From positions 1 to 64,000 of the forward strand of contig NZ_BCTJ01000018.1 in NCBI RefSeq assembly GCF_001571225.1: a DNA stretch of 64,000 bases, written 5' to 3'. Source of the DNA: Hydrogenophaga palleronii NBRC 102513. Its GTDB lineage: Bacteria > Pseudomonadota > Gammaproteobacteria > Burkholderiales > Burkholderiaceae_C. The notes under the pieces were generated by a model. It saw only the letters and a list, made by a program, of their open reading frames with translations. It was not told the origin of the DNA and did not search any database. Numbering within the stretch: position 1 is the stretch's first letter; every line of letters starts with the position of its first letter. The position numbers were made by a program, and so were the translations under genes. Below are positions 1 to 64,000 of this stretch, in pieces.

Positions 1-43
1 CTCGCCACGAAAGAAGAAGCACCACGCAGAACAAAAAAGAGAC

Positions 44-700
44 TCAGAACTCCGCATCCAACTCATCAATATCATCCGGCTCCGCCTCAGCAGCCGCCAC
101 CCATTCCCTCATCGCAGGCAAAGCCATGATGGTGTCGCAATACGCCACACAAGCAGGGCTGATCGCCACCCCGTAGGTGATGAAGCGCGTCACCACCGGC
201 GCGAACATCGCGTCCGCCATGCAGGGCTTCTCGCCGAAGAGATACGGGCCGCCATAGGTGTCCAGGCACTCACCCCAGATCGCCTCGATGCGGTCGATGT
301 CGGTCTGCGCACGCGACCACAGCTTGAAGTTCGGGAACGACGCCTTGATGTTCATCGGCAGCGACGAACGCAGTGCCGAAAAGCCCGAGTGCATCTCGCC
401 GCAGATGGCGCGGCAGTGCGCGCGCGCCGCACGGTCGGCCGGCAGCAGGCCCGCCTTGGGCTTGATTTCGTTCAGGTACTCGCCGATCGCCAGCGTGTCC
501 CAGACGTGGATGCCGTCGTGCTCCAGCGCCGGCACGCGCATGGAGGCGGAGAGCAGCAGCATCTCTGCCTTCATCGCCGGGTCGTCGGGCGAGATCACGT
601 TTTCGGTGAACGGCAGCTTGGCCAGCCGCACCATCAGCCAGCCTCGCAGGGCCCAGGCACCGTAGTTCTTGCTGCTGATCGTGAGTACCGCATGGGCCAT
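44..700 (-). CDS. Glutathione S-transferase family protein
   Basis: This 218-residue protein has the glutathione S-transferase layout: a thioredoxin-like N-terminal domain (about residues 1-80) and an all-helical C-terminal domain. The N-terminal part contains the family's short 'VPALEHDG' stretch with the conserved cis-proline context, followed by 'DTLAIGEYL', the usual glutathione gamma-glutamyl binding loop region. The open frame extends further upstream, but the ATG at 700 is preceded by a GAGGAG ribosome binding site nine bases away and gives a protein of normal family length. It is divergent from phaZ. The subfamily and substrate cannot be told from the sequence; a general conjugating or stress role is family knowledge only. 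Confidence 0.85.
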   Translation of the reverse strand: MAHAVLTISSKNYGAWALRGWLMVRLAKLPFTENVISPDDPAMKAEMLLLSASMRVPALEHDGIHVWDTLAIGEYLNEIKPKAGLLPADRAARAHCRAICGEMHSGFSALRSSLPMNIKASFPNFKLWSRAQTDIDRIEAIWGECLDTYGGPYLFGEKPCMADAMFAPVVTRFITYGVAISPACVAYCDTIMALPAMREWVAAAEAEPDDIDELDAEF

Positions 701-840
701 GGTGAACGTGCTCCTCGTTGGAGCCACCCTAAGAGCAAGGGTTGTGCCATCGCCGTGCGGTATCAGCGCACCGGCCCGGTGCACCTGCTGCTGGCCCGCA
801 ACTTGCCTGCAGTGCAGCACGTCGTCCCAGGAAAGAACCC

Positions 841-2052
<1,212 letters not shown>

Positions 2053-2077
2053 CGCGCGGGGGCACCAGCCCGCCCGC

Positions 2078-4291
2078 TCAGAAGTCGAACGAGGCCGAGA
2101 GCATCACCGTGCGCGGTGCGCCCAGCGCCAGGCTCGACAACAGCGGCATGCCCCAATAGGCCTTGTTGGTCACGTTGTTCACGCTGGCGCGGTACGTCAC
2201 CGGGAGGTTCGACATCCGCGTGGCGTAGCGGGCGCCCACGTCATAGATGGTGCGGCCGGGCACTGACAAGGCGTTGTTTGCGCTGATGTACTGCTTGGAC
2301 ACCGCGGTGGCATTGGCCGTCAGCGTCAGGCCCTGCACAGCGCGCAGGTCCCACTCCACCCCCAGCTTGGCCTGCAGGCGGGCAACCCCGGTGGCCTGTT
2401 TGCCAGTGCTCACCGCCGTGGCAGAACGGATGACCTTGGGCGCGACGTAGGCCATGCCGCCCATCAGCCGCACGCCCGTTGTCGGCGTACCGAAGAAGCT
2501 CCATTCCAGGCCCCGGTTGCGTTGCTCGCCACCAAAAGAGAACACGTTGGTGACGGGATCGGTGTAGCTGCTGGGACGCTGGATCTGGAACACGCTGAAG
2601 GTGTGCGCGAACTGGCCCAGGTCGACCTTCACGCCGGCTTCGGCCTGCTGCGTCTTGTAGGGTTCAAACACCGTGCCCGCGTTGGCCGCGGTCGCCGGTG
2701 CCGTGGCACCCTGGCTCAGGCCTTCGATGTAGTTGGCATAGACCGACACCTGGTCCGACGCTTTGGCGAGCAACGCCACCGCCGGCGTGACGGCGCTCTT
2801 GTCGTATCGCGAGCTGCGCGCCCCGGTGTTGATGTTCAGGCTGTCGCTGACCACCTGCTGCTGGCGCAGGCCCATGGTGAGTTGCACCTTGCCCTGTGCG
2901 AACGACATCGTGTCGGCCACGCCGTAACTGGTCAGGCTCACCGCGGTGCGCGAGATCAGCGGGGTGACCAAAGGCACGGCCGGCCCCCACACCGGGTTGT
3001 ACAGGTTGGTGGTCCAGTTGGCGCCAGGCACCGAACGGCGGCCGGAGTCGGCCTGCTGGTGCTGGTAATGCGTGGCATTCAAGGCCCACTGGTGCTGGAT
3101 GCCGGCCATCTGGAAATTGCCTTTGACACCGACGTCGGCCGACTTCTTCTCGACCTCGAACGCCAGTTGGCCGATGGTGGTGGTGTAGTCGCCCGCGGCG
3201 TTGAGCACCTGGGCGGACATGGCGCCGTTGTACTTGTAGGCGGTGCGGCTGGTGCCGAAGGCGGCGTAGGCGGTCAGCTGGTCGTTCAGGTCGACCTCGC
3301 CACGCACCATCACGCCCTTGTCCTTGGTTTCGACAAACGCCCACTCGGGGTTGATCAGGGTGTCGGGCTTGGGCACACGCGGAATGCCCAGTCCGGGCGC
3401 CAGGTTGATGCCGCGCGTCGGGCCGTCAATCCGCTCGTCGCTGGTGTAGAGGTCGGTCGACAGCCGCACACGATCGCTGCGCCAGTCGAGGCCGAGCGAG
3501 GCCATTTGCAGCTTCTTGTCCTGGTGGCGCACCGCGCCTTCCCCGTCGCGGTAGACGCCGTTGAAACGCAGGCCGAACGCTTGTTGCTCGCCCCAGCGGC
3601 GGCCCACATCGATGTGGCCACCGAGCTGTCCGTCGGACATGTAGGAAGCGGTGAAACGTGTCAGCGGCGTGTTGCCCGCGCGTTTGGGCACCAGGTTGAT
3701 CGCGCCTCCCACCGAGCCGCCCGGCGGCATGCCATTGAGCAGCGCCGACGGGCCCTTGAGCACTTCGATGCGTTCGAACATCTCGGGCGAGGTGCGGTAG
3801 TACGGCGCCATGCCGAACAGGCCGCCGACGGTCATGTCGTTGGTGCTGGAGCCGAAGCCGCGGATCGAGTAGTTCTCGCTCCAGGCGCCGGTGACACCGT
3901 TGCTGAACACCGTGGGGTCGGTGGCCGAGATCACGTCGGTGATGTCCTTGGCCTGCCGGTCTTCGATGAACTTGTCGGTGTAGCTGATGGTGGAGAACGG
4001 CGTCTCCATGAAGTCCTTGTCACCCAGCAGGCCGACGCGGCCACCCGACGACACCTGCCCACCGGCGTACGGTGCGGTGGGGCCTTCGGCCTGACCAGAG
4101 ACGGTGACGGTGGACAGGTTCTGCACGCCTTCGGCATCGGCCTGCGGGCTGGCGGGCGGTGCGGCGGCGGTCTGGGCAAACGCCATCGACGAGGCCGAGG
4201 CCATGGCCCCCAGCAACAAGGTGGTCTGCACGGCGGCGGCAATGCGGCCCAGGGTGAAGGCGCGGGCGGGGGAAAGGTGTCTTGGTGACAT
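2078..4291 (-). CDS. TonB-dependent siderophore receptor
   Basis: A 737-residue outer-membrane receptor that would bind a ferric siderophore and pass it to the periplasm using TonB energy. A long signal peptide (about residues 1-40, ending near AFAQ) is followed by a TonB-box-like 'LSTVTVSG' near residue 60. The plug domain includes 'SIRGFGSS' and 'ERIEVLKGPSALLNGMPPGGSVGGAINLVPKR', and the barrel ends in the typical C-terminal phenylalanine (SFDF). It is the last gene of the siderophore operon, 30 bases after the binding-protein gene. The plug motifs are those of the FhuA/FpvA-like siderophore receptor class rather than of vitamin B12 or heme receptors. The exact ligand is not readable from the sequence. 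Confidence 0.93.
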   Translation of the reverse strand: MSPRHLSPARAFTLGRIAAAVQTTLLLGAMASASSMAFAQTAAAPPASPQADAEGVQNLSTVTVSGQAEGPTAPYAGGQVSSGGRVGLLGDKDFMETPFSTISYTDKFIEDRQAKDITDVISATDPTVFSNGVTGAWSENYSIRGFGSSTNDMTVGGLFGMAPYYRTSPEMFERIEVLKGPSALLNGMPPGGSVGGAINLVPKRAGNTPLTRFTASYMSDGQLGGHIDVGRRWGEQQAFGLRFNGVYRDGEGAVRHQDKKLQMASLGLDWRSDRVRLSTDLYTSDERIDGPTRGINLAPGLGIPRVPKPDTLINPEWAFVETKDKGVMVRGEVDLNDQLTAYAAFGTSRTAYKYNGAMSAQVLNAAGDYTTTIGQLAFEVEKKSADVGVKGNFQMAGIQHQWALNATHYQHQQADSGRRSVPGANWTTNLYNPVWGPAVPLVTPLISRTAVSLTSYGVADTMSFAQGKVQLTMGLRQQQVVSDSLNINTGARSSRYDKSAVTPAVALLAKASDQVSVYANYIEGLSQGATAPATAANAGTVFEPYKTQQAEAGVKVDLGQFAHTFSVFQIQRPSSYTDPVTNVFSFGGEQRNRGLEWSFFGTPTTGVRLMGGMAYVAPKVIRSATAVSTGKQATGVARLQAKLGVEWDLRAVQGLTLTANATAVSKQYISANNALSVPGRTIYDVGARYATRMSNLPVTYRASVNNVTNKAYWGMPLLSSLALGAPRTVMLSASFDF

Positions 4292-4321
4292 GGTGCTGGC
4301 TTTCGGTTGGGATGAGGGTGA

Positions 4322-5272
4322 TCAGTTGCGGTAGCCCTTGATGACGTCGTCGATGACGATGCGCAGGGAGGTCGGGCTGGCGGCGGTGACGTACCAGGCC
4401 TGGGCATCGGCGAACACCACGCGGCCGTTCTTCCAGGCATTGGTCTGGCGCAGCAAGGGGTTGCTCAGGGTCTGGGCATCGAGCGCGGGGCGGCGCTGCA
4501 TCACGGCCGTGCGGTCCACGATGTAGATGACATCGGGATTCGCCTGCAGGATGAATTCGCTCGACACCGGCTGGCCGTGCAGTCCGGTGTCGGTGGCGGG
4601 GCTGGCCGACTTCACGCCCAGGGCGCTGAAGACAAACGCATAGCGGGATTGCGCACCGAAAGAGCTGAACGATCCGTTGTTGTGCAGCACCACCAACGCG
4701 CGTTCGGGGCGGCCCTGCGTGACACGTCGCGCCTCGGCCACCTTGGCGTCCAGTTCCGCGGCCTTCTGCGCCGCGAGATCCTGCTTGCCAAAGATCCGTC
4801 CCAGCGTCAGCAGGTGGTCTTTGACGAGTTCGATGTGCCGGTTTGCGCTGTTGCGGTAGTCCACATCAAACTGGATCGTCGGCGCAATCTGCGTCAGCTC
4901 CTTGTAGTGGTTGGCCTGCAGCGAGGTCATCAGGATCAGGTCCGGTTTGGCCGCATGCACCCGCTCCAGGTTGGGCTGCACGATGGAACCCAGGTCCTGC
5001 ACATCCGGCGCGTTGCGGTAGCGGGCCAGGAAGTCGGGCACGAAGTCCTTCGGCATGCCGACGATGGGCACACCGAGCTGGTCGAGGAAATCGACCTCGT
5101 TCATGTCGAGCGCCACCACACGCTGCGGCGTCTGCTTGATCACTGTGGTGCCCAACTGGTGCTGCACCGTCACGGGCGCGTCGGCACGCGGTTGGGCCAG
5201 CGCCGGCAGCGTCGTGGCCGACGCCACCAACAGGGCCAAGGCCCAGCGCCGGCTTCTTTGAAGTCCGTTCAT
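4322..5272 (-). CDS. Ferric siderophore ABC transporter, periplasmic binding protein
   Basis: A 316-residue class III (FepB/FatB/CeuA-like) substrate-binding protein. It has a cleavable signal peptide (about residues 1-27, ending ALAQ). The mature part has the family pattern 'PQRVVALDMNEVDFLDQLGVPIVG', then 'NLERVHAAKPDLILMTS', and a C-terminal 'NAWKNGRVVFADAQAWY'. The start at 5272 has a clear AGGAG seven bases upstream and shares an ATGA overlap with the preceding ATPase gene, so a slightly longer upstream start is unlikely. It should deliver the ferric siderophore from the outer-membrane receptor to the FecCD-type permease pair encoded upstream. The closest known type by pattern is the catecholate/petrobactin group (FatB, CeuA, YclQ), which is an inference. 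Confidence 0.9.
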   Translation of the reverse strand: MNGLQRSRRWALALLVASATTLPALAQPRADAPVTVQHQLGTTVIKQTPQRVVALDMNEVDFLDQLGVPIVGMPKDFVPDFLARYRNAPDVQDLGSIVQPNLERVHAAKPDLILMTSLQANHYKELTQIAPTIQFDVDYRNSANRHIELVKDHLLTLGRIFGKQDLAAQKAAELDAKVAEARRVTQGRPERALVVLHNNGSFSSFGAQSRYAFVFSALGVKSASPATDTGLHGQPVSSEFILQANPDVIYIVDRTAVMQRRPALDAQTLSNPLLRQTNAWKNGRVVFADAQAWYVTAASPTSLRIVIDDVIKGYRN

Positions 5273-6048
5273 GTCAGTTCTCCTGAGGGTTTGAAGTAGT
5301 TGCACAGGCGCGCACCGTGTTCGCCGCGCGTGATCTGGAAGTCCAGTCCGTAAAGGGCTTGCAGGCCGGCTTCGGTCACCACCTCGTCGACGCTGCCGGC
5401 AGCGTGCACCGCCCCGCCCTTCATGGCGACGATGTGGTCCGAGTAATTGGCGGCAAAGTTGATGTCATGCACCACCAGCACCACGGTGCGGCCGTGTTCG
5501 TCGCACAGCCGCCGCAGCGCGCGCATGATCTGCACCGCGTGGCGCATGTCCAGGTTGTTCAGGGGCTCGTCGAGCAGCAGGGTGTCAGTCTGCTGCGCGA
5601 TCGTCATGGCCAGAAAGGCCATCTGGCGCTGGCCACCGCTGAGTTCGTCCACATGGGCGTGTCGCAGCGGCTGCAGCGACAGGAAATCCAGTGCCTCGTC
5701 GATGGCCCGCTGGTCGGCAGCGGTGAGTGCGCCGCGGCTGTGCGGGAAGCGCCCGAAAGCGACCAGCTCCCGCACCGTCAGGCGCAGGTTGAAGTCGGGG
5801 GTCTGACGCAACGTGGCCACGCGGCGCGCGTAGTCGGCAATGCGGATGTCCGACACCGGCCGGCCGTCGATGCGGACCTCGCCTTGCGTTGGCGCCAGCA
5901 GGCGCGCCATCGTCATCAGCAACGTGCTCTTGCCGGCCCCGTTGGGCCCGATCAGCGAACTGACGCAGCGCGCGGGGAATGCCGCGTTCACGTCCGAGAG
6001 CACGGCTCGGCCGCCATAGGCTTTGTGGAGGTTGTGAACGGTGATCAT
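5269..6048 (-). CDS. Ferric siderophore ABC transporter, ATP-binding protein
   Basis: A 259-residue FepC/FecE-type cytoplasmic ATPase. It shows Walker A 'GPNGAGKSTLL' (about residue 34), the Q-loop in 'TLRQTPDF', ABC signature 'LSGGQRQMA', Walker B 'LLLDEPLNNLD' and the switch histidine in 'VVHDINFA'. The D-loop asparagine pair 'LNNLD' is common in FatE/YclP/CeuD ATPases. The gene overlaps both neighbours by ATGA, so the binding protein, ATPase and second permease are translationally coupled. A much longer in-frame extension exists upstream but lies inside the permease gene and is a shadow. Confidence 0.93.
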   Translation of the reverse strand: MITVHNLHKAYGGRAVLSDVNAAFPARCVSSLIGPNGAGKSTLLMTMARLLAPTQGEVRIDGRPVSDIRIADYARRVATLRQTPDFNLRLTVRELVAFGRFPHSRGALTAADQRAIDEALDFLSLQPLRHAHVDELSGGQRQMAFLAMTIAQQTDTLLLDEPLNNLDMRHAVQIMRALRRLCDEHGRTVVLVVHDINFAANYSDHIVAMKGGAVHAAGSVDEVVTEAGLQALYGLDFQITRGEHGARLCNYFKPSGELT

Positions 6049-6992
6049 GCGGCGCCTCGCTTGCGGACCATCAGCGCCAGGAAGTAGGTCCCGCACACCA
6101 GGTTGACCAGAATGCCGACGGTGGTTTTGTAGTTGAAGACGTGTTCCACCGCGAGCTGGGCCGCGATGAAGATGCCGATGGCAATGGCGCAGCCCAGCGG
6201 CAGGGTGACCCGGTGCCGGACCGTGCCGGCCAGCGCATAAGCGGTGTTGGCAACGAAGATGCCGACAAAGGCCGTCGGCCCCAGCAGGCTGGTGGAGACC
6301 GCCACCAGCACGGCGATCAGCGCCAGTTGCAGGCGCACCTGCCGGCGGTGGTCCACGCCGAGCGACATGGCCTGGTCGCGGCCCAGTGCCAGCACGTCGA
6401 GCACCGGCAGGGTCCGGATGCCCACCAGGCACACGGCCGCCACCAGGATGCCCGCGTACACCAGTTGTTCGGGCTGCGCCTTGTTGAACGAGGCCAGCGT
6501 GAAACCCTGCAACACCGAGAACTCGCCGGGGCTGATCTTGAGCTGCACAAACTGTGTGAAGGTGCCCATCACCATGGTCAAGACCAGGCCCAGCAACAGC
6601 AGGAAGTACACGTTGTTGCGGCCGTCCCGGAACAGCCAGAGGTGGATGGCCCACGAATAGGCCAGCATCAGCGCCACGGACAAGACGAAGTTGCCGTTCT
6701 CACCCAAAACCACCAGGCTGTGCGTGCCCATCCACAGCAGCAACAGCGACTGCAACAGCAGGTACACCGCTTCGTAACCCATGATGGCCGGCGTCAGGAT
6801 GCGGTTGCCGGTGATGGTCTGGAACACGATCGCCGAGCAGGCGATGCAGATGCCGCCAATCACCATGGCCGCCAACCGCGCCAGCCGCTTGGGGATCACG
6901 TAGTCGAGGTCGAAGCCGGCGCCATAAAAAACGAAGGTCAGCACCAGCACGAGCGCCAGCAGCCACAGCGTGCGGCGGTACAGCGCGCGCAT
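6045..6992 (-). CDS. Ferric siderophore ABC transporter, FecCD-type permease (second)
   Basis: A 315-residue integral membrane permease of the FecCD/BtuC family with eight to ten hydrophobic segments. Family signatures include 'LARLAAMVIGGICIACSAIVFQTITGNRILTPAIMG' at the N-terminus (the usual permease 'L..G..L...G...Q...rNpLa.P...G' pattern) and 'GPTAFVGIFVANTAYALAG', the cytoplasmic coupling helix that contacts the ATPase. It starts at 6992 in a TGATG overlap with the first permease and ends in an ATGA overlap with the ATPase. It resembles FatC/YclO more than FepG, which agrees with the FatB-type binding protein. Together with the other permease it would form a heterodimeric channel. Confidence 0.92.
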   Translation of the reverse strand: MRALYRRTLWLLALVLVLTFVFYGAGFDLDYVIPKRLARLAAMVIGGICIACSAIVFQTITGNRILTPAIMGYEAVYLLLQSLLLLWMGTHSLVVLGENGNFVLSVALMLAYSWAIHLWLFRDGRNNVYFLLLLGLVLTMVMGTFTQFVQLKISPGEFSVLQGFTLASFNKAQPEQLVYAGILVAAVCLVGIRTLPVLDVLALGRDQAMSLGVDHRRQVRLQLALIAVLVAVSTSLLGPTAFVGIFVANTAYALAGTVRHRVTLPLGCAIAIGIFIAAQLAVEHVFNYKTTVGILVNLVCGTYFLALMVRKRGAA

Positions 6993-7942
6993 CAGCGGTG
7001 CCTCCAGACGATCAGCCCGAGGAAAAGCAAGCCACCGATGCCTCCGGCCGTGAGACCGATCGGCACCTCGAATGGATGAATGAGCAGACGCCCGAAAATG
7101 TCGCAAACCAGCAGCAGCGAAGCCCCGCCCAGCGCCACGATGGGCAGCGTGCGCGCCAGGTGGTCGCCGTAGCGCAGCGCCACCAGGTTAGGAATGACAA
7201 GTCCGACAAACGGAATGGCGCCCACCGTGATGACGGTGGCCGAAACCGTGACGGCCACCAGCACCAGCCCCAGTGCCACCGTGGCCGTGTAGTTCAGGCC
7301 CAGGCTGGTGGCCATGCCCTCGCCCATGCCGAGCACGGTGAAGCGCTGCGCGTACAGATAGGTCAGCGCCACGATGGGCAGGATCAGGTAAATGATCTCG
7401 TACTGCCCCTGGACGACGCGCGAGAAGTCACCGAGCAGCCAGCCCTGCATGCTTTGCAGGATGTTGTGCCGGTAGGCGTAGAACTCGGCCACGGCGCTCA
7501 ATACCCCGCCGTACATCAGGCCGATCACCGGCACCAGCACGGTGTTCTGCACATGGATGCGGCGCACGATGGCGACAAACAGCGCGCTGGCGGCAAAACA
7601 GAACAGCAGCGCCACCCCCATGCGGGTGGCCGTGCCAGCGGCTGGCACGAGCGTCATGGCCACCAGAATGCCGAGTTTGGCCGCGTCCAGCCCACCCGAG
7701 GTGGCAGGTTCGACGAAACGGTTGCGCACGATCTGCTGCAGGATGACACCGCAAACCGCAAGACCAACACCGGTCAGCACCAGCGCTGCCAGACGCGGCA
7801 GGCGGCTCGCCGTGACGGTCAGCCAGGCGTCATCGGACAGCGACAGCAGTGACGCCCACGACAGCTCCCTCGCCCCCACCAGCAGCGAGGCCAGGCACAG
7901 CAGGGCGAACAGCGCCAGCCAGCGCATGCGGATCAACGACAT
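6992..7942 (-). CDS. Ferric siderophore ABC transporter, FecCD-type permease (first)
   Basis: A 316-residue FecCD-family permease. The diagnostic patterns are 'TASRLPRLAALVLTGVGLAVCGVILQQIVRNRFVEPATSG' at the N-terminus and 'VGAIPFVGLVIPNLVALRYGDHLARTLP' near the C-terminus, the latter being the coupling region. It is FatD/YclN-like. Its ATG at 7942 lies only eight bases after the stop of the 587-residue fused ABC transporter, and it is coupled by a TGATG overlap to the next permease. The pairing of two different permeases, rather than a homodimer, fits siderophore import. Confidence 0.92.
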   Translation of the reverse strand: MSLIRMRWLALFALLCLASLLVGARELSWASLLSLSDDAWLTVTASRLPRLAALVLTGVGLAVCGVILQQIVRNRFVEPATSGGLDAAKLGILVAMTLVPAAGTATRMGVALLFCFAASALFVAIVRRIHVQNTVLVPVIGLMYGGVLSAVAEFYAYRHNILQSMQGWLLGDFSRVVQGQYEIIYLILPIVALTYLYAQRFTVLGMGEGMATSLGLNYTATVALGLVLVAVTVSATVITVGAIPFVGLVIPNLVALRYGDHLARTLPIVALGGASLLLVCDIFGRLLIHPFEVPIGLTAGGIGGLLFLGLIVWRHR

Positions 7943-7950
7943 GCTGTGCT

Positions 7951-9714
7951 TCAGCGGTCAGCGTCGGGATCCGGCGCCACACGCCAGCCTTTGGCCGCCT
8001 GGCGTTGCGCCAGAAAATGCGCGTAGCGCCCCGCGCTGGCGCGCAAGGGCCCGGGCGCCCCTTGTTCGCTCACCACGCCGTCTTCCAGCACCACGATCTG
8101 GTCGGCCATGGCCACGGTGGAGAGCTGGTGCGCAATCACGATCAGCGTGCGCCGGCCACGCAGGCGCGCCAGGGTCTGCGCGATGGCGGCCTGGTTCTCC
8201 GCGTCCAGCGCCGCCGTGGCCTCGTCCACCAGCAGGATGGGGGCGTCCTTGATCAGCGCGCGCGCGATCGCGATGCGCTGACGCTCACCGCCAGAGAGCC
8301 GCGCACCGCCCTCGCCCACCGGCGTCTGCAGGCCCTGCGGCAGGCGCGCAAGGATCTCACCCACACCCGCCTGTTCGGCGGCCTCCAGCACCTGGGCATC
8401 GCTGGCATCGGCTCGGCCGACGCGGATGTTGTCGGCGATGCTGCCGGCAAACAGGTGGTGCTCCTGAAAGATCTGGCCGATCTGCGCCGCCAGCTGCGCG
8501 CTGGACATCTGCCTCACGTCCACACCGCCGACCCGCACACTGCCCTGCTCCACATCGAAGAAACGCGCGATCAGCCGCACCAGCGTGGTCTTGCCGGAGC
8601 CCGAGGCCCCGATCAGCGCCGTCATGCTGCCGGGTTCGATGCGCAGGCTCAGGCCGCGCAGCACCTCGGCCTGGTCGGCCGCGTAACGGAAATGCACGTC
8701 CTGCAGCTCCACCGACGCATCGCGGGGCGCCTGCGGGGCGCTGGCTTCGGGCATGGGTGCGACGGCGAAGATCTCGCGCACCGCCTCAAGCTGGCCACGC
8801 GCGCCGCGCATGACCTCGCTGTAGCCGGCCACGTCCAGCAGCGGCTCGATGTAACGGCCCACCAGCAGCAAGGCCACCACCACGGCAACGCTGTCGCTCG
8901 CCGGCAAGGCTCCGCCCAGACGGGTGTTCAGCCATCCCACGGCCACCAGCAGCAAGACCGAGAAGCTGGCCTGCACCGCCCAGGCATTGAGCACCGTTGA
9001 GGCCGAGGACAGGAAGATCAGGTCTCGCCCGCTGCGGCGTTGTTCGTCAATGGCCTGCTCCAGCCAGCGCGTGCTCCCGCCTTCGCCGTTGAACGCGCGC
9101 AGCACCGACTGGGCCTGCGCGAACTCCACCAGCCGTTGGCTGGTCTGGGCGAAATGGTGCTGGTAAAGCGCGTCGCTGCGCCGCCCCAGCCGCGCGGTCA
9201 GCAGCAGCACGAGCGCCAGAGCCGGCAGCGCCAGCAAGGCGACCAGGCCCAGTGGCGGGTGCAGCACGAACAAGGCCACCAGAATCACCAGCGGCGTCAC
9301 CACACCGCTGATCACCGGGGTGAACACGTGCGCCGGCAGCTGGGCCACCGCCATCATGCCCTGGGTGATGACGTGGCTCAGCCGCGCCGTGTGTTCCGGT
9401 GTGAACCAGCCCACCGGCAGTCGCGCCACGTGGTCACCGATGCGGTGGCGCGCACCCTGCAGCACCGCCACGCCCACCGCCACGCCGGCCCTTTCCACAC
9501 GGCGCCGCCAGGCCCAGCAGGCCAGCATGCCGAGCAGCAGCACCAGCAGCCAGCGCCCGGCCGCCTGCACATCCCCGACCAGCAGGCCTTGCAGCACCGG
9601 CACCAGGGTGGTGATGGTCAGCCCGCTGAGCAGCCCATAGAACACGGCCATGCCGGCATAGCGGCGGAACACGGGCGCGTCTTCGCCCAACAATTGCACG
9701 AATGTCTTGAGCAT
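7951..9714 (-). CDS. Fused ABC transporter (permease plus ATPase), YbtQ/IrtB-like
   Basis: A 587-residue half-transporter with an N-terminal six-helix membrane domain (about residues 1-310) and a C-terminal ATPase domain. The ATPase has Walker A 'GASGSGKTTLV', signature 'LSGGERQRIAIARAL', Walker B 'ILLVDEATAALDAEN' and the switch histidine in 'VIAHQLST'. The exporter-type fold with fused domains, next to a second copy and FecCD-type import genes, resembles YbtP/YbtQ of yersiniabactin loci and IrtA/IrtB of mycobacteria, which import ferric siderophores despite their exporter fold. That function is an inference from context. Starting at 9714 gives a TGATG overlap with the upstream partner; a longer in-frame start lies inside that gene. 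Confidence 0.88.
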   Translation of the reverse strand: MLKTFVQLLGEDAPVFRRYAGMAVFYGLLSGLTITTLVPVLQGLLVGDVQAAGRWLLVLLLGMLACWAWRRRVERAGVAVGVAVLQGARHRIGDHVARLPVGWFTPEHTARLSHVITQGMMAVAQLPAHVFTPVISGVVTPLVILVALFVLHPPLGLVALLALPALALVLLLTARLGRRSDALYQHHFAQTSQRLVEFAQAQSVLRAFNGEGGSTRWLEQAIDEQRRSGRDLIFLSSASTVLNAWAVQASFSVLLLVAVGWLNTRLGGALPASDSVAVVVALLLVGRYIEPLLDVAGYSEVMRGARGQLEAVREIFAVAPMPEASAPQAPRDASVELQDVHFRYAADQAEVLRGLSLRIEPGSMTALIGASGSGKTTLVRLIARFFDVEQGSVRVGGVDVRQMSSAQLAAQIGQIFQEHHLFAGSIADNIRVGRADASDAQVLEAAEQAGVGEILARLPQGLQTPVGEGGARLSGGERQRIAIARALIKDAPILLVDEATAALDAENQAAIAQTLARLRGRRTLIVIAHQLSTVAMADQIVVLEDGVVSEQGAPGPLRASAGRYAHFLAQRQAAKGWRVAPDPDADR

Positions 9715-11513
9715 CAGGCCTCCGCCGCTGCTTCGGTGGGCGCGTCGGCGCCCAGTTGCCACAGGCGCGCGTAGCGGCCTCCCCGTCCCAGCAGTTCGGC
9801 GTGGCGCCCCTGTTCGCAAACCCTGCCGTGCTCCAGCACGACGATGTGGTCGGCGTGCATCACGGTGTCGAGCCGGTGGGCGATCACCAGCAACGTGCGG
9901 CCGGCGGCAAAAGACGACAGGGCGTTCTGGATCTGAACCTCGTTTTCGGCGTCGCTGGCAGCGGTGGCCTCGTCGAGCACCAGCACCGGCGGGTCGAGCA
10001 ACACCGCCCGCGCAATGCTCACGCGCTGGCGCTCGCCACCGGACAGCTGCGCGTCCTCGCCCACCACCGAGTCGTACCCACGCGGGAGCAGAACGATGCG
10101 TTCGTGGATGTGTGCCGCGCGCGCCGCGTCCTCCACCTCCTGCGCGCTGGCCGAGGGCCGGCCCAGGGCGATGTTCTCGCGCACCGTTGCATGGATCAGC
10201 CGCACATCCTGCAACACGAAGCCGATGCGGCGGTACAAGACGGCGCTGTGAATCTGCCGCAGGTCCACACCGCCGAGCGTGATGCGGCCCTCGGTCGGAT
10301 CGAAGAACCGCAGCAGCAGGCGCGCCAGTGTCGACTTGCCGGCGCCCGAGGCGCCGACGATGGCCGTCACCGTGCCAGGCCGCAAGCTGAGATCGATGCC
10401 CGAGAGCACCGGACTCTGCGCGTCATAGGCATATCCAACTTGCTCGAAACGCACTTCCGCGCCTTCGGGAACGCCCTGCTGCGCCGGCGCAGGCTGCTCC
10501 AGCACCGGCGTCTCCAGCAGCGCATTCACGCGCTGCGCAGCGCCCACGGCGTTGTTCAGGTCGTGTGTGATGTAGTGCAGCAGCAGCAACGGCCCCGAGA
10601 TGCCGGGCGCCACCAGGGCAAACGGCACCACGTCCACCGGCGCCATCCAGCCCAGCGCCACGAACACCGTGCCGGCCACCAGCACCAGCCCCAGCACCGC
10701 CACGGGCGCGACCAGCGCATTGGCATTGGCCATCGAGCTCACCAGCGGGCGCGTGAAGCCCTTGAAGGCCTCTGCAAAGGCATCGATCGCGTCGTGGTAG
10801 GGTCGGTGCGCCCGGCCGCGGGCACCGAAGGACTTGACCACCGGGATGCCGTCCACGAACTCCACCACCGCGTTGTTGATGCGCCCCAGGCCCGCGACGA
10901 AGGTGTCCATGTTGGCCGCGCTGGCCTTCAAGGCCTTGCGGAAAAACAGGAAAAAGCCGGGAAAGGGCAACAACGCGACGATGGCCATGCGCCAGTCCAT
11001 CAGGACCAGGTAAACCACCGAGATCAGCACCGCGCCAGCGGCGCGACCTGCAGTGGTGTAGAAGTGCGCAGTCAGTTCGTGCAGCGTGCCGACGTCGTCC
11101 TGCATCGCCTGCTTGACTTCACCCGATGCGCGGCTGGTGAACCAGCCCAGCGGCACCTGCGCCAGCCGTTGCACGGCGGCCCGGCGCAGCCCATGCGTCA
11201 GCCGGTTGTCGGCCAGGTGGGCGAGCAGCTCGGCGAGCGACACCAGCGCCATGCCGGCAAACAGACAGCACAGGCTGATGACCACGGTGCGCCAGACCTC
11301 GTCTGGTACCACGGCGGCCACCGCCGGGCCGCTGCCATCACCAAGGACGACCCCGACAATGTGCGCGATGCCCGCCAGCGGCACCAGTGTCAACATGGCG
11401 CCGACCGCGGCGATCAGCGCAGCCACGAAAAGGGTCCCGCGTATGGGGCTCAACACCCGCCCGATCGGGCCGGTGCGCTCGGGCGCAGACGGGTTGGCTT
11501 CGCGAGAACTCAT
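9714..11513 (-). CDS. Fused ABC transporter (permease plus ATPase), YbtP/IrtA-like
   Basis: A 599-residue partner of the 587-residue half-transporter, with the same order of domains: membrane part about residues 20-330, ATPase after about 350. The ATPase shows Walker A 'GASGAGKSTLA', signature 'LSGGERQRVSIARAV', Walker B 'VLVLDEATAASDAEN' and 'VIAHRLDT'. The two proteins are clearly related but diverged, as expected for a heterodimer. It is the first gene of the seven-gene operon and starts opposite the tetR-type gene. An in-frame TTG lies upstream at 11531; neither start has a convincing ribosome binding site, and ATG at 11513 is chosen by codon preference. It has no siderophore-interacting (reductase) domain such as IrtA carries. 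Confidence 0.86.
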   Translation of the reverse strand: MSSREANPSAPERTGPIGRVLSPIRGTLFVAALIAAVGAMLTLVPLAGIAHIVGVVLGDGSGPAVAAVVPDEVWRTVVISLCCLFAGMALVSLAELLAHLADNRLTHGLRRAAVQRLAQVPLGWFTSRASGEVKQAMQDDVGTLHELTAHFYTTAGRAAGAVLISVVYLVLMDWRMAIVALLPFPGFFLFFRKALKASAANMDTFVAGLGRINNAVVEFVDGIPVVKSFGARGRAHRPYHDAIDAFAEAFKGFTRPLVSSMANANALVAPVAVLGLVLVAGTVFVALGWMAPVDVVPFALVAPGISGPLLLLHYITHDLNNAVGAAQRVNALLETPVLEQPAPAQQGVPEGAEVRFEQVGYAYDAQSPVLSGIDLSLRPGTVTAIVGASGAGKSTLARLLLRFFDPTEGRITLGGVDLRQIHSAVLYRRIGFVLQDVRLIHATVRENIALGRPSASAQEVEDAARAAHIHERIVLLPRGYDSVVGEDAQLSGGERQRVSIARAVLLDPPVLVLDEATAASDAENEVQIQNALSSFAAGRTLLVIAHRLDTVMHADHIVVLEHGRVCEQGRHAELLGRGGRYARLWQLGADAPTEAAAEA

Positions 11514-11531
11514 GAAGAGGAATCGAAACAA

Positions 11532-11560
11532 GAATTACTTGCATCATACTAAACTAATTC
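11532..11560. promoter_or_regulatory. Candidate operator between the siderophore operon and the tetR-type gene
   Basis: An imperfect dyad: GAATTACT at 11532-11539 and ACTAATTC at 11553-11560 match as inverted repeats at 7 of 8 positions around a 13-base spacer. It sits in a distinctly AT-rich patch of about 30 bases in otherwise GC-rich DNA, between the two divergent genes, where a TetR-family dimer would be expected to bind and where both promoters should lie. No convincing Fur box is seen here. The assignment to the neighbouring regulator is an inference. Confidence 0.4.
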
Positions 11561-11614
11561 AGTCGAGGCAGGCCCAGGGCTGTCATGCGGCCGTTTTTGA
11601 TTCAGGAAAAACAG

Positions 11615-12241
11615 ATGATCTCCCCACCGAAAAACCCACCGACGCGGGGGCGCCCTCGCACCATCACGCGCGAGCGCATCGCCGATGCAGGCATTGCCAT
11701 CGGCCTGCCAAATGTCACTTTCGTCGGTCTGGCGGCGGCACTCGGCGTCAGCCACATGGCGCTCTACAAACACGTGCCGAGCCTGGCCGCGCTCAAGGGT
11801 CTGGTTGCCGAAGAAATTTTCAGCCGCTGGGACATTCCCAAGGGGCGTGTCGATGGGAGCGGTGGTTTGCAGGCGTACCTGACGGAGTTCACCCACTCCA
11901 TACAGACCTTCGTCAAGGCGCACCCCGGCTTGACGCCCTATGTGATCCGCCGTCTAGCGGCCACCCAACCCATGCTGGTCAAGATCGACCAACACCAGAG
12001 CCACATCGCACGCGCCTACGGCATCCCGAAGGAACAGGCGCGGTGGTTGCTCGCGACGGTGGCCTTCCATTGCATCGCCGTCGCCGACACGGTGTATTCG
12101 GTCGCGACCGAGGAACCCAAGGTGAACGCCGAGCGCGCTGCGGAAGAAGCCGAGATGGAAGCCGAGTTCCGGCAGGGCATGCACGCGCTCATCGTCGGCG
12201 CACTGCTCCTGCTGGAACGGGGTGAGGTGCTGGGCCTCTAG
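11615..12241 (+). CDS. TetR/AcrR-family transcriptional regulator
   Basis: A 208-residue TetR-type repressor. The N-terminal helix-turn-helix spans about residues 12-60 ('RGRPRTITRERIADAGIAIG', then 'VTFVGLAAALGVSHMALYKHVPSLAALKGLVAEEIF'), followed by a helical ligand domain. The start at 11615 follows AGGAAAA; an upstream in-frame ATG at 11585 is also possible. It is divergent from the siderophore uptake operon and probably controls it, using the dyad in the gap. The ligand is not known. Regulation of siderophore import by a TetR protein is less usual than by Fur or an AraC protein. It ends 25 bases from the convergent antiporter gene. Confidence 0.88.
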   Translation: MISPPKNPPTRGRPRTITRERIADAGIAIGLPNVTFVGLAAALGVSHMALYKHVPSLAALKGLVAEEIFSRWDIPKGRVDGSGGLQAYLTEFTHSIQTFVKAHPGLTPYVIRRLAATQPMLVKIDQHQSHIARAYGIPKEQARWLLATVAFHCIAVADTVYSVATEEPKVNAERAAEEAEMEAEFRQGMHALIVGALLLLERGEVLGL

Positions 12242-12265
12242 CGTCGCCGTGCGCGCAGCGGCGTT

Positions 12266-13459
12266 TCAGGGAAAGAACAGCAGCACCGAAAACACCGCAA
12301 ACAGCGCCAGGTGCATGTAGCCCTGCAGCGCCGAGCTGCGCTGACCGTTGAAGGTCAACATGCTCAGCACCAGGGTGGCGGCGAACAGCACCGTGTCCAG
12401 GTGCGACAGGCCCATGATCACCCGCTGGCCGCTCAACAGGCCAATCGCCAGCACCGCCGGCACCGTGAGCCCCACGGTGGAGACAAAAGCCCCCAGGCAG
12501 AGGTTGACGACGCGCTGCATCTCGTTGCCCAGCGCGGCGCGCACGGCGGTCAGGGATTCGGGCGTGAACACGATCAGCGCGATCAGCACACCACTCACCG
12601 CCACCGGCGCACCGGCCGCGGCGATGCCGTAGTCCAGCACCACGGCCAGGTGGTGGCCCAGCAGCACGATGGGCACGATCATGGCCAGCAACAGCAGTGC
12701 ATGCACCCAGATGGCGGTGCGGCTGCCGGTGCCCGAAACGCGCGCGGCGTGCGCATCGGTCTCTGGCCTTCGGGGCACCCGCTCCATGTGGCGCACCACC
12801 ATGGCCCCCGGCGGCGGCTGCACGAACAGACGCTTGTGGCTGCCCACCTGCTGCCAGAGAAACACCGCATACAGCACTGCGGTGAGCACGCCGATGCCGA
12901 TTGCCTGCCCGGTGCCGAACTCGCCCGGTGTGCTGGTGAACTTGGGCAGCACCAGCGCCACCGTGGTCAGCAACGCGATCATCGACAGGTAGGCGGTGGC
13001 GCCATGCGCGTTGAACTCCTGCTCGCCGTGCCGCGCCCCGCCGGCGATCAGGCAGAGGCCGATCACCAGGTTCAGGATGATCATCATCACGGCGAAGATG
13101 GAGTCGCGCGCGATGGTGGCCGACTCGCCCGGCCCGAGCAACACCGAGGCGATCAGGATCACCTCGATCGACACGATGGACAAGGTGAGGATCAGCGTGC
13201 CGTAGGGCTCACCCAGCTTGTGGGCCAGGTAGTCGGCTTCGCGCACCACGCCGAAGGATGCCGCGACGATGGTGGACAGCAGCAGCGCAAACGCGCCAGC
13301 GGCCACGCCGGGTGAGAGCGGCGCGGCCAGCCAGCGGGCGCCGTAAACCGTGAACAGCCCGACCACCAGCCAGGCAGCGAACAACAGGGCCCAGGTGCGC
13401 GGCGTGACATGCCGTTCGCGGCGGGTGGTGGTGTTGTGGACGGGGGTGCCGGGCTTCAT
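12266..13459 (-). CDS. Calcium (cation)/proton antiporter, ChaA family
   Basis: A 397-residue inner-membrane protein with about eleven hydrophobic segments in two homologous halves, as in the CaCA superfamily. The alpha-repeat signatures are visible: 'GTLILTLSIVSIEVILIASVLL' in the first half and 'VFTPESLTAVRAALGNEMQRVVNLCLGAFVSTVGLTVPAVLAIG' in the second, each with the key acidic residue. It would exchange Ca2+ (or Na+/K+) for protons. The ATG at 13459 follows AAGGGG eight bases upstream; an in-frame extension to 13582 is not supported. It has a long untranslated leader of about 190 bases if the TATAAT at 13648-13653 (minus strand) is used, and that leader contains a repeated hairpin. Confidence 0.87.
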   Translation of the reverse strand: MKPGTPVHNTTTRRERHVTPRTWALLFAAWLVVGLFTVYGARWLAAPLSPGVAAGAFALLLSTIVAASFGVVREADYLAHKLGEPYGTLILTLSIVSIEVILIASVLLGPGESATIARDSIFAVMMIILNLVIGLCLIAGGARHGEQEFNAHGATAYLSMIALLTTVALVLPKFTSTPGEFGTGQAIGIGVLTAVLYAVFLWQQVGSHKRLFVQPPPGAMVVRHMERVPRRPETDAHAARVSGTGSRTAIWVHALLLLAMIVPIVLLGHHLAVVLDYGIAAAGAPVAVSGVLIALIVFTPESLTAVRAALGNEMQRVVNLCLGAFVSTVGLTVPAVLAIGLLSGQRVIMGLSHLDTVLFAATLVLSMLTFNGQRSSALQGYMHLALFAVFSVLLFFP

Positions 13460-13568
13460 GCGCGAACCCCTTGCGGGTTCACACGGCGCGCGCGTGGGCG
13501 CAACGGACAGGTAGGGGTCGGGTGGGAGGGAAAGATCGAGGCCATGGCACTCACTTGGACAAGCAGTG

Positions 13569-13612
13569 CGGGGTCGTCCCACGCGGAAAAAACGCTGCGC
13601 CGGGGTCGTCCC
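13569..13612 (-). repeat. Twice-repeated 12-base hairpin element in the antiporter leader
   Basis: The 12-mer CGGGGTCGTCCC occurs exactly at 13569-13580 and again at 13601-13612, 32 bases apart, between the CBS-domain gene and the antiporter gene. Read on the minus strand each copy can fold as a short GGGG/CCCC hairpin with an ACGA loop, and each is flanked by a related G/C-rich arm. A TATAAT hexamer on the minus strand at 13648-13653 would place both in the 5' leader of the antiporter mRNA, but no good -35 box is seen. The remaining bases between 13460 and 13714 hold no gene that I can support. Confidence 0.4.
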
Positions 13613-13714
13613 CGGGCTCGGCCCGCGCAGGCCGCGCGAGCCGCCCGATTATAGGAAGCGCGCTGCTCACGGCAGCGCACCAAGGGTGCCAGCGCAGATG
13701 CAGATGGGGCGCCG

Positions 13715-13743
13715 CAAAACAAACGCCCCGGCAAGCGGGGCGT
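13715..13743 (-). terminator. Rho-independent terminator of the CBS-domain gene
   Basis: A perfect 8-base-pair stem (ACGCCCCG at 13723-13730, CGGGGCGT at 13736-13743) with a five-base loop. On the minus strand it is followed by TTTGTTTTG. It lies 28 bases after the stop of the CBS-domain gene. Confidence 0.85.
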
Positions 13744-13771
13744 CAGACACGTTGGCGAGGCGGTTGCCGGC

Positions 13772-14245
13772 TCAGGGAAAGTTCGGCTCGTTCTTGGTCG
13801 ATTCCGACTCTTCTTCCGGCCAGTCTCGGATGTAGGCCTTGAGCATCTTGTTCTCGAAGTTCTGGCTGTCCACCACAGCCTTGGCCACGTCGTAGAAACT
13901 GATCACCCCCATCAGCATCTTGTTGTCCATCACCGGCATGTAGCGGGTATGGCGCTCCAGCATCATGGGCCGCACCTGCTCCAGCTCGGTCTGCGGCGTG
14001 CAGGTCATGGGGTGGTCGTCCATCACGGTGCGCACCGTCTTGCCACCCAGCGAGCCACCGTTGGCCGCCAGGGTGTGGATGACTTCGCGGAAGGTCAGCA
14101 TGCCGACCAGGTCGCCGTGTTCGATCACGGCCAGCGAGCCGATGTCGAATTGCGACATGGTCTCGATCGCGCGCTCCAGGCTTTCCTGGGGTTGAACGGT
14201 GTAGAGCGTGCCTCCCTTGACGCGCAGGATGTCGCTGACTTTCAT
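13772..14245 (-). CDS. CBS-domain protein
   Basis: A 157-residue soluble protein made of two CBS domains: about residues 1-62 ('VQPQESLERAIETMSQFDIGSLAVIEHGDLVGMLTFREVI') and 75-135 ('MMLERHTRYMPVMDNKMLMGVISFYDVAKAVV'), with a short charged tail. Paired CBS domains bind adenosine nucleotides and act as energy sensors in other proteins; a free-standing pair has no fixed role. The start at 14245 is supported by GAGAGGAG eight bases upstream. It is divergent from metY and ends at a clear terminator, so it is a single-gene unit. Confidence 0.92.
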   Translation of the reverse strand: MKVSDILRVKGGTLYTVQPQESLERAIETMSQFDIGSLAVIEHGDLVGMLTFREVIHTLAANGGSLGGKTVRTVMDDHPMTCTPQTELEQVRPMMLERHTRYMPVMDNKMLMGVISFYDVAKAVVDSQNFENKMLKAYIRDWPEEESESTKNEPNFP

Positions 14246-14375
14246 GGCTGTGCTCCTCTCGGTTCCGAATGTGTCCCCCATGGGGCAGGGGTGCTGACAA
14301 TATAGCCCACAATAGAAATCAAAACCACCGCGCAAGCCTTGCCGGCCGCGGCGAAAACAACCTCTGGAGACTCCC

Positions 14376-15686
14376 ATGTCCGGTTACTCAGACCCTGGTT
14401 TTGACACGCTCGCCCTGCACGCGGGCGCGGCCCCAGACCCGGCCACCGGCGCGCGCGCCGTGCCGATCCACCTCACCACTTCGTTCGTCTTCGAGTCCAG
14501 CGACCACGCGGCCGCGCTGTTCAACCTCGAACGCGCGGGCCATGTGTACAGCCGCATCAGCAACCCGACCAACGCGGTGTTCGAGCAGCGCATGGCAGCG
14601 CTGGAGGGCGGCATCGGCGCCATCGCCACGGCCAGCGGCCAGGCCGCGCTGCACCTGGCCATTGCCACGCTCATGGGCGCGGGCTCGCACATCGTGGCGA
14701 GCACCGCCCTGTACGGCGGCAGCCAGAACCTGCTGCACTACACGCTGCGCCGCTTCGGCATCGAGACCACTTTCGTCAAGCCCGGCGACATCGACGGCTG
14801 GCGCGCCGCGGTGCGGCCCGACACCAAACTGTTCTTCGGCGAGACCGTGGGCAACCCGGGGCTGGACGTGCTGGACATCCCCACCGTGTCGCAGATCGCG
14901 CACGAGGCCGGCGTGCCCCTGCTGGTGGACTCGACGCTGACCACGCCCTACCTCGTCAAACCGTTCGAGCTGGGCGCGGACATCGTCTACCACTCGGCCA
15001 CCAAGTTCCTCAGCGGCCACGGCACCGTCATCGGTGGCGTGGTGGTGGACGCCGGCAGTTTCGACTGGGAGAAGTCGGGCAAATTCCCCGAACTCACCGA
15101 GGCCTACGAAGGCTTCCACAACATGGTGTTCAGCGAGGAGAGCACGGTGGGCGCCTTCCTGCTGCGCGCGCGCCGCGAAGGCCTGCGCGACTTCGGCGCC
15201 TGCATGAGCCCGCACAGCGCCTGGCTGATCCTGCAAGGGATCGAGACGCTCTCGCTGCGCATGGACCGCCACATGGGCAACACCGAGAAGGTGGTGCAGT
15301 TCCTCGCCAGCCACCCGCTGGTGGGCCGCGTCGGCCACCCGCTGCTCGAGAGCCACCCCAGCCACGCGCTGGCCGAGAAGCTGCTGCGCTTCGGCGCCAA
15401 GGGCGCGGGTTCGGTGTTCAGCTTCGACATCAAGGGCAGCCGTGCACAGGGCAAGGCCTTCATCGAAGCGCTCAAGATCTTCAGCCACCTCGCCAACGTG
15501 GGCGACTGCCGCTCGCTGGTGATCCACCCGGCCAGCACCACCCACTTCCGCATGAGCGACGAAGCCCTGGCGGCCGGCGGCATCGGCCCCGGCACCATCC
15601 GCCTGTCGATCGGCCTGGAAGACCCGGACGATCTGATCGACGACCTGAAACGCGCGCTGAAAGCCGCCGAGAAAGCAGGAGCCTGA
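14376..15686 (+). CDS. metY: O-acetylhomoserine (or O-succinylhomoserine) sulfhydrylase
   Basis: A 436-residue PLP enzyme of the Cys/Met metabolism family. The PLP lysine is K210 in 'SATKFLSGHG', and the cofactor loop 'SGQAALHLAI' is present. The length and the block 'YEGFHNMVFSEESTVGAFLLRARREGLRDFGACMSPHSAWL' are those of the long O-acetylhomoserine sulfhydrylase (MetY) branch rather than of cystathionine gamma-synthase or MetZ (about 400 residues). It makes homocysteine from an acylated homoserine and sulfide in methionine synthesis. A GGAG lies before the ATG. It is followed after two bases by a hydrolase gene and then a P450, so all three are probably co-transcribed. The acyl group preferred cannot be decided from the sequence. 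Confidence 0.9.
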   Translation: MSGYSDPGFDTLALHAGAAPDPATGARAVPIHLTTSFVFESSDHAAALFNLERAGHVYSRISNPTNAVFEQRMAALEGGIGAIATASGQAALHLAIATLMGAGSHIVASTALYGGSQNLLHYTLRRFGIETTFVKPGDIDGWRAAVRPDTKLFFGETVGNPGLDVLDIPTVSQIAHEAGVPLLVDSTLTTPYLVKPFELGADIVYHSATKFLSGHGTVIGGVVVDAGSFDWEKSGKFPELTEAYEGFHNMVFSEESTVGAFLLRARREGLRDFGACMSPHSAWLILQGIETLSLRMDRHMGNTEKVVQFLASHPLVGRVGHPLLESHPSHALAEKLLRFGAKGAGSVFSFDIKGSRAQGKAFIEALKIFSHLANVGDCRSLVIHPASTTHFRMSDEALAAGGIGPGTIRLSIGLEDPDDLIDDLKRALKAAEKAGA

Positions 15687-15688
15687 CC

Positions 15689-16507
15689 ATGTACCTGCAA
15701 GTCAACGGCGCCAGCACCTACTGCTACACCGGCGGCAAGCCATTCGATGCCGCGAAACCGACCGTGGTCTTCATCCACGGCGTGCTCAACGACCACAGCG
15801 TCTGGGGCCTGCAGAGCCGCTACCTCGCCCACCACGGCTGGAACGTGCTGGCGGTGGACCTGCCCGGCCACTGCAAGAGCGAGGGCGAAGCGCCTGCCTC
15901 GGTCGAGGATGCGGCGGCCTTCATCGCCGCCCTGCTCGACGCGGCCGGTGTGCAGACCGCGGCACTGGTCGGCCACAGCTGGGGCTCGCTGATCGCACTC
16001 GAAGCCGCGGCCCGCCTGAAGGAGCGTGTGAGCCACCTGGTGCTGGTGGGCACCGCCTACCCCATGAAGGTGTCGCCCGCGCTCATCGAGTCTTCGCTCA
16101 ACGAGCCCGAAACGGCTCTGAAGATGGTCAACGTGTTCAGCCGCAGCACCCTGGCCGCACCGCCCTCCGCGCTCGGCCCGGGCACCTGGGTCTATGGCGC
16201 CGGCATGGCGCTGGGCCGGCGGGTGTTGCGCAGCAATGCCCAGGTAAACGTGTTCCACCGTGGCTTCGTGGCTTGCGACAGTTACGCCGGCGGCGAAGCG
16301 GCCATCGCGCAGATCACCTGCCCGGTGCTGTTCCTGCTCGGCGGCCAGGACCAGATGACGCAGCCCAAAGCCGCGCAGTTGCTGATGCAGACCGCGCGCG
16401 CGGCCGGCAAGGCGGTGAGCACGAGCACGCTGCCGGTGGGCCACCACCAGATGACGGAAACACCGGACGCGACCCTGTTCGCCATCCGCGACTTCCTCGC
16501 CCGCTGA
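15689..16507 (+). CDS. Alpha/beta hydrolase
   Basis: A 272-residue alpha/beta-fold hydrolase. The oxyanion region is 'VVFIHGVLNDHSVWG', the nucleophile Ser97 lies in 'VGHSWGS', and the acid and histidine of the triad fit 'FLLGGQDQMT' and 'VGHHQM'. It starts two bases after the metY stop and ends 14 bases before the P450 gene. An esterase or lactonase-like role is family-level knowledge; the substrate is not known. The histidine of the triad lies in a double-His 'GHHQM', as in many haloperoxidase/esterase-like members. Confidence 0.88.
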   Translation: MYLQVNGASTYCYTGGKPFDAAKPTVVFIHGVLNDHSVWGLQSRYLAHHGWNVLAVDLPGHCKSEGEAPASVEDAAAFIAALLDAAGVQTAALVGHSWGSLIALEAAARLKERVSHLVLVGTAYPMKVSPALIESSLNEPETALKMVNVFSRSTLAAPPSALGPGTWVYGAGMALGRRVLRSNAQVNVFHRGFVACDSYAGGEAAIAQITCPVLFLLGGQDQMTQPKAAQLLMQTARAAGKAVSTSTLPVGHHQMTETPDATLFAIRDFLAR

Positions 16508-16521
16508 CACACGCCACCGCG

Positions 16522-17805
16522 ATGCTGGCCGACGCGATCACGCCACCGATGGACCGCCAGCGCGCGCAGGCGATTGCAGACACGTTCGACCTGCGCGCCC
16601 TGCCGGCCGACTTTCTGGCCAACCCCTACCCGGTGTATGCCGCGCTGCGCGAGCAGCAGCCGGTGCGCCGCATGCCGGATGGCTCGGTGTTCCTCACGCG
16701 CTGCGCCGACCTGATGGCGGTGTACCGCGACGCGCAGGCCTTCAGCTCCGACAAGCATGTGGAGTTCGCGCCCAAGTACGGCACGGGTTCGGCGCTGTTT
16801 CAGCACCACACCACCAGCCTGGTGTTCAACGACCCGCCGCTGCACACCCGCGTGCGCCGCCTCATCATGGGCGCGCTCACGCGCCGCGCCATCGCAGAGA
16901 TGGAGCCCGGCCTGGTGAGCCTGGTCAACCAGCTGCTTGACCAGATTGCGGCGCGCGGCGGCGGTGACCTGATCGAAGATTTCGCCTCGGCCATTCCGGT
17001 CGAGATCATCGGCAACCTGCTCGACGTGCCGCACCCAGACCGCGGCCCGCTGCGCGCCTGGTCGCTCGCCATCCTGGGTGCGCTGGAGCCCACGCTCAGC
17101 GCGCAGCAAGAGGCCGCCGGCAATGCGGCCGTGACCGAGATGACCGACTACCTGCGCACGCTCGTGGCCGCACGCCGGCGCCAACCGGGCGACCCGGAGC
17201 GCGACGTGCTCACGCGCCTGATCCAGGGCGAAACGGGTGGCGAACAGCTGAGCGAGGTGGAGCTGCTGCAGAACTGCATCTTCCTGCTCAACGCCGGCCA
17301 CGAAACCACCACCAACCTGATCGGCAACGGCCTGATCCTGCTGCAGGAATTCCCGGCCGCGCGCGCCGGCCTGCTGCACGCGCTGCAACAGACCTCAGGC
17401 AATGCCGATGCCGAAGAAGCCGTGCTCGACCGTGCGGTCGACGAGTTCCTGCGCTTCGAACCGTCCAACCAGTTGGGCAACCGCCGCGTGCTGAAAGACA
17501 CCCAGGTGGGCGGCGTGGACCTGCCGGCCGGCACGCTGGTGACGCTCTGCATCGCCGCCGCCAACCGCGACCCGGCGCAGTTCAGCGAGCCCGAAACACT
17601 GAAGCTCGCACGCGAAGGCAACAAGCACCTGGCCTTCGGTTTCGGCATCCACCAATGCGCCGGTCTGAGCCTGGCGCGGCTCGAAGGCCGCATCGCCATC
17701 GGCCAGTTCCTGCGGCGCTTTCCGGACTACCGCCTGAGCGAAGCGCCCACGCGCGGCGGGCGGGCGCGGTTCCGCGGCTTTCTGCGCGCGCCGTTCAGCG
17801 TCTGA
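16522..17805 (+). CDS. Cytochrome P450
   Basis: A 427-residue soluble bacterial cytochrome P450. The heme ligand Cys379 lies in 'FGFGIHQCAG', the oxygen-activation threonines in the I-helix 'AGHETTTN' (residues 258-264), and the K-helix ExxR is E308-R311. There is no membrane anchor, so it needs separate ferredoxin/reductase partners, and none are encoded nearby. The ATG at 16522 is 14 bases after the hydrolase stop; a second in-frame ATG at 16549 is possible. A much longer in-frame extension lies within the hydrolase gene and is ignored. The position behind metY and a hydrolase does not reveal a substrate; CYP family assignment would need a search. Confidence 0.93.
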   Translation: MLADAITPPMDRQRAQAIADTFDLRALPADFLANPYPVYAALREQQPVRRMPDGSVFLTRCADLMAVYRDAQAFSSDKHVEFAPKYGTGSALFQHHTTSLVFNDPPLHTRVRRLIMGALTRRAIAEMEPGLVSLVNQLLDQIAARGGGDLIEDFASAIPVEIIGNLLDVPHPDRGPLRAWSLAILGALEPTLSAQQEAAGNAAVTEMTDYLRTLVAARRRQPGDPERDVLTRLIQGETGGEQLSEVELLQNCIFLLNAGHETTTNLIGNGLILLQEFPAARAGLLHALQQTSGNADAEEAVLDRAVDEFLRFEPSNQLGNRRVLKDTQVGGVDLPAGTLVTLCIAAANRDPAQFSEPETLKLAREGNKHLAFGFGIHQCAGLSLARLEGRIAIGQFLRRFPDYRLSEAPTRGGRARFRGFLRAPFSV

Positions 17806-17944
17806 TTTCAAGACGGTTCGGAAAAGACCGTCAAAAACGTTGACACCCTCGCAAATTCGGTGATGAAATAGATGTAAGCAAAGGTTAACCGAGGGCGGAA
17901 AATCCCCGCGCGACCAGCCAGCAACTCTTTTAGTCGGGGGGCGC

Positions 17945-19525
17945 GTGAAGGTCATCAACCACCAGGGGCCGGGGCGGGACTCGGTTTGGCGTCGCATCGT
18001 CTTGTGGATCGTCCATTTGCTGCACCACCACTGGAAAACGGCGCTGTTCATGGCCTGCCTGCTGCACCTGACGCAGGTGCAGGATGCGATGGCGCCGCTG
18101 AAGACCGGTGCACTGTCCTGGGCGCAACTGATCCAGCACTTCCATGCTCCCGATATCCAGGATCAGCGACCGCGGGACAGCGTGGTGCTCATCTCGCCCC
18201 AGCGATTCGAGGAACAATACGGCGGAAGACGACCGCTCCCCCGCAACGCCCTGCAGAACGACCTGGAGAAACTTCCTCCAAACAGCTTCGTTGCACTGGA
18301 CATCGACGTGTCCCCGTTGCCTGAGGGGCAGCACAACGAACAGCAGGAACACGAGGCGCGGCTGTACAGCTACCTCAAGACCCACGCGGCGCGGTTTCTT
18401 CTGATCTTGCCGTTTCCAGTCCACGACGCTGGTGTGCGTGAGCGCAAGGCCGCTTGGTTGCGGGAAATGTGCGAGGCCCATGTGCCCTTTGCCGACCCGC
18501 GCATCGAGCAAAGCTTTGGGGTGGTCACGCGAGAGTTGCCTTATCCCGAGTTGTCGATGTCCCGTTTGCTCAGGGAAGTGAAAGAGCGTGCGCCTGCCGG
18601 ATCGGCACCTCGCAACACGGGTAAAGGTGTGCTCTGCGAAAAAATTCTGACACCGGGTTCCAGCGTGGCCGAGCAACTGCTGACCCCCGGTCTGGACGAG
18701 CTCATTCTGGAAAAGTTTGCTCGAGCAACGTGTGCGGCGCTCAACGCCGAAGGCAGAAAGCCGGCCGAAGACTGCACAGGCCGAAAGCCCAAGCTCCTGC
18801 CCTTTGGCAAAGCACACACCAGCGTGGAAAGCTTCCAATGGTGCAGCGGCGAAAGTGCAGCGCCCATGGAGCAACGCGATTGTGATGCCCCCCGGCCTGG
18901 GCCGCCGCACTCCGACCCAGAGGTGGTGATTTTCGGCGGCAACTACGAACTCGCAGACCGGTTCATGACGCCGCTGGGCGAACTTCCCGGGGCCGCGTTG
19001 CACGCCACCGCAATGCTGAAGCTGCCCATCGCCGAGTGGGACAAGGCGGGTCTGCTGGCCGACTTTTTGCTCGGTGTGATTTTCGGCACCGTGGCGCATC
19101 GCTTCTGGCGTCTGTGGCTGGAGGCGCAACAACGCCGCACGCGATGGCAGTTCCTGGGTTTGCGCGTGCACCTCTATCCGCATACGCGGTGGGTCGCGCT
19201 GTTTCTGCTTGCGATCTCTCTAGGGGCTCTGACTGCGCTCGCATTGCTGCTGGCAGCCTATCTTCTCGTCCTCGGCAGCGTGTGGCTGACCCCGGTTCCG
19301 ATGGTGGTGGGGATGACCCTGGATGCGCTGGTACTGGGGCAGGCAGGCGCCAACGCTGACAGCCTTGGCGTGTCGGAGCCTCACGCCACTCGCTGGGGAG
19401 ACAGGATCGTCGCTTTCGTGCCCTGGCTGGTGTGGGGCACGGTCATTGTTCTGGGCCTGGGTTTTCTGGGTGGCGCCCTCGCTGCGGCCCTGGCCCTGCC
19501 GGACGTACTCAAGGATTGGAAATGA
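17945..19525 (+). CDS. CHASE2-type membrane sensor protein without an output domain
   Basis: A 526-residue membrane protein. An N-terminal transmembrane segment (about residues 17-46) is followed by a long extracytoplasmic part. Near residues 325-365 this has 'VVIFGGNYELADRFMTPLGELPGAALHATAML', which matches the end of CHASE2 sensory domains (GT..gl.DRf.TPlg.lPGve.HAn.l). Three or four hydrophobic segments follow at about 370-390, 420-475 and 490-515. CHASE2 proteins normally continue into a kinase, cyclase or GGDEF domain; this one stops after the membrane segments. It uses a GTG start behind a run of six G. It overlaps the next gene by ATGA and heads a three-gene unit with a secreted protein and an M48 protease. 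Confidence 0.7.
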   Translation: MKVINHQGPGRDSVWRRIVLWIVHLLHHHWKTALFMACLLHLTQVQDAMAPLKTGALSWAQLIQHFHAPDIQDQRPRDSVVLISPQRFEEQYGGRRPLPRNALQNDLEKLPPNSFVALDIDVSPLPEGQHNEQQEHEARLYSYLKTHAARFLLILPFPVHDAGVRERKAAWLREMCEAHVPFADPRIEQSFGVVTRELPYPELSMSRLLREVKERAPAGSAPRNTGKGVLCEKILTPGSSVAEQLLTPGLDELILEKFARATCAALNAEGRKPAEDCTGRKPKLLPFGKAHTSVESFQWCSGESAAPMEQRDCDAPRPGPPHSDPEVVIFGGNYELADRFMTPLGELPGAALHATAMLKLPIAEWDKAGLLADFLLGVIFGTVAHRFWRLWLEAQQRRTRWQFLGLRVHLYPHTRWVALFLLAISLGALTALALLLAAYLLVLGSVWLTPVPMVVGMTLDALVLGQAGANADSLGVSEPHATRWGDRIVAFVPWLVWGTVIVLGLGFLGGALAAALALPDVLKDWK

Positions 19526-19977
19526 AACGAACCCTGCATGCGTTGGTTTTGAGTTTCTTGCTGCCGATGATGGCCGCGGCCCAGGAACCACCCCCGTGTG
19601 ACACCTCCAAAGCCATCCGCAGCAATGCAGGCAATGCCGAGTTCCTGTCGGCCGTGTTGCGCTCCATCCGTTTTTCGGGAAAAGGGCCATCGGACTGCGG
19701 CACGTTCATCGCCGTGATCCGCCAGCTCGTCAGCAACAAGCCTCGCGCGGGTTCACAACTCAAAGGCGCTGGCGGGCCCGATGCGGCAAAGGCCGCCAAC
19801 GAAATCGCCACGCTGCGCAGCGACGCAGGTCTGGCCGCTGAACTCGCCAACATCCAGAAAGAGCCCGACGCGTTCACCCGCACCCTGCTGGAAGCCTCGC
19901 ACTTCCACGCCAACGGCATGTACACCGCCAGGGATCTGCGCCTGGAAGAGGCCCGAACACTCGTGGAGGTGAAATGA
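19522..19977 (+). CDS. Small secreted protein, unknown function
   Basis: A 151-residue protein with a clear signal peptide (about residues 1-20, ending AAAQ). The mature part is polar and largely helical, with two cysteines near residues 26 and 59 that could pair in the periplasm. No known domain is recognised. The start at 19522 overlaps the CHASE2 gene stop (ATGA), and its own stop overlaps the start of the metalloprotease gene (ATGA), so the three are translationally coupled. This makes it a likely periplasmic partner of the other two. A longer in-frame start at 19432 lies in the upstream gene and lacks a signal peptide. Confidence 0.75.
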   Translation: MKRTLHALVLSFLLPMMAAAQEPPPCDTSKAIRSNAGNAEFLSAVLRSIRFSGKGPSDCGTFIAVIRQLVSNKPRAGSQLKGAGGPDAAKAANEIATLRSDAGLAAELANIQKEPDAFTRTLLEASHFHANGMYTARDLRLEEARTLVEVK

Positions 19978-21083
19978 TGAAAGCCATCTGTTGCCTGACT
20001 GCAGTCCTGTCGCTGCTGCTGCCACTGACAGCCGGCGCACAGGATAAAGCCGCCGACACCCTCCGCGTGGGCCGGAAAAACATCACTCTGTCCTCCATCG
20101 AGGGCGACAGCAAATGCACACAGGTGGTGGCGCCTTATGAGGTGACCAGCAACCTCGGTGCGCTGCTGCGCGTTGGTGCCACCGAAGGACTCAAGTCGCT
20201 CGGCAGCCTCTTCGGACAAGGCGGCGTCACATCGACGAGCAGACACAAGGTGTCCGAGCCCGTGCGTGCCGCGGCCATCCGGATGAACTGGCTGCCCATG
20301 ACGCTGGAGGTGGCCTATGGCGAGCACTACCTGGGCCTGATGCGGGACGGTGGGCAGCTTCACGAGCGTGGAGGCCGCCACGCGAAGCTCTATGCCCAAG
20401 CAGATGAACTGCTGGCCCTGGCGCTGCAGAACGTTAAAGAGCCGCACCCCTACACCTTTCAGATCTACATCCGGGCGTCCAACGATGGCAATGCACTTGC
20501 CTTGCCCGGTGGTTTCCTGTTCCTCGACGAGAACCTGCTGAGGGACGCCAAGAACCAGAACCTGGTGCACCTGGCCCTGGCCCACGAGATCGCACACGTG
20601 CTGCGCCGCCACGAAACGCGCGCGCTGCAGGCCCGCATTGTGGACACGCTTTCGCTGACGGGTGGCGTCACCGATTTGCTGAACCAGTTGCAGGACATCA
20701 CACGAGGCTCCAACGAAATCCTCAAGCTCATCGTGAGCGGCAAGCTGCAGTTTGAGCGGCACAAGATCGACCAGGAGTTGCAATCGGACGCTTGCGGCGT
20801 GCGACTGGCCCAAGGCATGCTGAACGACGATTCGCGGCTTTTCGCGGCCGTGAGCACCCTGCTCTCCTCGCTGCCTCCGCCCATGAAATCCACCGACCCG
20901 GCCTACCAGGCCGTGACAAGTACCAACCTGGAGGATGTGGCCGCGATCATCGAGCGGCCGGTGGACCGCCACCCATCCACCGGGGAGCGGCAGGCCTTGC
21001 TCAACGCCGTGCTTCGGGAGCTCACGTCGGCCGGCGTGCGGGGTCGCCAGCCCACCAGGGCGGCCCCGGTCAGGAAGCCTTGA
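19974..21083 (+). CDS. M48-family zinc metalloprotease, exported
   Basis: A 369-residue protein with a signal peptide (residues 1-22, ending AGAQ) and a gluzincin core. HEIAH at residues 204-208 supplies the two zinc histidines and catalytic glutamate, and E268 with D272 in 'DQELQSDACG' form the family's ExxxD third-ligand motif. 'ALPGGFLFLDENLL' upstream of HExxH is also typical of M48 (Oma1/BepA/LoiP-like) enzymes. It has no membrane helices besides the signal peptide and no TPR tail, so it differs from BepA. The third gene of the CHASE2 operon, it probably acts in the periplasm or at the outer membrane, and its substrate may be the co-encoded small protein or a misfolded envelope protein. 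Confidence 0.87.
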   Translation: MMKAICCLTAVLSLLLPLTAGAQDKAADTLRVGRKNITLSSIEGDSKCTQVVAPYEVTSNLGALLRVGATEGLKSLGSLFGQGGVTSTSRHKVSEPVRAAAIRMNWLPMTLEVAYGEHYLGLMRDGGQLHERGGRHAKLYAQADELLALALQNVKEPHPYTFQIYIRASNDGNALALPGGFLFLDENLLRDAKNQNLVHLALAHEIAHVLRRHETRALQARIVDTLSLTGGVTDLLNQLQDITRGSNEILKLIVSGKLQFERHKIDQELQSDACGVRLAQGMLNDDSRLFAAVSTLLSSLPPPMKSTDPAYQAVTSTNLEDVAAIIERPVDRHPSTGERQALLNAVLRELTSAGVRGRQPTRAAPVRKP

Positions 21084-21090
21084 GCCCCGG

Positions 21091-22380
21091 TCAGCCGGCG
21101 GCAGCCGCGGAGTCCAAGGGCCCGTCGCCGGTGCCCGTCGCCGGATCGGGCGTGTCCACGATCGCCTGCGCCACCGTCACGTCCATCCAGCGGCTCTCGG
21201 CCCAGAAGCGCGCGGTGTGGGGCTGGTGTGCCAGCAGCAGGCGATCGACCAGTGGTGCCACCGGTGTCATGGCGGGGTCAACCAGCAGCACATACCGTTC
21301 GCCGTCTTCGTCCAGCCGGCCCAACCAGTCCAGCCGCACCATCACGGCCACCGGTTCTTCAAGCTGCAGCGCATCCACCCGCAGCACCTGCGCCAGCGTT
21401 TCCAGGCTCATGCCCTTGGGTGCGCCGTGGCGGCTGGCCTGCAGTTGTTCCAGCACCTCCAGCGCGAGCTGGAAAGTCCAGCCCGGCGTGTCGCCGCGGC
21501 GCGCAATGCCGGCACGCAGGCTCGGCAGGTAGGCCGCGACCACGGCGCCCAGCAACACGATCACCCAGGCCACGTAGATCCACACCAGCAGGATAGGCAC
21601 GGTGGCAAAGGTGCCGTAGACCACCGAATAGGTCGGCACCTGGGTGAGGTACCAGGCCAGCACCTTCTTCGCCAGCTCCAGCCCGGCGCCCACGAACAGC
21701 GCGCCCAGCAGCGCATGGCTCCAACGCACCCGCGTGTTGGGCACGTAGCGGTAGAGCGCGGCGATGCCGCCGGTGAGCAGCGCGAACTGCACCGTGTCGA
21801 GCAGGAAGCGCACGCCGCCCGGCAGGCTGGAGACCACGCCGCGCGAGGCCGTCACGGCGTAGGAGGTGGCGGTGAGGCTGGCCGCCATCAACAGCGGCCC
21901 GAGCGTGAGCGCGGCCCAGTAGACCAGCACACGCTGGGTCAGCGGGCGCGTCTGGCGCACGCGCCAGATGTCGTTGAGCTTGCGGTCGATGGTCAATATC
22001 AACGCCAGCGCCGTCACCAGCAGCACCAGCGCGCCGGCCCAGCCCATCTGCCCGGCCTTGCTGGCGAACTGGTTCAGGTAGCTGAACACCTGCTTGGCGA
22101 TGTCGGGTGGCACCAGGCTCTGCACCAGCCAGCGTTGCAGCGTGACCTGCAGGCGGTCGAACATCGGGAAGGCGCTGAAGATCGCCAGCGCCACGGTGAA
22201 CAGAGGCACCAGCGAAATGGTGGTGGTGAAGGTCAGCGCACTGGCGGTGATGCCCAGGCGGTCTTCGCGGAAGCGCTCGCGCAGCGTGAGCGCGGTGTTG
22301 CGCCACGGAAAATTCAGCGCGTCGCGCCACAGCGCGCGCGCCAGGGTTTCAAGGGCCCGCAGGCGCTCGTTCAGGGTCAT
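21091..22380 (-). CDS. YihY/BrkB-family inner membrane protein
   Basis: A 429-residue protein with six transmembrane segments in its first ~290 residues and a soluble C-terminal extension of about 130 residues. The YihY pattern is clear: 'DRLGITASALTFTTTISLVPLFTVALAIFSAFP', 'LNDIWRVRQTR' and 'VPNTRVRWSHALLGALFVGAGLELAKKVLAWYL'. The C-terminal part looks like a degenerate winged-helix domain ('MSLETLAQVLRVDALQLEEPVAVMVRLDWLGRL'), which occurs in other betaproteobacterial members. The family's role is not established (once annotated as ribonuclease BN by mistake). It is convergent with the protease gene (seven bases) and divergent from the DUF2069 gene. Confidence 0.9.
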   Translation of the reverse strand: MTLNERLRALETLARALWRDALNFPWRNTALTLRERFREDRLGITASALTFTTTISLVPLFTVALAIFSAFPMFDRLQVTLQRWLVQSLVPPDIAKQVFSYLNQFASKAGQMGWAGALVLLVTALALILTIDRKLNDIWRVRQTRPLTQRVLVYWAALTLGPLLMAASLTATSYAVTASRGVVSSLPGGVRFLLDTVQFALLTGGIAALYRYVPNTRVRWSHALLGALFVGAGLELAKKVLAWYLTQVPTYSVVYGTFATVPILLVWIYVAWVIVLLGAVVAAYLPSLRAGIARRGDTPGWTFQLALEVLEQLQASRHGAPKGMSLETLAQVLRVDALQLEEPVAVMVRLDWLGRLDEDGERYVLLVDPAMTPVAPLVDRLLLAHQPHTARFWAESRWMDVTVAQAIVDTPDPATGTGDGPLDSAAAAG

Positions 22381-22415
22381 CCCGGTATCATGCCACCTGC
22401 CCTTCGCGCCACCCC

Positions 22416-22895
22416 ATGAACGATTCCACCCCCCTCTCCCCTCCCTCTCCACCGTCCGCAGCCGACCCCGCGCAGACCGCTTTCGCCGTGCGCGGCACCC
22501 GCTGGCTGGCCGTGGGCAGCCTGCTCGGCCTGATCGTGCTCGGCCTGGCCTGGGAGCTCTGGCTTGCCCCGCTGCGCGAAGGCGGCTCCTGGTGGGCCAT
22601 CAAGGTGCTGCCGCTGACCATCCCACTGGCCGGCCTGCTGAAGAACCGCATGTACACCTACCGCTGGGTCAGCCTGCTGGTGTGGCTGTACTTCACCGAA
22701 GGCGCGGTGCGCGCCAGCAGCGAGTCGGGCACCTCGATGTGGCTGGCCATCCTGCAGGTGCTGCTGTGCGTGGCGCTGTTCGTGGCCTGCGCGCTGCACG
22801 TGCGCATCCGCCTGCGCGCCGCCGGCAAGGAAGCCGTGGCGGCCGACGTGGCGAACAACCCGGCCAACCGCGCCGCCGCGGACCCGCGGCCATGA
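22416..22895 (+). CDS. DUF2069 membrane protein
   Basis: A 159-residue protein with four predicted membrane helices after a proline-rich N-terminus. The block 'LPLTIPLAGLLKNRMYTYRWVSLLVWLYFTEGAVRA' is the DUF2069 signature. Function unknown; the family is common in beta- and gammaproteobacteria. Its stop overlaps the start of the FAD oxidoreductase gene by ATGA, so it heads a coupled run of four genes reaching thyA. Confidence 0.88.
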   Translation: MNDSTPLSPPSPPSAADPAQTAFAVRGTRWLAVGSLLGLIVLGLAWELWLAPLREGGSWWAIKVLPLTIPLAGLLKNRMYTYRWVSLLVWLYFTEGAVRASSESGTSMWLAILQVLLCVALFVACALHVRIRLRAAGKEAVAADVANNPANRAAADPRP

Positions 22896-24325
22896 GCGCG
22901 GCACAACTGCTGGCGGCGCTGCGCGAGGCCGTGGGCCCGGCCCATGTGCTCACGCACGAAGACCCCACCGCCGACCTCTCGGCCTGGGAGAACGACTGGC
23001 GCAAACGGGCGCAAGGCCGTGCGCTGGCCGTGGTGCGCCCCGGCAATACCGACGAAGTGGCCGCCGTGGTGCGCGCCTGCGCCGCGGCCGGCACGTCCAT
23101 CGTGCCGCAGGGCGGCAACACCGGCCTGGTGGTTGGCTCGGTGCCCGACGGCTCCGGCAGCCAGGTGGTGCTCAGCCTCACGCGCCTGAACCGCGTGCGC
23201 GCCATCGACCCGGCCAACCTCACCATGACGGTGGAAGCCGGCTGCGTTCTGCAAAGCCTGCAGGAGACGGCGGAAAAGGCCGGCTTCCTGTTTCCCCTGA
23301 GCCTGGCGGCCGAGGGCAGCTGCACCATCGGCGGCAACCTGGCCACCAACGCCGGCGGCACGCAGGTGGTGCGCTACGGCAATGCGCGTGAACTCTGCCT
23401 GGGCCTGGAGGTGGTGACGGCGCAAGGCGAGGTCTGGCACGGCCTGACCGGCCTGCGCAAGGACAACACCGGCTACGACCTGCGCGACCTGTTCGTCGGC
23501 AGCGAAGGCACGCTGGGCGTGATCACTGCCGCCACGCTCAAGCTCTACCCGCTGCCGGCCGCGCAACTCACCGCCTGGGCAGCAGTGCCCTCGCTGGACG
23601 CCGCCGTGGCCCTGCTCGGCCTGGCGCATCGGCAACTGGGCGCGGGCCTCACCGGCTTCGAGGTGATGGGCCAGTTTGCGCTCGGCCTGGTGGACAAACA
23701 CTTCCCCGCACTGCGTGTGCCCTTGTGGAAAGACAGCCCCTACTGCGTGCTGCTGGAAAACAGCGACAGCGAGTCCGAAGTCCACGCGCGTGGGCAGTTC
23801 GAGCGCCTGCTGGAAACCGCCTTCGAGCAAGGCCTGGTGAGCGATGCGGTGGTGGCCGAGAGCCTCTCGCAGGCACACGGCCTGTGGCACATCCGCGAGA
23901 GCATTCCGCTGGCGCAGGCCGAAGAAGGCCTGAACATCAAGCACGACATCAGCATCCCGGTCTCGCGCATCCCGGCGTTCTGCGCCGAGACCGACGCGCT
24001 GCTGGCGCGTGAGATTCCGGGCGTGCGGCTGGTCAACTTCGGCCACCTGGGTGACGGCAACCTGCACTACAACGTGCAGGCGCCGGCCGGCGAAGATGCC
24101 AAAAAATTCCTCAAAGAAGGAGAAGCGCGCATCAACGCACTGGTGTTCGACGCGGTGGCCCGCTACGATGGCTCGATCAGCGCCGAGCACGGCGTCGGCA
24201 GCCTCAAGGCCGACCACCTGCCGCATTACAAAGACCCGGTTGCCCTGGGTCTGATGCGCGCCATCAAGCAGGCGCTCGACCCCCAACAGATCATGAACCC
24301 CGGCCGCGTTCTCGCATCCCCATGA
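22892..24325 (+). CDS. FAD-binding oxidoreductase, GlcD / D-2-hydroxyacid dehydrogenase type
   Basis: A 477-residue flavoprotein of the VAO family. The FAD-binding PCMH domain covers about residues 40-220 ('VPQGGNTGLVVGSVP', 'GSCTIGGNLATNAGGTQVVRYG', 'LFVGSEGTLGVIT'). The C-terminal substrate domain carries 'HLGDGNLHYNV' and 'SAEHGVGSLKADHL', the histidine-rich metal/substrate motifs of D-2-hydroxyglutarate and D-lactate dehydrogenases, and it ends with 'MNPGRVL'. It lacks a separate iron-sulfur domain. It should oxidise a D-2-hydroxy acid and pass electrons to a quinone, cytochrome or flavoprotein. It overlaps both neighbours by ATGA. The particular acid is not decidable here. Confidence 0.9.
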   Translation: MSAAQLLAALREAVGPAHVLTHEDPTADLSAWENDWRKRAQGRALAVVRPGNTDEVAAVVRACAAAGTSIVPQGGNTGLVVGSVPDGSGSQVVLSLTRLNRVRAIDPANLTMTVEAGCVLQSLQETAEKAGFLFPLSLAAEGSCTIGGNLATNAGGTQVVRYGNARELCLGLEVVTAQGEVWHGLTGLRKDNTGYDLRDLFVGSEGTLGVITAATLKLYPLPAAQLTAWAAVPSLDAAVALLGLAHRQLGAGLTGFEVMGQFALGLVDKHFPALRVPLWKDSPYCVLLENSDSESEVHARGQFERLLETAFEQGLVSDAVVAESLSQAHGLWHIRESIPLAQAEEGLNIKHDISIPVSRIPAFCAETDALLAREIPGVRLVNFGHLGDGNLHYNVQAPAGEDAKKFLKEGEARINALVFDAVARYDGSISAEHGVGSLKADHLPHYKDPVALGLMRAIKQALDPQQIMNPGRVLASP

Positions 24326-25230
24326 AACCCCGCCTTTTGCCCCGTCTGCTGCTCGTTTGGCTGCTCTGCGCCACGGCCTCGGTGCACGCGGCCGAGGCTA
24401 GCGACGCGCAGGCCTGGCGCGAGCAGGCCCAGGCGCTGGAGCGTGGCGAAGGCGTGGCGCGCGACACCGACGCGGCCATTGCGCTCTACTGCCGCGCGGC
24501 CCTGGCGGGTGACGTGTTCTCCACCTACAAGTTGGGCTGGCTGTACGCCAACGGCCGCGGCGTGCCGCGCCACGAGGGTTACGCCGCGCACTGGTTCGCG
24601 CTGGCAACCCAGCAGGGCGACGCCCACGCCGACATCATGCTCAGTCGCATGCGGGAACCGGCCGTCACGCCCGAGTGCGTGCTGCAGGCCAAGCGTGACG
24701 AGCAGCAGCGCGTGGAGCAGGCGCAGCAGCTCACCGACGCGCTCACGCGTTACCGCGAGTTGGTGAGCACGGTGGAGCAGCAGCGCATCATGAAGATCGT
24801 CTACAAGCTCGCGCCGCAGTTCGGCGTCGAGCCCGGGCTGGCGTTTGCGGTGATCCGCGCCGAGTCCAACTTCAACGTGAACGCCCTGTCGGACAAGAAC
24901 GCGCAGGGCCTGATGCAACTCATTCCGGAAACCGCCGCGCGTTTCCGCGTCAACAAACCCTTCGACGCCGAGCAGAACATCCGCGGCGGCCTGTCCTACC
25001 TGCAATGGCTGCTGGCCTACTTCAAGGGCAACGTGCCGCTGGTGCTCGCGGCCTACAACGCCGGCGAAGGCACGGTGGACCGTTACCGCGGTGTGCCGCC
25101 CTTCCCCGAGACGCAGGGTTACATCAAACGCATCCAGCAGATCTTCGCGCTGCAGCAACACCCTTTCGACGCGCGCATCACCGCGCCCTCTCCCGCCTTG
25201 CCGAGCATCCTGTCCGCCGCCACCCCATGA
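24322..25230 (+). CDS. Lytic transglycosylase with Sel1-like repeats
   Basis: A 302-residue periplasmic enzyme. A signal peptide (residues 1-23, ending VHA) is followed by one or two Sel1-type helical repeats (about residues 35-108, e.g. '[24 protein letters not shown]'), a short coiled segment (about 120-155), and an SLT domain (about 155-285). The catalytic glutamate is E181 in '[10 protein letters not shown]', with the family blocks '[13 protein letters not shown]' and 'AAYNAGEG'. It would cleave the MurNAc-GlcNAc bond of peptidoglycan. Coupling (ATGA) to thyA downstream and the oxidoreductase upstream is positional rather than functional. The Sel1 plus SLT combination is common in Comamonadaceae. 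Confidence 0.92.
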
Positions 25231-26039
25231 CCGACCGCCCCATCCGCTCGCAATATGAAGACTTCATGCGCCACGTGTACACCACGGGCGTGCAGAAAAC
25301 CGACCGCACCGGCACCGGCACCACCAGCGTGTTCGGCCACCAGATGCGCTTTGACCTCAACGAAGGTTTCCCCCTGGTGACCACCAAGAAGGTGTTCACC
25401 AAGGCCATCATCGTCGAGCTGCTGTGGTTCCTGCGTGGCGACAGCAACGTGAAGTGGCTGCAGGAGCGCGGCTGCACCATCTGGGACGAATGGGCACGCG
25501 AAGACGGCGACCTCGGCCCGGTGTACGGCGTGCAGTGGCGCAACTGGCCCACGCCCGATGGCCGCCACATCGACCAGATCAGCGAGGTCGTGAAGCAGCT
25601 CAAGAACAGCCCCGATTCGCGCCGCATCATCGTGAGCGCCTGGAACGTGGCCGACCTCGACAAGATGGCGCTGATGCCCTGCCACGCCTTCTTCCAGTTT
25701 TACGTGGCCGACGGCAAGCTGAGTTGTCAGCTGTACCAGCGCAGCGCCGACATCTTCCTCGGCGTGCCATTCAACATCGCGAGCTACGCGCTGCTCACCC
25801 ACATGCTGGCGCAGCAGTGCGACCTGGAGGTAGGCGAGTTCATCTGGACCGGTGGCGACTGCCACATCTACAGCAACCACCACGAGCAGGTGGAGACGCA
25901 GCTGGCGCGCACGCCGTACGCCTACCCCACGCTGCACATCAAGCGCCGCCCGGCGTCCATCTTCGACTACGAACTCGACGACTTCGAGATCCGCGACTAC
26001 CAGCACCACGCCGCCATCAAGGCCCCAGTGGCGGTCTGA
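25227..26039 (+). CDS. thyA: Thymidylate synthase
   Basis: A 270-residue ThyA that methylates dUMP using methylene-tetrahydrofolate. The nucleophile Cys152 is in '[12 protein letters not shown]', the arginines that bind phosphate are in 'TDRTGTGT' and '[11 protein letters not shown]', and '[22 protein letters not shown]' is the usual core signature. The start at 25227 overlaps the upstream stop (ATGA); a longer in-frame start is inside the transglycosylase gene. folA lies one gene downstream, which is functionally sensible since DHFR regenerates the folate that ThyA oxidises. Confidence 0.97.
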
Positions 26040-26060
26040 GCGGCGACACACCCCCGTCGC

Positions 26061-27465
<1,405 letters not shown>

Positions 27466-27514
27466 ACGCAAGGGCCGTGGGCCCGAACCTTCGCTGAACC
27501 CACCAGGAAACCCC

Positions 27515-27868
27515 ATGGCCGACCGCCAGATCGACAACATCGAATTCAACGTCAGCGACATCGCGCGCAGCAAGGCCTTCTACGGCGCCGCCTTCGGCTG
27601 GACCTTCGTCGACTACGGCCCGACCTACACCGAGTTCCGTGACGGCCGCCTGAGCGGCGGCTTCACCACCGGTGAGGCGGTGCGCCCGGGCGGGCCGCTG
27701 GTGATTCTGTACGCCGACGATCTGGCCGCTGCGCAACAGCGGCTGGAAGACGCGGGCGCCACCATCAGCCGCGCGGTGTTCGAATTCCCCGGCGGGCGCC
27801 GCTTCCACTTCATCGACCCGGACGGTTACGAACTGGCGGTGTGGTCGGCCTCGGCCGAAGGGCACTGA
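27515..27868 (+). CDS. VOC-family (glyoxalase/bleomycin resistance-like) protein
   Basis: A 117-residue single-domain VOC protein with two beta-alpha-beta-beta-beta units ('IDNIEFNVSDIARSKAFYGAAFGWTFVDYG' and 'PLVILYADDLAAAQQRLEDAGATISRAVFEFPGGRRFHFIDPDGYELAVWS'). It starts after an AGGAAA ribosome binding site. Members bind metals and act as lyases, dioxygenases or antibiotic-binding proteins; the exact role is not predictable. An in-frame extension upstream overlaps folA and is not supported. Confidence 0.9.
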   Translation: MADRQIDNIEFNVSDIARSKAFYGAAFGWTFVDYGPTYTEFRDGRLSGGFTTGEAVRPGGPLVILYADDLAAAQQRLEDAGATISRAVFEFPGGRRFHFIDPDGYELAVWSASAEGH

Positions 27869-27903
27869 CGCGCGCCCGTGCAGGTGCGCAGGTGCGCAGG
27901 CGC

Positions 27904-28581
27904 TCAGGGCCGGCGCGCCGAGGCCGGTCTGGCCACCACGCGGTACACACAGCGCGCGGCACCGGCCAGCAGGTGCTGTTCGCGCGTGACCAGGCTGTCG
28001 CCGCCCACGATTTCCTGGAACATCTGCAGCTCCGAGCGGCAGAAGCCCTGGCAGCTGCGCGCCGCCACACAGATCGGGCAATGGTCTTCGATCAGCAGCC
28101 AGTCGGTGCCGTCGCGCTCCACACGCGCCATGTAACCCTCTTCGCTGCGCACCTCGGCCAGCTGCCGCAGGCGCCGCGCCACCGTCTTGCCGTTGCAGCG
28201 CTGCTGGTACACGCTGCGCGTGTCGGCCTCGCGCTGCGAGATCAACCGGTCCAGGCCCTGTTCACCAAACAGCTTCCGGATCGAGCCGATCAGCTGCACG
28301 GTGAGCACGGCATGGGTGTCGGGAAAGCGGCGGTGACCGGCGTCGGTCAGGACCCAGTGCTGGCCGGGACGGCCGACACCGGCCGCGGCCTGCGCCTGGC
28401 CGGCCAGCAGCCCCGCCGTGACCAGCTTCTGCACCTGCTGGCGGGCTGCTTCGGGTGTTACTTGCAGCGCCTGCGCCAGTTGCGCGGTCGAGCTAGGCCC
28501 CTCGGCCTTGACCAGCGACAGAATGCGCTCCGCCGTGGGCAACGCCCCCGAATTCTCCAAGGCCTTCCTTGCATAAGTCAT
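27904..28581 (-). CDS. Winged-helix transcriptional regulator with a four-cysteine cluster
   Basis: A 225-residue regulator of the COG2345/SufR-like type. The N-terminal winged helix covers about residues 14-85 ('AERILSLVKAEGPSSTAQLAQALQVTPEAARQQVQKLVTAGLL'). The C-terminal half ends with C168-x2-C171-x5-C177-x3-C181 next to H167, a ligand set suited to an iron-sulfur cluster or zinc. It is divergent from an MFS exporter gene with a perfect dyad between them, so autoregulation and control of the exporter are likely. The signal may be oxidative or iron-related, but a drug-type ligand cannot be excluded. The start at 28581 is ten bases from the dyad. Confidence 0.85.
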   Translation of the reverse strand: MTYARKALENSGALPTAERILSLVKAEGPSSTAQLAQALQVTPEAARQQVQKLVTAGLLAGQAQAAAGVGRPGQHWVLTDAGHRRFPDTHAVLTVQLIGSIRKLFGEQGLDRLISQREADTRSVYQQRCNGKTVARRLRQLAEVRSEEGYMARVERDGTDWLLIEDHCPICVAARSCQGFCRSELQMFQEIVGGDSLVTREQHLLAGAARCVYRVVARPASARRP

Positions 28582-28590
28582 GACACCACC

Positions 28591-28620
28591 TTAATATGCA
28601 ATCATTCACTTGCATATTAA
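28591..28620. promoter_or_regulatory. Perfect 11+11 bp operator dyad
   Basis: TTAATATGCAA at 28591-28601 and TTGCATATTAA at 28610-28620 are exact inverted repeats around an eight-base spacer, in the 70-base gap between the four-cysteine regulator and the MFS exporter gene. It is AT-rich against GC-rich surroundings and about ten bases from the regulator's start codon. Its position and symmetry fit a dimeric winged-helix regulator controlling both genes. Confidence 0.8.
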
Positions 28621-28651
28621 CCGCCACCGCCCGCGCCGCCGGGAAATCCCC

Positions 28652-30106
28652 ATGCCCTCCTCCACCCCACTGCCCGCCAACGCCTCCTGGGGCGATCTGC
28701 TCAAGGGCAAAAACGGCCTGCTCGCCCTCGCCCTGACCGGCGGCGTCGCGCTGCACGCCATCAACGTGCACATCGTCACCACCGTGCTGCCTTCGGTGGT
28801 GCAGGAGGTCGGCGGCCTCGACTGGTACGCCTGGAACACCACCCTGTTCGTGGTCGCCTCCATCGTGGGTGCGGCATTTTCGGTGCGCCTGTTGTCCTCA
28901 CTCGGTCCACGCGGCGCATGCCTGGCGGCGCTGGGCGTGTTCGCCCTCGGTTCGGCGCTCTGCGCGAGTGCCGGCTCGATGGGCTGGATGCTGCTCGGGC
29001 GCAGCGTGCAGGGGCTGGGCGGTGGCACGCTGGCGGCGCTCAGTTATGCGTTGATCCGGGTGGTGTTTGAACCTTCGCTGTGGCTGCGCGCCGTCGCCCT
29101 GGTGTCGGGCATGTGGGGCATCGCCACCCTCTGTGGGCCCGCCGCTGGCGGCCTGTTCGCGGCGGCCGGCCACTGGCGCTGGGCATTCTGGATCCTGCTG
29201 CCGATCTCGCTCTTCCAGGCATTGGTGGTGCTGGTGCAACTGCGCCCCGCCGCCGACGCGCCGCCGCCGCAAGCCGGCAAGCCCGAGGTGCCTTTTGTGC
29301 AGGTGGCGCTGCTGGCCTTCTCGGTGCTGCTGATCGCGGCCGGCAGCCTGTCGCCGCAGCTGCTCTGGCAAGCCCTGGGCGTGGCCGGTGGCCTGGCACT
29401 CGGTGCGGCGGCCATCGCCCTCGACCGGCGGGCCAGGGTGCGCCTGTTGCCGGTGGGGGCGACCTCCATCGGCTCGCCTCTGGGGTCGGTGTACGCCATC
29501 GTGGCGCTGCTGCTGGTGGGCGTGACGACAGAGATCTACGTGCCCTACTTCCTGCAACTGCTGCACGGGTACACGCCGCTGGCCGCGGGCTACCTGACGG
29601 CCGCCATGGCCGGTGGCTGGAGCGCCGGTTCGCTGCTGTCTTCGGGCCGCAGCGGCGCGGCCGCTGGCAGCATGTTGCGCGCCGGCCCGCTGCTGTCCAC
29701 CCTGAGCCTGCTGGTGCTGGCCGTGCTGGTGCCCAGCAGCGCCGAGCTGGCCCCGGGCCTGCGTTTGCTGCTGCTGGGTCTGGCCCTGGCCGGTGCAGGC
29801 GCGGGCGTCGGCATCGGTTGGCCGCACCTGCTGAACCGTGTGTTGAGCCTGGCACCAGCCGGCGAAGGGGGTACCGCTTCGGCCGCCATCACCACCATCC
29901 AGCTCTACGGCATGGCCGTGGGCGCGGCGGTGGCCGGTCTGGTGGCCAACGTCGCCGGCCTGACCGACCCCGGTGGTGTGCCCGGTGCACGGTCGGCCGC
30001 CGTATGGCTGTTCGCCAGCTTCGCCCTCGCACCCGCGCTGGCCACGCTGCTCGCGCGGCGCATCACGCGCACGGTCACCACGCCGTCTGCCGCCACTGCC
30101 GGTTGA
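28652..30106 (+). CDS. MFS multidrug-type exporter
   Basis: A 484-residue inner-membrane protein with about fourteen hydrophobic segments, resembling the DHA2 (EmrB/QacA) group. The N-terminal 'VHIVTTVLPSVVQEVGGLDWYAWNTTLFVVASIVGAAFSVRL' and 'GRSVQGLGGGTLAALSYALI' are motifs of that group. The start at 28652 follows GGGAAA. It is divergent from a cysteine-cluster regulator with a shared operator and is probably induced by that regulator's ligand or stress. The substrate is unknown. Confidence 0.88.
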   Translation: MPSSTPLPANASWGDLLKGKNGLLALALTGGVALHAINVHIVTTVLPSVVQEVGGLDWYAWNTTLFVVASIVGAAFSVRLLSSLGPRGACLAALGVFALGSALCASAGSMGWMLLGRSVQGLGGGTLAALSYALIRVVFEPSLWLRAVALVSGMWGIATLCGPAAGGLFAAAGHWRWAFWILLPISLFQALVVLVQLRPAADAPPPQAGKPEVPFVQVALLAFSVLLIAAGSLSPQLLWQALGVAGGLALGAAAIALDRRARVRLLPVGATSIGSPLGSVYAIVALLLVGVTTEIYVPYFLQLLHGYTPLAAGYLTAAMAGGWSAGSLLSSGRSGAAAGSMLRAGPLLSTLSLLVLAVLVPSSAELAPGLRLLLLGLALAGAGAGVGIGWPHLLNRVLSLAPAGEGGTASAAITTIQLYGMAVGAAVAGLVANVAGLTDPGGVPGARSAAVWLFASFALAPALATLLARRITRTVTTPSAATAG

Positions 30107-30142
30107 ACGCGCCGGCGCTGTGGGAACAAAGAAGACCACCCC

Positions 30143-30460
30143 ATGCGCGAACGCCTGGAAAAGATGCTGGCCGCCGGACATGACAACGCCCTGCTGCGCT
30201 TCGGCCTGGGCCAGGCCTGCCTGAAAGACGGCGACGCAGAGGCCGCCGTGTTGCACCTGACACAGGCCACGGCGCAGAACCCGCAGCATTCGGCGGCCTG
30301 GAAGCTGCTGGGCACGGCGCTGCGTCAAGGGGAACGCCCGGATGACGCCCTCGCTGCCTGGACGCGGGGACTTGCGGTGGCCGAACAACAAGGTGACCAC
30401 CAATCGGTGAAAGAAATGACCGTGTTCGTCAAACGCCTGCAACGCCCGGCGGGCGGCTGA
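30143..30460 (+). CDS. Small TPR protein
   Basis: A 105-residue protein consisting of about two and a half tetratricopeptide repeats ('ALLRFGLGQACLKDGDAEAAVLHLTQATAQNP' and 'SAAWKLLGTALRQGERPDDALAAWTRGLAVAE'). It has no signal peptide or membrane segment, so it should be cytoplasmic and act as a scaffold. It lies 36 bases after the MFS gene. Partner and role are unknown. The family of ~100-residue TPR proteins is common in Burkholderiales. Confidence 0.82.
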   Translation: MRERLEKMLAAGHDNALLRFGLGQACLKDGDAEAAVLHLTQATAQNPQHSAAWKLLGTALRQGERPDDALAAWTRGLAVAEQQGDHQSVKEMTVFVKRLQRPAGG

Positions 30461-30620
30461 GCGCGCGGCGAAATACGGACCCGGTTCATCGCATACTTGC
30501 AGCTTCCGGCCAACCATGGCCGGGCCTTGTCTGGCGCCTGCCACACCGCCGCTTGCAGGCGCGTGCGGCGGCACGCCGGCACACACGAACACACCGCGCA
30601 ACCAACACGATGGGGCCACC

Positions 30621-31397
30621 ATGAAATTCGCCACCTGGAACATCAACTCGCTCTCCGTGCGCCTGCCGCAAGTGCTGGACTGGCTGGCCGCCAACCCGGT
30701 CGATGCACTGGGCCTGCAGGAACTCAAACTGGTCGATGAAAAATTCCCGTTCGAGGCACTGAAGGAAGCCGGTTACCACGCCGCCGCCTTCGGCCAGAAA
30801 ACCTACAACGGCGTCGCCATCCTCAGCCGCAGCCCGCTGCGCGACGTGGTGCGCAACATCCCCGGCCACAGCGACGAACAGGCGCGTGTGATCGCCGCCA
30901 CGCTGGACACGCCAGACGGCCCGCTGCGCCTGATCAACTGCTACTTCGTCAACGGACAGGCGCCGGGCAGCGACAAGTTCGCCTACAAGATGCTGTGGCT
31001 CGCCGCCCTGCACCGCTGGGTAGCCGAAGAACTGAAACTCCACGAGAGGCTGGTGCTGGTGGGCGACTTCAACGTGGCACCGGAAGACCGCGATTCGTTT
31101 GACCCGGTCGGTCTGAAGGACACCATTCACCACACGGTGGAAGAGCGCGCGCACTTTCAGGACCTGATCAAACTGGGCCTGACCGACGCCTACCGCATGT
31201 TCGAGCAGCCCGAGAAAAGTTACTCGTGGTGGGACTACCGCATGCTGGGTTTCCAGAAGAACCGCGGCTTGCGCATCGACCACATCCTGGTGAGCGAGGC
31301 CCTGCGCGAGAAGGTGACGGCCTGCCACATCGACCGTGCGCCGCGCAAGAACCAGCAGCCCAGCGACCACACACCGGTGGTGGTGACGCTGGCCTGA
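30621..31397 (+). CDS. xth: Exodeoxyribonuclease III
   Basis: A 258-residue AP endonuclease/exonuclease of the ExoIII family. The metal and catalytic motifs are in order: 'TWNINSLSVRLPQV' (Asn), 'LQELKLVDEKFP' (Glu), 'LVGDFNVAPEDRD' (Asp/Asn), 'SWWDYRMLGFQKNRGLRIDHIL' and 'PSDHTPVVV' (Asp-His). It repairs abasic sites and 3' blocked ends. An upstream in-frame extension to 30516 is rejected because the protein family starts at MKFATWNINS. Confidence 0.96.
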   Translation: MKFATWNINSLSVRLPQVLDWLAANPVDALGLQELKLVDEKFPFEALKEAGYHAAAFGQKTYNGVAILSRSPLRDVVRNIPGHSDEQARVIAATLDTPDGPLRLINCYFVNGQAPGSDKFAYKMLWLAALHRWVAEELKLHERLVLVGDFNVAPEDRDSFDPVGLKDTIHHTVEERAHFQDLIKLGLTDAYRMFEQPEKSYSWWDYRMLGFQKNRGLRIDHILVSEALREKVTACHIDRAPRKNQQPSDHTPVVVTLA

Positions 31398-31448
31398 GCA
31401 AAAGCACGCTCGCCGCTGCGCCCCTGGAAAGGCTCGGCTGAGGCAGCC

Positions 31449-33020
31449 TTACTCCAGGTGCAGTTCCTGGATCTTGCGCGTGATGGTGTTGCGCCCGATG
31501 CCCAGCTTGTGCGCGGCCTCGATGCGTCGGCCGCGTGTATTGGCGAGCGCCGTCTGGATCAGGCGTGTTTCGAAGCGGCGGGTGAGCACGTCCCAGACGT
31601 CGGTGCGGCCGTCTTCCAGCAAGGCCATTGCTTCGGCCTGCAGGCCACTCTCCCAGGCCGAGGGCGCCAGGCCTGCGCCGCCCGCCTCGGGCACGGGGAC
31701 GGCGGCGGGCTCGGCATGCGCAATGGCGTCCGATGCCCGGTTGTAGATCACCTCGGGCGCTGGCGCGCTGGTGGGCATGCCGAAACCCGCCGGCACCTGG
31801 GACGCCAACGGCATCTCGGAAGCACCCGCGAGTGCCGGGACTGGTGCGCCGCTGGCCATGGACAACACTTCGGGTGGCAAGTCCTTGAGCTCGATCACCT
31901 GCGCCGGCGCCATCACAGTCAGCCAGTGGCAGACGTTTTCAAGCTGGCGCACGTTGCCCGGAAAGTCGAAGCTGCCGAGCAGGCGCAATGCCGCTTCGGA
32001 AATGCGCTTGGGCTCCACCCCCAGCTGCTTGGCACTCTGCTGCAGGAAAAAGCGCGTGAGCATGGGCACGTCTTCGCGCCGTTCGCGCAGCGCGGGCAGG
32101 CGCAGGCGGATCACGTTGAGGCGGTGGAACAAGTCCTCGCGGAACACGCCTTCCTTGACGCGCTGCTCCAGGTTCTGGTGGGTCGCGGCGATCACGCGCA
32201 CGTTGGCGCGCACCGCGCTGTGGCCGCCCACGCGGTAGAAGTGCCCGTCAGACAACACCCGCAGCAGGCGCGTCTGCAGGTCGAACGGCATGTCGCCGAT
32301 TTCGTCCAGGAACAGCGTGCCGCCGTCGGCCTGTTCGAAGCGTCCGCGCCGCATGGTCTGCGCGCCAGTGAAGGCACCGCGCTCATGGCCGAACAGTTCG
32401 GACTCCAGCAGGTCCTTCGGAATCGCCGCGGTGTTGATGGCCACGAACGGGCCGCCCGAACGCGGCGAGTGCTTGTGCAGCGCGCGCGCCACCAACTCCT
32501 TGCCCGAACCCGATTCGCCGGTGATGAGCACCGTGACCTGGCTCTGGCTCAGGCGCCCGATGGCGCGGAACACGTCCTGCATGGCCGGCGCCTGGCCCAG
32601 CATCTCGGGCGCCGCGGTCATGCGTTCTTCGGCCACTTCCTCGCGCTGGCTTTCTTCCACCGCGCGGCGAATCAGCTCGACCGCCTTGGGCAGGTCAAAC
32701 GGCTTGGGCAGATATTCGAAGGCGCCGCCCTGGAAGGCCGAGACGGCGCTGTCGAGGTCGGAGAAGGCGGTCATGATGATGACCGGCAGGCCGGGCAGCT
32801 TTTCCTTCACCTTCTCGAGCAGGTCGAGGCCCGAGCCGCCGGGCATGCGGATGTCGCTGACCAGGATCTGCGGGCCTTCCTGCTCGGGCGTGTCCAGCAG
32901 GGCCTTGAGCACCTCTTGCGGGTTGGTGAAGCTGCGGGTCGGCAGGTTCTCGCGCAGCAGTGCCTTTTCGAGTACGAAGCGAATCGATTGATCGTCGTCC
33001 ACTATCCAGATCGGCTTCAT
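31449..33020 (-). CDS. ntrC: Nitrogen regulation response regulator NtrC
   Basis: A 523-residue sigma-54 activator. The receiver domain (about 1-120) has the acceptor D56 in 'LVSDIRMPGGSG'. The AAA+ domain (about 140-375) has Walker A 'GESGSGKE', the sigma-54 contact loop GAFTGA and Walker B 'GGTLFLDEIGDM'. The C-terminal Fis-type helix-turn-helix is 'RRIEAAHKLGIGRNTITRKIQ'. A long alanine/proline-rich linker (about residues 390-450) is longer than in enteric NtrC. It follows ntrB by 48 bases and, once phosphorylated by NtrB, should activate glnA from the two enhancer sites described below. Confidence 0.96.
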   Translation of the reverse strand: MKPIWIVDDDQSIRFVLEKALLRENLPTRSFTNPQEVLKALLDTPEQEGPQILVSDIRMPGGSGLDLLEKVKEKLPGLPVIIMTAFSDLDSAVSAFQGGAFEYLPKPFDLPKAVELIRRAVEESQREEVAEERMTAAPEMLGQAPAMQDVFRAIGRLSQSQVTVLITGESGSGKELVARALHKHSPRSGGPFVAINTAAIPKDLLESELFGHERGAFTGAQTMRRGRFEQADGGTLFLDEIGDMPFDLQTRLLRVLSDGHFYRVGGHSAVRANVRVIAATHQNLEQRVKEGVFREDLFHRLNVIRLRLPALRERREDVPMLTRFFLQQSAKQLGVEPKRISEAALRLLGSFDFPGNVRQLENVCHWLTVMAPAQVIELKDLPPEVLSMASGAPVPALAGASEMPLASQVPAGFGMPTSAPAPEVIYNRASDAIAHAEPAAVPVPEAGGAGLAPSAWESGLQAEAMALLEDGRTDVWDVLTRRFETRLIQTALANTRGRRIEAAHKLGIGRNTITRKIQELHLE

Positions 33021-33068
33021 TGAAATGTCTTCCCTTCTTGTGGCGCGGCGTTCGACGGTCGGTGATGG

Positions 33069-34217
33069 CTAGGGCAGCGGGATGAGGATCTTGAAATCCG
33101 TCTCCCCTGGCACGCTCTCACACTCGATCAGGCCATGGTGCTGCTGGACAAACGTCTGTGCCAGCGTCAGCCCCAGGCCGGAGCCACCATCACGTCCCGA
33201 CACCAGCGGGTAAAAGATGCGGTCCTTGATCGAGTCTGGAACGCCAGGCCCGTTGTCGATCACATGCAATTCCAGTGCCAGCCGATAGCGCTGCTTGCCG
33301 AATGTCACCTGCCGGCCCACGCGCGTGCGGAACACGATGCGCGCGTCGCCCGCTGCGATGCGCTCGCCAAGAGCCTGCGCGGCGTTGTGCGCGATGTTGA
33401 GCACGGCCTGAATGAGCTGCTCGCGGTCGCCTCGGAACTCCGGGATGGAAGTGTCGTAGTCGCGCACGACCTTCAGGCCCTTGGGAAACTCGGCCAGGAT
33501 CAGCGAACGCACGCGCTCGCAGACTTCGTGGATGTTGACGTCGCCCACCACATGCGGGCGGCGGTGCGGCGCCAGCAGGCGGTCCACCAGCGACTGCAGG
33601 CGATCGGCCTCGTGGATGATGACCTGCGTGTACTCGATCAGCTCACGCGACTCCAGCTCCATCTGCAGCAACTGCGCCGCGCCACGAATGCCACCCAGCG
33701 GGTTCTTGATCTCGTGCGCCAGGTTGCGGATCAGCTCCTTGTTGGCCTGCGCCTGATCGATCAGGCGTTCCTCGCGCTCCTGGCGCGCCTGCTGCTCCAG
33801 CGGCAACAACTCGACGATGACTTCACCCGGGTTGTCGGTCTGCGCCACCACCACGTGCACCGGCAAGGCGTCGTGGTTCAGGCGCTTGAGCCAGGCGTCG
33901 TAACGCAGCGCGGCAAACTGGTTGCCGCTGGCGCCCTGCAAGGCGTTCTCCAGCAAAGCCGGTTCGGTGAAGCAGGCCTGCAGCAAAGCCCCGGTGATGC
34001 TGCGCCGGGACATGCCCAGGGCATCCTCCAGCGCCGCATTGGCGTACAGAACGCCGCCGCTGGCGTCGACCACCGCCACCAAGGTGGCCAGCAGATCAAG
34101 CGACTGGAAACGTGAGGGAGCCTGCGCCTGTTTGCGGTCGACGGCTCGCGCTGTGGCTTCGGCGGGAACGCGCCGGGCAGACGCGGGGAGAAACGAAGGT
34201 AGGTCGATCTTTTTCAA
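33069..34217 (-). CDS. ntrB: Nitrogen sensor histidine kinase NtrB
   Basis: A 382-residue soluble kinase/phosphatase. An N-terminal PAS domain (about 35-150, 'ATLVAVVDASGGVLYANAALEDALG') precedes the H-box 'NLAHEIKNPLGGIRGAAQLLQ', the N-box 'IAHNAAQAL', and the G-boxes 'IDNGPGVP' and 'GGSGLGLTLAQ'. There is no membrane helix, as expected for NtrB, which reads cell nitrogen through PII. No ATG is available near the N-terminus; a TTG at 34217, six bases after the DUF4124 stop, fits best and would make translation coupled. The long upstream extension of this frame is a shadow of the DUF4124 gene. Confidence 0.92.
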   Translation of the reverse strand: MKKIDLPSFLPASARRVPAEATARAVDRKQAQAPSRFQSLDLLATLVAVVDASGGVLYANAALEDALGMSRRSITGALLQACFTEPALLENALQGASGNQFAALRYDAWLKRLNHDALPVHVVVAQTDNPGEVIVELLPLEQQARQEREERLIDQAQANKELIRNLAHEIKNPLGGIRGAAQLLQMELESRELIEYTQVIIHEADRLQSLVDRLLAPHRRPHVVGDVNIHEVCERVRSLILAEFPKGLKVVRDYDTSIPEFRGDREQLIQAVLNIAHNAAQALGERIAAGDARIVFRTRVGRQVTFGKQRYRLALELHVIDNGPGVPDSIKDRIFYPLVSGRDGGSGLGLTLAQTFVQQHHGLIECESVPGETDFKILIPLP

Positions 34218-34222
34218 GCGGC

Positions 34223-34759
34223 TTATTTTGCGGCAGAACTGCCCGGTGCGCCCGCGGCCGGCAGACGGCCCAGTTCGCGTTGCAGGCCGGCAACGTCGCT
34301 CTCGGCACGGCCCACCGCGGCCTTGAGATCGGCCACGCGGTCCAGGTAACGCTGGTAGTTGCGCGACTCGATGCCCTGCTTCTCCGGCTCGCCATTGGCG
34401 TAGGCCTTGCGCGCCTCCGCCAGCCGCTCTTCGGCCTTGCGCAACTCGGCTTCGAGAATGGCGCGCGCGTCGCTGTCGCGTGCGCGCTGTGCGGTCGCGT
34501 CCACGCGCTCGGTGCTGCTGCCGCTGCGTGCGGGGGTGTTGCTCGCGGTTGTGGGACTGCGTGCCGCCGTCGGGCGGGTGCCCTCGATGATGGTGATGTT
34601 GCCGCCCTCCATCGGACTGCAACCCTTGTTCTTGGCGACCTGCGCGTCGTTGGTGTATTCGTTGCCGCAACGGTAGATGCGTGGTGCCTGCGCATGGGCC
34701 TGCAGCACGCACAGCGCCAGGCTGGCGACAGCCAGCGTGCGGATCGTGAGGAAAGGCAT
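34223..34759 (-). CDS. DUF4124-domain exported protein
   Basis: A 178-residue protein with a signal peptide (about residues 1-24, ending AHAQ). A DUF4124 segment follows (about 25-60, 'RIYRCGNEYTNDAQVAKNKGCSPMEGG', with two cysteines), then a variable linker and a long charged coiled coil (about 90-165). The function of DUF4124 is unknown. It sits between the glnA terminator and ntrB and overlaps the translational unit of ntrB closely. ATG at 34759 is chosen because it gives a complete signal peptide; a TTG three codons upstream has the better-placed GGAG. Confidence 0.82.
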   Translation of the reverse strand: MPFLTIRTLAVASLALCVLQAHAQAPRIYRCGNEYTNDAQVAKNKGCSPMEGGNITIIEGTRPTAARSPTTASNTPARSGSSTERVDATAQRARDSDARAILEAELRKAEERLAEARKAYANGEPEKQGIESRNYQRYLDRVADLKAAVGRAESDVAGLQRELGRLPAAGAPGSSAAK

Positions 34760-34901
34760 CGGGTTCAAGGTGACATCAACTCCAGAGAGGCGGTGGGGGC
34801 CGCGGCGCACGGGCCCAAAAAGCGTTTTTCAGTATGACCGAAAACCCCTGCAAAAGTGCCTCATCGGCGCCTGAACGGTGGCGATTGGCCGCCCGAACAA
34901 C

Positions 34902-34926
34902 AAAAAAAGGGCCGCTGACGCGGCCC
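34902..34926 (-). terminator. Rho-independent terminator after glnA
   Basis: Stem GGGCCGC (34909-34915) and GCGGCCC (34920-34926) with a four-base loop, followed on the minus strand by seven T. It lies 44 bases after the glnA stop and separates glnA from the DUF4124-ntrB-ntrC genes, as the glnA/glnL terminator does in enteric bacteria. A flanking run of T on the plus side may let it work in both directions. Confidence 0.92.
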
Positions 34927-34969
34927 CTTTTGAACTCGGTGAAGGCAGCCCGGCGCACCGGGCGGGCCA

Positions 34970-36385
34970 TCACAGGCTGTAGTACATGTCGAACTCGACC
35001 GGGTGCGGTGCCATGCGGAAACGCGTGACTTCGCCCATCTTGAGCTCGATGTAGGCGTCGAGCATGGCGTCGGTGAACACACCACCCTTGGTCAGGAAGC
35101 TGCGGTCCTTGTCGAGGTGCTCCAGCGCCTGGTCGAGGCTGTGGCACACGGTCGGCACCAGCTTGTCTTCTTCCGGCGGCAGGTGGTACAGATCCTTGGT
35201 AGCGGCTTCGCCCGGGTGGATCTTGTTTTCCACGCCGTCCAGACCCGCCATCATCAGGGCCGAGAAGGCCAGGTACGGGTTGGCCGATGGATCGGGGAAA
35301 CGCGCTTCGATGCGACGGCCCTTGGGGTTGGCCACGTACGGAATGCGGATCGAGGCCGAACGGTTGCGGGCCGAGTAAGCCAGCTTCACCGGGGCTTCGA
35401 AGCCAGGCACCAGGCGCTTGTACGAGTTGGTGCCGGGGTTGGTGATGGCGTTGAGTGCACGGGCGTGCTTGATGATGCCGCCCACGTAGTACAGGGCGAA
35501 GTCGCTCAGGCCGGCATAACCGTCGCCAGCGAACAGGTTCTTGCCGTCTTTCCAGATCGACTGGTGCACGTGCATGCCGGAGCCGTTGTCGCCGGCATAG
35601 GGCTTGGGCATGAAGGTCGCGGTCTTGCCGTAGGCATTGGCCACGTTCCACACCACGTACTTGAGCACCTGGGTCCAGTCGGCGCGCTCGACGAGCGTGC
35701 TGAACCGGGTGCCGATTTCGTTCTGGCCAGCGCCCGCCACTTCGTGGTGGAACACTTCAACCGGAATGCCCAGCGATTCGAGGATCAGGGACATCTCGGC
35801 GCGCATGTCTTGCGTGCTGTCGACCGGAGGCACGGGGAAGTAACCGCCCTTGACGGTGGGGCGGTGGCCGCGGTTGCCGCCTTCGAGCTTGGCGCCGCTG
35901 TTCCAGGGGGCTTCGTACTCTTCGATCTCGTACATCACGCGGCCGGGCTCGTTGCTCCAGCGCACGCCGTCGAAGATGAAGAATTCGGGTTCCGGTCCGA
36001 AGTAGGCGGTGTCGCCCAGTCCGGAGGCCTTCAGGTAGGCTTCGGCGCGCTTGGCGATGGAACGCGGATCGCGGTCATAGGCCTTGCCGTCGCCCGGTTC
36101 GATCACGTCACACTGCAGGAACAGCGTGGTTTCTTCGAAGAAGGGATCGATATTGGCGGTGTTGGGGTCGGGCATGAGCTGCATGTCCGATGCCTCAATG
36201 CCCTTCCAGCCGGCCACGGAAGAACCGTCGAACGCGTGGCCCGAGGTGAACTTGTCTTCGTCGAAGTGGGACACGGGCACGGTCACGTGCTGCTCTTTGC
36301 CCCGGGTGTCGGTGAAGCGGAAGTCAACGAATTTCACTTCGTTGTCTTTCACCAGTTGCATCACGTCTGCGACGGTCTTGGCCAT
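34970..36385 (-). CDS. glnA: Glutamine synthetase type I
   Basis: A 471-residue GSI-beta enzyme that makes glutamine from glutamate and ammonia. Family markers are '[19 protein letters not shown]' near the N-terminus, '[13 protein letters not shown]' with metal-binding histidine/glutamate, '[16 protein letters not shown]', and '[11 protein letters not shown]'. Tyr400 in '[12 protein letters not shown]' is the adenylylation site, so activity should be controlled by GlnE. The ATG at 36385 follows GGAG. The gene has a sigma-54 promoter and NtrC sites upstream and its own terminator, and lies before ntrB-ntrC. Confidence 0.98.
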
Positions 36386-36437
36386 CAAATACTCCTGTAG
36401 CTGGGTGAGTGGAAAAATGAGAACGACGCTGGTGACA

Positions 36438-36453
36438 AGCAGAATGTGTGCCA
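36438..36453 (-). promoter_or_regulatory. glnA: Sigma-54 promoter of glnA
   Basis: On the minus strand the sequence TGGCACACATTCTGCT runs from 36453 to 36438. It matches the -24/-12 consensus (TGGCAC, R, four bases, TTGC, W) at every fixed position except one T, and the GG and GC pairs have the required 10-base spacing. Transcription would start near 36427, leaving a leader of about 42 bases before glnA. Confidence 0.85.
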
Positions 36454-36606
36454 CAACTTGGGTCACGGGCCTGCAGCAGATTCACTCGCGGCACACGGCG
36501 CAGGGATTATCGCGCAGCCCACGCGCCACAAAGGTTCGGTGCTGCCAGGCAGTCTCTCGATTTTGGGGCGCCCGGCCTGTGCAGCACGCAGCGACGGGCC
36601 GCAGTA

Positions 36607-36621
36607 GCACCTTAAAGGTGC
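36607..36621. promoter_or_regulatory. NtrC enhancer site (proximal)
   Basis: GCACC-TTAAA-GGTGC is a perfect dyad with the NtrC half-site GCACC and five-base spacer. Its centre lies about 187 bases upstream of the expected glnA start of transcription, a normal enhancer distance for a sigma-54 activator. Confidence 0.8.
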
Positions 36622-36633
36622 GTCACATGACGC

Positions 36634-36648
36634 GCACCGCGGAGGTGC
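36634..36648. promoter_or_regulatory. NtrC enhancer site (distal)
   Basis: GCACC-GCGGA-GGTGC repeats the same perfect half-sites and spacing, 27 bases from the first copy centre to centre, immediately after the stop of the CinA-type gene. Two sites close together fit co-operative binding of NtrC dimers. Confidence 0.8.
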
Positions 36649-36651
36649 AGA

Positions 36652-37467
36652 TCAGTCGCGCACCATTTCAGGGCCGAGTGATGCCCCGTGTACACGCAGG
36701 CCCGCGAGCAAGACACCGTAGGCCGCCAACACGCCATCGGCCGCACCCTTGACGCCCAATTCGATGTGGCGCCCGTATTCCGGGTGGTCCACGCTGGGCA
36801 GGCTGAACACCTTGACCGGGTGCGTGCGTTCGATCTGCTCCATCAGCGGCGTGAGCACCGCTTCCATGGCGCCGAACACGATCACCGAACGCTCAGCCCA
36901 GGCGCCGCGGCGCTGCAGGTGCGCGTACTGCGTGTCGAGCACGCCCTCGATCATCGGCCAGGCCATCACGGGGAAGCCGGGCAGGAAATGCACCTGCGCC
37001 CCCGCGGGGCTGGTGCAGCTGAAACCGGGAATCTTGTTGTACGGGTTGGGGATGATGCGGGCGCCGACCGGGAATACGCCCATGTTGTATCGGTGCACGT
37101 TGTCCGGCCGCTCGGGGGCGAACACCTGACCCTGCTCTGCCGCCTGATCGCGCATGCGCGACTCGATCAGCTGCTGCGCCTCCGGGTGCAATGCGAGCTC
37201 GACACCGAGCGCTGCAGCCGCGCACTGGCGCGTGTGGTCGTCCGGCGTGGCGCCGATGCCGCCGCAACTGAACACCACGTCGTTGCCGGCGAAGGCATCG
37301 CGCAATGCCGCGGTGATGTGTTCTCGGTCGTCGCCGACCAGCCGCATCCAGCTCAACGCGAGGCCGCGCTGGGTCAGCAGTTCGATGACTTTGGGCAGGT
37401 GCTTGTCGCTGCGTTTGCCGGAAAGGATTTCATCGCCGACGATGATCAGGCCGAAAGCGGTTGTCAT
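36652..37467 (-). CDS. Molybdopterin-binding-domain protein, CinA/MoaB-like
   Basis: A 271-residue protein with an N-terminal MoCF/MoaB-MogA-type domain ('AFGLIIVGDEILSGKRSDKHLPKVIELLTQRGLALSWMRLVGDDREHITAALRDAF', then 'DVVFSCGGIGATPDDHTRQCAAAALG'), as in CinA. The C-terminal nicotinamide-nucleotide amidase domain of full CinA is absent. Proteins of this size are frequent in betaproteobacteria and annotated as competence/damage-inducible protein A or molybdopterin-binding; actual function is not established. Its start overlaps the EI24 gene stop (ATGA). Confidence 0.88.
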   Translation of the reverse strand: MTTAFGLIIVGDEILSGKRSDKHLPKVIELLTQRGLALSWMRLVGDDREHITAALRDAFAGNDVVFSCGGIGATPDDHTRQCAAAALGVELALHPEAQQLIESRMRDQAAEQGQVFAPERPDNVHRYNMGVFPVGARIIPNPYNKIPGFSCTSPAGAQVHFLPGFPVMAWPMIEGVLDTQYAHLQRRGAWAERSVIVFGAMEAVLTPLMEQIERTHPVKVFSLPSVDHPEYGRHIELGVKGAADGVLAAYGVLLAGLRVHGASLGPEMVRD

Positions 37468-38375
37468 GTGTGGGGTGGAGACGGTGGGAAAACGGGCTCG
37501 ACCGGGGCCGAGCCTGGCAGCGTTGGTGGAGTCGCGGCAACAGGGCCTGCCGTCGGCAGGTCATCCACGACCTCCACTACGGCGCGGGCGCGCATGCGCT
37601 GCAGCACCGCCAGGGCATAGTGAGCGAACCAGAGCGAGGCGAAAGCAAACACCAGGGTGTAGATCCAGATCGCCACCGGCACCAGCAAGGGTGCGAGCGC
37701 GATGAACATGGCGCCGGAGGCCCACAACAGGCTGGGCGCTGCGCCCAGGTAGCCGCTGAGCACACCCATCAGCAACAGGCTACCGCGATGCTCTTTGAGA
37801 ATGCGCTTGCGCTCGTCGCTGCTGGCGTGTGTGGCCAGGGCGTCGAAGGCAAACACCCGGTAGGTCAGCCAGCCCCATATCAGCGGCGGCAGGATCAACA
37901 CCAGCGGCGGCACCAGCCACAGCGGCATGGACAGTACCAGGGCCACGACCGCCAGCAGCGTCGAGCCGAGCGACCACAGCACGCTCACCAGCAAGGAGCC
38001 TCCGTGCTTGCGCTCCAGCGTAGGGAACCGCCGCTGCCCCACCAGTTCAACCATGGTCGAGGTCATGAACATGGCGACCAGCAACAGGCACAGCAGCACG
38101 ATCAGCGGCGTGGCCAGCACCAGCACCAGCAAGGGCGCAAACACCGTGCGCAGCGAGCCCATGCCCAGACGCTCGAGCCAGCCCAGAAAGGCCTGCACCA
38201 GATCAAAGGCTTCCAGCCATGCGGCCACCGAGGCCACCGCACTTTCCCAGAAGAAATAGCCCAGGCCAAACGACAGCACCACCATCAGGATCAACGGCAG
38301 GAACGACAGCGCGATCACGCGAGGGTGCACGCAGTAGGCGACGGCACGCCAGAACGAGTCGAACAACAGGGACAT
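37464..38375 (-). CDS. EI24-domain (CysZ-like) membrane protein
   Basis: A 303-residue inner-membrane protein with six or so hydrophobic segments and the EI24 layout ('SFWRAVAYCVHPRVIALSFLPLILMVVLSFGLGYFFW', 'LPPLIWGWLTYRVFAFDALATHASSDERKRIL'). It has a proline-rich C-terminal tail. CysZ of this superfamily imports sulfate, but betaproteobacterial EI24 proteins of this type have no proven role. The start at 38375 is chosen because upstream codons have no hydrophobic or conserved content; its own stop overlaps the following gene's ATG. Confidence 0.86.
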   Translation of the reverse strand: MSLLFDSFWRAVAYCVHPRVIALSFLPLILMVVLSFGLGYFFWESAVASVAAWLEAFDLVQAFLGWLERLGMGSLRTVFAPLLVLVLATPLIVLLCLLLVAMFMTSTMVELVGQRRFPTLERKHGGSLLVSVLWSLGSTLLAVVALVLSMPLWLVPPLVLILPPLIWGWLTYRVFAFDALATHASSDERKRILKEHRGSLLLMGVLSGYLGAAPSLLWASGAMFIALAPLLVPVAIWIYTLVFAFASLWFAHYALAVLQRMRARAVVEVVDDLPTAGPVAATPPTLPGSAPVEPVFPPSPPHT

Positions 38376-38445
38376 CCCGGCAAGAATACATGCATTCCAT
38401 GACCGCGCGACAGCGCCTCCAGGCCCGCCTCGGTACGATGCCGGC

Positions 38446-39258
38446 ATGAACCGCATTGACATCGCAGGCATCTCACTCGAAGTGGCCCACATCGCAGGGT
38501 CCACCGATCAGGCCCCGTTGGTTTTCCTGCACGAAGGCCTGGGCAGCGTGGCCATGTGGGAACAACGGGGGCGCCACTGGCCGGCCGAGTTGTGTGCCGC
38601 CACCGGCCGTGCCGGCTGGTTGTATTCGCGGCGCGGCTACGGCGAGTCCGACCCCGTGGCGGATGTGCGCGGCGCGCCCCGCTGGCAGGGCGAATGGCAT
38701 GTGGGCCGCCATGAGCCCGACTACATGCACCACGAAGCCTGGCAGGTGCTGCCCGCGCTGCTCAAGCAACTGGGCATCTCGAACCCGGTGCTGGTCGGCC
38801 ACTCCGACGGCGCCACCATCGCCCTGCTGCACGCCAGCCGCCACGCGGTGGCGGGCTGCGTGGTCATGGCGCCGCACGTATTTGTCGAAGACATCGCGCT
38901 GCAGGCCATCGCGCAGGCCAAGGCCTTGTACGAAGCCGAGCCCAGCCCCCTGCGCCCGCGGCTGGCGAAGTACCACCACGACGTCGACAACGCCTTCTGG
39001 CAATGGAACGATGTCTGGCTCAGCCCGGACTTCCGGGCTTTTGACATCCGGAACGAATGCAGGCGCATCACCGCGCCCTTGCTGCTGGTGCAGGGTCTGG
39101 GTGACGAGTACGGCACGCTGGCCCAGCTCGATGCCATCGTCGGGGCCGCCCCGCAAACCCAGCGCGTGGAGCTGCCTGACTGCGGGCACAGCCCGCACCG
39201 CGACCAACCCGAAGCCTTGGCCCGTGCGGTGGCGGCGTTTCTCTCCCAACTGCCCTGA
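38446..39258 (+). CDS. Alpha/beta hydrolase
   Basis: A 270-residue alpha/beta-fold protein. The oxyanion loop is 'LVFLHEGLGSVAMWE', the nucleophile Ser120 is in 'VGHSDGAT', and the triad is completed by 'GLGDEYGTL' and 'DCGHSPHRDQPE'. The 'HEGLGS' variant of the HG motif and GHSDG nucleophile elbow form a recognisable subgroup often near carboxylic-acid CoA genes, but no such genes are here. Divergent from the EI24 gene across 70 bases. Substrate unknown. Confidence 0.88.
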   Translation: MNRIDIAGISLEVAHIAGSTDQAPLVFLHEGLGSVAMWEQRGRHWPAELCAATGRAGWLYSRRGYGESDPVADVRGAPRWQGEWHVGRHEPDYMHHEAWQVLPALLKQLGISNPVLVGHSDGATIALLHASRHAVAGCVVMAPHVFVEDIALQAIAQAKALYEAEPSPLRPRLAKYHHDVDNAFWQWNDVWLSPDFRAFDIRNECRRITAPLLLVQGLGDEYGTLAQLDAIVGAAPQTQRVELPDCGHSPHRDQPEALARAVAAFLSQLP

Positions 39259-39506
39259 CGCACCCGCCTATGGCGTGCACATCCAAAGACCTATTTTCCA
39301 AAATCACGGCCGGCGCCGCGGGCCAGCGACACTGTGCCCCGCGGCAAAATGGCGGTCTGCAGGCGCGTGGTGGCTGGCTCACCACCATCGATACCGCCCC
39401 CAAACCGTAAGGAAATCACACGTCGATCGTGCGAATGCACAAGTTTGCGCGCTGAATGGGTCGCAAACCCCTACACTTTGATACAAATCGACTCATCCCC
39501 CGCGAT

Positions 39507-40235
39507 ATGAACACTTGGAACAACCCATGGCTGCTTGCCGTGCCGACACTGGCCCTGTTGGCACTGGGCGCGTTCCTGCATCGGATATGGATGGATCGCC
39601 AGGCCCGCGAGCGCCGCCGCATTCCCAAACACTGGCCATTGAGCACGCGTGCCCTGGCCAACAGCGAAGAGGCCCGCGTCTGGCACTGGCTCGCGCGCGC
39701 TTTCTACGATCACCACGTCATGATCAAGCTGCCGGTCACGCGCTTCACCCTGCCGCGTGACCGCGAGCAAGGTGTGGAGTGGTACAAGCTGCTGGGCGGC
39801 GTGTACTGCACGTTCACCGTGTGCCGCTCGGACGGGCGTGTGCTCGGCTGCCTGGATGTGCCGGGCAGCGCCGGGCTGCCGCGCAGCACCCGCGCCCTCA
39901 AACACTCGCTGCTCACCCAGTGCGGCCTGCCCTACTGGGTGGTGCGCTCCAACAGTCTGCCCACGGTGGCCGAGATTCGCGCCGAGTTCCTCGGAGAGTC
40001 TTCGCTCAACCACGCCATGCGCGAACGCGAAATGGAAGAGCGCGCCATCATTGCCGCGCAAGCCAACTTGCGCACCGCGCTCACGCGCCAGCGCAGCAAC
40101 CGCAGCAGCGACTTCAGCCCGCTCTCGAACTGGCCCAACAGCACCGCCGGCGAGCCGCGCAGCGACTTCAATTCGCAGTGGCAGGAAAACTCGTTCCTCA
40201 TGCCACTGGACAGCCGCCGCGGCGACCTGCTCTGA
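39507..40235 (+). CDS. DUF2726-type membrane-anchored protein
   Basis: A 242-residue protein with one N-terminal hydrophobic helix (about residues 6-24) and a cytoplasmic domain whose pattern ('HHVMIKLPVTRFTLP', 'YCTFTVCRSDGRVLGCLDVPG', 'LKHSLLTQCGLPYWVV') resembles the DUF2726 nuclease-like fold. A charged helix and a low-complexity serine/asparagine-rich tail follow. ATG at 39507 places the helix at the start; an upstream in-frame ATG at 39456 is possible, and neither has a good ribosome binding site. The stretch 39259-39506 before it holds nothing recognisable. It is convergent with rsuA, one base apart. Confidence 0.72.
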   Translation: MNTWNNPWLLAVPTLALLALGAFLHRIWMDRQARERRRIPKHWPLSTRALANSEEARVWHWLARAFYDHHVMIKLPVTRFTLPRDREQGVEWYKLLGGVYCTFTVCRSDGRVLGCLDVPGSAGLPRSTRALKHSLLTQCGLPYWVVRSNSLPTVAEIRAEFLGESSLNHAMREREMEERAIIAAQANLRTALTRQRSNRSSDFSPLSNWPNSTAGEPRSDFNSQWQENSFLMPLDSRRGDLL

Positions 40236-40236
40236 A

Positions 40237-41004
40237 CTACTTCGCCTGAGGCTGCGGGGCTGGCACTGTGCCGGCCTTTTGCGTCAAGGCCAGCACCTCG
40301 TCGGCAGTCAGCCAGCGCCACTGGCCTGGCTTCAGCTCGGGGGTCAGCACCAGGCAGCCCATCGCGGAGCGGTGCAAGCCCTCCACCCGGTTGCCCACGG
40401 CCGCCACCATGCGCTTGACCTGGTGGTACTTGCCCTCCGTCAAGGTCATGCGCAGGTGCAACTCGCTCACCGCTTCGCACGCCTGCGCGCGCACCGGCTT
40501 CGGATCGTCGTCCAGCACCACCCCGTCCAGCAGTCGGCTCAGTTGTTTCTGGTCCAGCGGGTGCTTCACCTGCGCCTCGTACACCTTGGGCACATGGTGG
40601 CGCGGCGAGGTCATGCGGTGGATGAACTTGCCGTCGTCCGACAGCAGCAGCAGTCCCGTCGTGTCCTGGTCCAGCCGCCCCACCGCCTGCACACCCGCAG
40701 CCGCCCCACCACCACGCTGACGCAGCGGACCGGGCAGCAAGGTGTAGACGCTCGGATAGGTGCTGGGCTTTTGCGAACACTCGAAGCCCGTCGGTTTGTT
40801 CAGGATGAGATAGGCCAGCGCGTGGTATTTCCACAGCTCACCCTGCACCCGAAAGCTCAAGCCCTCTTCTTCAAAAAAGGCGGTCGGATCGGTACAAGGC
40901 TGCGCATCCGAGCCCACAACCACCAGGCCCTGCTGCACAAGACCGCTGCAGATGCGGCGCGTGCCAAAGCCCTGGGAAAAAAGTATGTCCTGCAATTGCA
41001 TCAT
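40237..41004 (-). CDS. rsuA: 16S rRNA pseudouridine(516) synthase, RsuA type
   Basis: A 255-residue RsuA/RluB-family enzyme. An N-terminal S4-like RNA-binding domain (about 1-60, 'LQDILFSQGFGTRRICSGLVQQGLVVV') precedes the catalytic domain with the active-site aspartate in 'GRLDQDTTGLLLLSDDG' and 'KVYEAQVKHPL', 'LTEGKYHQVKRMVAAVGNRVEGLHR'. The combination of short length and motif order favours RsuA over RluB. Two adjacent ATG codons (41004 and 41001) are possible starts. It lies just outside the genomic island, behind the terminator that probably once ended the tmRNA transcript. Confidence 0.88.
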   Translation of the reverse strand: MMQLQDILFSQGFGTRRICSGLVQQGLVVVGSDAQPCTDPTAFFEEEGLSFRVQGELWKYHALAYLILNKPTGFECSQKPSTYPSVYTLLPGPLRQRGGGAAAGVQAVGRLDQDTTGLLLLSDDGKFIHRMTSPRHHVPKVYEAQVKHPLDQKQLSRLLDGVVLDDDPKPVRAQACEAVSELHLRMTLTEGKYHQVKRMVAAVGNRVEGLHRSAMGCLVLTPELKPGQWRWLTADEVLALTQKAGTVPAPQPQAK

Positions 41005-41103
41005 GGTGCCGGCATTGTCGCCGCTCACCGGACAGGCCCTCCCTCGATCTGCGCAACGCCTCCCGTGCCGCTGTGCTGACGACTCAAAAGCAGGTGCGCA
41101 ACA

Positions 41104-41139
41104 AAAAGCCCATCCGGATTTGCATCCAGATGGGCTTTT
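41104..41139 (-). terminator. Strong hairpin terminator, probably the original tmRNA terminator
   Basis: A 16-base-pair stem with one mismatch and a four-base loop. The arms at 41104-41119 and 41124-41139 are built on AAAAGCCCATC and GATGGGCTTTT, giving a T-run on either strand. It stands between rsuA and the left end of the island, seven bases from the tmRNA-like att sequence. Read on the minus strand it would directly follow a tmRNA 3' end if the island were removed. Confidence 0.85.
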
Positions 41140-41146
41140 GCAACAG

Positions 41147-41160
41147 ATGGTGGGCTGGGG
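41147..41160 (+). other. Candidate left attachment site (degenerate tmRNA 3' end)
   Basis: ATGGTGGGCTGGGG resembles ATGGTGGAGCTGGGG at 57906-57920, which is the end of the tmRNA gene read on the plus strand, with one base missing; the next bases (TCTATTGAA against GGATTCGAA) also look like a worn copy. It is in the same orientation, lies outside the left pair of integrase-type repeats and is adjacent to the displaced terminator. The match is short and imperfect, so the exact crossover is uncertain. Confidence 0.45.
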
Positions 41161-41222
41161 TCTATTGAATGAAGTCCTGATGGCCGCATAGATGCTAACA
41201 ATCGAGACTTCAAGAAAGTCAA

Positions 41223-41245
41223 TTGTTCCCCACTTTGTTCCCCAC
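41223..41245 (+). repeat. Left pair of TTGTTCCCCAC repeats (likely integrase arm sites)
   Basis: TTGTTCCCCAC occurs at 41223-41233 and 41235-41245 with a 12-base period, followed by AAAA. The same arrangement in the same orientation occurs at 57771-57793 beside the integrase gene. Short direct repeats near both island ends are typical arm-type binding sites for tyrosine integrases. The stretch 41005-41400 contains only these, the att candidate, the terminator and the palindrome cluster, and no gene. Confidence 0.7.
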
Positions 41246-41327
41246 AAAAAGCGATGCAGGGAGCGCGGACGCTAAGCAAATTCCACCAGCCACGATGTCA
41301 CTATCTTACATGCAACGGGTGCGTACC

Positions 41328-41361
41328 CACCTGTCACGCGTGACAGGTGCGTGACAGGTGC
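41328..41361. repeat. GTGACAGGTGC repeat cluster with a perfect 22-base palindrome
   Basis: The 11-mer GTGACAGGTGC stands at 41340-41350 and 41351-41361 in perfect tandem. The inverse of its first ten bases is at 41328-41337, so 41328-41349 is a perfect 22-base palindrome with centre CGCG. A weaker third copy follows at 41362-41372. It is inside the left end of the island, some 85 bases from the arm-type repeats, and looks like a protein-binding array (regulator, excision factor or replication protein). Confidence 0.65.
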
Positions 41362-41400
41362 GTAATGGGAGCACGCGTGAAGTGACTCGAAGGTGTGACC

Positions 41401-41583
41401 TCAGCCGCTCTGAATCTCCCGAAGCGTCTTGAGCGCCATGGCCCTCGCGGCCATCATCACCGCTTGCTCGCTGGGTTTGACCACACTGTCCTTGATGACC
41501 TCAGAAATCGCAATCAACGCCGCGGCCTCCAAAGCCTTAAGCGATGGAGTTATTGGAGTTGGTATCGAAAGTGATTTGTTCAT
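41401..41583 (-). CDS. Small hypothetical protein
   Basis: A 60-residue open frame with a protein-like, mostly helical composition ('LKALEAAALIAISEVIKDSVVKPSEQAVMMAARAMALKTL'), on the same strand as the rest of the island. It has no recognised domain, signal or membrane segment, and its ribosome binding site is poor. It lies downstream of the HNH nuclease gene after 260 bases in which I see no gene. Being real is only moderately likely. Confidence 0.35.
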   Translation of the reverse strand: MNKSLSIPTPITPSLKALEAAALIAISEVIKDSVVKPSEQAVMMAARAMALKTLREIQSG

Positions 41584-41843
41584 CTTCTATAACCACAGGG
41601 GCATCTCGCGGCGCAGGCGCTTAGTATCGGCCATAAGACTCGAAAGTCGGCAGTGCAGCGATTGCTACTGCTCGCCAGCACGGCCCGGATGTCCCCATTC
41701 TCGTGGACTGTCGTCAGTGAAGGTCATGGCAACGGCAACGTTTTTAAGTCTACAAGCATTGTTGATCATGCCAAAGGCGCGATCTTAGGTTTAACAGCCA
41801 TGCTAGGGCCTATTTGAGTTTGATGCGCGTGGGCGAACGCCAT

Positions 41844-42935
41844 TCATTGAAAGAATAGAGCCTCCACGTCATTGATCACTTGGGGCGTTGGAGCAATTGC
41901 TTTCCGCAAGGCCTCACGGCTCCCAGGGTTCATAACACTCACCGCTGCGTAGACACGCGCACGCCAATAGTTAAAGGGCGTTTGCCTTTGCGCTTGGCTT
42001 TTGGCAGTCCCGCTCTCTCGGAGCTTCACCAGAAAACATGCATCATCTTGTGCGCGTGCATCTTCGGCCACCTTTGCTCCCAACTCCCTGAATTCCCCCT
42101 CCACGCGAGACTTGATCTTGTAGACATCATCCCAAGTCGCCAGCTTCTCCTGTCGATCGGGATCGATGCTCTTGAAGTTAACGACCACGCGCGGGAACAG
42201 CTCGTGTGCGTCATCAATTACCACCTCAATCTCGTTCAATAACGCGCGTTCAGACCATGGCGAAAAACTGAGACGCCGGACCCCGTCCTTAAGCAGCAGG
42301 TCCTTGGCCAGCTTAGCTTTGGAATTGCATGTGGTGCAGATGGGGAGCAGATTTTTCGGGGCCACCCCGTATAGGGGGTAAAGGTCTTTGGCCAACAGGT
42401 GGTCATAAGGGCCCCGCCATTGCTCGTTGTCGTTCGCGTCTGCCTGAAACGGCGCAAGATATTCAGTCCCACAAACGCAACACAAATTGCCGTTACCTGG
42501 GGCGATGCCATGACGGAACCGAGCGTAGTGGTCGTCGACGCGTTCGCCACATGCTTGCTCTACGTCCTTGAGCCTCGCCGTGCGCTGAAAGAGGTGAATT
42601 GCAAGGATCTTCAATTGCGGAAGAACCGCATCAGGTAAGACTGGCAGCGATGCAGTCCGGTCGGACAGAAACGCAGACGGATCTGTGTTCAATGCCAAAG
42701 CGTCCTTGATTGCTTGCTTGTTCCCCTGATCGAGCGCCAACAATTGTGCTCTGAGGGAGTCAACTGCCGTCTGAGTCGGTTGATTTCCAGCTATCGCAGC
42801 ACACAAGCCAACTGGGAGCAGAGTCTCATCCACGGGCCTACCCTCAAGCGTGGCCAGCATCGTCTCTCGAAAGAAGCGGTTGAGCGCTTCAAACACTTCC
42901 GACTGCTGAAGATTGGGGTGGACCTCGAACAGCAT
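41844..42935 (-). CDS. HNH endonuclease, partner of the restriction-associated ATPase
   Basis: A 363-residue protein whose central part (about 145-210) is an HNH nuclease with a zinc knuckle: C152-x2-C155, then D178-H179 as the catalytic pair, N195 in 'KNLLPIC', and C200-x2-C203 followed by N204 and K206. The flanking N- and C-terminal regions are helical and unassigned. Its start overlaps the ATPase stop (TGATG), so the two are made together. The order ATPase then HNH nuclease is that of the PtuA-PtuB pair of the Septu anti-phage system. It is inferred to cut invader nucleic acid when released or activated by the ATPase. Confidence 0.85.
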   Translation of the reverse strand: MLFEVHPNLQQSEVFEALNRFFRETMLATLEGRPVDETLLPVGLCAAIAGNQPTQTAVDSLRAQLLALDQGNKQAIKDALALNTDPSAFLSDRTASLPVLPDAVLPQLKILAIHLFQRTARLKDVEQACGERVDDHYARFRHGIAPGNGNLCCVCGTEYLAPFQADANDNEQWRGPYDHLLAKDLYPLYGVAPKNLLPICTTCNSKAKLAKDLLLKDGVRRLSFSPWSERALLNEIEVVIDDAHELFPRVVVNFKSIDPDRQEKLATWDDVYKIKSRVEGEFRELGAKVAEDARAQDDACFLVKLRESGTAKSQAQRQTPFNYWRARVYAAVSVMNPGSREALRKAIAPTPQVINDVEALFFQ

Positions 42936-44611
42936 CAGCCAGCTCTCAACTTGTTGATGAGGTACGAACGCTCCATCGACTCGCCAACAGACTCCTCAAG
43001 CCATGCAAGTTTTTGTGCGGTCGTGAGCTGAGGGTTTGCCAACTGCTCACGAATTTCGTGGACAGCGGTTTCAGAGATCGTTGCGCGTAGGTTGAAGTGC
43101 TTTTTGATCAGTACGTCAAATGATGCCCCGAAGGTCTCTCCTGGCGGATTCGTCATCTCTGTTGCACCGTTGATCTTCTTAAAGTGGAACACTGCTTCTC
43201 GGGGCAGCGAAGAGACTAAGAAGGGCGAGTGCGAGGAGACAATGGCTTGAGCTTTGCCATTGGCTTCGTTAGCGCTTTCAAAGTCCAGGTGGAAGCGGGC
43301 ACGCCAGCTTGGGTTCAAGTGTGTTTCGGGCTCGTCGTAGAGGAACAGCGTTTCATCATCACCGAAGAGCCGGACGGCACCCAGGGTCAATAGAAGTTGC
43401 ACTTCCCCGTCGCTCAGGTCGTCAAACGCGACCGTTTTCACGCCATCGGACATCCAAAGTTCCTGCACCGAAAGAGGGAGCTTCCCCTTAAGCGGCTTTT
43501 CAACATGCCCTTGAAAGCTATCGCGACGCAACGCGCGCTTTACGATTCCTGACCATTCATCAACGCCTAGAAGTTGAAGCTTATAGAGCGCAGAGAACCA
43601 CTGGTCGGGCTCTCGAGAGTTGTCAGCCATCCGATTGATGACATCGGGATCTTGGAAATCGAGCTCTATCTCACCCGCCAAATGATCCAGCTCCAATAAT
43701 TCGTACTGACCTTCACTGGTTTTTGGGGAGATCGGCGTACACCTTTCAAGGCCTGCCAATTCGATCAGGCGTTTGATGTCGCGGGCGTTGTCCGTAGCCG
43801 TAGCTTGTCCGCGAAGGTCATACCTCAACACTACACGCGTTGGGTGACGGAAAGGGATCTCATGCCATACCGAGTCACGAGCTTCGTTCGTGAGCATGCC
43901 AAGCATCGCAATCAAGAGCGCAGCGCAATCATAGTCAAGGAAAAGGTTCCTGGGTATCGCCGTGTCTGTCTCCCGCAGTCTGAAAAGGCCTGATTCTGGG
44001 TTTTGCCCTTCGGGTGCGAATATGCCCGGGTTACGCTTTAGATAGCGCTCATTGATGATCAGCGTTGCCTCTTCATCCACTTTTGGGTGAGCAAGCTCAT
44101 TCTTCAAGTGCGCCCTGACCCGAATCACATCAAAGTACTGAAGCGCATTGCGCATGAAAGCACGCTGAAGATTCTCAGACATGCCGGAGGCGTATCCGAT
44201 GACCCGTGGAAGCACCAATTCTTCCAATGAGCCGCCCGCCGTGATTTGCCACATTGTCGTCTGGGCCGGCTGCGCATCGCCGTCTTGAACCACGTGGACA
44301 AGGTGATGCACTGAAACACGAAGGCCATTCCGTGTGTCCACGCCGAACCGGCGTAAGCCTTCGTAGCGAGACGAAGCCATCTCGTACATAACGCGGAAGT
44401 CATACCCTAGGGGCATGCGTACCCGGAAGTCTTTTCGCTGTTGCCGTTCAAGAAAGGCAAAAGCTTCGGCGATGAGCTCTATGACCTGCGACTTGCCCGA
44501 ACCATTGGCGCCAATGAGGACCGCCACATCGCCTTCCACCATTGAGAAGTCGAAGAGCTGATCCTTTAAGCCTTTGTATTGCCCAAAAAGCTCAATCGAC
44601 AGAAGCCTCAT
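42935..44611 (-). CDS. Restriction system-associated AAA/ABC-type ATPase
   Basis: A 558-residue SMC/RecF-like ATPase. Walker A is 'GANGSGKS' at residues 34-41, the ABC signature 'LSDGE' at 399-403, Walker B 'LYDEPETHLNP' ending at 434, and the switch histidine is H461 in 'SSHSPF'. The long insert between holds the helical/toprim-free middle typical of OLD/PtuA-like ATPases without the nuclease. A family of this kind is known to accompany type I restriction systems. It overlaps hsdS by ATGA and the HNH gene by TGATG. It probably senses or blocks invaders together with the HNH nuclease, or couples to the HsdMS complex. Confidence 0.88.
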   Translation of the reverse strand: MRLLSIELFGQYKGLKDQLFDFSMVEGDVAVLIGANGSGKSQVIELIAEAFAFLERQQRKDFRVRMPLGYDFRVMYEMASSRYEGLRRFGVDTRNGLRVSVHHLVHVVQDGDAQPAQTTMWQITAGGSLEELVLPRVIGYASGMSENLQRAFMRNALQYFDVIRVRAHLKNELAHPKVDEEATLIINERYLKRNPGIFAPEGQNPESGLFRLRETDTAIPRNLFLDYDCAALLIAMLGMLTNEARDSVWHEIPFRHPTRVVLRYDLRGQATATDNARDIKRLIELAGLERCTPISPKTSEGQYELLELDHLAGEIELDFQDPDVINRMADNSREPDQWFSALYKLQLLGVDEWSGIVKRALRRDSFQGHVEKPLKGKLPLSVQELWMSDGVKTVAFDDLSDGEVQLLLTLGAVRLFGDDETLFLYDEPETHLNPSWRARFHLDFESANEANGKAQAIVSSHSPFLVSSLPREAVFHFKKINGATEMTNPPGETFGASFDVLIKKHFNLRATISETAVHEIREQLANPQLTTAQKLAWLEESVGESMERSYLINKLRAG

Positions 44612-45939
44612 ATAGCGGTCTTCCTTCCGCGTTTTTTTGTACTGATCGATGGCGCTTCCTGCTGCAACCGGCGCAGCAGTTTGCTAGCCGGCTCGTCATT
44701 CGGGTCTTGCGGCACAAGTTGGCCACTGAAGGCCTTGGCCATAAAAGCTGGAGTGAGGCGCTCTGTAGCCATCTGCACGTCTTGCACACGGGCATCGATC
44801 CGGTCAGCGAAGGCGAAGAGGGTTTCGACACGGCGAACGATTTCGGCTTGCTCGTCCTTTGAGGGCAGCTTCAACGGGAGCGTTCGCAAATCCTCAATGT
44901 TGATGCCTGTGTAAGCAACACCCTTGGCCACGCCGGTCAGCCACCGCTGACATTCGTCACTGGCGATCCAAAATGAAATGTATGCTGGGTCAGCCAAAGC
45001 CTGGTCAATGGGCACAACTGCAACTTCACGAGACACATTCCAGCCCGTCATATCGTCTGTGGCTACCGCTACCCCACCCAGCGTGCCGCGAACGTTTACC
45101 AAGACTTCTCCACCACGCAGCACTGTGCGTTGGTACTCAGCGGAGAGTCTTGGATGAATCAGCTTCATTCCATCGAGTTCAAATCGAAGCCAGCGGACGT
45201 TGCTCGTACGCAAACAAGGCGTACCGCCGGGCGTGTCATCTCCCAGCTTGACGACACCGTATGTGATGACACGATCAGGCATACAGATTGTTTGGAGAGT
45301 TGTCTCTACCCCCGCATTTATGCCATGCGTGGCGCGCCAATCCGCCGTTAACTGCCCCGAGGTGGCGGCGGCGAGAACGGATTGGCGAAAGCGTTTGAGG
45401 ATGGGGGCCACGCGGGCCAGGCGGGTGTTGACGGTGTCAACGCGAGTGAGGACGGTGTCGAGTGTGTCGGCAATGCGCTTTTGTTCCAATCGTGGTGGCA
45501 AAGCAACCTCAGTGCCTTCAAAGACGCCCTTGGTGACGTGCTGCAACCCCGCACCGCCATGCGCTACACCGATCAGCTCAGTCAGCTTCTGATTGATCGC
45601 ATGGCGGAAGAAACGTCGATCCAAAAGCGCGTCATCAAAATCAACACGAAAAATGTGCTGGTTGAGAAGTGCTTTGCCACCAAGCCATACATGTGCTCCG
45701 AACGAGGTTCCGGGCGTCCCAGACCAAGCGAACAGGAGTTCCCCACCTTTCAAGTAGTGCCTGTTGTCGTATGCACCGTTGAATCGATTGAACGGTGCAG
45801 AGCCATTGTTCAAGTTCTGTATCCGAACAATGGGCAGACCATCTTGTGACCACTCCGCAGGCTTGAAAGCACGACCGTTTTTCAGATCGCAAAGGCTGCC
45901 GATGGGTGCTTGTACCCAGTTTGTGGGAAGCAAGCTCAT
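44608..45939 (-). CDS. hsdS: Type I restriction-modification specificity subunit
   Basis: A 443-residue HsdS with the usual two target-recognition domains (about 1-150 and 215-370). These are separated and followed by conserved coiled-coil spacers ('LPPRLEQKRIADTLDTVLTRVDTVNTRLARVAPILKRFRQSVLAAATSGQLT' and 'LPSKDEQAEIVRRVETLFAFADRIDARV'). The end 'FSGQLVPQDPNDEPASKLLRRLQ' is common to the EcoKI-like group. It fixes the bipartite DNA site read by the methylase and restriction complexes. TGATG overlap with hsdM upstream and ATGA with the ATPase downstream. It is full length, without visible truncation. Confidence 0.94.
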   Translation of the reverse strand: MSLLPTNWVQAPIGSLCDLKNGRAFKPAEWSQDGLPIVRIQNLNNGSAPFNRFNGAYDNRHYLKGGELLFAWSGTPGTSFGAHVWLGGKALLNQHIFRVDFDDALLDRRFFRHAINQKLTELIGVAHGGAGLQHVTKGVFEGTEVALPPRLEQKRIADTLDTVLTRVDTVNTRLARVAPILKRFRQSVLAAATSGQLTADWRATHGINAGVETTLQTICMPDRVITYGVVKLGDDTPGGTPCLRTSNVRWLRFELDGMKLIHPRLSAEYQRTVLRGGEVLVNVRGTLGGVAVATDDMTGWNVSREVAVVPIDQALADPAYISFWIASDECQRWLTGVAKGVAYTGINIEDLRTLPLKLPSKDEQAEIVRRVETLFAFADRIDARVQDVQMATERLTPAFMAKAFSGQLVPQDPNDEPASKLLRRLQQEAPSISTKKRGRKTAI

Positions 45940-47393
45940 CAGTTGCTTTCCCCCAGTTCAGCCAACATCGCCTTCAGCTCAGCCAACGCCCCGTTCAGCT
46001 CCTCCACAGCATCGCGCGCCAACACGGCCGGTTCGGGCAAGTCAGCTGCATCCTCCGCGCTGTCATCCTTGAGCCAAGCGATGTCCAGTCTGTCGCCTTT
46101 TTCGCTGGCGATCCAGTCGCGGCTGAAGCGGCGGAAGCGCCCTTGTTTGCCTTGGTCTTGTCGGGCGGCTTTGCCGCTGTGCTCGTCGCCGTACTCGGCG
46201 ATGAAGTCGGCGAAGTGCGCGTCGGTCAGCGGTGTGCGTTTGCCGAATTTGGGGGCGTTGGCGCGCATGTCGTACACCCACACGTCTTGCGTGCTGCCTG
46301 TGGCAGCCTGGCTGACTTTCTCGAAGAACAGCACATTTGTCTTGACGCCCTGGGCATAGAAGATGCCGGTGGGCAGACGCAGGATGGTGTGCAGCCTGCA
46401 CTTGTCCATCAGGTCACGGCGGATGTCGGCGCCTACGCCGCCCTCGAACAACACGTTGTCGGGCAGCACCACGGCGGCGCGGCCGCCGTCGCGCAGGTGT
46501 CGCACGATGTGCTGTAGGAAGGCGAGCTGCTTGTTGCTGGTGGCGAAGGTCAGGTCGTCGCGGGTGGGGCCGCCACCACCCTTTGCGGTGCCAAAGGGCG
46601 GATTGCTCAGGATGATGTGGCTCTTGGGCAGGCTGCTGCCGGCGCTGCCCAGGGTGTTGCCCACGTGCACGACACCTTCGGCATCACCTTCCATACCGTG
46701 CAGCAAGCAGTTCATCAACGCCAGGCGGCGGGTGCCAGACACCAGCTCCATGCCCAGGAAGGCCTGGTTGCGCTGGAACTTGCGCTCCTTTTCGCTGAGG
46801 TTATAGAGGTCGTCGGTCCGGTCCTTGATATAGCGGTCGGCGGCGATCAGAAAGCCAGCGGTGCCGGCGGCCGGGTCTTGCACGGTCTCACCGGGCTGGG
46901 GTTGGATGACCTGGACGATGGTGTCGATGAGCGGGCGGGGCGTGAAGTACTGGCCCGCGCCGCTTTTGGTTTCGCTAGCGTTCTTTTCCAGCAGGCCTTC
47001 GTACAGGTCGCCCAGGCCGTCTTGCCGAGCGCTGAACCAGTCGATACCGTCCAGGCTCTTGACTAGCTGTTCCAAGTGCCGCGGCTCTTTCAGACTGGTC
47101 TGTGCGTCGGCATAAATGGCGGCGATCAGCCGGTCCTCACTGGCGGAAAGCTTGAGCAGGGTTTCCCGGTAGTGTCGCAGTAGGTTCAAGCCACTTTCGT
47201 CACGAAGCTTAGGCCAGCGCGCATACGCTGGCAACTTGTGGCGTTCAAGGATGCCGTTTTCGGCGTTCTCATACTCCATCTTGATGAAGAGCAGCAGAAC
47301 AAGTTCGGTGACATAGTCGCTGTAGTTGATTCCGTCGTCACGCAGTACGTCGCAAAGGTTCCAGAGTTTCTGGACGATGTCTTGGGTAGTCAT
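45939..47393 (-). CDS. hsdM: Type I restriction-modification DNA methyltransferase subunit
   Basis: A 484-residue adenine N6-methyltransferase. The N-terminal helical HsdM domain ('VQKLWNLCDVLRDDGINYSDYVTELVLLLFIKM') is followed by the SAM-binding motif 'DPAAGTAGF' (residues 173-181) and catalytic 'NPPF' (264-267). It methylates host DNA at the site chosen by HsdS. It lies 41 bases after hsdR and overlaps hsdS by TGATG. All core motifs are intact, so the methylase is likely active. Confidence 0.95.
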   Translation of the reverse strand: MTTQDIVQKLWNLCDVLRDDGINYSDYVTELVLLLFIKMEYENAENGILERHKLPAYARWPKLRDESGLNLLRHYRETLLKLSASEDRLIAAIYADAQTSLKEPRHLEQLVKSLDGIDWFSARQDGLGDLYEGLLEKNASETKSGAGQYFTPRPLIDTIVQVIQPQPGETVQDPAAGTAGFLIAADRYIKDRTDDLYNLSEKERKFQRNQAFLGMELVSGTRRLALMNCLLHGMEGDAEGVVHVGNTLGSAGSSLPKSHIILSNPPFGTAKGGGGPTRDDLTFATSNKQLAFLQHIVRHLRDGGRAAVVLPDNVLFEGGVGADIRRDLMDKCRLHTILRLPTGIFYAQGVKTNVLFFEKVSQAATGSTQDVWVYDMRANAPKFGKRTPLTDAHFADFIAEYGDEHSGKAARQDQGKQGRFRRFSRDWIASEKGDRLDIAWLKDDSAEDAADLPEPAVLARDAVEELNGALAELKAMLAELGESN

Positions 47394-47434
47394 GAAAAGA
47401 TTACTTGGAGATATTGAGGCTCAGCGACGCATCG

Positions 47435-50400
47435 TCATGCCGCCCGGAGCCATAGGCCATCAGACAGCGCCCCCATCACGCCTTCAAGCTGCCCAGCAAG
47501 CAGCTTGTCGAGCTGTTTGGCGCCGCCGTCGTTGACGAAGGCGTTGTTGATGAAGGCATGGTCGATGACGAGTTCGTGCGTGAGTTGTTTGCCAAGACGG
47601 TCTAGCCACTTGCGTTGCACTGGAGTCCAAGGGTGTATGGCGTAGATCCTCTGCATGGCCTGAGCCACACGTTGGTCGAAAGGCTGCAAGGCTTCGCCCA
47701 ACGCGGCTTGGCGGATGTAGGCAATTACGCCCGCGGCTATGTCTTGGTTGCTGTGGTTTCGCCAGGCGGCCTTGAGGCTGGCTTCGGAATATCCCGCACC
47801 ATCGAGGAGCAGCCGCACTTCCTTGAGTTGTTCACGGGTGAGGTCCTTGGGTCGATTGACCACTGTTGCCATGGCTGCGGACAGATTGACCTGCTCGCGC
47901 ACGAAGTGGCCGAAGCTGTCGAGGTAGTCCTCGGGTTTGGCATAAAGGCCCCAGCTCTGACTGCGTTCTTTCAGTTCATCAACATGTGTAGAGATGATAG
48001 GCATATAGGCTGTGCCCAGGATCTGCTTGACCTCGGCGAGCTGAAGAAGCAAGCGCGTGTTATGGCGCAGGAAGTCGGCCGCAGCCTGCGGTCCGCCCTC
48101 CTGCCCTAGCTGGTGCAAGTGTCGGTGCAATTGCTGCGGGGGAACGCCCCATTGCTGTTCTAGCTGATCGAGCTTCTCTTTGAGTTCGGGCTTTTTATCG
48201 GCCTTGTGCGCTGCATCGCGCAATACACGCATGAGCTTCTGATTGAGTTGGTCAAGCACATCGTGCGCATGGGTGCGGTCTGGCGTGGCACCGACGGTCT
48301 CATATGCTGCCGGGTTGTTCAGTTCGTCCAGAAGTTGTTCCAAAGTGACTTTGGGGTCCTTGACCAGAGGCTGCATGGTGTTGACCGCTTGCAACGAGGC
48401 ATACAAGTCTACCGGGTCGTAAATTTTGAAGACCGTCTTACCGATCTCGTCGCAACGACGGGTAGCACGGCCAATCATCTGCTCGTACAGGATGCGGGAG
48501 CGCACTCGGCGCATGAAAACAAGATGACAGATAGGCGGAACGTCGATGCCAGTGGTGAGCAAGTCCACCGTGATGGCGATAGTGGGAAAGCGTTCGTTCT
48601 TGTAGCGGCGTATGAGCTGGTCTACCTTGTCAGACGCTCCGGTAATCTTCGCCACCGAGGCTTGGTTGTATTGGTCGCCGTGAACAGCCTTCAAGGCTTC
48701 GTCGAGTAGACGTTTGACCATGTCGGCATGCGCATCTGTGGCGCAAAAGATCATGGCCTTCTCTTCGCCCATGGGGTCCAACTCTTGAGCGAGCTGTTCG
48801 CAGACCACACGGTTGAACGGTTCATTGATGACACGCTTGTTAAAGCTCTCCAGCTCGAAATGCAGGTCGTCTTCCAGCTCGGCAGTTTCGATTTCGCCTG
48901 TACCAAGATTGATGGCCTCGACCTGCTGGCCGCTGTCGAAGTGAATACCGTGCTGGCTCAATAGTGTCTGGTAGCGGACAGGGGGTTCGTGATCAATCAG
49001 CCAATCGTCGGCCACGGCTTCGCGGTAGGAATAGGTGTAGACCGGGAGACCAAAGATGTCGGTGGTATGGCGTGCTGGAGTGGCAGTCAAACCCACTTTG
49101 ATGGCGTCGAAGTAGTCGAGGACTCGCCGGTAAGTGGAAAGGTACTGAGCTTGATCACGTAGGGTGAGTTCTCCCTCGGTCATGTCCTGGTCTAGTGCGT
49201 AGCCGCGATGGGCTTCGTCCACGATGATGCAGTCGAAGGCATCTAGCGGGGGCGGGTTGTCGCTACCAAAGATGCGCTTAACCATGGCCTGAACGGTAGC
49301 CACCTGCACACGAGTTTCGGCTTCGGCCGCCATGTCGCCCAGCTCAGCGATGTTGTAGATATTGGAAAGAGGCTGACTTTGCTCCAACGGCGCTTCGTTG
49401 AAGGCATCAATGGCTTGGTTCCCCAGGGCTGTGCGGTCCACCAAAAACAATATGCGACGGAACCGCTCAGCCTTGAGGAGACGGTAAATGAGGCCGATGA
49501 TGGTGCGTGTTTTCCCCGTACCGGTGGCCATGGCCAACAAGCAGTTCGCCTGACCGGCGGCAAGTGCAACCTCGACTGCGCTGATGGCCTTCTCTTGGTA
49601 GTCACGCAGCCCCAGGTACGAGAATCCTTCTCGCTGCAGTTTGGCTTCAGCTTCGGCCTTGTTCCGGCGGAGCTGGTCGAGCAGACCTTCGGGAGAGTGA
49701 AAGCCTTGCAGCGGTTTGGCCAGGTTGCCCTTGTGGCGTACATCGCGGAACCAGGTCCCACTGGCCTCCGGGCTCTGCTTCACCAACGGGCGACCGTTGC
49801 ACGAGTATGCGAATGGCAGGTTGAACGAACTGTCTTGCCCGTCAGGCCAGGGGCCTTGACGCCCCTCTAAGAGCCACGCTGCCTCGTGCTCTGGTTGGAT
49901 GTTAAATCCACGGGCGTAGCGCTCAGCTTGGCCCAGCTTTCCTGCCACATTAACGTTTATGCGCTTGGCCTCGATCGCCGCAATGGGCGAGAGACCCGCG
50001 AAGAGCAAATAATCAGCGCTCTGCTTGCCGGCGATGGGCCATTCGGCAATTGCCAAGTTGCGGTTGCGCTCAGGACGGATGCCCTTCGAATGAGTGAGTT
50101 CGAGTGTGTCTACTTCCCAGCCAACCTCCCTGAGCATCTGATCAATGATAAGGCGGGTGGACGCTTCGTCAATTGCGACCTTCTGAGCAGCCTGGGTCGC
50201 GCGCTGCGCAAAGGTTTGAATGTCCTGCGAGCTGGCAGTGGTGGGCTGAGCATTGACAGTCTGCAGGTGGGCGTCGAACTCGGCCTTGAGGGCTGCGTAG
50301 CGAGTGCTAGCCTCTTCCGCCAGGCTTTCGTACACGCCACGTTCTTCAGTTGCCCGTTCGGCCAGCAGTTTCTCTTGCGCTGCCTGGGCAGCTAACAACT

Positions 50401-50938
50401 CGGCCATCCGAGCCTTGTCTGCCTGCTCGGCTTGGGCTTGCTGGAGGTGCTGTGTCAGGTCGGTTACTTGCTGCTGCAGCGTCAATAACCTGTGGCTTGG
50501 ATCGTCCGGCAGGATGAATGCACCGGGCTTGAAATTTGCGTCGCGGCCGAAAGTGCGGTGGAACCACAACGCTACTTCCCGTGCGACCTTCAGCGTCTCC
50601 AGCCCTTCGCGGTAGCCGAAGCCGTGGTTGGCCCGATGGGCCGCCTCGTTCCCCCGCTGGCGCAACAGGTGGAACATCTGACGCACCTGCGAATCCAGTC
50701 CGAGGCGTTGATCTACGGCTCGCAGCAATTCAGCCTGCGTGGGCTGTTGGAGGCGCACACCGATGCGCGCTGCCACATCCTGAGTTATCGACTCCGCCAG
50801 CAAGCGAAGCTTGAGCACGCAACTGGCTGGATCGAACGGATAGACACGTTCGGCTGTCGATCCGAGATCAGCCAGCAACGGACTGTGCGCAGCCAAGAAG
50901 CTGAAATTGCTGGCTCCGGGTGTGTTGTCTCGATCCAT
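47435..50938 (-). CDS. hsdR: Type I restriction endonuclease subunit R (EcoKI-like)
   Basis: A 1167-residue restriction/translocation subunit, the size of EcoKI HsdR. An N-terminal DUF4145-like region (about 1-135) leads to a long coiled coil (about 150-225), then the PD-(D/E)xK nuclease with D309 and E323-A-K325 ('SADYLLF...AAIEAKR'). The SF2 motor has Walker A 'ATGTGKTRT' (471-479), DEAH at 574-577 and 'GLTATPARH', with the C-terminal helicase and coupling domains intact. The ATG at 50938 has AGGAT upstream; an extension upstream lacks support. It is preceded after 16 bases by a ribbon-helix-helix gene. Confidence 0.94.
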   Translation of the reverse strand: MDRDNTPGASNFSFLAAHSPLLADLGSTAERVYPFDPASCVLKLRLLAESITQDVAARIGVRLQQPTQAELLRAVDQRLGLDSQVRQMFHLLRQRGNEAAHRANHGFGYREGLETLKVAREVALWFHRTFGRDANFKPGAFILPDDPSHRLLTLQQQVTDLTQHLQQAQAEQADKARMAELLAAQAAQEKLLAERATEERGVYESLAEEASTRYAALKAEFDAHLQTVNAQPTTASSQDIQTFAQRATQAAQKVAIDEASTRLIIDQMLREVGWEVDTLELTHSKGIRPERNRNLAIAEWPIAGKQSADYLLFAGLSPIAAIEAKRINVNVAGKLGQAERYARGFNIQPEHEAAWLLEGRQGPWPDGQDSSFNLPFAYSCNGRPLVKQSPEASGTWFRDVRHKGNLAKPLQGFHSPEGLLDQLRRNKAEAEAKLQREGFSYLGLRDYQEKAISAVEVALAAGQANCLLAMATGTGKTRTIIGLIYRLLKAERFRRILFLVDRTALGNQAIDAFNEAPLEQSQPLSNIYNIAELGDMAAEAETRVQVATVQAMVKRIFGSDNPPPLDAFDCIIVDEAHRGYALDQDMTEGELTLRDQAQYLSTYRRVLDYFDAIKVGLTATPARHTTDIFGLPVYTYSYREAVADDWLIDHEPPVRYQTLLSQHGIHFDSGQQVEAINLGTGEIETAELEDDLHFELESFNKRVINEPFNRVVCEQLAQELDPMGEEKAMIFCATDAHADMVKRLLDEALKAVHGDQYNQASVAKITGASDKVDQLIRRYKNERFPTIAITVDLLTTGIDVPPICHLVFMRRVRSRILYEQMIGRATRRCDEIGKTVFKIYDPVDLYASLQAVNTMQPLVKDPKVTLEQLLDELNNPAAYETVGATPDRTHAHDVLDQLNQKLMRVLRDAAHKADKKPELKEKLDQLEQQWGVPPQQLHRHLHQLGQEGGPQAAADFLRHNTRLLLQLAEVKQILGTAYMPIISTHVDELKERSQSWGLYAKPEDYLDSFGHFVREQVNLSAAMATVVNRPKDLTREQLKEVRLLLDGAGYSEASLKAAWRNHSNQDIAAGVIAYIRQAALGEALQPFDQRVAQAMQRIYAIHPWTPVQRKWLDRLGKQLTHELVIDHAFINNAFVNDGGAKQLDKLLAGQLEGVMGALSDGLWLRAA

Positions 50939-50954
50939 TGCTATCCTGATGTTG

Positions 50955-51164
50955 TCAGTCAGCTCCACAGTTCGTCTGCCCAGACCTTCCCTCGGACGAA
51001 GCACCTCGCACAGCTTCCAAGCCATGCTCTTGCGCGTACGTCAAGACCAGCACCTCGACCATGGACGCTACGGACCGGTGCTCTCTTTCCGCCGCGAGCT
51101 TCAGCAACTGCTTGACGTTTCCTGAAGTGCGGATAGACAAGGTCTCATCCTTTAGCTGCTTCAT
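50955..51164 (-). CDS. Ribbon-helix-helix DNA-binding protein
   Basis: A 69-residue protein whose first 50 residues match an Arc/CopG-type fold: strand 'DETLSIRTSG', then helix 'NVKQLLKLAAEREHRSVASMVEVLVLTYAQEHGLE'. It starts at an ATG with GGAT ten bases upstream. It sits 16 bases before hsdR, so it is probably the operon's own repressor, or an antitoxin without its toxin. A longer reading frame from 51266 is less likely. Confidence 0.75.
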   Translation of the reverse strand: MKQLKDETLSIRTSGNVKQLLKLAAEREHRSVASMVEVLVLTYAQEHGLEAVRGASSEGRSGQTNCGAD

Positions 51165-51685
51165 GGTGGTGTATCCAAATGTCTTGGCGTGCAAATGTAC
51201 TGCGTTTTGCAGACATCCTGCAAAGCATGGTGTGCTTCTTTCCGTGTTCATGACATCTTCAGGCACCTCCAGGTTGCTCGTTGCACAATTGAATGCATGA
51301 ATGCGAGCGAATCGTCTTCTTGGCCGCTATTGGTCGAATCAGTCCTTCACCGCTAGACGCCTCCTGGACAGCTCACAGTCTCATGGCGACTTCGAGGATC
51401 GAAGTGCTGCATTGCAGCGTGAGGAGCCCTTCGAACCCTCGCCACCAACGGCAGCGTAGTGGCGCATCGCTGCTAGCAAGGCGCAGCCGCGTTCAAGGGT
51501 CAATACGCAGCTCCAGCCGGTCGTATCGTTCCGTCATCAATCTAAGGCGTGGCCAACTAAGTGACGGGGCTTCCACGTGCACAAGAACCGCCCGTACCGC
51601 GCCTCTTGCAGGTCCGGTGGATGCGCAATACGTCAAGCGCATCCTCGCGAGATCAGAAGGGCGCTTTCGGGAGCGACCCCGCCCG
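51165..51685. other. 521-base stretch without a supported gene
   Basis: Between the ribbon-helix-helix gene and the end of the helicase gene I see no convincing coding region. A 52-codon frame on the plus strand (51301-51459) and a longer plus-strand frame from 51293 that runs into the helicase gene lack ribosome binding sites and recognisable content. The part next to 51164 should contain the promoter of the hsd operon, and the rest may be the remains of a lost gene. Confidence 0.5.
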
Positions 51686-54600
51686 TCAGCGGTTGAGGGC
51701 CACTCTGACGCGCTGAGCAACCATAGCTATGTGCGCCATGTCGAGCCCCGGCCCCTCCGTCGAGGTGAACAAGTTCTGGCCCTCGATGTAATCGTTGGCG
51801 GCGTACCAAGCCTTCTTTTTTTCCCAGCCCCGCCTGTAGTCGTCCCGATCAAGCATCCCGAGGTGTTCCCAGAGGATCAGCTCCCCCGCATCTGTCTCCC
51901 AACTGAAGTCGGGGCGCAGCCGGTAGGGATAGCCTTCGCCTTCCAGCCGGCGGTTGTACGCGTAGTCGCCGAGATTGACATCCGGGCTGGCGAAGTACGT
52001 GGCCAGCGTGAGCTCAGACTTGCTCTGCACCATGACGTTCTTGCTGGTGCGATGCACGAGGTGCTGCGCATAAGGGAAGTCGTCGCTGCAGCGCACGCCG
52101 ACGGAAAAGAGGTTGGTGTTGCGCCGCGCCGTCTCAGAGTTCGTCGGCTGTGAAAGATCAAACAATGAAGCGGCATTCTTGCCCTGGATCAGCAACACGA
52201 GCCGCTTTTTCGAGCGCGTAAGCGCCGTGTAGACCAATTCGCGCGACAGAAACCGCGCCTTTTCGGGCAGTACCACGAACACCTTGTCGAATTCGCTGCC
52301 CTGCGCCTTGTGAACGGTGAGTGCGTAGGCAAGTTCGAGAGGCCCTGAATTGCTGGAAAACTGGCCCGGGCTGAATCCGAAGCGCACGTCAGCACGCTGG
52401 GCAAAGGCAACGTTCAGATACCTGCCCTTGTTGGGCGCGGGGGCTGTGACGCCGATTTCGCCATTGGCCAGGTACATATCATCGACTCTCGCCTTGAGCC
52501 TCCCGTTCCAGCCATCGCGCTTGCCGTTGCGCGTCAGGATGACCTTGTCGCCCCAGACGATCTCTTCGTCGCCAAGGCTCAGCCCCCACGGCTGGCGCGC
52601 GGAGTTGAGCTGCTGACGCCGGAAGGTGCCCTGGACCCAGCGGTTTATCTGGTGGATTCCATGGGACTGCAGGCGAACGGGAGAGAGCATCTGAAAGCGC
52701 TCGGCGCCATCGTGATCATCGAACGGTACGAAGCCTTCAGTGGTCAGTCCGAGCGCAGCGTTGAACCCAGTCACATCGTCCGGCGTCTTCAGCCCGAGCT
52801 CTGAAACGAACTGCTCGCCAATGAGCCGGTACAGGTCCGCAGGTGTCTGCCACGTGCACACCCGTAGGTCGTTTAGGTTCTCGCCTTCGCCCTCTTCACT
52901 GAGCACCCATTCCGCGTCGGCCGGCTGCTGCTCCCGCGTGAACCAGGAGGCAAGCTTCAGCGTGTCCGACGCCTTCCCCTGATCGGCGGTGCGCAGTTCG
53001 ATGCCGAGCCTTGCCAGCGCGCTGGCCTGCGGCGAGCCATTGTCCGCGGCGTCCATGTAGGCGACCAGATCAGCGAAGGGACGGCCGACGCCGATCGGCG
53101 GCAGTTGGTTCGGATCGCCCACGAGAATGACGCGCTGGACATGAACCAGATCGAGTGCCAGCAGCGTCGCCAGCAGGTCGTCCATGGTGAGCATCGAGCA
53201 CTCGTCGATAACGACGGTCTTCTCCTGCCTGTACTTCTCCTCGCCGTCGAAGTGCACCCGCTGTCGCAGACCGTCATAGCGTTTGAGCTGATACAGGAAC
53301 TGCGCGACCGTCATTGCGTTCGCGTTCGCTTTCTGTGACAGCCGGACGCGCGCTTTACCGGTCGGGGCAAGAAACAGGATGCCGCCGGTGGCAAGCTTCG
53401 CTGATTTCAGCAAGCCCGCCAGCACGGTCGTCTTCCCGGTTCCGGCGCGGCCCACTAGGACGGCCAGCTTGGCTGTCGTGATCTGCTCCAGCGCCTTAGC
53501 CTGCTCCTCCAACGCAGATACATGGCGCGGGTTGCCGAGATCAGGATTGGTGCCGTTCTCCTTCAGCGCCTCGACTATCAGCTTCTGCCAGGCCTCGCCT
53601 GTGCTCGGCAGCCTTGCCGTTGCTCGGCCACTGAGCAGTTTGCCAAGCCGAATCTCCCGGTCCTGAAGCTCTTTGAGCTGCAGGCATTGCACGGCTTCAT
53701 CGGTTTCGTGGTTCAGCAACAGCCGCAGCCGGGACACCTCATCGGCCAGCAGCGCTTCGTTGCCGTTGAGCCAGTCCACGGGCACTTCACAGGGCTGCGC
53801 GAGATTGAGCTTGCCCAGGGCCAGTAGCGCTTCAAGATCGGACAACAGCGCGTCGCCCTGCACGGCCGCGGCGCGCAGAACGGCAACCAGCCCCGCACGC
53901 ACGCGCCTGCCATCAAGCGGCGAATCCACGCGCGAAGGCTCTTCGACGGGATGAGCTGCGCGAATTGCGCTGTCCGGCATGACTCCGCGATCGACGGTGG
54001 CCAGTGAGATGGCGTTGTCCTTGTCATCGCCGATGTCGCATTCGGCGATGCGATAGGGGTTCCCGATGATCGCTGCGTCCGATACAGGCTGCCGCGACGC
54101 ATTCTTGCGCCGGTTCGGGTCAAGCCACCGCTTCGCCTGCGACGCGCTCAGGCTCATCCGGGACAGTAGCCGGACCAGGGCCCGCCGTTCTTCCGAAAGA
54201 CCGGTCCAGGTGTTAGCAACGGCTGCTATGTCGGCTTTGTAGGCGCTCTGCGGTGGCGCCGCTTTGCCGCGCAGGATGAGGTCGATGACTGGCCAGGGAT
54301 CGTCCGTCGACTTTACAGATCCTTTGGCAATCAGCTCCAGCACCAGTGACGTGCCCAGCCGCATGCCGAGGGCCTCCAGGACAGGGCCGGCTCCAGGAAA
54401 GGCGCCGCGATCCTGCCAGGTGTTCTCGATCTGCGCGTTGAGCCATTCTTCGCGGTTGTCCCAGGGGCCAGGCGCTATCCCGTGCTCCTTGATCTTCCGA
54501 ACTGCAGAGAGGCATTTGGTCAGAACCGACAGCGCAACATCGGCAGTTGACAGCTCACCTGCGTAGGAGAACGACATCACATCGACGGCTTCGGGCACGA

Positions 54601-55381
54601 CTGCAATCTCATCGAGCAGCGACCGGCGGCGTGCATCCTCGGCAGCGTCGCCGGTTGGCTGCAGATAGTCGTGGTAAGGCAAGATGAAGCCCGCCTTCCC
54701 TTCCGGCCTGATCGAGTGCTGGAACTTGCCGTCCCACAGCGGATAGGTGTCGCCCGAGATCGAAGTGTCGTACTCAATCACGGGAGCGCGAGACTCGACA
54801 AGACCGACACCGACCACGAGGCGGGAATAGGCTTCTTCCAATGGGTGGCCGCTCTTTGTGTAGAAGAACACCAGCGAACGACCCGCGGTCAGTCTGCCGA
54901 AAAAGAGGTTGCAGATGGCGCGCTGGCGGGTTTTGGAGAAGACCCAGGGTGAAGGGAAAGGTGGCTCCTCGTCAGGGGGAAGCTCCTCGGGAAGCTGTGA
55001 TTGCAATTCGTCCTGATTTCCGCGCAACATCCAGTAGAAGGGCACTGCAAACGTCGAGTACGGCTGGACAGGAATGTTTGTCTTCAGCAGGTGGCCGTGC
55101 GTTTCCTGCGTCTTCTTGTTGCTGGCATATGGATGCTCAACGGTCCTGATCCACTGGTGTTGATTCATGAAGGCGGTTGACTCGTCCTTGCATGGCGGCA
55201 GGTCAGCAGGCGGGATGTCGGCGAACAACCTGCCTTTGAATTGGACCTCCTTCAGGTCAATCCGGCTGGAGCGGATGCGTTCGAGGTCGAGGCAGTATGA
55301 ATTCAGCAGCGGATCGTTGCAAACCGTTCCGTTCCAGCGGTTGTCATGCCACGCAACTCGAACATTCAAATGAAAAGTCAT
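51686..55381 (-). CDS. RecD-like helicase with C-terminal PD-(D/E)xK nuclease domain
   Basis: A 1231-residue fusion. The N-terminal ~600 residues have no assigned fold but start with a tryptophan/cysteine-rich motif 'WHDNRWNGTVCNDP' (residues 11-24). An SF1B RecD2-like helicase follows, with Walker A 'GRAGTGKTT' (644-652), Walker B 'DECSM' (726-730), 'GDPNQLPP' (755-762) and late motifs 'TVHKAQGSEFD' and 'VYTALTRSKKRL'. The last ~110 residues look like a nuclease, with D1158 in 'RPDF' and E1172 in 'LWEHLG', followed by 'WEKKKAWY'. It overlaps the upstream winged-helix gene (TGATG). Probably a defence or DNA-processing enzyme; the specific system is not identified. Confidence 0.85.
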   Translation of the reverse strand: MTFHLNVRVAWHDNRWNGTVCNDPLLNSYCLDLERIRSSRIDLKEVQFKGRLFADIPPADLPPCKDESTAFMNQHQWIRTVEHPYASNKKTQETHGHLLKTNIPVQPYSTFAVPFYWMLRGNQDELQSQLPEELPPDEEPPFPSPWVFSKTRQRAICNLFFGRLTAGRSLVFFYTKSGHPLEEAYSRLVVGVGLVESRAPVIEYDTSISGDTYPLWDGKFQHSIRPEGKAGFILPYHDYLQPTGDAAEDARRRSLLDEIAVVPEAVDVMSFSYAGELSTADVALSVLTKCLSAVRKIKEHGIAPGPWDNREEWLNAQIENTWQDRGAFPGAGPVLEALGMRLGTSLVLELIAKGSVKSTDDPWPVIDLILRGKAAPPQSAYKADIAAVANTWTGLSEERRALVRLLSRMSLSASQAKRWLDPNRRKNASRQPVSDAAIIGNPYRIAECDIGDDKDNAISLATVDRGVMPDSAIRAAHPVEEPSRVDSPLDGRRVRAGLVAVLRAAAVQGDALLSDLEALLALGKLNLAQPCEVPVDWLNGNEALLADEVSRLRLLLNHETDEAVQCLQLKELQDREIRLGKLLSGRATARLPSTGEAWQKLIVEALKENGTNPDLGNPRHVSALEEQAKALEQITTAKLAVLVGRAGTGKTTVLAGLLKSAKLATGGILFLAPTGKARVRLSQKANANAMTVAQFLYQLKRYDGLRQRVHFDGEEKYRQEKTVVIDECSMLTMDDLLATLLALDLVHVQRVILVGDPNQLPPIGVGRPFADLVAYMDAADNGSPQASALARLGIELRTADQGKASDTLKLASWFTREQQPADAEWVLSEEGEGENLNDLRVCTWQTPADLYRLIGEQFVSELGLKTPDDVTGFNAALGLTTEGFVPFDDHDGAERFQMLSPVRLQSHGIHQINRWVQGTFRRQQLNSARQPWGLSLGDEEIVWGDKVILTRNGKRDGWNGRLKARVDDMYLANGEIGVTAPAPNKGRYLNVAFAQRADVRFGFSPGQFSSNSGPLELAYALTVHKAQGSEFDKVFVVLPEKARFLSRELVYTALTRSKKRLVLLIQGKNAASLFDLSQPTNSETARRNTNLFSVGVRCSDDFPYAQHLVHRTSKNVMVQSKSELTLATYFASPDVNLGDYAYNRRLEGEGYPYRLRPDFSWETDAGELILWEHLGMLDRDDYRRGWEKKKAWYAANDYIEGQNLFTSTEGPGLDMAHIAMVAQRVRVALNR

Positions 55382-55773
55382 CAGCAGTCTTCCATTGCAT
55401 TGAACTGGCGCGAGCCTGAGTCGTCGAGGCTGCTCCGTTGAATGTAGCGTAGTGCGACCCGAGCAATCAGAATCAAGCTGGGGGAAGCCCAGGGCATGCG
55501 CCCCTTGCGGGTGACATGTATGAAACCGGCATCGATGAGTTCCTTCTTCGCCCGATACAAGGTCGTGCGCGACCGCCAGCCTCGTTCGCTGACCTGCGAC
55601 CACGCGACGGTCAGATCGCCATTGTTGTCGCCACGATATTGACCGATCAAGTCAAAGAGCAGCTTGCAAGCAAATGAGCTCAACGCGTAGAACGCGGGGC
55701 ATTCAAAAACACTGTAAACGATGCCCACGAAGTTCTCGTCGAACTTGCTGCCCTTGTGCCTTTTCTTAGCCAT
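55381..55773 (-). CDS. Winged-helix protein of integrative elements
   Basis: A 130-residue protein beginning 'MAKKRHKGSKFDENFVGIVYSV', with 'CPAFYALSSFACKLLFDLIGQYRGDNNGDLTVAWSQVSERGWRSRTTLYRAKKELIDAGFIHVTRKG', a typical winged helix as in replication-initiator or plasmid-type regulators. The ATG at 55773 follows GGGGAG. It is translationally coupled (TGATG) to the helicase-nuclease gene and likely controls it or loads it onto DNA. Proteins of this kind are seen in many integrated elements of proteobacteria with no proven function. Confidence 0.75.
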   Translation of the reverse strand: MAKKRHKGSKFDENFVGIVYSVFECPAFYALSSFACKLLFDLIGQYRGDNNGDLTVAWSQVSERGWRSRTTLYRAKKELIDAGFIHVTRKGRMPWASPSLILIARVALRYIQRSSLDDSGSRQFNAMEDC

Positions 55774-56096
55774 GGCCGCTCTCCCCAAGTTGAGAAAGGC
55801 GAAGCAGCAATATTGAACACCTACCAGGCCCGTGGTAGCCAACGCCGCCAGATTCTGCAGGCCCGGACGATGGTCCGCCTCCGCCATCAAGCTGCCAAAC
55901 GATTGCATGCATGCAAGTCTTCGATGTAGACATGTGCATGGGTACGTTGATCGCTTTGCAATGCAGAGCGCCGCGACGATGTGAACGGCGGGCACCGATC
56001 GAGGGCACCCTGGAACGAGCGGACACCAGAGTTGGGGCGATGGCGATGCGGTCTACCACCATACGGCAGGCATCCAGATTGGTCGTCGCCAACATC
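55774..56096. other. 323-base stretch without a supported gene
   Basis: A 109-codon minus-strand frame (55766-56095) opens two bases after the AlpA-type gene stop and closes just inside the winged-helix gene. Its product has no recognisable motif, its composition is not convincingly protein-like, and no ribosome binding site is seen. It could be a small operon gene, but I do not call it. The stretch should contain the promoter for the winged-helix and helicase genes. Confidence 0.4.
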
Positions 56097-56345
56097 TCAG
56101 AAGTCCACGGAGAGTTCGACGCGTTTGGCGTGCAGGCGGATCACGAGCGCGCGAATTTCGCACTCTGTTTTGCCAGCAATGCGTGCAATATTGATCGCAC
56201 GCACCTCGTCAGCGGGCCAGCCGACAGAACGCTGGCCGATGGCCACGGGCTTCGTGAAGGTGCCCGCCTTGATGGCGTTGTAGATCGATGCGTGCGAGCG
56301 GTAGCCGGTCTCAGCCTTGACCTGTGGCAGTCGGATAATCTGCAT
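56097..56345 (-). CDS. AlpA-family transcriptional regulator (excisionase-like)
   Basis: An 82-residue MerR-type helix-turn-helix protein of the AlpA family: 'MQIIRLPQVKAETGYRSHASIYNAIKAGTFTKPVAIGQRSVGWPADEVRAI' contains the recognition helix and the 'GWP..EV..W'-like wing. The C-terminal helix is longer than in P4 AlpA. ATG at 56345 follows GGAAG. It lies 138 bases after the integrase gene and its terminator. AlpA proteins activate integrase or work as recombination directionality factors, so this is a good candidate for the island's excision factor. Confidence 0.88.
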   Translation of the reverse strand: MQIIRLPQVKAETGYRSHASIYNAIKAGTFTKPVAIGQRSVGWPADEVRAINIARIAGKTECEIRALVIRLHAKRVELSVDF

Positions 56346-56426
56346 TTCGTCTTCCAAAGAAAGCTAGGGAGCACTGATTTAGTAACCTGCCACGTAGAGC
56401 TCCGGACATTTGTTCAAGTCAAAAAC

Positions 56427-56452
56427 AAAAAAAAGCGACCCACCGGGGTCGC
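56427..56452 (-). terminator. Rho-independent terminator after the integrase gene
   Basis: A perfect seven-base-pair stem (GCGACCC at 56435-56441, GGGTCGC at 56446-56452) with a four-base loop and, on the minus strand, a run of eight T. It ends the integrase transcript and insulates it from the AlpA-type gene. Confidence 0.92.
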
Positions 56453-56483
56453 TCGTGTGCGAAAAGACAACAGCGCGGGCGGA

Positions 56484-57770
56484 TCAAGCCGCTTGCAACT
56501 GGTGGACCTTCGCGCCCGCCATCAGCGCGTCTAGATAGTCGGCCCACTTTTGCATCATCGCCGCGCGCTGCCTAAGGTAGGTCGTGCGGTTATAGGCGCG
56601 GCCGTTGGCGTCCTTCACCGAGTGGGCCAGTTGGGCCTCGATCACCAGGGGATCGCATTCCAGGCGCTCGGTGAGCATGGTCCTGGCGGTCGCGCGGAAG
56701 CCATGCCAAGTTTGGATGTCTGACGTGTAGCCCATGGAAATCAGAGCCGTGCGCACCGAGTTCTCGGACATCGGACGCTCATGATTACGCTCGCCGGGGA
56801 ACACCATGGCGCCGTGGCCGGTGTAGCCCTTGAGGCCTTGAAGAATCTCGACAGCCTGGCGCGACAGGGGCACCAAGTGCGGGTCGCCATTCTCCTTGCC
56901 GTCCTTGGTGCGCTTCATGCGCGCGGCCGGAATGGTCCACAACGCAGCGTCTAGGTCAATTTCGATCCACCGCGCCGCCCTGAGCTCACCAGGACGCAGC
57001 AACAGCAAAGGGGCAAGCTGCAGCGCGGCACGCACAACAGGGCCACCTCGGTAGGCGCGCGTAGCGCGCAGCAGCTTGCCAAACTCCACCGGGTCCACGA
57101 TGGCCGCAAAGTGTTTGCCCCGGTAAGGCACTAGCGCGCCCTTCAGGTCAGTCGTGATGTCGCGCGTGGCGCGGCCAGTCGCGACGGCATACCGCCAAAT
57201 CTGCCGGCACAACATGAGGCCACGGTCGGCCGTCTCGATCGCGCCGCGCTCTTCGGTCTTGCGGATGGTCGCCAGCAGCTCGACGGGCTCGATGTCCTTG
57301 ATACGGCGCTCGCCGATCCAAGGGAACAGGTCGCGCTCAAGCTGGCGCTTCGACCTGCTGGCGTGCGCATCGCTCCATTGAGGCGCCTGCTTCTCGTACC
57401 ACTCCAAGGCCGCGGCCTTGAAGCTGTCACCGGTGGGGTTCAACGCCTTTAGCTTTTCGAGCTTCCTCGCCAGCGTGGGGTCGGTGCCGTCGGCGCGCTG
57501 CAAGCGGGCCGCATCGCGCGCACGCCGCGCGGCCACCAGGCTCACGGCCGGATAGCTGCCCAGCGCCAGGCGCGAGTCGCTACTGCCCTTGCGGAATTTC
57601 CAGAACCACCGCTTGGAGCCGTTGGGGCTGACCTCCAGATACAGCCCGCCCGAGTCGGTTAGGCGCTCACGCTTCTTGTCGGCCGGGCAGGTGGCGTTTT
57701 TGCAGTGGGCATCGGTCAGCAAGTGGGCTCCTATCGAGCTTGTTCCCCACATTATTGCCTGAACGGCCAT
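56484..57770 (-). CDS. Tyrosine integrase, P4/DUF4102 type
   Basis: A 428-residue tyrosine recombinase with an N-terminal DUF4102 arm-binding domain ('KRERLTDSGGLYLEVSPNGSKRWFWKFR', 'LALGSYPAVSLVAARRARDAARL'), a SAM-like core-binding domain and the catalytic domain. The catalytic residues are visible: Arg in 'LLLRPGELRAARW', 'HGFRATARTML' (HxxR), 'LAHSVKD' and Tyr in 'RTTYLRQR'. It faces away from the tmRNA gene, next to which it integrates. ATG at 57770 follows GGGGAAC, which belongs to a TTGTTCCCCAC repeat; ATG at 57752 with AGG upstream is an alternative. This suggests self-regulation by binding its own start region. Confidence 0.92.
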   Translation of the reverse strand: MAVQAIMWGTSSIGAHLLTDAHCKNATCPADKKRERLTDSGGLYLEVSPNGSKRWFWKFRKGSSDSRLALGSYPAVSLVAARRARDAARLQRADGTDPTLARKLEKLKALNPTGDSFKAAALEWYEKQAPQWSDAHASRSKRQLERDLFPWIGERRIKDIEPVELLATIRKTEERGAIETADRGLMLCRQIWRYAVATGRATRDITTDLKGALVPYRGKHFAAIVDPVEFGKLLRATRAYRGGPVVRAALQLAPLLLLRPGELRAARWIEIDLDAALWTIPAARMKRTKDGKENGDPHLVPLSRQAVEILQGLKGYTGHGAMVFPGERNHERPMSENSVRTALISMGYTSDIQTWHGFRATARTMLTERLECDPLVIEAQLAHSVKDANGRAYNRTTYLRQRAAMMQKWADYLDALMAGAKVHQLQAA

Positions 57771-57793
57771 TTGTTCCCCACGACGTTCCCCAC
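57740..57793 (+). repeat. Right cluster of TTGTTCCCCAC repeats (likely integrase arm sites)
   Basis: TTGTTCCCCAC occurs at 57740-57750 and 57771-57781, and GTTCCCCAC closes a third copy at 57783-57793. The last two are spaced 12 bases, exactly as in the pair at 41223-41245, and both pairs end in CACAA. They overlap the start of the integrase gene, so binding there could both support recombination and control the gene. Confidence 0.72.
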
Positions 57794-57856
57794 AAGGGGT
57801 AAAGACGCCCTTGGAAGCCCCTATACCTTCCTGCAAATTAGATTGTTGATTTTTAA

Positions 57857-57891
57857 AGAAAAAATGCCGCCAACGGTATGTCGTTAGCGGC
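57857..57891 (-). terminator. Terminator beyond the tmRNA gene, supplied by the island
   Basis: Arms GCCGCCAACG (57866-57875) and CGTTAGCGGC (57882-57891) pair fully with one G-T wobble around a six-base loop. On the minus strand a run of T-rich sequence follows. It lies 16 bases after the tmRNA 3' end, on the island side of the junction, so it replaces the terminator displaced by integration. Confidence 0.85.
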
Positions 57892-57905
57892 CTTTATCAG
57901 GTCGT

Positions 57906-57920
57906 ATGGTGGAGCTGGGG
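57906..57920 (-). other. Right attachment site within the tmRNA 3' end
   Basis: The end of the tmRNA gene (the CCA and the acceptor-stem bases, here ATGGTGGAGCTGGGG on the plus strand) is the integrase-side copy of the repeat found in worn form at 41147-41160. The tmRNA gene remains intact on this side, as usual for integrases using tRNA-like ends. Confidence 0.55.
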
Positions 57921-58283
57921 GGATTCGAACCCCCGTCCGCAAGCCTTTTTCGAGCAGTTCTACATGTGTAGCCGTCTGATTTGGGTCTCGCCGCCCGAGT
58001 CGCGCAGTGGCACGCTAAACGGGAAGCCAGCATCCTTGAATCTCATCCTGCGCCAAGGTGCCCGACGCAGAACCAGCCGATGTAAATTACCTTGCAGCCG
58101 GGAGGTCTTGCGACCCCCTTGCCCAGCCCATCGGCCTGCTGTTGCAAGGCTCACCGGTGTTTAAGCGGCGAGTGCGAAACGTTCGTCGTTTGCAGTTGGT
58201 TTTTTTCTGCTGATTTACGAGGTGACAGAACCTCGACATGCCCTGCTGCGCGTCCGAACCCACGTCGAAACCAGTGCAGCCCC
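57907..58283 (-). ncRNA. ssrA: Transfer-messenger RNA (tmRNA)
   Basis: A 377-base one-piece tmRNA. The 5' end GGGGCTGCACTGGTTTCGACG at 58283 pairs with the 3' end ...CCCCCAGCTCCACCA at 57907, forming the alanine-tRNA-like domain with a T-loop 'GTTCGAATC'. The tag-coding frame on the minus strand from 58193 to 58161 reads ANDERFALAA then TAA, the tag of betaproteobacteria. It rescues stalled ribosomes with SmpB. Its 3' end is the integration site of the genomic island. Confidence 0.97.
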
Positions 58284-58295
58284 AGGAGATGGAGT

Positions 58296-58973
58296 TTAAG
58301 GCAGTTCCAGCAATTTCAAGACTTGCAGGGGCGAAGAAACCTCTGCGTCGGCGCCCCAGCTCGCCACATCGGCGTCCGGACCGAGATAACCGTACCGAGC
58401 AGCCACTGTTGGCATGCCCGCCGCATGCCCTGCCCGGATGTCGCGCTCGTCGTCACCCACGTAGATGCATTGACCCGGCGCCAGCGCCAGCTGGCGCGCC
58501 GCTTCCAGCAACGGCGCGGGATGCGGCTTGGTGTGGGCAGTGGTATCGCCGCAGATGACAGTAGAAGCCGTCGCGAAGAGCGACATCGAATGCGTGATGG
58601 GCTTGGTGAAGCGCTGTGACTTGTTGGTCACCACGCCCCACATCAGGCCCGCATCCAGGAGGTGCTCGACCAAGGCCGCGACCTCATGAAAGAGCTGCGT
58701 GCGCTGCGTGAGGCAGGCCTCGTAAGCCATGAAGAACTCCTCCTTCATGGCAACGAAGTCCTCATGCTCGGGCGAAATGTCAAAAGCCGCCTTCAACATG
58801 CCACGGGCGCCCGCGCCTGTGTGTGCGCGGTAGTGGGCCTGCGGCAATGAGGGCAGGCCACGGTGCAATCGCATGCTGTCGACCGCAGTACCCAGATCCG
58901 GCGCACTGTCGATCAGGGTACCGTCCAGGTCAAACAGCACGGCACGAACGCCCCTGAAAACAGGCCGGGTCAC
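58296..58973 (-). CDS. gph: Phosphoglycolate phosphatase, HAD family
   Basis: A 225-residue HAD hydrolase. The nucleophile motif I is '[12 protein letters not shown]', motif II 'VVTNKS', and motif III/IV '[14 protein letters not shown]' and '[17 protein letters not shown]'. It removes the 2-phosphoglycolate formed in DNA repair (and carbon metabolism). The start is a GTG at 58973 in a GTGA overlap with the ubiG stop. The ubiG-gph pairing is usual in Burkholderiales. It ends 12 bases before the tmRNA 5' end. Confidence 0.92.
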
Positions 58974-59677
58974 GGCTTGCGCGTCGCGAACAGGTAGTTC
59001 ACGCTGGTGTCGTCGCTCAGCCAGTAGCGCTGCGTGATCGGGTTGTACTCCATGCCGCGCGTCTGCTCCAGCTCCAGCCGCTCTGCCCGGCAGTAAGCGG
59101 CCAGCTCGCTCGGCCGGATGAATTTTTTGTACTCGTGCGTGCCCTTGGGCAACAGCTGCAGCACGTACTCCGCCCCCAGAACCGCGAACAGAAATGCCTT
59201 GGCGTTGCGATTGAGAGTGGAGAAGAACACCCAACCACCCGGCTTCACCAAGGTGGCACAGGCACGCACCACCGAAGCCGGGTCGGGCACATGCTCCAGC
59301 ATCTCCATGCAGGTGACGATATCGAAAGCCTCTGGCCGCTCCAGTGCCATGGCTTCCGCACTGATTTCCTGGTAACTGACGTTCTGGGTGCCGGCTTCGA
59401 GCGCATGCAGCTGTGCCACCCGCAAGGCCTTGGAAGACAAATCGATGCCGGTCACTCGTGCCCCCTTGCGTGCCATCGAATCGGACAGGATGCCACCACC
59501 GCAACCGATATCGAGCACCTCTTTTCCGGCCAGCACGGCCAACCCGTCGATCCAATCCAATCGCAAAGGATTGATTTGGTGCAAGGGGCGGAATTCGCTG
59601 TCGGGATCCCACCAACGGTGGGCCAGGTCGGAGAATTTGGCCAGCTCGGCCGGATCTGCATTGACGTTGGGATTCAT
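58970..59677 (-). CDS. ubiG: Ubiquinone biosynthesis O-methyltransferase UbiG
   Basis: A 235-residue SAM-dependent methyltransferase carrying out both O-methylations in ubiquinone synthesis. '[36 protein letters not shown]' is the UbiG N-terminal signature and '[28 protein letters not shown]' the SAM-binding site, with '[10 protein letters not shown]' and 'FFSTLNRN' following. ATG at 59677; overlaps gph by GTGA. It is separated from the OmpA-family gene by a terminator. Confidence 0.96.
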
Positions 59678-59700
59678 GGCTCGATTATCGTCAGCCCAAT

Positions 59701-59729
59701 AAAAAACCGCGCCGAAGCGCGGTTTTTTT
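59701..59729 (-). terminator. Rho-independent terminator after the OmpA-family gene
   Basis: A perfect six-base-pair CCGCGC/GCGCGG stem (59707-59712, 59717-59722) with loop CGAA, flanked by A6 and T7, so it can stop transcription on either strand. It lies 20 bases after the OmpA-family stop. Confidence 0.93.
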
Positions 59730-59748
59730 AGAGTCGAACTGAAGGGAA

Positions 59749-60396
59749 TCAGTTCTTGCGGGTGCCGACCACTTCGACTTCCACGCGGCGGTTCTTGGCA
59801 CGGCCTTCGCGGGTGGCGTTGTCGGCCACCGGCTGGGTCAGGCCCTTGCCTTCGGTGTAGATGCGGTTGCTTTCGATGCCCTTGCTCACCAGGTAAGCCT
59901 TGACAGCTTCAGCGCGGCGGTTGGACAGAGCTTGGTTGTAGCCAGCTGCGCCGGTGGAGTCGGTGTGACCCACAGCGATCACGACTTCCAGAGCGATGCC
60001 GGAGACCTTGCTGGCCAGATCGTCCAACTTGGCCTTGCCTTCGGGCTTCACGACAGCCTTGTCGAAGTCGAAGAAGGCGTCAGCAGCGTAGGTCACCTTG
60101 GAAGCGACAGGCGCAGGAGCGGGTGCAGGAGCGGGTGCAGGCGCTGCGGCAGGAGCAGGTGCGGGAGCTGCTGCAGGAGCGGGTGCGGGAGCGGCCACAG
60201 GCACGATCGCGCCGTCGCAGCCTTGTGCGGCGGTCGCAGGCGTCCAGTTGGCATCGCGCCAGCAGAGTTCGTTGGTGCCGTTTTTCCAGACCAGTTCGTT
60301 GGTGCCATTGCGCCAGTTGTCGATGGTTTGGGCGCCGGCGGCCGTTGCCATGGCGGCGGTTGCCAACAGCATTGCCACTTTGTTAAGTTTTTTCAT
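59749..60396 (-). CDS. OmpA-family outer membrane protein
   Basis: A 215-residue secreted protein. Signal peptide about residues 1-22 (ending AGAQ), a short repeat-bearing part with '[10 protein letters not shown]' and '[10 protein letters not shown]' in tandem (residues 28-46), an alanine/proline linker (about 67-96), and a C-terminal OmpA peptidoglycan-binding domain ('[22 protein letters not shown]', '[30 protein letters not shown]', '[10 protein letters not shown]'). There is no eight-strand beta barrel, so it anchors the envelope to peptidoglycan rather than forming a pore. It is a strongly conserved neighbour of ubiG in Comamonadaceae. Confidence 0.93.
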
Positions 60397-60655
60397 GGTT
60401 TTCCTCTATATAAGCCGCAGACAGACTGCGTGACAAGAACGACGCTTCAAGTGACCACCACTAAAAACGCTGGAATTTATTGTGCCACAAGCGCCGAATG
60501 CCCGGCCCGCGGGGCTGTGCGGCGCAGGCCCTTAAACAGCGCTTCACATCATTCGTTGTGGATGTACAACAAACCACCGCGAAAAGCGCTTGCCGTCATG
60601 GCCCTTAAAATGATTGGTTGCCTTCCGGCCCATCTACGTACTTTAGCCCCTGCTC

Positions 60656-63303
<2,648 letters not shown>

Positions 63304-63307
<4 letters not shown>

Positions 63308-64000
63308 GCGTGCGGCCCTACAACTTTTCAGCTGGTCCGGCAGCGATGCCGGCCGAGGTGCTGCAACAGGCCGCGACCGAGATGCTCGACTGGCAGGGCA
63401 GCGGCATGAGCGTGATGGAGATGAGCCACCGCGGTCAGGAGTTCGGCCGCATCCTGGAGGCCGCCGAAGCCGATCTGCGCGAGCTGCTGGCGGTGCCGGC
63501 GCACTTCCGCATCCTGTTCATGCAGGGCGGTGGCCTGGCGGAAAACGCCATCGTGCCGCTGAACCTCTCACGCGGTGAGTCCGTTGACTTCGTGGTCACC
63601 GGCAGCTGGAGCCGCAAATCCTTCAAGGAAGCCGGCCGCTACTGCCAGGCGCGTGTGGCCGCCAGCAACGAGGCCGACCAGCACACCTCCCTGCCCGCCC
63701 CGGCCACCTGGCAGCTGGACGGCAAGGCGCGTTACGTGCACCTGTGCAGCAACGAAACCATCAATGGCGTGGAAGCACACGAGCTGCCGGACCTCAAGGC
63801 CCTGGGCTCCGACGCTCCGCTGGTGATCGACTTCTCTTCCCACGTGGCTTCGCGCAGCGTGGACTGGTCGCGCGTGGGCCTGGCTTTCGGCGGTGCGCAG
63901 AAAAACCTCGGGCCCGCCGGCCTCACCCTGGTCGTGGTGCGCGAAGACCTGCTGGGCCATGCCCTGGAGGCCTGCCCGACGGCGTTCAACTACCAGACCG
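63304..64000 (+). CDS. serC: Phosphoserine aminotransferase (partial, runs off the right edge)
   Basis: The first 232 residues are present and the frame is open to the window end. It begins with a GTG in GTGA overlap with gyrA. '[41 protein letters not shown]' is the SerC signature, and '[32 protein letters not shown]' holds the PLP lysine (in AQKNLGP). SerC makes phosphoserine for serine synthesis and also acts in pyridoxine synthesis. Confidence 0.96.

Follow-up and report, generated by a model that had tools for sequence, protein, structure and literature searches.

Two overlapping genes on an integrase-bearing island of Hydrogenophaga palleronii raise the question of whether they form a two-gene defence system and, if not, what the larger of them does. 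In the window, by which we mean the whole 64,000-nucleotide stretch of DNA analysed, the first-pass annotation had described a 130-residue winged-helix (WH) protein coupled to a 1231-residue RecD-like helicase and had taken the pair for a candidate new defence module. Both ORFs are present as described, the WH ORF (130 aa) at 55381-55773 and the recD-like ORF (1231 aa) at 51686-55381, both on the minus strand, and they have one base in common, within TGATG. The features of the locus are as follows.

41034..57906, no strand: island of about 16.9 kb at the 3' end of ssrA (tmRNA position, congener flanks)
44608..51025, minus strand: type I RM operon hsdR-hsdM-hsdS, on the strand of the recD-like gene and downstream of it (REase_I 845, MTase_I 733, Specificity_I 288 bits)
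51686..55381, minus strand: recD-like gene, PDC-S68 family (1231 aa ORF; PADLOC PDLC05065, 1360.1 bits)
51689..52048, minus strand: residues 1112-1231, predicted Vsr-like PD-(D/E)xK nuclease with SKSE, PDF and WEH (AF2 model, VIA-align)
52172..53518, minus strand: residues 622-1070, SF1B RecD2-type helicase motor, motifs intact (profiles and invariant residues)
53603..54199, minus strand: residues 395-593, RecD2-like HHH/winged-helix region (VIA-align with 3gp8; PF14490 weak)
54482..55381, minus strand: residues 1-300, by prediction an EVE/YTH-like (PUA-superfamily) domain, interrupted by an insertion (AF2 model, VIA-align)
55381..55773, minus strand: WH gene, cut short near codon 94 (its last codons, 95-130, run into the recD-like leader)
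56097..56357, minus strand: AlpA-type regulator of the island (PF05930, 3.7e-11)
56484..57836, minus strand: tyrosine integrase of the island (PF22022, PF13356, PF00589)

The island abuts the 3' end of the tmRNA gene (ssrA, 57907-58283), and its left border can be placed to within some hundred bases. In the congener G945 the flanks 39463-41033 and 57907-59700 are only 715 bases apart, and in G941, where the match extends about 60 bases beyond the tmRNA end, the distance is about 755 bases. Both flanks share a contig in seven congeners; they are about 0.7-0.8 kb apart in these two, 1.3 kb in G940 and 4.9-7.4 kb in four others (G107, G937, G939 and G943), so that other DNA may lie between them in those. 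A direct repeat of the ssrA end was looked for at the far island border and was not found. The integrase and AlpA genes lie on one side of the pair and hsdR, hsdM and hsdS on the other, as had been claimed, and the data support a cargo position on an integrase-bearing island.

The coupling of the two genes did not hold. The tblastn similarity of the WH protein stops at residue 94 in all 29 loci from other genomes, and the 11 WH relatives that were translated are about 136-237 aa long and carry an additional conserved tail. In the window, codons 95-130 continue into recD-like leader sequence, and from codon 94 onwards the DNA is similar to the leaders of two other copies of the recD-like gene, L007 (score 44 against a shuffle maximum of 8) and L001 (17.5 against 9); comparison with the leaders of L002 and L003 gave no similarity. 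None of the 34 other recD-like copies was found to have the WH gene next to it (in six of them the upstream DNA is too short for a judgement), and the TGATG overlap is not conserved. Across 399 genomes of the family, the WH gene was detected in 40 (E <= 1e-8) and the recD-like gene in one (E <= 1e-40), the window's own. The proposal that the WH protein regulates or partners the helicase-nuclease, which drew on the TGATG overlap, retains hardly any probability in view of these counts and of the truncation, and an overlap of start and stop codons may thus arise as a scar of recombination and need not link two genes in an operon. On the same two grounds we rejected the WH protein as a partner, antitoxin or regulator; its gene looks like a truncated piece of an int-alpA-WH integration module, a broken remnant of the carrier mobile element.

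By sequence, the large gene is already catalogued as PDC-S68, because it matches the PADLOC model PDLC05065 from end to end (1360.1 bits, residues 2-1225, model positions 5-1218 of 1221), and no difference from this family was found. The label comes from PADLOC-DB v2.0.0, where it denotes a single-gene, uncharacterised phage-defence candidate without a mechanism, and no paper using the term was found in the literature searched. The arrangement had not been recognised as a named system in the first-pass annotation; the large gene alone, not the pair, has such a name, which is that of a candidate and not of a tested system. Among the best 25 of 28 PADLOC families, the three PDC-S68 models are the only ones to span the entire protein, and RecD_0_IVD, RecD_like, PDC-M16A and the rest were rejected as its identity since they match the motor alone.

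The SF1B RecD2-type motor with its key motifs was borne out by the Pfam scan (AAA_30 1.1e-30, UvrD_C_2 3e-15) and by the RecD2 profile TIGR01448, although its 200.8 bits, against a curated cut-off of 500 bits, place the protein outside the equivalog. In an alignment of 18 sequences, G644, A646-G647, G649-K650-T651, D726-E727 and Q759-LPPIG764 are invariant, as are H1024-K1025, Q1027-G1028-S1029, Y1051-T1052 and R1056, and the motor and nuclease residues are unchanged at identities down to 25%. The roughly 600 N-terminal residues had been left unassigned, which no longer applies to residues 395-593: they resemble RecD2 by structure (3gp8, Z 11.1, 157 aligned; VIA-align), with a weak Pfam match to PF14490 (HHH_RecD2) in 5 of 22 members. 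The motor and this HHH/winged-helix region are what the protein has in common with RecD2 (TIGR01448, PDB 3gp8), from which it differs in lying far under the equivalog cut-off and in its added, predicted EVE/YTH-like front and nuclease tail.

The nuclease-like C-terminus suggested earlier, for which structure prediction had been proposed, agrees with the AF2 model. For residues 1112-1231 (pLDDT 71-95 per ten-residue block) this model aligns with I-Bth0305I, which we take to be Vsr-like, at Z 10.0 (95 of 97 aligned, rmsd 2.7; VIA-align), and with ngo0050 (Z 8.6), Bax1 (8.2) and TnsA (7.4). D1158, E1172 and 'WEHLG' sit where they had been placed, and E1123, D1158, E1172 and H1173 are the same in all 18 aligned sequences, the window's included, and in all 23 of the nuclease alignment. 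Foldseek gave no match for this domain at E <= 0.001, the best Pfam match was TPD (0.0058; matched in 3 of 23), and profile searches of the PDB with alignments of either terminus returned nothing meaningful. The fold and the conserved acidic residues of the predicted model are those of a Vsr-like PD-(D/E)xK nuclease.

At the other end of the protein, the W/C-rich start is present and conserved, and residues 1-300 (AF2 model, mean pLDDT 89.7) appear similar to EVE/YTH domains, whose fold is that of proteins reading modified bases in DNA or RNA. Among the 50 VIA-align matches listed, 26 start at residues 1-2 and all 26 are of YTH or EVE type (Z 5.0-7.4 over 117-131 aligned residues; in the best, 120 of 134 residues align at rmsd 3.2). 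A sensor fold had been among those to be tested by structure prediction; the resemblance seen here reaches Z 7.4 at most, short of the threshold of 8 recommended for the tool, and those of these matches with Z 5.0-5.8 are level with unrelated ones of the same list. In hhalign against EVE proteins fetched for the purpose, FFYxK..GVGxV was placed on the EVE motif FYHS..GIAEV with a score of 20.8, which none of 100 column shuffles reached (mean 11.6, maximum 18.3), and 26 other segments of the recD-like family scored at most 15.3; the match is short and weak (33 columns, probability 4.3%, P 0.009), and the EVE alignment tried first gave P 0.03-0.1. No Pfam EVE (PF01878) or YTH match at E <= 1 was found in any of 22 members. 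Foldseek gave nothing at E <= 0.001 for this domain, with no YTH or EVE among the 50 matches listed, and no match at E <= 0.001 to viral structures. W11, N27, Y174 and W216 are invariant. An insertion at about residues 20-145 carries, together with its borders, H12, C21, C30 and C64; 17 of 18 sequences have these four residues and the remaining one (L016) has none of them, an all-or-none pattern as for a metal site.

The recD-like family was found in proteobacteria, actinobacteria and bacteroidetes and, in MAGs, also in acidobacteria and clostridia; M. jannaschii was matched as well. Megablast with the recD-like DNA gave none in E. coli genomes. A first scan of viral contigs was also empty, a null that an alignment query overcame, and two short unannotated phage records match at E <= 1e-30. 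Within the DNA available, up to 10 kb on each side, and judged by hand from hand-picked, mostly large neighbouring ORFs, a clear defence system lies near 16 of the 34 other loci, including type I, III, IIG and ISP RM, DISARM, MADS, pPIWI-RE, pAgo and others. The remaining 18 comprise 12 with none seen or not judgeable and six classed as unclear, namely those with DndH, DruE, LmuB and MkoA matches (L004, L006, L062), a REase_I match (L069, 140 bits, 57% of the profile), an annotated NACHT protein (L014) and PDC-S14 (L071). As a control, ten chromosomal proteins of the window were compared with PADLOC; two of them matched at E <= 1e-10, both by way of generic domains (mad3/mad8 by an ABC transporter and RtcR by an NtrC-type regulator, over parts of most of these profiles), and partial ATPase matches were therefore not counted. 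This context is strong and makes a defence role likely.

The same neighbourhoods bear on other functions. A helicase serving the island's own replication or transfer would fit the position of the gene beside int-alpA-WH and a low-scoring match to the profile of TraA-type relaxase helicases (TIGR02768, 88.4 bits against a cut-off of 590.45), but the recD-like gene is absent from three relatives in which int, alpA and WH follow in the same order, the Pfam scan gave no relaxase domain and many homologues lie inside defence clusters, which leaves this function very improbable. The copies do not lie mostly in conjugation modules, and a conjugation helicase was rejected on context and on the absence of a relaxase domain. 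The protein could instead be an accessory that processes ends in the manner of RecBCD, its helicase and nuclease degrading phage DNA already cut by a neighbouring restriction or nuclease system and its N-terminal domain serving self/non-self discrimination only. The RecD2 motor and the repeated proximity to DNA-cutting or -modifying systems, on the same strand in many loci, speak for such a role; the neighbours are, however, highly diverse, with no single conserved partner, and include SoFic and Avs2, which to our knowledge do not cut DNA first. We regard it as rather unlikely. RecBCD and AddAB do share helicase-nuclease logic and a RecD-type motor with the recD-like protein, which in contrast is a single protein with a nuclease of another group and without a Chi-recognition subunit. 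Distinctly unlikely, in our estimate, is a sensor of replication or repair intermediates that attacks phage DNA containing ssDNA whatever its modification; a helicase-nuclease effector of this kind, DruE of Druantia III, is proposed in the available text of PMC13192584, but under this reading the conserved N-terminal domain, in which W11, N27, Y174 and W216 are invariant, has no explanation.

The explanation we prefer, to which we give about an even chance, is that the recD-like protein is a stand-alone, island-borne anti-phage helicase-nuclease (PDC-S68) that inspects base modification and has no partner in the WH protein. The N-terminal EVE/YTH-like domain would check DNA bases for modification, the RecD2-type motor would travel along the strand using ATP and the Vsr-like nuclease would cut the DNA, making a modification-dependent (type IV-like) restriction machine on a RecD2 motor in place of McrB. 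The family, the motor, the invariant nuclease and N-terminal residues and the defence neighbourhoods are seen in the sequences, and the EVE/YTH-like and Vsr-like folds are predictions of structure models; we infer the defence activity, the modification sensing and the order of events alike. According to the available text of PMC7641849, fusions of EVE to McrB or to a nuclease are among the known architectures of defence, and these type IV systems likewise join a predicted modified-base reader to a motor or PD-(D/E)xK nuclease; the recD-like protein differs from the EVE/YTH-McrB systems in using an SF1B helicase and not the McrB GTPase, within a single polypeptide. The ARMADA YprA helicases (available text of PMC12458937) are likewise defence helicases with a C-terminal Vsr-type PD-(D/E)xK domain, but belong to the YprA family and to a multi-gene system. 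The term 'RecD' does not occur in the available text of either source.

Many recD-like copies adjoin adenine methylases, and a simple rule of cutting methylated DNA would thus endanger the host. A more specific and more tentative proposal is that PDC-S68 represents a distinct modification-sensing immunity, in which the EVE/YTH-like domain, its insertion binding a metal, would read adenine (or other) methylation for the RecD2 motor and the Vsr-like nuclease fused to it; it would recur beside type I, III, IIG, ISP, DISARM and MADS systems because their marks separate host from phage DNA. A base-modification reader on a RecD-type motor offers a testable mechanism for a catalogued but unexplained defence candidate. 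If true, it would extend modification-dependent restriction to machines other than the McrBC type and would account for the company that the recD-like gene keeps with methylation-based systems.

Analysis of the minus strand confirmed the gene pair at 51686-55773 described by the first-pass annotation, and the two ORFs have one base in common, within TGATG:

55381-55773, minus strand, winged-helix (WH) ORF of 130 aa
51686-55381, minus strand, recD-like ORF of 1231 aa

The pair is surrounded, on the same strand, by genes for an integrase, an AlpA regulator, a ribbon-helix-helix (RHH) protein, a type I RM operon and an AAA plus HNH-like pair, and ssrA adjoins this cluster. Since the flanks 39463-41033 and 57907-59700 are only 715 bases apart in one congener (G945) and about 755 in another (G941), the comparison indicates that about 16.9 kb has been inserted in the window at the 3' end of ssrA; five further congeners carry both flanks on a single contig, at a distance of 1.3-7.4 kb. 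The stretch 41844-44611 contains an AAA ATPase, which matched the restriction-system-associated model TIGR04435 with 167 bits (cut-off 300) and PtuA with 145 bits, and an overlapping 363-aa protein with weak PDC-M01B/PtuB similarity; together they make a Septu-like pair, with scores under the curated cut-offs, that closes the type I operon. Between hsdR and the recD-like gene, the small RHH protein (50955-51266) matched RHH_5 (0.0015) and TacA1 (0.016), both below cut-off, and no toxin gene was noticed next to it.

To describe the recD-like family we used 34 other loci (L001-L011, L014-L023 and L059-L071), the last 13 being relatives that reach well past the motor, taken from a set of 77 loci in which 80 relatives were retained out of 380; the remaining 64 loci match the motor, and some also the part ahead of it. 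The reading of the two genes as a coupled module did not hold: WH stands beside the recD-like gene at none of the 34 loci, six of which (L020, L062, L065, L067, L069, L070) have too short upstream DNA to be informative, and among 399 sampled family genomes a WH relative occurs in 40 (E <= 1e-8) and the recD-like gene in one (E <= 1e-40), the window's own. Three of the four WH relatives read at length have int, alpA and WH in identical order, and in one of these three the integrase is next to tmRNA; the fourth has WH alone. The tblastn similarity to WH ends at residue 94 in 29 of 29 loci (29 of the 40 other WH places listed); in the alignments of the genome survey itself the end falls at residues 90-99. 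The conserved tail continues in 11 translated relatives of about 136-237 aa and is absent in the window WH. Past codon 94, the window DNA resembles the leader of the recD-like copy L007 (global score 44 versus a maximum of 8 in 200 shuffles) and that of L001 (17.5 versus a shuffle maximum of 9), with no similarity to the leaders of L002 and L003. The overlap is thus most simply read as a recombination scar, and the two genes do not form a conserved module.

As for the large gene, the PDC-S68 model of the PADLOC profile set covers its protein end to end (1360 bits), and it is therefore an already listed candidate. A passage of PMC11514479 gives PDC as 'phage defence candidate'. In the open-access full-text collection searched, no paper mentions PDC-S68 and none combines 'EVE domain' and 'RecD'. 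Although it is rare (1 of 369 genomes of the class), copies of 90-92% identity occur in other taxa, of which two lie on incomplete contigs; this pattern suits a mobile defence gene. One 90% identical copy (L007, residues 1-647) lies on a 3.2 kb contig labelled as a Planctomycetota MAG, a label that may be a binning error.

PADLOC scans, with the E limit set to 1e-10, 1e-20 or 1e-5, covered 50 hand-picked, mostly large neighbour proteins (one twice). A neighbour was considered clear if it scored more than 300 bits over at least half a profile, if its match spanned an entire profile (L001, 120 bits) or if it was annotated as RM, and 16 of the 34 loci have one.

Clear defence neighbours of other recD-like copies
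pPIWI-RE: L001, L003
Type IIG: L002
DISARM: L005; L010 through homology to L005
Type III RM with HKD-Snf2: L008
Avs2: L009
pAgo with SIR2: L019
ISP RM: L021 (annotation)
Type III methylase: L022
Type I RM: L023 (annotation), L061, L064
MADS mad7 with mad8: L059
DrmD with Tiamat TmtA: L060
SoFic: L068 (also a QatC match of 186 bits)

The neighbour was graded unclear at six loci (L004, L006, L014, L062, L069, L071), and none was seen or judged at 12: the sequence is short at L007 and L020, annotation alone was used for L016 and L017, L063, L065, L067 and L070 were outside the PADLOC scan, and one or two scanned neighbours at L011, L015, L018 and L066 gave no match. L015 has a helicase falling in a DrmD-like BLAST cluster. 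As a control, 2 of 10 chromosomal window proteins matched PADLOC, via generic domains. At L059 (2506-7965) an 1819-aa protein, an apparent fusion whose C-terminal part matches mad8, lies directly upstream of the recD-like copy and downstream of mad7. L063, L065, L067 and L070 are viral contigs with recD-like copies beside apparent phage structural genes (by eye, from first residues), and the family may also be carried on prophages. Two plasmid copies look broken, one into three consecutive ORFs (L015, Sphingomonas, 9926-13721) and one by an interrupting ORF (L018, Rhizobium, 7710-13657).

The motor is the sole part of the protein given by sequence profiles, and the ends were modelled with AlphaFold2, using one alignment with 22 sequences and one with 23. 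The model of the C-terminus, whose mean pLDDT is 78.6 (71-95 for each block of ten residues in model residues 41-166), resembles the PD-(D/E)xK enzymes I-Bth0305I (Z 10.0), ngo0050 (8.6), Bax1 (8.2) and TnsA (7.4), with unrelated folds from Z about 4.7 downward. E1123, D1158, E1172 and H1173 are identical in 18 of 18 sequences and invariant in the 23-sequence nuclease alignment, in agreement with the nuclease-like end predicted by the first-pass annotation.

In the N-terminal model (pLDDT 89.7) residues 395-593 match RecD2 (Z 11.1). Residues 1-300 resemble YTH domains (best Z 7.4, with rmsd 3.2 and 120 of 134 residues aligned) and the EVE-type proteins PH1033 and MJECL36 (6.4-6.7) and Rpa0253 (5.1); among the best 50 rows, each of the 26 that start at residues 1-2 belongs to one of these types. 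As we read the secondary structure of the model, its order of elements fits an EVE core formed by strand 3-8 and residues 146-300, interrupted by an insertion. Against EVE proteins fetched with the Pfam model, hhalign places FFYxK..GVGxV on EVE FYHS..GIAEV (33 columns, score 20.8, probability 4.3%), a score reached by none of 100 column shuffles, with 26 other windows of the family at or below 15.3; with a narrower set of EVE sequences, P was 0.03-0.1. Pfam detected no EVE or YTH in 22 family members, and Foldseek named neither in its best 50 rows. The insertion and its borders contain H12, C21, C30 and C64, which 17 of 18 sequences share and of which L016 has none, as expected of a putative metal site. 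The L016 copy (Vibrio plasmid, 9962-13615) retains the nuclease residues and is possibly a variant reader.

PMC7641849 describes EVE and YTH domains as readers of modified bases that occur in defence joined to McrB motors and to nucleases. By analogy with these fusions, the putative EVE/YTH-like front domain would inspect DNA, the RecD2-type motor would then translocate and the Vsr-like tail would cut. Modification sensing by the front domain is a reasoned inference from this analogy, and the scheme leaves self-avoidance beside adenine methylases unexplained. The large gene is a known candidate whose architecture is newly proposed here, and its genomic context indicates that the recD-like protein likely acts in defence.
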